Below are positions 1 through 20,660 of a stretch of 20,660 bases of DNA, in pieces. The stretch comes from a virus. The DNA lies in the IMG/VR virus record IMGVR_UViG_3300025810_001060, positions 1 to 20,660 of that record, one strand, 5' to 3'. Position 1 is the stretch's first letter. Each line of letters begins with the position of its first letter. The translations under genes and the position numbers were made by a program. The notes below the pieces were generated by a model. The model was not told the DNA's origin and searched no databases. It saw only the letters and a list, made by a program, of their open reading frames with translations.

Positions 1-71
1 CTCGAATAGTTCAGAGGTAGAACACTTGATTTACATTCAAGTTGTCGGGGGTTCGATCCCCTCTTCGAGCA
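1..71 (+). tRNA. tRNA-Val (anticodon UAC), missing first base
   Basis: A cloverleaf can be drawn by eye. The acceptor strand CTCGAA pairs with TTCGAGC (64-70), and its first G must lie just before the window. The D arm is GTTC/GAAC, the anticodon stem CTTGA/TCAAG has loop TTTACAT, and the T arm is GGGGG/CCCTC with loop TTCGATC. The discriminator is A71. Anticodon UAC reads GUA valine codons. No encoded CCA is seen. It belongs to a small phage tRNA set with the genes at 558 and 718. Confidence 0.93.
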
Positions 72-93
72 TGTCGTATCAATCTAATGAATC

Positions 94-342
94 ATGTTAG
101 TTATCAGATGCAAAAATTGTAATACGGAACTTACGAGTTCTCCAAAGACTCAGACATGTGGTTGTCCTAATAACACCACACTTACTGATGATAAGATTTC
201 TGCTGTTGATTTATCTAAAGTATTGATTGTATCAAACAATAAACTTGATGATAGTCATAATATATTGACCGCAGCAGACTTGATGTATCAGGAACAAAGA
301 CGTAGACGTAAGGTAAAGAGACTTGACTTTGAAGTCAGGTAA
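94..342 (+). CDS. Small zinc-ribbon-like cyanophage protein
   Basis: An 82-residue protein of unknown function. Near the N-terminus it has CKNC (residues 6-9) and, about 13 residues later, CGC (22-24), a spacing that could make a half zinc ribbon. The C-terminus is very basic (RRRRKVKR), which would suit nucleic-acid binding. The start at 94 is the first ATG after the tRNA that opens a long frame; ATGs at 71 and 85 run into stops within a few codons. It resembles short conserved hypothetical proteins I know from T4-like cyanophages, but I cannot assign a role. It is followed by a late-promoter-like motif and the Phd-like gene. Confidence 0.8.
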   Translation: MLVIRCKNCNTELTSSPKTQTCGCPNNTTLTDDKISAVDLSKVLIVSNNKLDDSHNILTAADLMYQEQRRRRKVKRLDFEVR

Positions 343-349
343 CAGTACA

Positions 350-356
350 ATAAATA
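350..356 (+). promoter_or_regulatory. Late-promoter-like motif ATAAATA
   Basis: ATAAATA sits 17 bp before the ATG at 374, just downstream of the previous stop. T4 late promoters have TATAAATA as the -10 element, read by the gp55-type sigma factor, and cyanophages use similar motifs. No -35 is expected. A run of AAT/AAA repeats around it makes chance occurrence possible. Confidence 0.55.
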
Positions 357-373
357 AATCAACTACAAATGAG

Positions 374-547
374 ATGATGGAAGTCTTTACGGTGAAAGAG
401 TATCAAAATCGTTGGGATGAGTTGATGGAAAGGGTAGAGAATGGGGAGACTTTTGGTATAGTCAATGAGAACGGACAGGCTGCTGTAATGATGCCTGCTG
501 ATGATGATACTCTGCGAATATACACAGAACACAACGAAGGTTCTTAA
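374..547 (+). CDS. Phd/YefM-like antitoxin-fold small protein
   Basis: A 57-residue protein. The first half, EVFTVKEYQNRWDELMERVENGE, followed by a GIVNENGQAAVMMP stretch, matches the N-terminal pattern of Phd/YefM antitoxins: a beta strand, a helix with RVENGE, then a beta hairpin ending in AVxxP. In that family this part dimerises and binds operator DNA. The toxin-binding C-terminal tail is nearly absent and no toxin gene lies beside it, so it is an orphan, perhaps a small DNA-binding regulator. I place the start at 374 (ATGATG; 377 is equally possible) because a late-promoter motif lies just upstream. The frame opens further upstream, but that part overlaps the previous gene. Confidence 0.75.
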   Translation: MMEVFTVKEYQNRWDELMERVENGETFGIVNENGQAAVMMPADDDTLRIYTEHNEGS

Positions 548-557
548 TGAAGCGAAA

Positions 558-629
558 GGGACTATCGCATATTGGTTAATGCCCACTACTTATAACGGTG
601 TGAACCGAGTTCAATTCTCGGTAGTCCTA
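558..629 (+). tRNA. tRNA-Ile (anticodon UAU)
   Basis: The acceptor is GGGACTA/TAGTCCT with a G-U at the first pair. T8 is present, the D arm is GCAT/ATGC around loop ATTGGTTA, and the T arm CCGAG/CTCGG is perfect with loop TTCAATT. The anticodon stem CACTA/CGGTG has loop CTTATAA, giving UAU, which reads AUA. The last anticodon-stem pair is an A-C mismatch and the variable loop is only 4 nt, so a scanner may score it lower than its neighbours. AUA-reading tRNAs suit an AT-rich phage in a host that rarely uses AUA. Confidence 0.8.
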
Positions 630-713
630 TTGGGTACAACAAGGAAAGTTGTATTAAACGAAGGGTCCCCTCTGCTGAATCGTAGATTATCGTGGTCAGA
701 CACCCTCGCCCAA
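630..713 (+). ncRNA. Possible structured RNA between tRNA genes
   Basis: The 88 bp between two tRNA genes fold by eye into a closed junction. TTGGG (630-634) pairs with CCCAA (709-713). TACAAC (635-640) pairs with GTTGTA (648-653) around AAGGAAA. CGAAGGGT (659-666) pairs with ACCCTCG (702-708) with one bulged A, and TCTG (671-674) pairs with CAGA (697-700) inside it. There is no T-loop signature on either strand, so it is not an ordinary tRNA. It could be a small RNA, a tRNA processing structure or a decayed gene. This is inferred from pairing alone. Confidence 0.35.
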
Positions 714-717
714 AAAC

Positions 718-790
718 GCTTCTTTAGCAATCTGGCGAATGCAACGTGCTCATAACACGTCGAAGGTGGGTCCGATTCCCACAAGAAGCA
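718..790 (+). tRNA. tRNA-Met (anticodon CAU)
   Basis: The acceptor GCTTCTT/AAGAAGC is perfect. T8 and A9 are present, the D stem is GCA/TGC, and the anticodon stem ACGTG/CACGT is perfect with loop CTCATAA (anticodon CAU). The T stem GTGGG/CCCAC has loop TCCGATT, and the discriminator is A790. From sequence alone I cannot exclude a lysidine-modified Ile2 tRNA, but a separate UAU tRNA nearby makes elongator Met more likely. Its acceptor and T stems are stronger than those of the tRNA at 558. Confidence 0.92.
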
Positions 791-816
791 TTGAGAACAG
801 TTCACAGACTGTCCTC

Positions 817-845
817 TTGACTCATACAGTCAAAACCCTTATACT
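817..845 (+). promoter_or_regulatory. Sigma70-type promoter, TTGACT-17-TATACT
   Basis: TTGACT (817-822) and TATACT (840-845) are separated by exactly 17 bp, matching host sigma70-type (phage early) promoters. The predicted start, about 852, lies 16 bp before the ATG at 868. A GACTGT (807-812)/ACAGTC (826-831) inverted repeat flanks the -35 box and could be an operator. Confidence 0.75.
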
Positions 846-867
846 ACTAAGGTCAACACGAAAGACA

Positions 868-1083
868 ATGACTATTACTTCTAAGTTCAAAAAAGACATC
901 ACAACTCTCCGGTCTGCAGCCAATGGGGAATTCTTCCTTGATGTAAAGAATCCAAAACTTTACAAGAAGGTTCGTAAATTTTATGAGAATGATGGTGTCA
1001 CTTTTTCTGGTGATCCTCTCGATGATTATGATATTCTCATAGATTGTATTGCTGAAGACCTTGAAAGTGTGGAAGTTGGTTGA
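868..1083 (+). CDS. Conserved cyanophage hypothetical protein, 71 aa
   Basis: A 71-residue soluble protein with no signal peptide or membrane segment. It has a lysine-rich first half (SKFKKD, KLYKKVRKFYEND) and a strongly acidic C-terminus (DPLDDYDILIDCIAEDLESVEV). I know of no function; the pattern resembles short hypotheticals common in T4-like cyanophages. The start at 868 is chosen because the promoter at 817-845 puts the transcript start at about 852. A longer in-frame opening would run back into the Met tRNA. It overlaps the next gene by one base (TGATG), suggesting coupled translation. Confidence 0.8.
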   Translation: MTITSKFKKDITTLRSAANGEFFLDVKNPKLYKKVRKFYENDGVTFSGDPLDDYDILIDCIAEDLESVEVG

Positions 1084-1319
1084 TGAAAGTTCTTCTAGAA
1101 CATTTTCCTTATCGATATGTTGAGTGTGGTACATTGGAAATCAATGGTATGCCCGACTATCGAATTCAAAAGGCAGACAGTTGGAGTAAACGTTACAGTG
1201 ATATGTATCTGTGCGATAACCAGATGCAAATGTTGACCGCAATGGAAGACCTAGACTATACGAAATGGTTAGATCCGGCAGGAGTTCCTTGTTATGTAAG
1301 GGACAGAGTTTTTAGATAA
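1083..1319 (+). CDS. Hypothetical protein, 78 aa
   Basis: A 78-residue protein beginning MKVLLEHFPYRYVECG and rich in aromatic and charged residues. I see no recognisable domain, signal or membrane segment. ATG 1083 overlaps the stop of the previous gene; a TTG at 1080 would add one residue but is less likely. The tight coupling suggests it is made together with the 71-aa protein from the promoter at 817. Function unknown. Confidence 0.75.
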   Translation: MKVLLEHFPYRYVECGTLEINGMPDYRIQKADSWSKRYSDMYLCDNQMQMLTAMEDLDYTKWLDPAGVPCYVRDRVFR

Positions 1320-1321
1320 TA

Positions 1322-1328
1322 ATAAATA
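1322..1328 (+). promoter_or_regulatory. Late-promoter-like motif ATAAATA
   Basis: ATAAATA lies 21 bp before the ATG at 1350 and immediately after the stop codon at 1317-1319. The position and sequence fit a T4/cyanophage late promoter -10 element, expressing the downstream gene separately from the early pair before it. Confidence 0.6.
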
Positions 1329-1349
1329 GAACAGATTTGTATTTCGATT

Positions 1350-1604
1350 ATGTCTAGTAGAAAAACATCAGATACTGGAGCATATATGTCTCAGTATGAT
1401 CAGGAAGTGGAAACCAGACTTAAGGCTCTTGAGGCTGGTGTCAAAAAGGTTGGGGAAGAAGTTCGAAAAAAGAATTCCGCCCCTGCCGTAACTGCTCCTG
1501 CTCCGGTTAGTGGTGATCTAGAAGCCAAAGTAGACTTGTTACTTAGTATTCTAAAACAGGCACCTGGTCTTAATATTGAAAAACTGTCTAAAGGTAAACT
1601 CTGA
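1350..1604 (+). CDS. Small coiled-coil protein, 84 aa
   Basis: An 84-residue protein. Residues about 15-45 (QYDQEVETRLKALEAGVKKV onward) show heptad-like spacing of V, L, A and V and are probably a coiled coil. An Ala/Pro-rich linker follows (about 43-52, APAVTAPAPV), then a second short amphipathic helix (LEAKVDLLLSILKQAP). The make-up suggests a small oligomeric structural or assembly protein, but this is inference. A late-type promoter motif upstream fits virion-stage expression. It is the last gene before the terminator at 1658-1686. Confidence 0.8.
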   Translation: MSSRKTSDTGAYMSQYDQEVETRLKALEAGVKKVGEEVRKKNSAPAVTAPAPVSGDLEAKVDLLLSILKQAPGLNIEKLSKGKL

Positions 1605-1657
1605 TATGAGTTTCTTGCTTCTCTAAAGAGCAAGTGGCGCGGCATGAACCCTATACT

Positions 1658-1686
1658 AGGAGGTCTTGACAAAGGCCTCCTTTTTT
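1658..1686 (+). terminator. Rho-independent terminator
   Basis: AGGAGGTCTT (1658-1667) pairs over 10 bp (one T-G) with AAGGCCTCCT (1672-1681) around a GACA loop, and is followed by a T run to 1686. It ends the small-gene region. A weaker 6-bp hairpin (1614-1634, CTTGCT/AGCAAG) without a T run lies between it and the preceding stop. The apex of the terminator contains the -35 box of the next promoter. Confidence 0.9.
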
Positions 1687-1712
1687 AATACAATACATAT
1701 AGAGATATTGTA
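1666..1712 (+). promoter_or_regulatory. Sigma70 promoter embedded in terminator, with dyad at -10
   Basis: TTGACA (1666-1671) and TACAAT (1689-1694), 17 bp apart, form a near-consensus promoter for the glycan cluster, with a predicted start at about 1701. The -35 lies in the apex of the upstream terminator. The -10 is also the left arm of a perfect inverted repeat, TACAATA (1689-1695)/TATTGTA (1706-1712), whose 10-bp centre covers the start point. This could be an operator or a 5' hairpin. Confidence 0.75.
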
Positions 1713-1721
1713 ATTATTCAT

Positions 1722-2225
1722 ATGAAGATTGGTTTTAACTGTAGTTCCTTTGACTTGTTTCATGCAGGACATGTGACAATGTTGAAGATGGAAAAAGAAC
1801 TATGTGATTATCTTGTAGTTGCTCTTCAGGTTGATCCTACTATTGATAGACCAGGTATCAAAAACAAACCCACCCAGAGTGTGTACGAGAGGTATGTTCA
1901 ACTCCAAGGTTGTAAGTATGTTGATGAGATCTTGGTGTATGAAACTGAAGATGATTTGTTGAACATGATCAAGACACAGAGGATGGATATTCGGTTCTTG
2001 AGTGAGGAGTATAAGGACAGAGACTTCACTGGAAAAGAATATTGTATTGACAATGGTATCGAGATCCATTATCACTTGAGACGACATAAGTATTCTTCTA
2101 CTGAACTCCGTAAACGAGTTTATACCCTAGAGAAACAGAGGTTGGATAAACTTAAACAGGAACCTGAAGTCAGAGAACCTGCACAATATTCCACAGATAT
2201 TCTAAAAAAATACGAGGTAAAATGA
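1722..2225 (+). CDS. TagD-like cytidylyltransferase
   Basis: A 167-residue member of the HxGH nucleotidyltransferase superfamily, which transfers CMP (or AMP) from CTP/ATP to a phosphorylated substrate such as glycerol-3-phosphate. HAGH (residues 14-17) follows the first strand GFNCSSFDLF. A late SSTELRKR segment corresponds to the family's (I)SSTxIR motif, and RYVQLQGCKYVDEI resembles the central R-x-x-L-x-x-x-x-V-D-E region. TagD-type enzymes are about 130 aa; this one has a charged 35-residue tail. It opens the cluster from the promoter at 1666 and ends in an ATGA overlap with rmlB. It may activate a phospho-substituent or sugar for the glycan; the substrate cannot be read from sequence. 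Confidence 0.85.
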   Translation: MKIGFNCSSFDLFHAGHVTMLKMEKELCDYLVVALQVDPTIDRPGIKNKPTQSVYERYVQLQGCKYVDEILVYETEDDLLNMIKTQRMDIRFLSEEYKDRDFTGKEYCIDNGIEIHYHLRRHKYSSTELRKRVYTLEKQRLDKLKQEPEVREPAQYSTDILKKYEVK

Positions 2226-3139
2226 GTATTCTAGTTACGGGTGGAGCTGGGTTTATTGGAAGTAATCTTCTTCATTACCTAGAACAGTTTGGTGAAGAAG
2301 TTATCTGTGTAGATAAACTTTCATATGCTGCAGATGAAACTAATCTTCCAGATTATGTAAAGTTTTATCGGACAGATATTGCTGATGAGGAATCAGTAAG
2401 AGATGTATTTCAGAATGAAAGTATTACAAAGATTTTTCATCTTGCTGCAGAAAGTCATGTAGACAATTCAATCAAAGATTGTAAACCTTTCATTTATTCT
2501 AATATTATTGGTACTGTCAATCTTCTTCGGTGTGCATTAGAACATGAAGTAAGTAGATTTATGCATATCTCTACTGATGAGGTGTTTGGTTCTATTGCAT
2601 ATGGTTCCTTCAATGAGATATCACGGTATAGACCAAGGAATCCATACTCTGCGTCTAAGGCTTCGAGTGATCATTTTGTAAATGCATACCACACTACATA
2701 CGGATTACCAACTATTATTACAAACTGTTCTAATAACTATGGTCCACGACAATACCATGAGAAGATGGTTCCTAAAACTATCTTAAGTCTTATGAATGAT
2801 AGACCAGTTGATGTGTATGGTAATGGATTACAAATTCGTGACTGGATCTATGTTGATGATCATTGTAAGGCCCTTGTAGAACTTTCTAAGAGGGGTAGAG
2901 TGGGTCAGAGTTATAATGTTGGTGGTGAATGTGAACTTAAGAACATTGAACTTGTTCATATGATTGCTAAACTAATGAAGAAAGAACCAAATATTAACTT
3001 TGTTGAAGATAGACTTGGACATGATCAAAGATATTCAACATCCAATGATAAGATCACAACTGAAACACCTTGGACTGTATCGACACATATCGAAGAAGGT
3101 CTCTTAAAAACTATCAAATATTATTATGAACAGAACTGA
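2222..3139 (+). CDS. rfbB: dTDP-glucose 4,6-dehydratase
   Basis: Extended SDR enzyme (RmlB/RfbB) converting dTDP-D-glucose to dTDP-4-keto-6-deoxy-D-glucose with bound NAD. Visible hallmarks are the Rossmann glycine motif GGAGFIG (7-13), HLAAESHVDNSI (73-84), the catalytic STDEVFG (117-123, with T118-D119-E120), Y142-xxx-K146, and the NCSNNYGPRQ substrate motif (168-177). At 305 aa it is shorter than the usual 330-360. It overlaps the next gene, rmlC, by 14 bp, the usual pathway pairing. No RmlA is in the window, so dTDP-glucose probably comes from the host or from elsewhere in the phage genome. Confidence 0.95.
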   Translation: MSILVTGGAGFIGSNLLHYLEQFGEEVICVDKLSYAADETNLPDYVKFYRTDIADEESVRDVFQNESITKIFHLAAESHVDNSIKDCKPFIYSNIIGTVNLLRCALEHEVSRFMHISTDEVFGSIAYGSFNEISRYRPRNPYSASKASSDHFVNAYHTTYGLPTIITNCSNNYGPRQYHEKMVPKTILSLMNDRPVDVYGNGLQIRDWIYVDDHCKALVELSKRGRVGQSYNVGGECELKNIELVHMIAKLMKKEPNINFVEDRLGHDQRYSTSNDKITTETPWTVSTHIEEGLLKTIKYYYEQN

Positions 3140-3662
3140 TATTCCTCTCAAGGACGCATTTGTTATTCAAGTAGATAAGTATAAAGATCGTAGAGGATTC
3201 TTTCTAGAATCTTACAACTCTAATTCATTCAAAGAGATTGGGTTAGATGTTGAGTTTGTTCAAGACAATCACTCCAACTCTTCAGTAAATGTCCTCAGAG
3301 GACTTCATTATCAGGTAGAGAAACCACAAGGTAAACTTGTTCGGTGTATGTCCGGACGGATTCTGGATGTCATAGTAGACTTGAGAGAGTCCTCAGAGAC
3401 TTTTGGTGAGTCGTATTCAATTGATTTACACTCGCCAGAAGTCATGTTGTGGGTTCCGCCAGGGTTTGCTCATGGGTTTTATTGTATGCTAGACAACTGT
3501 CATGTTGCATATAAAACTACTGACTATTACTACAAAGAGTACGATAGAACTCTTCTGTGGAATGATAAAGACCTTGGTATTCCATGGTCAACACCAACAC
3601 CAATCCTTTCGGACAAAGATAAACTAGGTAAGACTATGAGTGAGTGTGAAAAGTATGACTGA
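3126..3662 (+). CDS. rfbC: dTDP-4-dehydrorhamnose 3,5-epimerase
   Basis: A cupin-fold epimerase (RmlC) turning dTDP-4-keto-6-deoxyglucose into dTDP-4-keto-L-rhamnose. Family signatures include RRGFFLESYN (22-31), QDNHSNSS (46-53), LRGLHYQ (58-64, with catalytic His61), PQGKLVR (67-73), WVPPGFAHGF (109-118), the Tyr-rich stretch TTDYYYKEYDRT (131-142) holding the acid Tyr, and SDKD (162-165) with the Asp of the His-Asp pair. Its 178 aa match the usual family length of about 180. The start overlaps rmlB by 14 bp and the next reductase overlaps its 3' end by 8 bp. Confidence 0.95.
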   Translation: MNRTDIPLKDAFVIQVDKYKDRRGFFLESYNSNSFKEIGLDVEFVQDNHSNSSVNVLRGLHYQVEKPQGKLVRCMSGRILDVIVDLRESSETFGESYSIDLHSPEVMLWVPPGFAHGFYCMLDNCHVAYKTTDYYYKEYDRTLLWNDKDLGIPWSTPTPILSDKDKLGKTMSECEKYD

Positions 3663-4476
3663 CCTTTCTTTATTTGGAGGAACTGGATATATTGGTTCAA
3701 CATATGAACGAATGTACCCCGGTAATGTAATCATTCCTCGTGGTCAAAGACATTTTGATACCAAGAATGTGTTGTATTTTATTAGTACAACAACTAATCA
3801 GAATGTCTTTCAGGATCTACAGGTTGATATCGATGTCAATCTAAAAATCTTTACTGAATTCTTATCGCATTGTAAGAGAACTGATACTGTAATCAACTTT
3901 GTAAGTTCAGGATTTGTTTATGGTAATGATATTCTAGATGCTAAAGAGACTGACTGTTGTAATCCAACTGGGTTCTATTCTATTACTAAAAGATGTGCAG
4001 AACAACTTCTGGTCTCTTATTGTGAGACCTTTGGTATCAAGTATCGTATCTTTAGAATTGGTAATGTCTTTGGTATTGATCCAACAGTATCACAAGGTAA
4101 GAATGTTCTAGGTTATATGATCCGTCGTCTGAAGAATGATGACTATATCGTATTGTATGATGGTGGTAACTATGTCAAAGACTACATGCATGTCGAAGAT
4201 GTGTGTAGTGCAATGAACTTATTGATGGATGAGTCCGATACCAATAACATCTATAACATTGGTACTGGGGTATCTCGTTCGTTTAGAGAAGTCATCGAGT
4301 TTGCAAAGGACTATGTTGGAAGTAATAGTGAGTTGATTAGTGCAGAGATGCCTGAGGATCAGAAGTATCTACAGATCAAAAACTTTACAATGAATGTAGA
4401 CAAACTTTCATCTTATGGTCATGTTCCAAACCTCACAATTGATACTGGTGTCGAAATGATGTGTAAAGCATATTGA
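3655..4476 (+). CDS. NAD-dependent epimerase/dehydratase (SDR), possible dTDP-sugar reductase
   Basis: A 273-residue extended SDR protein. FGGTGYIG (7-14) is the dinucleotide-binding motif and Y108-SIT-K112 the catalytic pair. NFVSSGFVYG (81-90) supplies the active-site Ser, and YIVLYDGGNYVKDYMHVEDV matches the usual epimerase C-half (G-D-G-x-x-x-R-D-x-x-x-V-x-D). I start at ATG 3655 rather than 3640 because the glycine motif then sits at the usual distance from the N-terminus and the overlap with rmlC is a normal 8 bp. Its position after RmlB and RmlC suggests a 4-keto reductase, such as the RmlD step, but it is not a clear RmlD, so the substrate is inferred. Confidence 0.85.
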   Translation: MTDLSLFGGTGYIGSTYERMYPGNVIIPRGQRHFDTKNVLYFISTTTNQNVFQDLQVDIDVNLKIFTEFLSHCKRTDTVINFVSSGFVYGNDILDAKETDCCNPTGFYSITKRCAEQLLVSYCETFGIKYRIFRIGNVFGIDPTVSQGKNVLGYMIRRLKNDDYIVLYDGGNYVKDYMHVEDVCSAMNLLMDESDTNNIYNIGTGVSRSFREVIEFAKDYVGSNSELISAEMPEDQKYLQIKNFTMNVDKLSSYGHVPNLTIDTGVEMMCKAY

Positions 4477-4505
4477 CTTCATAACAATTTTTGGTAAAAT
4501 AAATA
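4473..4505 (+). promoter_or_regulatory. Overlapping early (TTGACT-16-TAAAAT) and late (ATAAATA) promoters
   Basis: TTGACT (4473-4478) and TAAAAT (4495-4500), with 16 bp spacing, look like a sigma70 promoter. ATAAATA (4499-4505), a late motif, overlaps the -10. The TGA stop of the preceding gene (4474-4476) lies inside the -35. The 49-bp gap here is the widest in the glycan cluster, supporting a real internal promoter for the epimerase at 4526. Confidence 0.65.
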
Positions 4506-4525
4506 GTAAGTAACAAATTAAATGT

Positions 4526-5593
4526 ATGTCTGAATTTAAGAAAACCGCACTGGTACTAGGTGCGGGTGGGTTTATTGGTAGTCATATGGTGAAGAGACTA
4601 CGATCAGAAGGTTACTGGGTTCGTGGTGTTGACCTAAAGAGACCAGAGTATTCTGACACTGAAGCAAACGAATTCATTCAAGGTGACTTGCGTGATAGAA
4701 GTTTTGTCCGTCGTTGTATTCGTACCACTGGTGTGAATGGTGGGTTCTATGCACAGATTGTAGATAAGTTTCTGTCACCTTTTGATGAGATCTATCAGTT
4801 TGCTGCTGACATGGGTGGTGCGGGATTTGTATTCACTGGTGAGAACGATGCAGATATCATGCATAACTCTGTGTCTATCAATCTGAATGTCCTTGAAGAG
4901 CAACATCTTCTTAATTTAGATAAGGATGTAAACAAGACTAAGATCTTCTACTCTGGTTCTGCATGTATGTATCCAGAACACAATCAACTTGATCCTGATA
5001 ATCCTGACTGTCGTGAATCATCAGCATATCCTGCAGCACCAGACTCAGAATATGGATGGGAGAAACTATTCTCTGAGCGTCTCTACCTTACTTACAATCG
5101 TAACCATGGGATCCCTGTTCGGGTTGCTAGGTATCACAATATCTTCGGACCTGAAGGAACCTGGGACGGTGGAAGAGAGAAGGCACCAGCTGCAATCTGC
5201 CGTAAAGTTGCTTACCTCCCGAACGTCGGTGGAGGTATCGAGGTGTGGGGAGATGGCTTACAAACTCGTTCCTTCTTGTACATTGATGAATGCATTGAAG
5301 CAACTCGACGACTGATGGATAGTGACTTCCAGGGACCAGTTAATATTGGTTCTGAGGAGATGGTTAGTATTAATCAGTTGGTTGAAACTGCTGCTAAAGT
5401 TTCTGACAAGGTAGTCAGAAAGATATATAAACTCGATGCTCCTACGGGTGTCCGCGGTCGTAATTCAAACAATGACCTTATCCGTGAGAAACTTGGTTGG
5501 GATTACACCCAAACTCTGGAAGAGGGTATCCGTAAAACATACGAATGGATTTGTACACAAATTGAGGAGAATGCAGATGGGAATCTCTGTTGA
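4526..5593 (+). CDS. GDP-mannose 3,5-epimerase (plant GME-like)
   Basis: Predicted to epimerise GDP-D-mannose at C3 and C5, giving GDP-L-galactose (and GDP-L-gulose), as the plant vitamin C pathway enzyme does. The whole 355-aa protein follows the plant GME pattern: GAGGFIGSH (12-20), AADMGGAGF (93-101), SGSACMYPE (143-151, with catalytic C147), Y176-GWE-K180, HNIFGPEGTWDGGREKAPAA (204-223, with catalytic K219), WGDGLQTRSF (241-250) and GVRGRNSNN (308-316, with R310). All known catalytic positions are kept. It has its own dual promoter and overlaps the FkbM methyltransferase gene by 17 bp. No GDP-mannose synthesis gene is visible, so the substrate is probably host-made. Confidence 0.92.
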   Translation: MSEFKKTALVLGAGGFIGSHMVKRLRSEGYWVRGVDLKRPEYSDTEANEFIQGDLRDRSFVRRCIRTTGVNGGFYAQIVDKFLSPFDEIYQFAADMGGAGFVFTGENDADIMHNSVSINLNVLEEQHLLNLDKDVNKTKIFYSGSACMYPEHNQLDPDNPDCRESSAYPAAPDSEYGWEKLFSERLYLTYNRNHGIPVRVARYHNIFGPEGTWDGGREKAPAAICRKVAYLPNVGGGIEVWGDGLQTRSFLYIDECIEATRRLMDSDFQGPVNIGSEEMVSINQLVETAAKVSDKVVRKIYKLDAPTGVRGRNSNNDLIREKLGWDYTQTLEEGIRKTYEWICTQIEENADGNLC

Positions 5594-6290
5594 TAGAATT
5601 CACGAACTGATAGGTAATCGTGATCAGGTTGTAATTTTTGAAGTTGGTTGTGCTGACGGAACTGATACTAGACAGTTCCTCAGTAAGTTTGGGACTAATC
5701 TCAAGATCTATACTTTTGATCCTGACCCTACCAACATCAAAGCAATGTCTGAAGTTGGTGGTGTAGATGTTAAAGGTAACTCTAATTCAAAACTAAGGTC
5801 TGATGGTCGTCATACTTTTACTTCTGTTGCAATTGCCGCACAGGATGGTAAAACCACATTTACTAGAAGTAGAAATGTAAATGGTCCTGGTGGTGGTACA
5901 GACTGGGGTCGTTATTCTGGTTCAATCTATGAACCGAAGACTATTATCAATAGTCCTAAGTATGGGAATCGTTGGCCAATGATTCAGTATGATGAGAAGA
6001 TTGAAGTAACAACTCGGAGTATTGATTCATTCTGTGATGAGAATGGCATCAAACATATCGACTTTATGTGGATGGATGTTCAAGGTGCAGAGAAGGAAGT
6101 GTTCCGTGGTGCAAAAAATATGATCGGTAAGATTGATTATATTTACACGGAGTATCACGAAGAAGAGATGTATGAGGGTGCTACTAACCTTCAGACAGTT
6201 ACTGATCTTCTGGTTGGGTATGATATGGAACAGAACTGGCCATACAATGATGTGGAAGGTGGTGATGCATTGTTTAAACTGAGAGGTTGA
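5577..6290 (+). CDS. FkbM-family methyltransferase
   Basis: A 237-residue class I SAM methyltransferase. IFEVGCADG (20-28) is motif I for SAM binding and IYTFDPDP is the post-strand-2 acidic site. DFMWMDVQGAEKEVFRGA is the FkbM hallmark D-x-Q-G-A-E-x-x-V-L-x-G. Family members O-methylate sugars or polyketides. The start at 5577 is supported by GAGGAG (5564-5569), 7 bp upstream; ATG 5571 would be too close, and the open frame before that is inside the epimerase gene. A GGPGGGTDWGRYSGS insert about a third of the way along is unusual and may shape the acceptor site. In this setting it most likely methylates a sugar hydroxyl of the glycan. Confidence 0.88.
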   Translation: MGISVDRIHELIGNRDQVVIFEVGCADGTDTRQFLSKFGTNLKIYTFDPDPTNIKAMSEVGGVDVKGNSNSKLRSDGRHTFTSVAIAAQDGKTTFTRSRNVNGPGGGTDWGRYSGSIYEPKTIINSPKYGNRWPMIQYDEKIEVTTRSIDSFCDENGIKHIDFMWMDVQGAEKEVFRGAKNMIGKIDYIYTEYHEEEMYEGATNLQTVTDLLVGYDMEQNWPYNDVEGGDALFKLRG

Positions 6291-6291
6291 G

Positions 6292-7176
6292 ATGAAAGTA
6301 TTTGATGTATTTTTGTTTGGTTATGAACTAGATCTACTGGAGATTCGTATGAATCTTCTTGATCCTTATGTAGATTACTTTGTGTTCAGTGAAGGTGGTA
6401 AAACATTCTCTGGCGAAGATAAAGGTTTTGTGTTTGATGTAGCTGATAAACGGTTCAAAAAATTTGAAGATAAGATTATCTACACTAAGATTCAAGAACC
6501 AACATCTGAACAACTTCAGGCACAAGGTGTAAAGTATAATGTAAAAAAAGAATCTTTCATGAGAGATACTTTTTACAAGGATAGCATCATGGATGTTCTC
6601 AAAGAACATTGTTCTGATGAAGATGTAATCATCTGGTCTGACTTAGATGAAGTACCTAACCCAGAAGTCATTGAACAGATTAAGGACTTCTATGAACCTG
6701 GTACGGTATATAACTTTGCACAAGATAACTATCAGGCTGCATTGAATTGGTTTGAAACTTCATCTACGATTATTTCCCAGACTAAAGACTTTGAATATGA
6801 AGATGAGGGTCCAAGATGGATTGGTACTAAGATGTGTAATTTTGGTACATTGAAGAAGTATTCACTAACAGATATGAGACGTGAACTCCCACAAGAGAAT
6901 AATCTAAGAATATATCCTGGTGGGTGGCATTGGAGTACAGTTGGTAGTGACAAAGAGTGTACTATGTACGAGAGAGTGATGAAGAAGATTAAGTCTTCTG
7001 CACATACTGAACTCAACAATGAAAAATTGATTGGTGAACTCGAACAGAGATTGAAAGATGGTCGGTCACCACTGGGTCAGGACAATGCATCATACTGTAT
7101 TACTCACTTTGATGAAGATAGGTTCCCACAGTATCTCATAGACAACCAAGAGAAGTATTCTTATTTGATCAAATGA
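6292..7176 (+). CDS. Glycosyltransferase family 17 protein
   Basis: A 294-residue GT17-type enzyme. The eukaryotic prototype is the bisecting beta-1,4-GlcNAc transferase MGAT3; phage and bacterial members have unproven specificity. Strong signatures are the N-terminal KVFDVFLFGYELDLLEIRMN (2-21), VDYFVFSEGGKTFSG (27-41), and IIWSDLDEVPNP (113-124), where D117-L-D119-E120 is the DxD-like metal/nucleotide-sugar site. GGWHWSTVG is the conserved C-half motif. The gene starts one base after the previous stop and overlaps the next by ATGA. No membrane segment is present, so it should act in the cytoplasm on a soluble acceptor. Confidence 0.9.
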   Translation: MKVFDVFLFGYELDLLEIRMNLLDPYVDYFVFSEGGKTFSGEDKGFVFDVADKRFKKFEDKIIYTKIQEPTSEQLQAQGVKYNVKKESFMRDTFYKDSIMDVLKEHCSDEDVIIWSDLDEVPNPEVIEQIKDFYEPGTVYNFAQDNYQAALNWFETSSTIISQTKDFEYEDEGPRWIGTKMCNFGTLKKYSLTDMRRELPQENNLRIYPGGWHWSTVGSDKECTMYERVMKKIKSSAHTELNNEKLIGELEQRLKDGRSPLGQDNASYCITHFDEDRFPQYLIDNQEKYSYLIK

Positions 7177-8138
7177 TTGTAACTGAAATCTATAGGGGTT
7201 CTGGACTGGGAAACCAGATTTGGAACCTGGTGGTATCTAGAATCCTTGCACATAGACATGGATATAAGTGGGGCGTAAAAAAATCTACACCATTTAAGGC
7301 ACGTAAGTTTATGCCTGACTTTGACTATGGTGAAGAAGTAACAGGTGGTCATACTCCTAGAGAGGGACAACCACCAGAATCATTGCCTGATGGTATCACT
7401 CATTACATTCGTGAGAGGAATGATCCTCTTCCACAGTGTGGTCATAGTGGTATCTTTTTTGATCCTGGTCTATGGAATAATCTTCCTGACAACTCAAAGA
7501 TTGATGGTCTCTTTCAGTGTTTAGAGTATATCAATGACTGTAAGGATGATATTCGTCAGTGGTTATCTCATAATGTAAATGTTACTGAGTATTCTGATGA
7601 AGATATTTGTGTCATTCACTTCCGTGGTGGTGAGTATTTGATTACTGCATCATGGTTAGAACCAAAGTTCTATGAGAATGCCCGTGATAGAATGTTGGAA
7701 CACAACCCCAATATGAAGTTTGTGGTTGTGACTGATGATCCAGAGAATGCAAACAAGTTTATTCCATGGGCAGAAGTTGTAGGTGCAACTACTCTTAATG
7801 AACAAGAAGACATTGAACAGGGAACAGGTTTCTTCAAATACATAGGAGGTAATATCGGTGTTGATTATTCTATTCTACATAATGCTAGGAACGTCATTAT
7901 GTCCGCATCAACATTCTCCTTCTGGCCAGTATGGACATCTAATGTCTCGCCCAAGGTCATTGCACCCAAGTACTGGTTTGACCATAAAACTTCCAATGGT
8001 TGGTGGAGAGGTGACGATATGATCGTCCGGGATTGGGATTACATCGATAGAGAAGGTAAACTCTTCAATGGTACTGATTGTCAAAAGGAGTATGATCTTT
8101 ACAGACTCACGACTCCGTACTATAATTTTATGAGATAG
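7173..8138 (+). CDS. GT11-like / fucosyltransferase-superfamily protein (divergent)
   Basis: A 321-residue protein with a GT-B fucosyltransferase layout. It has an N-terminal RGSGLGNQIWNLVVSRILAH (8-27) acceptor-domain motif, VIHFRGGEYL (147-156) in place of the H-x-R-R-G-D donor-binding motif, and SASTFSFWPVW (approx. 253) resembling the N-S-T-F-S-W-W motif of GT11. The VIAPKYWF segment matches GT11 VIAPxxWFG. H149 and R151 of the donor motif are kept, but the second Arg and the Asp are replaced by Gly and Glu. It is longer than the two clear GT11 genes in the cluster because of an extra central segment. The donor may be GDP-fucose or GDP-L-galactose, the latter being the epimerase product. 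Confidence 0.75.
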   Translation: MIVTEIYRGSGLGNQIWNLVVSRILAHRHGYKWGVKKSTPFKARKFMPDFDYGEEVTGGHTPREGQPPESLPDGITHYIRERNDPLPQCGHSGIFFDPGLWNNLPDNSKIDGLFQCLEYINDCKDDIRQWLSHNVNVTEYSDEDICVIHFRGGEYLITASWLEPKFYENARDRMLEHNPNMKFVVVTDDPENANKFIPWAEVVGATTLNEQEDIEQGTGFFKYIGGNIGVDYSILHNARNVIMSASTFSFWPVWTSNVSPKVIAPKYWFDHKTSNGWWRGDDMIVRDWDYIDREGKLFNGTDCQKEYDLYRLTTPYYNFMR

Positions 8139-8146
8139 AGAGTACC

Positions 8147-9442
8147 ATGTATCAGTTGATTGAAAACTTCATTCAATCCGCCAAGGAGATGGATGATAAT
8201 GTGTTTCCATTCATGGCTAACAAAGATTGGAAGCCAGGTAACAATGTATATTACTCTGGACCATATTGGAATGACCTAGAGGCACAAGAACTTATCTACG
8301 CAGTAATGAAAGGTAAGTGGTTGTCTTCTGGTGAGAAGGTGAATAAGTTTGAGAAAGAGTTCTCTAATAGATTTGAATTTGATCATTCTGTGATGGTGAA
8401 CTCTGGTTCATCAGCCAACCTGGTAATGATTGCTGCACTCAAGAAATACTATGGGTGGGAAGATGGTGATGAGATTATTGTATGTTCTTGTGGTTTTGCA
8501 ACTACCATTGCACCAGTGGTTCAGGCTGGCCTGAAGCCAGTCTTCGTTGACATCAACTGGGATGACCTGAACTGGAATATGGATCAGGTAGAAGATAAGA
8601 TTACTGAAAGAACTCGTGCAGTATTCTCCTCTCCTGTCCTTGGTAATGCTTATGACATCGATAGATTGGTAGAACTTTGTAAGAGTAAAGATATTCATAT
8701 CATTGCAGACAACTGTGACAGTCTTGGGAGTAGATATAAAGGTGACTATCTCACCAAACACGCAGTGGCTGCATCGTGTTCGTTCTATCCTGCACATCAC
8801 ATTTGTACCATTGAAGGTGGTATGGTGTCATCAAACAACAAAGCAATCATTGATCTTGCTCGTAGTTTTGCTTGGTGGGGTCGTGGATGTTATTGTGTAG
8901 GACAACAGAACCTACTCTCTAACGGTGTCTGCGGCCGTCGTTTTGATACTTGGTTGGATGGTTACGAAGACATCGTTGACCACAAGTATGTGTTCTCTCA
9001 GATGGGTTACAACTTGAAACCACTTGACATGCAAGGTGCAGTTGGTTCAGTTCAACTCCTGAAGTTTGATGACATCCATAGACTGAGAAGAAAGAATAAG
9101 GAACGTATTCAGAGTATCATTGAGACAATCCCTGGTTGTCGTGTAGTGAATGAGCGTGAGGATAGTGAGACAAGTTGGTTTGGTGTTCCCATTGTATGTG
9201 ATGATAAGAAACTAAAACACTCTCTTGTTGCTCATCTTGAGAAGAATAAAGTTCAGACACGTAACTACTTTGCAGGTAACATTCTTCTTCATCCTGGTTA
9301 CTCACATCTTGATGATGCTATGAAGTATCCTGAAGCCAATAAGGTTCTTAACAAAGTGTTCTTCTTGGGTTGTTCTCCAGTCATTACTGATGATATGATT
9401 GACTATATTGAAACAGTCGTAGAGGATTTTAAACATGCTTGA
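8147..9442 (+). CDS. rfbH: RfbH/E1-type PLP [2Fe-2S] 3-dehydrase of the DegT/StrS aminotransferase family
   Basis: A 431-residue DegT/DnrJ/EryC1/StrS-fold enzyme in which the usual PLP-binding lysine is histidine: SFYPAHHICTIEGG (212-225), with H218 at the Lys position. That is the hallmark of the 3-dehydrases E1/RfbH and ColD, which use PMP to remove the C3 hydroxyl. Cysteines C190, C248, C250 and C262 give C-x57-C-x-C-x11-C, close to the C-x57-C-x-C-x7-C iron-sulfur motif I recall for E1, so it is E1/RfbH-like rather than ColD-like. NSGSSANL (85-92) is the phosphate-binding motif and ADNCDSLG (187-194) the PLP-ring Asp region. No reductase partner (E3) is nearby. A likely substrate is the RmlB product, giving a 3,6-dideoxy or related sugar. 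Confidence 0.9.
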   Translation: MYQLIENFIQSAKEMDDNVFPFMANKDWKPGNNVYYSGPYWNDLEAQELIYAVMKGKWLSSGEKVNKFEKEFSNRFEFDHSVMVNSGSSANLVMIAALKKYYGWEDGDEIIVCSCGFATTIAPVVQAGLKPVFVDINWDDLNWNMDQVEDKITERTRAVFSSPVLGNAYDIDRLVELCKSKDIHIIADNCDSLGSRYKGDYLTKHAVAASCSFYPAHHICTIEGGMVSSNNKAIIDLARSFAWWGRGCYCVGQQNLLSNGVCGRRFDTWLDGYEDIVDHKYVFSQMGYNLKPLDMQGAVGSVQLLKFDDIHRLRRKNKERIQSIIETIPGCRVVNEREDSETSWFGVPIVCDDKKLKHSLVAHLEKNKVQTRNYFAGNILLHPGYSHLDDAMKYPEANKVLNKVFFLGCSPVITDDMIDYIETVVEDFKHA

Positions 9443-10157
9443 TCTATCCAGAGTTACATGCTTTGCGATTGATAATACAAATCGAATAGAAGAAACCATC
9501 AATGCACTTCACACTTGTAAGAACGTAGCAAACTTTGGGGAGGTCAAGTTAGTTACCACCCCCAACTACGTTGAGAAATACAAGGACGAATGTGTATCTG
9601 ATGGTATTTTAATAGAGGAACAAGTCAAACCACTTACTAATATTGATGAATACAATTACTACATTCTTTACCACCTTCACAAACACATTGATACAGAGTT
9701 TTGCCTCCTCGTCCAGGATCATGCTTTTATTATTAATCCTGATGCTTGGAGGGAAGAGTTTTTCTCGTATGACTACATCGGAGCCCCATGGCCAATCAGA
9801 GATAGAGCATACATCACTCCCTATGGAGAACATCAACGAGTAGGTAATGGTGGGTTCTCTTTCAGGTCAAAGAAACTTTTAGAAGTTCCCCGAACACAAT
9901 GGATACCATTCAGAGTTGCCGATGTTGCAAAGGACTTCTATAAGATGTTTGGTTGTGAAAACACAAATGAGGATGGTAATATATGTGTCCATAACAAACA
10001 CCTTTATGAGATGAATGGGTGTAGGATAGCTCCAGTAGAGGTAGCCAAATACTTTTCATATGAGTCCCCTGTCCCTGAGAACCAAGGTATAATTCCCTTT
10101 GGGTTCCACAATAATCTTCCACCTGGTGTCACCGTGGAGGGTTACAACCCCCGATAA
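9435..10157 (+). CDS. DUF5672-type glycosyltransferase-like protein
   Basis: A 240-residue protein with the pattern I know as DUF5672, found in many glycosyltransferase loci. CLLVQDHAFIINPDAWREEF (90-109) contains the Q-D-H/D segment occupying the usual nucleotide-sugar/metal site, then DYIGAPWP (113-120). RVGNGGFSFRSKKLLE matches the G-N-G-G-F-S-L-R acceptor loop, and ENTNEDGNICVHNK lies where an E-D acid pair is expected. It fits a GT-A fold with strand order resembling GT2/GT7, but activity for the family is, as far as I know, unproven. It overlaps the previous gene by 8 bp and is followed by a late promoter motif. Confidence 0.8.
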   Translation: MLDLSRVTCFAIDNTNRIEETINALHTCKNVANFGEVKLVTTPNYVEKYKDECVSDGILIEEQVKPLTNIDEYNYYILYHLHKHIDTEFCLLVQDHAFIINPDAWREEFFSYDYIGAPWPIRDRAYITPYGEHQRVGNGGFSFRSKKLLEVPRTQWIPFRVADVAKDFYKMFGCENTNEDGNICVHNKHLYEMNGCRIAPVEVAKYFSYESPVPENQGIIPFGFHNNLPPGVTVEGYNPR

Positions 10158-10160
10158 ATA
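10154..10160 (+). promoter_or_regulatory. Late-promoter-like motif ATAAATA
   Basis: ATAAATA starts within the last codon of the preceding gene (stop 10155-10157) and lies 19 bp before the ATG at 10180. This 22-bp gap is one of only two real gaps in the glycan cluster, so a late-phase internal promoter is plausible. No sigma70 -35 box is seen at the right distance. Confidence 0.6.
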
Positions 10161-10179
10161 CTACAGATTTGTTATTACT

Positions 10180-10863
10180 ATGTCATTTGTTTATAATGCT
10201 CCCTCCTTTGTGGAGGTAGACAATGTGTTCCCTGAAGGTCCAAAAAGAACTGACAATAACACAGCAGCATACACACTCAATCACATTACCTTTGCAGAGA
10301 ATGTAGATGAGTTCGGGGGAGAAGGAGATATTCTAGAGTTCGGTGTCTGTAGTGGTGGTACCCTCCTCCCTATTGGACAGAAGAACCCATCCCGTAAGGT
10401 TTTTGGTTTCGATCACTTCAAAGGTCTGGAAGTCACACAGCAACCAACACCAGCATATGCTGGTTGGGCAGAAGGTGCATTCCGTATTGGCGACCCACAG
10501 TATACTTGGATTCCCAAAACGGTAGAAGATGTTAAGAGAAAGTGTTCTGTCTCGCCTAATATCAAAATCTTTGTGGAAGATGTTCATGAGATGGTAGAGA
10601 AAGAACCATCTTATTTTGGTATTGGTAAGGTTGGTGCAATTCATATTGACCTAGACATCTACGAACCCACAGTATCTGCATTCAAGTTCATTGATAAGTG
10701 TGAGTGGGATAAACTCTACTTCCGTTTTGATGACTGGCATGGTCATGAGCCTGACTATGATCACCATGAACGGAAAGCATTTAGAGAATGGATTACCAAA
10801 CACGGATACAACTTCGAAATCGTTGAAGATGGTATCAGTGCTGGTGTGAAGGTATGGAAATAA
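10180..10863 (+). CDS. TylF/MycF-type O-methyltransferase
   Basis: A 227-residue SAM-dependent methyltransferase. ILEFGVCSGGTL (51-62) is SAM motif I, FGFDHFKGLE (75-84) matches the TylF F-D-S-F-E-G-L loop, HIDLDIYEPT (155-164) is the TylF metal-binding H-x-D-x-D-x-Y-x-x-T motif, and FRFDDWHGHE (181-190) carries the next acidic pair. TylF-type enzymes O-methylate deoxysugars using magnesium, which suits a locus making 6-deoxysugars. The start at 10180 is chosen because a late promoter motif ends 19 bp upstream. The frame is open further back, but that would bury the start inside the previous gene. It overlaps the GT2 gene by 10 bp. Confidence 0.85.
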   Translation: MSFVYNAPSFVEVDNVFPEGPKRTDNNTAAYTLNHITFAENVDEFGGEGDILEFGVCSGGTLLPIGQKNPSRKVFGFDHFKGLEVTQQPTPAYAGWAEGAFRIGDPQYTWIPKTVEDVKRKCSVSPNIKIFVEDVHEMVEKEPSYFGIGKVGAIHIDLDIYEPTVSAFKFIDKCEWDKLYFRFDDWHGHEPDYDHHERKAFREWITKHGYNFEIVEDGISAGVKVWK

Positions 10864-11567
10864 AGGTATCAGTAGTCATCCCTTGTTATGAGTATGGTGG
10901 TAAGGGTGTCAGATACCTTTCTGATATGTTTAGAACCATCTCACAACAAACACTTAAAGAAGTAGAAGTTATCATTCCAGACCACAGTGTCAACACTGAC
11001 ATTGAAGAGTTCTGTTATGATAACATTTTTGATCTTGACATACTTTACTACAGAAATGAAGTAGATAGAGGTAATGCAGCATCCAATAAAAATGTTGGAA
11101 TGGACTTTACTAGAGGTAAAGTTGTTAAGATGATGTATATGGATGATTACTTCTATACGAGTGATGCACTAGAGAAAACTTATAATGCCTTAATGAATTC
11201 TGATAAGATGTGGTTGGTCTGTGGTACCAATCATACAAGAGATAATGGTAAAACATTTGATACTTATATTATACCACGGTGGAATGACAATATGTTACGG
11301 TCCAGAGGTAATAATACTATGAGTGGTGTCTCTGTGTTATCGTATAAGAATGATAACATGCATGTTCGATGGGATCCTAATACATGTATGTTGATGGATG
11401 TAGATTTTTACTATTCATTAAGGTCTAAGTATGGTGATTGTATCTACTTGAACGAATATATGATTACTCAACGGGTAAATAGTGATGCGTTGTCATCCAC
11501 GATTAGTGACGAGGATGTACAAAAAGAATTTGTGTATTGTAGAGAGAAACACGGTATTACATTATGA
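10854..11567 (+). CDS. Family 2 glycosyltransferase
   Basis: A 237-residue GT-A enzyme. KVSVVIPCYEYGG (4-16) is the N-terminal GT2 strand and loop, and the RGNAASNKNVGMDFTRGKVV segment (72-91) is the nucleotide-binding region. MYMDDYF (94-100) holds the D-x-D equivalent M-D-D. The acceptor-side motif WDPNTCMLMDVDFYYSLRSK, near residue 172, has the ED-like acid replaced by MDVD. It is short, consisting of the catalytic domain only, with no membrane helix, implying cytoplasmic action on a soluble or peripheral acceptor. It overlaps the genes on both sides, and the downstream junction is ATGA. Donor sugar unknown. Confidence 0.88.
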   Translation: MEIKVSVVIPCYEYGGKGVRYLSDMFRTISQQTLKEVEVIIPDHSVNTDIEEFCYDNIFDLDILYYRNEVDRGNAASNKNVGMDFTRGKVVKMMYMDDYFYTSDALEKTYNALMNSDKMWLVCGTNHTRDNGKTFDTYIIPRWNDNMLRSRGNNTMSGVSVLSYKNDNMHVRWDPNTCMLMDVDFYYSLRSKYGDCIYLNEYMITQRVNSDALSSTISDEDVQKEFVYCREKHGITL

Positions 11568-12391
11568 AACATTACCTATCAATCGCATCTGTTTTCAAGA
11601 ATGAAAGCTGGAATCTTAAGGAGTGGGTTCTACATTACAAGCATCATGGTGTTGATCACATCTACCTGGTCAACGACTTCAGTGATGATGAGTATATGTC
11701 TATACTTGAACCGTTCATTCGTGAAGGATTTGTTACACTCTTCCAAAATAATATCACAGAAAAATATACTGGTAGACAGACTGATGTAAACAATCGGTTC
11801 TTCTTACCTATCTGTAATGAAACTCAATGGATTGCACAAATTGATCTAGATGAATTTCTATATAGTCCTAAGACAGTAGACTTAAAAGAAGTCTTAAGGA
11901 ACTACGAAGAGTACGGTACAGTTGAAACCAACTGGGTATGGTTTAATAGTAACGATCATCTTCATCACCCTGATGGTGGTCTGGTTAAGAATTTTACTAG
12001 TCGTGCAGAATTTGGGGACAGGGTATGGATGACCCATCGATCCAAATGTGCTGGTGCAGGACAAGAAGAACCTGAGTGGTTTAATCTTTGGGCACCTAAA
12101 CAGATTGCAAACACTAGATTTGGTGTACAATCTTTTAATATTCATAAGATATTCACTAGTGGACCTAACATCAATCTATCATTTGTTGGTAGACCAGATG
12201 ACCCTGAGATACTAAACAATCATTACCAGATTCAATCAAGAGAGTTCTGGGAAAAGATTAAGATGACAAGAGGTGCATTGAATAACTGGTACGCAGCCAA
12301 TGCAAGAGGTTGGCATACCTTCTATTCATTAGATGTAGGAGATACTATAGACACAACACTGGCAGAACAAAACAAGGAGATTGAATTATGA
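11564..12391 (+). CDS. GT92-like (Glyco_tranf_2_4) glycosyltransferase
   Basis: A 275-residue protein of the Glyco_tranf_2_4/GT92-like group. SIASVFKNESWNLKEWVLHY (6-25) is the family opening (KNE-x-x-x-L-x-E-W-x-x-x-H), HGVDHIYLVNDFSDD (28-42) follows as expected, and AQIDLDEFLY (91-100) has the D-x-D-E-F metal site. SFNIHKIF matches the late H-K/H-R motif. GT92 members characterised in animals are galactosyltransferases acting on fucose-containing glycans; bacterial and phage relatives have unknown specificity. It is joined to both neighbours by ATGA overlaps. Confidence 0.86.
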   Translation: MKHYLSIASVFKNESWNLKEWVLHYKHHGVDHIYLVNDFSDDEYMSILEPFIREGFVTLFQNNITEKYTGRQTDVNNRFFLPICNETQWIAQIDLDEFLYSPKTVDLKEVLRNYEEYGTVETNWVWFNSNDHLHHPDGGLVKNFTSRAEFGDRVWMTHRSKCAGAGQEEPEWFNLWAPKQIANTRFGVQSFNIHKIFTSGPNINLSFVGRPDDPEILNNHYQIQSREFWEKIKMTRGALNNWYAANARGWHTFYSLDVGDTIDTTLAEQNKEIEL

Positions 12392-13194
12392 CTATTGGAA
12401 TGAATAACCTTGGTAATAATGGAAGAATTGGTAATCAACTATTTCAATATGCTGGACTTGTAGGTATTGCAAAGAATAAAGGTTATGACTTTAGAATCCC
12501 AGAAGACCAAGAACTCAGCAAATGTTTTGAAATGCTTCATTGTGGTAACCGTTATGGTCTTATTGACGGACCTGAGTGTATTCTTCATGAGTCTCATACA
12601 TTTGCAGAAGACCTTTTTAATGAGTGTCCTAATCACATTCATCTAAGTGGATACTTTCAAACAGAAAAGTATTTTAAAGATGCACAACGATTATTGAAAT
12701 GGGATTTTAGATTCAAAGAAGATATTATCAATGAAGTTGATTATGTCTACGGTGATATTTTAAGTTCAAACCCTGTCTCTATCTGTGTGAGAGAGTATAA
12801 CGATCACTTTGATTACCCTGGTAGTCATAACAATCATCGTAACTTACCATGGGAATACTTTGAACGTGGTATTGAGATGTTAGGTAAGGACAGAACTTAT
12901 ATTATCTGTTCAAACAATCTTGAGTTGTGCAAGGAACAAGAAGTATTCAAAGGTAATAACTTCTACTTCAATGACATCACAACTAAAGTAGATAAGTCTC
13001 ACTTTGATCTATGTTTGATTTCAAAGTGTTCAGACTTTATAACATCCAATAGTACATTCAGTTGGTGGGGAGCATACCTATCACAGAATAAAGATAAGAG
13101 AGTGATCGCACCAGATACTTGGTATGGTCCAGGTCTTCAACATATTAGTACAGAAGATCTTATTCCTGAAACTTGGGAGGTAATTAAATCATGA
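12388..13194 (+). CDS. GT11 alpha-1,2-fucosyltransferase-like protein with altered donor motif
   Basis: A 268-residue GT11 protein. GRIGNQLFQYA (12-22), HLSGYFQTEKYF (85-96), NSTFSWWGAYL (221-231) and VIAPDTWYG are clear GT11 motifs. The donor-binding H-x-R-R-G-D motif, which is intact in the paralogue at 16498, reads SICVREYND (131-139): one Arg remains, but the His, second Arg and Gly are lost. It may use another donor or acceptor, or be weakened. The paralogue is about the same length and shares the family motif order, so the two probably arose by duplication or separate capture. Typical GT11 function is transfer of L-fucose from GDP-fucose to galactose. It couples to both neighbours by ATGA overlaps. 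Confidence 0.85.
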   Translation: MTIGMNNLGNNGRIGNQLFQYAGLVGIAKNKGYDFRIPEDQELSKCFEMLHCGNRYGLIDGPECILHESHTFAEDLFNECPNHIHLSGYFQTEKYFKDAQRLLKWDFRFKEDIINEVDYVYGDILSSNPVSICVREYNDHFDYPGSHNNHRNLPWEYFERGIEMLGKDRTYIICSNNLELCKEQEVFKGNNFYFNDITTKVDKSHFDLCLISKCSDFITSNSTFSWWGAYLSQNKDKRVIAPDTWYGPGLQHISTEDLIPETWEVIKS

Positions 13195-13970
13195 TGGATA
13201 TTGCAATTCATGATGGTTCACCTGGTCTAGCAAATAGAATTAAAAACTATGCAGGTATCTATAGGACATTTAAACAATGTATGACCACCAACGAGGCGGA
13301 TGCATACATCTTTGATGACATCACTCTGGCAAACATAGAACAACTTGGATACTATCCATGTTTTGATCACTGGAGATTACCTATTCTCCCTGGTGAAGAT
13401 AGGAAGACTGGTGAGTATAAGTATATCGATCTTCTATATGAAGACACACCAAAGTATTTTGTCGAACAGTATAGGAAAGCATTTAGTTACTTACAACCTA
13501 GAAAAGATATCGTAGATTATGTTAATGATTTCACTGAAGGTTGGGGTAATGTAGTTGGATTACATATCAGATCGTGGTACTGTGACAGACATAAGTATCA
13601 TAGTAATAAATTGTTTGAAAGTATTATAGATACTTTCGACAAAGATAGAAAGATCTTTCTTTGTGGTGACAACAGTGATGTGCTAAAACACTTTGAGAAT
13701 AAGTATGGTAATCGTATCATCACTCACGAACAGAAGAAATTCAATCATCCACACAAGGCTGAGTCAGGACACAACAAGTCTATTCAGTCTACTGTAGATG
13801 CATTCATTGACTTGATGCTTCTGTCCAAGTGTGATACTATTGTAGGTACATATGCCTCAACGTTTACTGAGGTGGCGTGGTGGTTAGGAGATACCAAACC
13901 CAAGGTAATCATTCCTGAACCATATAATGTAGAGGAATCATTTAAGAATAGAATTTTTGAGAGACTATGA
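13191..13970 (+). CDS. GT23/NodZ-like fucosyltransferase-superfamily protein
   Basis: A 259-residue protein with the GT-B fucosyltransferase pattern but not classic GT11. SPGLANRIKNYAGIY (10-24) resembles the G-L-G-N-R/Q acceptor-domain loop. VVGLHIRSWYCDR (121-133) carries the H-x-R donor motif (H125, R127). GTYASTFTEVAWWLG near residue 230 matches the S-x-x-S-x-x-x-x-x-A motif of NodZ/FUT8-like enzymes. ATG 13191 overlaps the previous stop; 13194 would remove one Met. GGGAGG just upstream (13175-13180) is a good ribosome site. The likely donor is a GDP-6-deoxy-hexose or GDP-L-galactose; this is inferred from the family. Confidence 0.72.
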   Translation: MMDIAIHDGSPGLANRIKNYAGIYRTFKQCMTTNEADAYIFDDITLANIEQLGYYPCFDHWRLPILPGEDRKTGEYKYIDLLYEDTPKYFVEQYRKAFSYLQPRKDIVDYVNDFTEGWGNVVGLHIRSWYCDRHKYHSNKLFESIIDTFDKDRKIFLCGDNSDVLKHFENKYGNRIITHEQKKFNHPHKAESGHNKSIQSTVDAFIDLMLLSKCDTIVGTYASTFTEVAWWLGDTKPKVIIPEPYNVEESFKNRIFERL

Positions 13971-14863
13971 AAACTTCCCTTGTTACAGGTGGTGCCGGGT
14001 TTATCGGTAGTCACCTGGTGGACAAACTATTATCAATGGGTCACAAGGTGATCGTTCTTGATAATGAATCATCTGAAGGTCATGATGACTATCATTGGAA
14101 CAGTGGTGCAACAAACTATCCTGTAGACATTCGAAATTTTTATCACATTGTTGATAAGTTTAGAGGAGTTGATTATGTATATCATCTTGCAGCCAAGGCA
14201 AGTGTTCAGGCATCGATTGACTTTCCACTTGATACAATGGAAACCCAAGTCATGGGTACAGCCAATGTACTTGAAGCTGCAAGACAGTGTGGTGTAGAGA
14301 AGTTTATCTACTCATCTACCTCTGCATGTTATGGTAATAAGAATCCTATTCCTAATACGGAAATTATGAGAGAAGACCCTCTCAATCCTTATGCTATTGG
14401 TAAGTTGACTGGTGAACAACTAGTCAAGTCGTATCATGGTCTCCACGGTATGAAGACTGTAGCATTTAGATACACCAATGTATATGGTGAGAGGGCCAGA
14501 CATGTAGGAACATATGCTCCTGCAGTAAGTAAGTTTCTGAAGATGACCCGAGAGGGACAACCCATTACTATCTTTGGTGATGGTTCACAACGTCGTGACT
14601 TCATTCATGTATCTGATGTAGTCAATGCTAACGCACTGATTAGTTTCATGGAACTTGACAACTGGGGTGAAGTTTATAACATTGGGTATGGTGAGAACTG
14701 GAGTATTAAAGATATTGCAGATGCTATCTCTGATGATCAGGTTTTCTTATCTGGTAAACCTGGTGAGATGAGAGAAACTCTTGCAGATATTCGTAAGGCT
14801 AAATCAGAACTGACTTGGAAACCTAAAGTAAACATTCTTGATTGGATCAAAACCCAACTATGA
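13967..14863 (+). CDS. UDP-glucose 4-epimerase-like NAD-dependent epimerase
   Basis: A 298-residue extended SDR enzyme of the GalE/WbpP/UDP-sugar epimerase type. GGAGFIG (8-14), HLAAKASVQASI (73-84), IYSSTSACYG (114-123, active-site Ser/Thr), Y142-AIG-K146, YTNVYGERAR and IFGDGSQRRDFIHVSDV all fit. Cys121-Tyr122-Gly123 at the end of the catalytic strand is typical of C4 epimerases acting on UDP-Glc/Gal or their N-acetyl forms, but the nucleotide cannot be settled by eye. ATGA overlaps at both ends place it in the coupled array. It is somewhat shorter than classical GalE at about 340. Confidence 0.87.
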   Translation: MKTSLVTGGAGFIGSHLVDKLLSMGHKVIVLDNESSEGHDDYHWNSGATNYPVDIRNFYHIVDKFRGVDYVYHLAAKASVQASIDFPLDTMETQVMGTANVLEAARQCGVEKFIYSSTSACYGNKNPIPNTEIMREDPLNPYAIGKLTGEQLVKSYHGLHGMKTVAFRYTNVYGERARHVGTYAPAVSKFLKMTREGQPITIFGDGSQRRDFIHVSDVVNANALISFMELDNWGEVYNIGYGENWSIKDIADAISDDQVFLSGKPGEMRETLADIRKAKSELTWKPKVNILDWIKTQL

Positions 14864-15666
14864 TTGACCTATCACAAGCAACATTTATTATTCCTATTAG
14901 AATTGAATCATCTGATAGGTTGAGGAATGTCATTACCACGACTGCATTTCTTCTGGAGAACTTCAATACAAATATCATCATCAAAGAAGTTGATAGTGAA
15001 TCTGTATTTGAAAGAGATGCTCTTCCAATTCTTAAAAGTATCTTGGATGTAGATGTAAATGTAAAACATATCTTTGAACAGAGTGATGAACCATTGTTTC
15101 ATAGACAAAGAGTTCTCAATGAGATGATTATGGAAGCAGATACGGAGATAGTTGTGAACTATGACTGTGATGTAATTCTTCCTCTGGAATCATATGAATT
15201 ATCATACAAAGGTATTCTTGATGGTATCTACGATGTTGTATATCCTTATGCGTCTGGTAACTATCAATACCAAGTAGACCCATCAGACAAAGTTGTGTCT
15301 CATTTTCTAGAGACATTAGACTATGAGTATCTGAAATCACATTCTAAAGTTCACGATGCACAGTATGGTCATGTTCAGTTCTTCAACCGTAATGTTTATA
15401 TCAAAGGTGGTATGGAGAATGAAAACTTTAGAGCATATGCTCCAGAAGACAAGGAAAGATTTTATAGATTCACAAAACTAGGTTATAGTGTAGGACGTAT
15501 ATCTAACTACATATACCATCTTGAACATTCCCGTGGTGAGAACTCTTGGTTCTCAAATCCTCACATGAATTCTAACATGTCTGAATGGGATAAGATTCAA
15601 AAAATGACCAAAGAAGAACTCATAGAGTATTACTCGGTCCAAAGTTATCTTAAAAAGTATCAATGA
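14860..15666 (+). CDS. Galactosyltransferase-like (GT7 C-terminal type) GT-A glycosyltransferase
   Basis: A 268-residue protein. TFIIPIRIESSDRLRNV (8-24) is a GT2/GT7-like N-terminal strand, and VNYDCDVILP (99-108) holds the D-x-D metal site (D102, D104). FNRNVYIKGGMENENFRAYA and PEDKERFYRF near residues 173-204 match the Glyco_transf_7C acceptor loop (G-G-M/F-D-E-x-F-x-G-Y/W-G-x-E-D). GT7-type enzymes often add Gal or GalNAc, so a UDP-Gal donor made by the neighbouring GalE-like epimerase is a reasonable inference. I start at ATG 14860, overlapping the previous stop as ATGA, rather than 18 bp upstream inside that gene. Confidence 0.82.
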   Translation: MIDLSQATFIIPIRIESSDRLRNVITTTAFLLENFNTNIIIKEVDSESVFERDALPILKSILDVDVNVKHIFEQSDEPLFHRQRVLNEMIMEADTEIVVNYDCDVILPLESYELSYKGILDGIYDVVYPYASGNYQYQVDPSDKVVSHFLETLDYEYLKSHSKVHDAQYGHVQFFNRNVYIKGGMENENFRAYAPEDKERFYRFTKLGYSVGRISNYIYHLEHSRGENSWFSNPHMNSNMSEWDKIQKMTKEELIEYYSVQSYLKKYQ

Positions 15667-16511
15667 AAATTCTCAATCTAGGTTCTGGTGGTCAGATAGG
15701 TGCATACCTGTCTGACTATCTTCGTAAAAAGGGTCACGAAGTTTTTAATTTTGATATCACAAATGGTCCAGAACAAGATCTAACTCTGATTCCAAATCTA
15801 TTTCTCGAACACTATATAAAAGAATCAGACTTTGTATTCTTTCTTGCATTTGATGTAGGTGGATCAAGATACTTGAAGAAGTATCAACACACCTTTGACT
15901 TTATCAATAACAACACTCGTCTGATGGCGAATGTGTTTGGGTTATTGGAGAAGTATCATAAGAGATTTATCTTTGCATCTTCACAGATGGCAAACATGAG
16001 TTACTCACCCTATGGTATTCTTAAGACTGTAGGAGAACTATACACTAAATCCCTTAATGGATTGACAGTTAAGTTCTGGAATGTATATGGTATTGAAAAA
16101 GACCATGAGAAGTCTCATGTAATTACTGACTTCATCCGTAGAGGGTTTGAAGAGGGTCAGTTTGAGATGATGACTGATGGTACAGAAGAGAGACAGTTCT
16201 TGTATGCTGAAGACTGCTGTAAGGGTCTTGAGACTATCATGGAATGTTATACCGATTTCAAACCTGAAGATGAACTACACCTGACATCATTCCATTGGAA
16301 TACAATCAAAGAAGTTGCACAGATTATCTCTGGTCAATTCAATCTAATTGACAGGCCAGTTAGTATTACTCCGGGTACTTCGAAGGACAGTGTTCAAATG
16401 GACAAGAGGAATGAGGCTAGTAACTATATTCATGCATGGTGGATTCCCGAGACAACAATTGACCAGGGTATTACAAAAGTATTCAACGAAATGAAAAATG
16501 ATTGGGTTTGA
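15663..16511 (+). CDS. Divergent NAD-dependent epimerase/dehydratase
   Basis: A 282-residue SDR protein. LGSGGQIGAYL (6-16) is a G-x-x-G-x-x-G motif with Gln in place of the usual Phe. FIFASSQMAN (102-111) gives the Ser, and Y117-GIL-K121 the catalytic pair. FWNVYGIEKDHEKSHVITDF and MMTDGTEERQFLYAEDCC match the substrate-domain motifs. The N-terminus lacks the common HLAA, reading FFLAFDVGGSRYL, where the D-x-G-G pair recalls the A-A-D-M-G-G of GDP-mannose 3,5-epimerases. A GDP-sugar substrate is thus possible but unproven. It overlaps the next gene (GT11) by 14 bp. Confidence 0.8.
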   Translation: MKILNLGSGGQIGAYLSDYLRKKGHEVFNFDITNGPEQDLTLIPNLFLEHYIKESDFVFFLAFDVGGSRYLKKYQHTFDFINNNTRLMANVFGLLEKYHKRFIFASSQMANMSYSPYGILKTVGELYTKSLNGLTVKFWNVYGIEKDHEKSHVITDFIRRGFEEGQFEMMTDGTEERQFLYAEDCCKGLETIMECYTDFKPEDELHLTSFHWNTIKEVAQIISGQFNLIDRPVSITPGTSKDSVQMDKRNEASNYIHAWWIPETTIDQGITKVFNEMKNDWV

Positions 16512-17292
16512 TTATCTTGGAAAGGCTGGACAACTGGGTAACCAGATGTTTCAGTTTGCTGCAACAAAAGGTATTGCACAAAATCGAGGATATGATATGT
16601 GTATCCCTGACCATAATGAAAAAGTCAATGATGGTATAGGTAACATACTTCGTATTGAACTTGATGATGCGTTTGACATTGAGTGTCAAAGATGTATGAT
16701 GGGATCGAATATCCTTCAAGAAGAAAGTTTTCATTTCGATGAAACCTTATTCAATAACTGTCCAGACAATCTAAGTCTGTATGGTTTTTTTCAAACGGAA
16801 AAGTATTTCAAACATATCGAAGATACTATTCGTAGAGACTTTATATTCAAGAAGAGAATTCGAGATGAATGTAAAGAAATTGTTGAAGAAGTATTCGATC
16901 AAGATCCTATCGCCTTACATATTCGTAGAGGTGATTTTCTAATCAACAGTGGTAATCATCATAACCTTTCTATTGATTGGTATGAGAAAGCACTGAAGAA
17001 GTTTGATCCTGATAAAGAAGTCATCATATTTTCTGATGATATATTCTGGGCATCTGCTCAAGAACTATTCAAACCTGATAGGTTTATCATCTCCGATGGT
17101 AATAGTTCTTATCATGATATGTTTATGATGACACAATGTAGTGACTTCATCATTGCAAACTCTACCTTCTCATGGTGGGGTGCATGGTTGGCCAACACTG
17201 GTAGAGTGATTGCTCCATCTAAATGGTTTGGACCAAACAATGCTCACTTAAATACAAAAGACCTATACCCAAGTCACTGGGAGATTTTATAA
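16498..17292 (+). CDS. GT11 alpha-1,2-fucosyltransferase
   Basis: A 264-residue GT11 enzyme with all motifs intact: GQLGNQMFQFA (11-21), LYGFFQTEKYF (94-104), IALHIRRGDFL (138-148, the donor-binding H-x-R-R-G-D), IIANSTFSWWGAWL (218-231) and VIAPSKWFGP. The family transfers L-fucose, usually alpha-1,2 to galactose, from GDP-L-fucose. No GDP-fucose synthesis genes (gmd, fcl) are in the window, so the donor is either host GDP-fucose or GDP-L-galactose made by the epimerase at 4526, which differs from GDP-fucose only by the 6-hydroxyl. It shares a TAATG stop/start with the next gene. Confidence 0.92.
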   Translation: MIGFDYLGKAGQLGNQMFQFAATKGIAQNRGYDMCIPDHNEKVNDGIGNILRIELDDAFDIECQRCMMGSNILQEESFHFDETLFNNCPDNLSLYGFFQTEKYFKHIEDTIRRDFIFKKRIRDECKEIVEEVFDQDPIALHIRRGDFLINSGNHHNLSIDWYEKALKKFDPDKEVIIFSDDIFWASAQELFKPDRFIISDGNSSYHDMFMMTQCSDFIIANSTFSWWGAWLANTGRVIAPSKWFGPNNAHLNTKDLYPSHWEIL

Positions 17293-18083
17293 TGGATAAG
17301 AACAAATCAGTATATAAACTTAATGGTATTGGTCCGATCTATTGTATTAATCTAGATGGTCAACCAGAGAGATGGAAGTTTATGGAGGACCAGTTTAAGT
17401 ACTGGGAGATCAAAGACTACACTCGTATCTCTGCATACGATGGTCGTGAAGACGACTTAAGTGATATCATCAAGGGAAGATACCCTGACATGGTTTCATC
17501 AGGTGAGGTGGGTTGTGTAACCTCTCACCTGAAGGCTATCAAACATTGGTATGAAACCTCTGATAGTCCTTATGCAATCATCATGGAAGATGATTGTGAC
17601 TTAAACCTTGTACGGTTCTGGAACTTTACATGGAAAGATTTTTATAGTAAGATTCCTTATGATTGGGATCTTTGTCAGATTGCTATTATTTCAACTGGCG
17701 ATATCCACATCAAAGTTCACAAGAGATTTGTAAATGATTTCTCAACTGCATGTTATCTTATCACAAGACACCATGCAGAAAAGATGATTCGTCTTCACTG
17801 TAGAGGTGACAAGTATAAACTTGATAATGGTGTAAGACCAAGACCAGTTGCAGATGATCTTCTGTATAATTCCGGAAATTCTTACGCCCTTCCACTTTTG
17901 TTATACAAAACAGAATTGGGTTCCAGTATTCACCCAGAACATGTGGACGTATTCCATAAACAAAACTATGAAGCACAGATGAATTTCTGGGCAAATGCTG
18001 GAGCTAGAATGACGATTGAAGAACTGATGAATTTTGATCCCTATCTTGGTAGGGTGTCTAACCCCTCACAACAAGAGGGTTGA
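17292..18083 (+). CDS. GT25-family glycosyltransferase (LPS biosynthesis type)
   Basis: A 263-residue GT25 enzyme. GPIYCINLDGQPERW (14-28) is the family's V-x-x-I-N-L-x-x-x-x-R-R/W opening, MVSSGEVGCVTSHLKAIKHW (67-86) its L-x-x-G-E-x-G-C-x-x-S-H motif, and YAIIMEDDCDL (94-104) the E-D-D acidic site. Bacterial GT25 members (LgtB/LpsA-like) add galactose to LPS cores; collagen galactosyltransferases are relatives. The start at ATG 17292 shares the stop of the previous gene (TAATG), so an upstream in-frame extension inside GT11 is unlikely. This is the last gene of the glycan cluster; its TGA lies within the -35 of the next promoter. Confidence 0.9.
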   Translation: MDKNKSVYKLNGIGPIYCINLDGQPERWKFMEDQFKYWEIKDYTRISAYDGREDDLSDIIKGRYPDMVSSGEVGCVTSHLKAIKHWYETSDSPYAIIMEDDCDLNLVRFWNFTWKDFYSKIPYDWDLCQIAIISTGDIHIKVHKRFVNDFSTACYLITRHHAEKMIRLHCRGDKYKLDNGVRPRPVADDLLYNSGNSYALPLLLYKTELGSSIHPEHVDVFHKQNYEAQMNFWANAGARMTIEELMNFDPYLGRVSNPSQQEG

Positions 18084-18115
18084 CAAGATCCCACTCTTAT
18101 GGTACATTATAAATA
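18080..18115 (+). promoter_or_regulatory. Overlapping early (TTGACA-17-TACATT) and late (TATAAATA) promoters
   Basis: TTGACA (18080-18085) and TACATT (18103-18108) are 17 bp apart; TATAAATA (18108-18115) begins at the last base of the -10 and is a perfect T4-type late element. The preceding gene's TGA (18081-18083) sits in the -35. A weak hairpin (AACCCCTC/GAGGGTT, about 18059-18081) precedes it without a T tail, so readthrough from the cluster is likely. Confidence 0.75.
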
Positions 18116-18120
18116 TACTG

Positions 18121-18252
18121 GTGTTAAAGGTTATATTAACACTAAGTAATAAAACCAATCTCCGCAAACTTGAGCAAGGTTTTATATGATAAAATCAGAG
18201 ACATGTCGAGTCTCTTAACATCCGTAGGTTAATCTCTACGAGACAAAAAAGG
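18121..18252 (+). promoter_or_regulatory. Structured 5' leader with alternative hairpins (candidate cis-regulatory RNA)
   Basis: The ~140-nt gap before the barrel gene holds several perfect stems: GTGTTAA/TTAACAC (18121-18142), ATAAAACC (18149-18156)/GGTTTTAT (18178-18185), AGAGAC (18197-18202)/GTCTCT (18210-18215) and CGTAG (18223-18227)/CTACG (18236-18240). GGTTTTAT can instead pair with ATAAAATC (18189-18196) around a 3-nt ATG loop. GTCTC can instead pair with GAGAC (18240-18244), close to the likely ribosome site AAAGG (18248-18252). Mutually exclusive pairing is typical of riboswitch-like or translation-control leaders. A CTTAACAT (18214-18221) resembles one Pho half-site. The function is inferred. 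Confidence 0.5.
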
Positions 18253-18261
18253 TAAACAAAA

Positions 18262-18621
18262 ATGTTCAAATCTGTATTCGCAGCAGCAGCTGCTCTGTCC
18301 ATGTCCGCTAGTGCCGCTCTTGCAGGTCCCTATGTAAACGTTGAAGCCAATAGTGGTTTTGCGGGATCTGACTATGTAGGAACCACTACTGATCTTCATG
18401 TTGGATACGAAGGTGAGTCTGGTGATCTTGGTTACTATGTTCAAGCTGGTCCTACTTTGGTTGCACCTGATGGTGAGGCAACTGAAACTGAATTTGGTGG
18501 TAAAGCTGGTCTTGGTGTTGCAGTTACTGAAAACATCAGTCTTTACGGTGAGGTCAGTTGGTTGACCGGTGATGACGAAACCGGTTATGGAACGAAAGCC
18601 GGTCTGACTTATCGTTTCTGA
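18262..18621 (+). CDS. Small secreted outer-membrane beta-barrel-like protein (porin-like), paralogue 1
   Basis: A 119-residue protein. Residues 1-21 form a signal peptide (MFKSVFAAAAALSM..., cleavage after ASAALA). The mature ~98 aa are glycine-rich, alternate polar and hydrophobic residues in about six strands, and end in LTYRF; a C-terminal Phe after an aromatic is the outer-membrane insertion signal. It should be exported to the host outer membrane by host machinery. It is paralogous to the next gene (shared AGPYV start, PDG turn, C-terminal xxGTKxxxxYxF). Cyanophage genes of this kind beside pstS have been reported as phosphate-regulated and of unknown function; a porin-like role in phosphate uptake is my inference. 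It is followed by a strong terminator. Confidence 0.82.
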   Translation: MFKSVFAAAAALSMSASAALAGPYVNVEANSGFAGSDYVGTTTDLHVGYEGESGDLGYYVQAGPTLVAPDGEATETEFGGKAGLGVAVTENISLYGEVSWLTGDDETGYGTKAGLTYRF

Positions 18622-18637
18622 TCTTCCATATAAAATA

Positions 18638-18680
18638 AACATCTAGATGTTCGGAGACTCTGACAAGAGTCTCCTTTTTT
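18638..18680 (+). terminator. Rho-independent terminator preceded by a perfect palindrome
   Basis: GGAGACTC (18653-18660) pairs perfectly with GAGTCTCC (18667-18674) around TGACAA, followed by six T (18675-18680). It sits 32 bp after the first barrel gene. Just before it is the 14-bp palindrome AACATCTAGATGTT (18638-18651). The terminator separates the first barrel gene from the Pho-type promoter of the second. Confidence 0.92.
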
Positions 18681-18737
18681 ATGCTTTGGTTTATGGAAGG
18701 TTAAAATTAGTATAACCCACTCTATATACTGAGGTTT

Positions 18738-18793
18738 ACTTTAAGTCAACTTAATTTTTACTTAAAGACAGATCTGAATGGGTCTGTTATAAT
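18738..18793 (+). promoter_or_regulatory. Pho-box-like triple repeat and -10 of the barrel2-pstS operon
   Basis: Three 11-bp units each begin ACTT: ACTTTAAGTCA (18738-18748), ACTTAATTTTT (18749-18759) and ACTTAAAGACA (18760-18770). The 8-mers CTTTAAGT, CTTAATTT and CTTAAAGA with 3-bp spacers resemble the PhoB box of marine cyanobacteria (CTTAACCT-like, 11-bp period). TATAAT (18788-18793) is a perfect -10; no -35 is seen at 17 bp upstream, as expected for an activator-dependent promoter. The 17-bp gap between repeat and -10 is a little long. Confidence 0.72.
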
Positions 18794-18823
18794 AACCAAG
18801 TAATCACATTACACAAAAAACAA

Positions 18824-19180
18824 ATGAAAGCATTCGCAGTTGCCCTGCTCGGTTTGGCGATCTCCGTCCCCGCCATGGCAGGTCCATATGTAGAGTCCAA
18901 GTCCGAGTTCAAAGGAACTGATGAGGAGTTCAGTAAGCAAGTCCACCAAGGACGTGTAGGATATGAGTGGAAGACAGGAAACTTTGCTCCATACATCGAA
19001 GGTGGTGCTGGAGTATCTGTTCCTGATGGTGGTGAGCAAGAAGGTTTTACTGCTCTTGAACTTGGTAGTAAAGTAAAGATCACTGATAATTTCAGTGCTT
19101 ATGGTAAGTGGGAGAACATTTTCCAAGATGATTCTACTCGTGATTGGAAAGTTGAAGTCGGCACCAAGTATAAGTTCTGA
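18824..19180 (+). CDS. Small secreted outer-membrane beta-barrel-like protein (porin-like), paralogue 2
   Basis: A 118-residue protein. Residues 1-19 are a signal peptide (MKAFAVALLGLAISVPAMA). The mature ~99 aa show short alternating strands (HQGRVGYEW, FAPYIEGGAGVSV, LGSKVKITDNFSAYGKW, WKVEVGTKYKF) and end in KYKF, an outer-membrane assembly signal. It is too small for a standard 8-strand barrel, so a 6-strand or oligomeric form is possible. A Pho-box-like promoter lies upstream and pstS follows 10 bp after its stop, so it is very probably phosphate-starvation induced and co-transcribed with pstS. It is a paralogue of the gene at 18262. It matches my memory of the PhoB-regulated unknown gene found beside pstS in cyanophages. 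Confidence 0.85.
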   Translation: MKAFAVALLGLAISVPAMAGPYVESKSEFKGTDEEFSKQVHQGRVGYEWKTGNFAPYIEGGAGVSVPDGGEQEGFTALELGSKVKITDNFSAYGKWENIFQDDSTRDWKVEVGTKYKF

Positions 19181-19190
19181 GGATTAGATA

Positions 19191-20150
19191 ATGAAACTTA
19201 AAGCAATTGTAGCAGCTACAGCAACTATTCCTCTTATGGTTGCCTGTGGTGGATCTAAGGAAACATTTCAACTAAGTGGAGCAGGTGCTACATTCCCTGC
19301 ACCTCTTTATACAGCATGGTTTCAATCCTTTAATCAAGATACTGGCAACCAAGTAAACTATCAAGCAGTTGGTAGTGGATCTGGTGTCCGTCAGTATGTT
19401 GCTAAAACTGTTGACTTTGGTGCCAGTGATGGTGCTGTAAGTGATGAGAAGCAGAAGATTCCAATGGTCCACATTCCTATGACTGGTGGTGCTATTGTTC
19501 CTGCTTACAACTATCCTGGTTGTGATGCCAAGATGACACAGACACAACTTGCTGATGTATATCTTGGTAAGATTACTAACTGGTCTACCTTTGGATGTGA
19601 AAGTAAAACTATTCTTCCTGTATTCCGTTCTGATGGTAGTGGCACCACAAAAGGTTTCACTAACTCACTATCAGCATTCTCTCTTGAATGGGAAGAAACT
19701 GTTGGCACGGGTAAGGCAGTAAAGTGGCCTACTGGTGTTGGTGGTAAAGGTAACTCTGGCGTTGCCGCACAAGTTAAACAGGTTCCTGGTTCCATTGGTT
19801 ACCTGAACTATGGTTATGTTGTAAACAGTGACTTCCAACAAGTTGCACTACAAAACAAGGCAGGTAACTATGTCAAAGCAAATGCTGAAACATCTGCAGC
19901 AGGTCTATCGAGAATCATCCTTGACGATCAGCTTCGTGGTGCTGACGCTAACCCTGCTGGTGCCAACGCATATCCTATTGTCTCCCTTACTTGGATCCTA
20001 GCGTATCCTGAGTCTAAGGAAGGTGTAAAGGAAACTCTTCGTTATATGTTGAGTGAGAAAGCACAGGCAATGTCTGATGGTCTTGGTTATGTTCCTCTTC
20101 CAGAGAATCTTCGTCAGAAAGCACTTGCTGCTGTTGACAGTATCGAATAA
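19191..20150 (+). CDS. pstS: Phosphate-binding protein PstS
   Basis: Periplasmic phosphate-binding protein of the host ABC transporter PstSCAB. Residues 1-19 are a lipoprotein-like signal ending MVAC (C19), though -3 is Met rather than Leu. Phosphate-site motifs are SGAGATFPAPLY (29-40), DFGASDGAVS (75-84) and FRSDGSGTTKGF (145-156). GIGYLNYGY-like SIGYLNYGYV, near residue 202, is the late conserved segment. Its 319 aa match the family. TGAGGA overlapping the previous stop is the ribosome site, and a terminator follows. Phage pstS is a known auxiliary metabolic gene thought to keep phosphate flowing during infection; no pstC, pstA or pstB is present, so it must use the host transporter. Confidence 0.95.
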   Translation: MKLKAIVAATATIPLMVACGGSKETFQLSGAGATFPAPLYTAWFQSFNQDTGNQVNYQAVGSGSGVRQYVAKTVDFGASDGAVSDEKQKIPMVHIPMTGGAIVPAYNYPGCDAKMTQTQLADVYLGKITNWSTFGCESKTILPVFRSDGSGTTKGFTNSLSAFSLEWEETVGTGKAVKWPTGVGGKGNSGVAAQVKQVPGSIGYLNYGYVVNSDFQQVALQNKAGNYVKANAETSAAGLSRIILDDQLRGADANPAGANAYPIVSLTWILAYPESKEGVKETLRYMLSEKAQAMSDGLGYVPLPENLRQKALAAVDSIE

Positions 20151-20163
20151 TATAAGTATAGTG

Positions 20164-20186
20164 GGGGACAGTAGTCCCCTTTTTTT
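20164..20186 (+). terminator. Rho-independent terminator after pstS
   Basis: GGGGAC (20164-20169) pairs perfectly with GTCCCC (20174-20179) around AGTA, followed by seven T. It lies 13 bp after the pstS stop and ends the Pho-type operon. Confidence 0.92.
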
Positions 20187-20281
20187 ATGAAAAAGAAAAT
20201 CAAAAAGTCGGAACAAAAAATTGCAGACTATGATAATATATACGATATGATATAGGAGGACACTTCAAGAACTGTCACATG

Positions 20282-20308
20282 ACCTCCCCCAAAAAGGGAG
20301 GTTCTTTT
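20282..20308 (+). terminator. Hairpin with T-rich tail, probable terminator
   Basis: ACCTCCC (20282-20288) pairs with GGGAGGT (20296-20302) around CCAAAAA, followed by TCTTTT. No gene lies between it and the pstS terminator about 100 bp upstream. It would end either readthrough or a short (about 50-nt) transcript from a weak promoter-like TTGCAG/TATGAT pair (20221-20251, 19-bp spacing). Confidence 0.65.
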
Positions 20309-20309
20309 G

Positions 20310-20315
20310 TATAAT
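20310..20315 (+). promoter_or_regulatory. TATAAT -10 element before the last gene
   Basis: A perfect TATAAT lies 20 bp before the ATG at 20336. No -35 is seen 16-18 bp upstream, where the terminator stem lies, so it would need an activator or be a middle-type phage promoter. Confidence 0.5.
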
Positions 20316-20335
20316 AACTTCAGTTACTAAAACAG

Positions 20336-20653
20336 ATGAAACCATTTATTGTTATTGCCGGGGGAGTAGTTGGACTTGGTGCCTTAACCTGGGGTCTTGC
20401 TTATCATGGTGTTATTTTTACATCAGTATTTGCTCCACAATATGAGAATGTTCGTAGAAAAACTTTCGAGCAATCAAAATCTTTTCGTACTGGTGCTATT
20501 CAAGAACTGCAGAATATGCAGTTTGAATACATAAAAGCATCTCCTGAACATAAAGTAGCACTCGCATCTATTATTCGTCATCGTGCTGCTGAAGTTCCTG
20601 CTGATGCGATGCCCATTGAACTTCAATCTTTTATCTCTAATCTACCTAACTGA
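20336..20653 (+). CDS. Small membrane-anchored hypothetical protein, 105 aa
   Basis: A 105-residue protein. The N-terminus (about residues 3-31, a Gly-rich hydrophobic run from FIVIAGGVVGLGALTW) is one transmembrane helix or an uncleaved signal anchor. The rest is a charged helical domain (QYENVRRKTFEQSKSFRTGA onward, then ELQNMQFEYIKAS and VALASIIRHRAAEVP) that would lie in the periplasm or cytoplasm. It resembles short single-TM hypothetical proteins seen in several T4-like cyanophages. Function unknown. A further ATG at 20656 may begin the next gene, cut off by the window end. Confidence 0.8.
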   Translation: MKPFIVIAGGVVGLGALTWGLAYHGVIFTSVFAPQYENVRRKTFEQSKSFRTGAIQELQNMQFEYIKASPEHKVALASIIRHRAAEVPADAMPIELQSFISNLPN

Positions 20654-20660
20654 TCATGAA

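Follow-up and report, generated by a model that had tools for sequence, protein, structure and literature searches.

In plants, GDP-mannose 3,5-epimerase (GME) serves ascorbate and cell wall synthesis, according to the accessible part of a review (PMC8787198), and the accessible text on GM35E of Methylacidiphilum fumariolicum presents that enzyme as the first characterized bacterial GME, with conserved Cys, Lys, and Arg residues and a GxxGxxG motif (PMC6678494). Among cyanophages, ORF123 of S-SCSM1 has already been named GDP-mannose-3,5-epimerase (PMC9602691); the available portion of that paper gives GDP-L-galactose/GDP-L-gulose as its products and also lists GMD, GDP-L-fucose synthase (GFS), and three fucosyltransferases for this phage, and a further paper (PMC10665884, available part) again lists GME among cyanophage auxiliary genes. 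The wcaG RNA (RF01761), described in 2010 as a candidate riboswitch that occurs in marine samples and cyanophages near exopolysaccharide or high-light genes (PMC2864571, accessible part), has also been reported in S-CREM1 (PMC9964418, accessible part).

A pair of GMD and GFS genes is found in the cyanophages P-SSM2, S-SKS1, S-CAM7, ACG-2014f, S-SRM01, and DSL-LC03. GMD is the start of the GDP-fucose route, and the pair, like GME, makes a GDP-L-hexose from GDP-mannose; unlike GME, it works as a dehydratase followed by an epimerase-reductase, and its product is a 6-deoxy sugar.

The DNA analyzed here, referred to as the window, is a 20,660-base IMG/VR virus record, a fragment of a phage genome whose nearest phage relatives are the T4-like Synechococcus phages S-H68, RB11-B, RN05-S, S-B05, and S-B43. 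An earlier reading of the sequence alone had placed an open reading frame for a phage GME at 4526-5593, and this frame is intact, with an ATG at 4526, a stop codon ending at 5593, and 355 amino acids. The same reading held phage GMEs to be rarely discussed, which the published annotation of S-SCSM1 contradicts: the window GME adds one more member to a cyanophage gene family already in the literature. The new part seems to be its context, namely the alternation of GME and GMD alongside GT11 glycosyltransferases and the shared placement of wcaG. In the open-access cyanophage texts on these sugars and enzymes, within their accessible portions, neither a GME-GT11 link nor a GME/GMD alternation is described; a link between wcaG and GME may already be recorded in the additional files of PMC2864571 or PMC9964418.

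The glycan gene cluster of the window

The GME gene lies in a cluster that comprises a nucleotidyltransferase, RmlB, RmlC, several short-chain dehydrogenase/reductases (SDRs), an RfbH/ColD-like dehydratase, an FkbM methyltransferase, and glycosyltransferases of families GT17, GT2, GT92, and GT25. It also includes a GT11-like protein, a NodZ-like protein, and two members of GT11 that exceed the Pfam cut-off. The features discussed below are as follows.

1722..2225 (+), nucleotidyltransferase (cytidylyltransferase-like), first gene of the glycan cluster
2222..3139 (+), SDR (TIGR01181, 375 bits; cut-off 365.1)
3126..3662 (+), dTDP-4-dehydrorhamnose 3,5-epimerase, RmlC (TIGR01221, 213 bits; cut-off 155.75)
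3640..4476 (+), extended SDR (reductase/epimerase-like), without a Cys two residues past the catalytic Ser
4526..5593 (+), GME, with S145, C147, Y176, K180, N205, K219, R248, and R312
5577..6290 (+), FkbM-type methyltransferase, overlapping the end of the GME gene by 17 nt
7173..8138 (+), GT11-like glycosyltransferase (22.1 bits, under the Pfam cut-off of 23.9; phrog_2644 glycosyltransferase)
8147..9442 (+), RfbH/ColD-like 3-dehydratase (DegT family), putative
12388..13194 (+), GT11-family glycosyltransferase with the degenerate motif ICVREYND
13191..13970 (+), NodZ/FUT8-like fucosyltransferase-family protein (PF05830, 28.6 bits; cut-off 28.3)
16498..17292 (+), GT11 (alpha-1,2-fucosyltransferase family) with an LHIRRGDF motif, candidate transferase partner of GME

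The start of the FkbM gene at 5577 follows the S-H68 annotation, the mechanical ORF beginning at 5436. The DegT-family protein at 8147-9442 is nearest to RfbH (3bcx) and ColD, shares an identical SFYPAHH motif with 3bcx, and is likely a 3-dehydratase, because a His, whose role at this position we presume, replaces the PLP lysine of aminotransferases. A search for a second 3,5-epimerase-type SDR in the window yielded none: the SDRs beginning at 2222, 3640, 13967, and 15663 are, by our reading of the motif, without a Cys two residues after the catalytic Ser/Thr, that at 15663 being the least clear case. RmlC acts on a dTDP-sugar and has a fold other than that of SDRs.

Among the eleven window proteins searched with NCBIfam, no GMD or GFS exceeded its cut-off; the window being a 20.7-kb fragment, a GMD elsewhere in the same phage is possible, and S-H68 (a partial record), RB11-B, and S-B05 have no GMD over the cut-off. 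No mannose-6-phosphate isomerase was named among the window proteins scanned, a set that left out the small ORFs before 1722, and RB11-B and S-SCSM1 have an annotated one upstream. A transaldolase-like gene is present in S-H68, RB11-B, and S-B05 at the site where the window, which is without it, joins 14842-15666 and 15663-16511. Directly after the glycan cluster lie two small genes (18262-18621 and 18824-19180), whose counterparts in relatives carry the name DUF680 or outer membrane barrel, and a gene for the phosphate-binding protein PstS (19191-20150). Upstream of the cluster lie three tRNA genes (1-71, truncated by the contig end, 558-629, and 718-790), and a tRNA-rich stretch likewise precedes the cluster in RB11-B.

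Proposed role of GME and its association with GT11

We consider it probable that the gene encodes a working GME of the bacterial branch that feeds GDP-L-galactose to a GT11, replacing GMD and GFS. With the mechanism taken from the characterized family as given in the accessible part of PMC8787198, C4 of GDP-mannose, which we assume to be supplied by the host, would be oxidized by NAD+ held in the Rossmann fold, with Y176, K180, and S145 assisting; C147 and K219 would invert C5 and C3, with R312 lowering the pKa of C147; and C4 would then be reduced back, giving mainly GDP-L-galactose and some GDP-L-gulose. GT11 transferases, of which that at 16498-17292 is the best candidate, would probably place L-galactose on a surface glycan of the infected host or on a virion glycan. 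GME would thereby stand in for the GMD and GFS pair found before the same kind of transferase in other cyanophages. If it does replace the GDP-fucose route, the "fucosyltransferases" that GME phages encode may be transferases of L-galactose, and this sugar may be displayed by picocyanobacteria during infection. GDP-L-galactose is 6-hydroxy GDP-L-fucose. We infer that it reaches the GT11 because the two genes occur together, as set out below, and fucosyltransferases tolerate GDP-L-galactose, a promiscuity that is reviewed in the accessible part of PMC8787198.

The co-occurrence was surveyed in 16 named GME-bearing cyanophage records, 15 titled complete and S-H68 partial, and in 13 GME-less control records picked by hand (6 chosen from GMD matches, 5 from pstS matches, and 2 further); the best match to GME in these 13 controls, at 76 bits and 28% identity, was not at GME level. 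GT11 was over the cut-off in all 16 GME-bearing genomes. GMD was over the cut-off in just one of them, S-SCSM1, with intermediate gmd matches of 164-165 bits (cut-off 415) in Bellamy and SynMITS9220M01. GFS, searched in these 16 GME genomes, was over the cut-off in none. S-SCSM1, whose ORF123 is 67% identical to the window GME and likewise has GT11 and NodZ-like genes in its glycan cluster, thus differs from the window in having a GMD over the cut-off and, directly upstream as well, a GFS match of 455 bits (cut-off 500), the next GFS match among the 16 being 109. Among the GME-less controls, GT11 was found in 5/6 with GMD and in 0/7 without it, the latter figure being confounded, since GT11-less controls may lack glycan clusters altogether. 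The same association was seen in metagenomic sequences: of the 41 contigs of at least 20 kb among the best 80 GME contigs in IMG/VR, 37 had GT11 over the cut-off and 2 had GMD. The genomes are related, and the co-occurrence counts are therefore not independent.

Synechococcus phage B23 is a counterexample: it has a GT11 (locus L194, 12001-12792) in a glycan cluster but no GME or GMD that reaches the thresholds applied, so that GT11 can occur without either; GDP-fucose may in this case be supplied by the host. B23 accords with an alternative in which the GME is genuine but the GT11 uses host GDP-L-fucose, L-galactose being handled by GT17, GT2, GT92, the NodZ-like protein, or a different step, and the several other glycosyltransferases in the window cluster would leave room for such a division of labor. 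We regard this alternative as unlikely, though the strongest of those considered, because GT11 is present in 21 of the 22 genomes with a GDP-L-sugar enzyme (16/16 with GME, 5/6 with GMD and without GME), and because in 5/16 isolates GT11 is the next gene after GME, the two coding sequences overlapping head to tail by 4-14 nt. In the other 11 isolates, the nearest GT11 match lies 1.7-14 kb downstream of GME.

The GT11 sequences showed no feature that cleanly splits GME from GMD phages. The motif HxRRTDY, considered as a donor marker, occurs in 5/6 GMD-phage rows, yet also in GME-phage rows and in B23, and therefore does not discriminate. In a GT11 tree from which the partial DSL-LC03 row was dropped, and in which the RB11-B copies and the NodZ-like L228 were left out, 5/6 GMD-phage rows formed one fork (94/93), the GMD label requiring 2 changes against a shuffled mean of 5.7; this grouping is confounded, because the phages are related.

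Active site of the window GME

The active site, as read from the sequence, is complete. In Arabidopsis GME, the residues named are S143, C145, Y174, K178, N203, K217, R243, and R306, and the GME set of Cys, Lys, and Arg is distinguished from the Cys, His, and Lys of GDP-fucose synthase (PMC8787198, accessible part). The window protein has the GME type of catalytic set (C147, K219, and R312), an NAD motif of the GxxGxxG/A form at G12, G15, and G18, and the triad S145, Y176, and K180. C147, Y176, K180, and K219 align with Arabidopsis C145, Y174, K178, and K217, and S145, N205, and R248 correspond to S143, N203, and R243.

Four of the five catalytic residues proposed in the sequence-only reading, C147, Y176, K180, and K219, are borne out, and the fifth, R310, has to be replaced by a neighboring Arg: Arabidopsis R306 aligns with R312, not R310, because the numbering of the PDB construct runs 2 ahead of the native one, mutant chains differing at construct positions 180 and 176 where their titles state K178R and Y174F. 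R312 is Arg in Arabidopsis and in 175/175 homologues (80 IMG/VR, 80 bacterial, 15 isolate phages); position 310 varies, with Lys in the isolate S-SCSM1, which differs from the window in this respect, and Ala in a single bacterial row. The full series S, C, Y, K, N, K, R, and R is invariant in the best 80 IMG/VR, the best 80 bacterial, and the 15 isolate rows (80/80, 80/80, and 15/15; L001, from S-B05, was left out). Rows L020, L066, L083, and L175 read past a stop and were trimmed there, and L063 runs off its contig.

A GME-clade enzyme could mainly have another outcome, be it GDP-L-gulose, GDP-D-altrose, or the use of a modified GDP-mannose substrate; GMEs make both of these GDP-sugars besides GDP-L-galactose, according to the accessible part of PMC8787198, and cyanophage GMEs mostly carry a clade-specific insertion of about 17 residues. 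Every catalytic and substrate-side residue checked is, however, identical to that of Arabidopsis GME, which makes such an outcome quite improbable and leaves GDP-L-galactose as the favored main product.

Assignment to the GME family

The sequence-only reading had assigned the protein to the GME family, and homology, the catalytic set, fold ranks, and phylogeny all agree with it. In a phmmer search of the PDB, the E value was 3.5e-85 (289 bits) for Arabidopsis GME 2c59 and 4.8e-83 for another plant GME, whereas the top non-GME SDR chain reached only E 4e-20 (75 bits). An AlphaFold2 model, built from an alignment of the window protein with 51 homologues (20 IMG/VR, 31 bacterial), had a mean pLDDT of 86.2, and residues 97-102, in the conserved GGAG loop, were the sole stretch of three or more residues with pLDDT below 50. 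When the model was compared with the PDB by Foldseek, ranks 1-14 were all GME chains, and rank 15 was a UDP-glucose 4-epimerase. Arabidopsis GME (2c59, 2c54, 2c5a, 2c5e) matches the window protein in all catalytic and named substrate-side residues, with a TM score of 0.81 by query length; it differs in overall identity (48%, over a 312-residue stretch), in having GxxGxxA where the window has GxxGxxG, and in the absence of the insertion. The likeness to M. fumariolicum GM35E is by published description, not by sequence.

A quick maximum-likelihood tree of 69 rows included 1 plant, 32 bacterial, and 29 phage GMEs, with GFS, GMD, RmlB, and one GalE-like row as outgroups; 13 of the best 80 IMG/VR and 32 of the best 80 bacterial rows were taken, and L001 (S-B05) was left out. 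The GMEs, including those of Arabidopsis and the window, were split from the GFS, GMD, RmlB, and GalE-like rows at a branch with support 98*, so the phylogeny proposed earlier as a check places the window protein with the GMEs. The outgroup branches are very long, and the tree therefore backs the family placement more than the root position. Taken together, the sequence comparisons support a phage enzyme of the GME family that is encoded among genes for sugar-nucleotide enzymes and glycosyltransferases.

The candidate identities tried and rejected were GalE (TIGR01179, 63.7 bits against a cut-off of 262.3, with the Cys/Lys acid/base pair present in the window protein) and GDP-L-fucose synthase (GFS/Fcl; NF047922, 92.1 bits against a cut-off of 500, with K219, and not a His, at the position of the Lys base of Arabidopsis GME). 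That the protein is such another extended SDR is suggested by the database names of its relatives, UDP-glucose 4-epimerase and nucleotide-sugar epimerase, but is scarcely credible, given these scores, the catalytic Cys, Lys, and Arg, and the side taken by tree and fold. Phage records listed name the relatives of the window GME generically or as UDP-glucose 4-epimerase, and the GME name is borne by 1 (MK867354.2) of 37 listed phage rows at 60% identity or more.

Ancestry and the loop insertion

The description of the enzyme as plant-like holds for its active site but not for its ancestry: the best 80 bacterial loci, which come from many phyla according to their record titles, are 60-71% identical to the window GME, against 48% for Arabidopsis, and a plant origin was rejected, bacterial GMEs being closer and surrounding the phage clade. 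Scarcity in bacteria, suggested earlier for the GDP-L-galactose donor, is not supported either: a scan of bacterial genomes gave at least 575 relatives at E <= 1e-3, some of which may not be GMEs, and the top 80 are all at least 60% identical. None of these top 80 of at least 575 carries the name of a cyanobacterium. Marine viral contigs often carry close relatives: IMG/VR gave at least 599 relatives at E <= 1e-3, from 600 candidate stretches, with the best 80 all at least 79% identical to the window GME.

The loop insertion is encoded within the following stretch.

4688..4786 (+), codons of segment L55-D87 (33 residues), containing the extra loop of about 17 residues

This segment has 33 residues in 80/80 IMG/VR rows and in 11/15 isolate rows, the other 4 isolates having 16 or 19; its counterpart measures 15-21 residues in bacterial rows and 15 in Arabidopsis, and the S-SCSM1 GME differs from that of the window in being without the insertion.

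All 29 phage rows sit in one 31-row set (support 99*), together with two rows labeled as bacterial, L090 and L089. L090 (7986-9005) is the GME of a Pelagibacteraceae single-cell genome and is flanked by a UDP-glucose/GDP-mannose dehydrogenase on one side and a GMD-family gene on the other; its placement suggests a possible gene exchange between cyanophages and SAR11. L089 (7998-9005) lies on a MAG contig labeled Bifidobacterium breve, near NAD synthase and UDP-glucose dehydrogenase genes, and its label may be a binning error.

wcaG RNA upstream of GME and GMD

The wcaG RNA was over the Rfam cut-off in 8/16 GME isolates, in 4/6 GMD controls, and in 5/7 controls with neither gene, and is therefore not specific to GME or GMD; B23 had no wcaG over this cut-off. 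Its 3' end precedes GME by 72 nt in Bellamy, 79 nt in SynMITS9220M01, and 71 nt in L018, with a distance of 700-3,462 nt upstream of GME in five other isolates; in S-B05, the RNA is present and not upstream of GME on that strand. It was also found in 23 of the 41 IMG/VR GME contigs, at 66-78 nt before GME in 8 of the 23; in 14 it lies on the GME strand, 308-5,618 nt upstream, and in the contig G024 its coordinates place it toward the opposite end of the contig, at a distance of 209 kb. Nearly the same spacing occurs in 2/6 phages with the GMD and GFS pair, wcaG lying 66 nt before GMD in S-SKS1 and 62 nt before the start of the GMD match, inside the annotated CDS, in DSL-LC03; the distances in S-CAM7 and S-SRM01 are 994 and 1,652 nt.

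These placements, 62-79 nt before the first enzyme of both modules, are the reason why the RNA may sense a metabolite of the GDP-mannose branch. A broader scheme, tentative and in our view somewhat less likely to hold than not to hold, would have two interchangeable GDP-mannose modules, GME on the one hand and GMD with GFS on the other, feed GT11s that act as L-galactosyltransferases in GME phages, with wcaG able to govern both modules from 62-79 nt ahead in part of the phages. Its position before both branch enzymes would then give a concrete ligand hypothesis for an orphan riboswitch candidate.

In the window, two elements lie ahead of the cluster.

1608..1648 (+), wcaG remnant, 3' hairpin half
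1658..1686 (+), strong intrinsic-terminator-like hairpin (1658-1681) with a T run, separating the wcaG remnant from the cluster

The wcaG match spans 1530-1648 at 25.3 bits, under the gathering score of 42, and 21.3 bits with a model built from 10 wcaG copies, so a functional wcaG RNA in the window was rejected at the gathering score; the 3' hairpin at 1608-1648 is almost fully preserved, unlike the 5' half. In S-H68, a close relative, a wcaG RNA that passes the cut-off lies upstream of the cluster.
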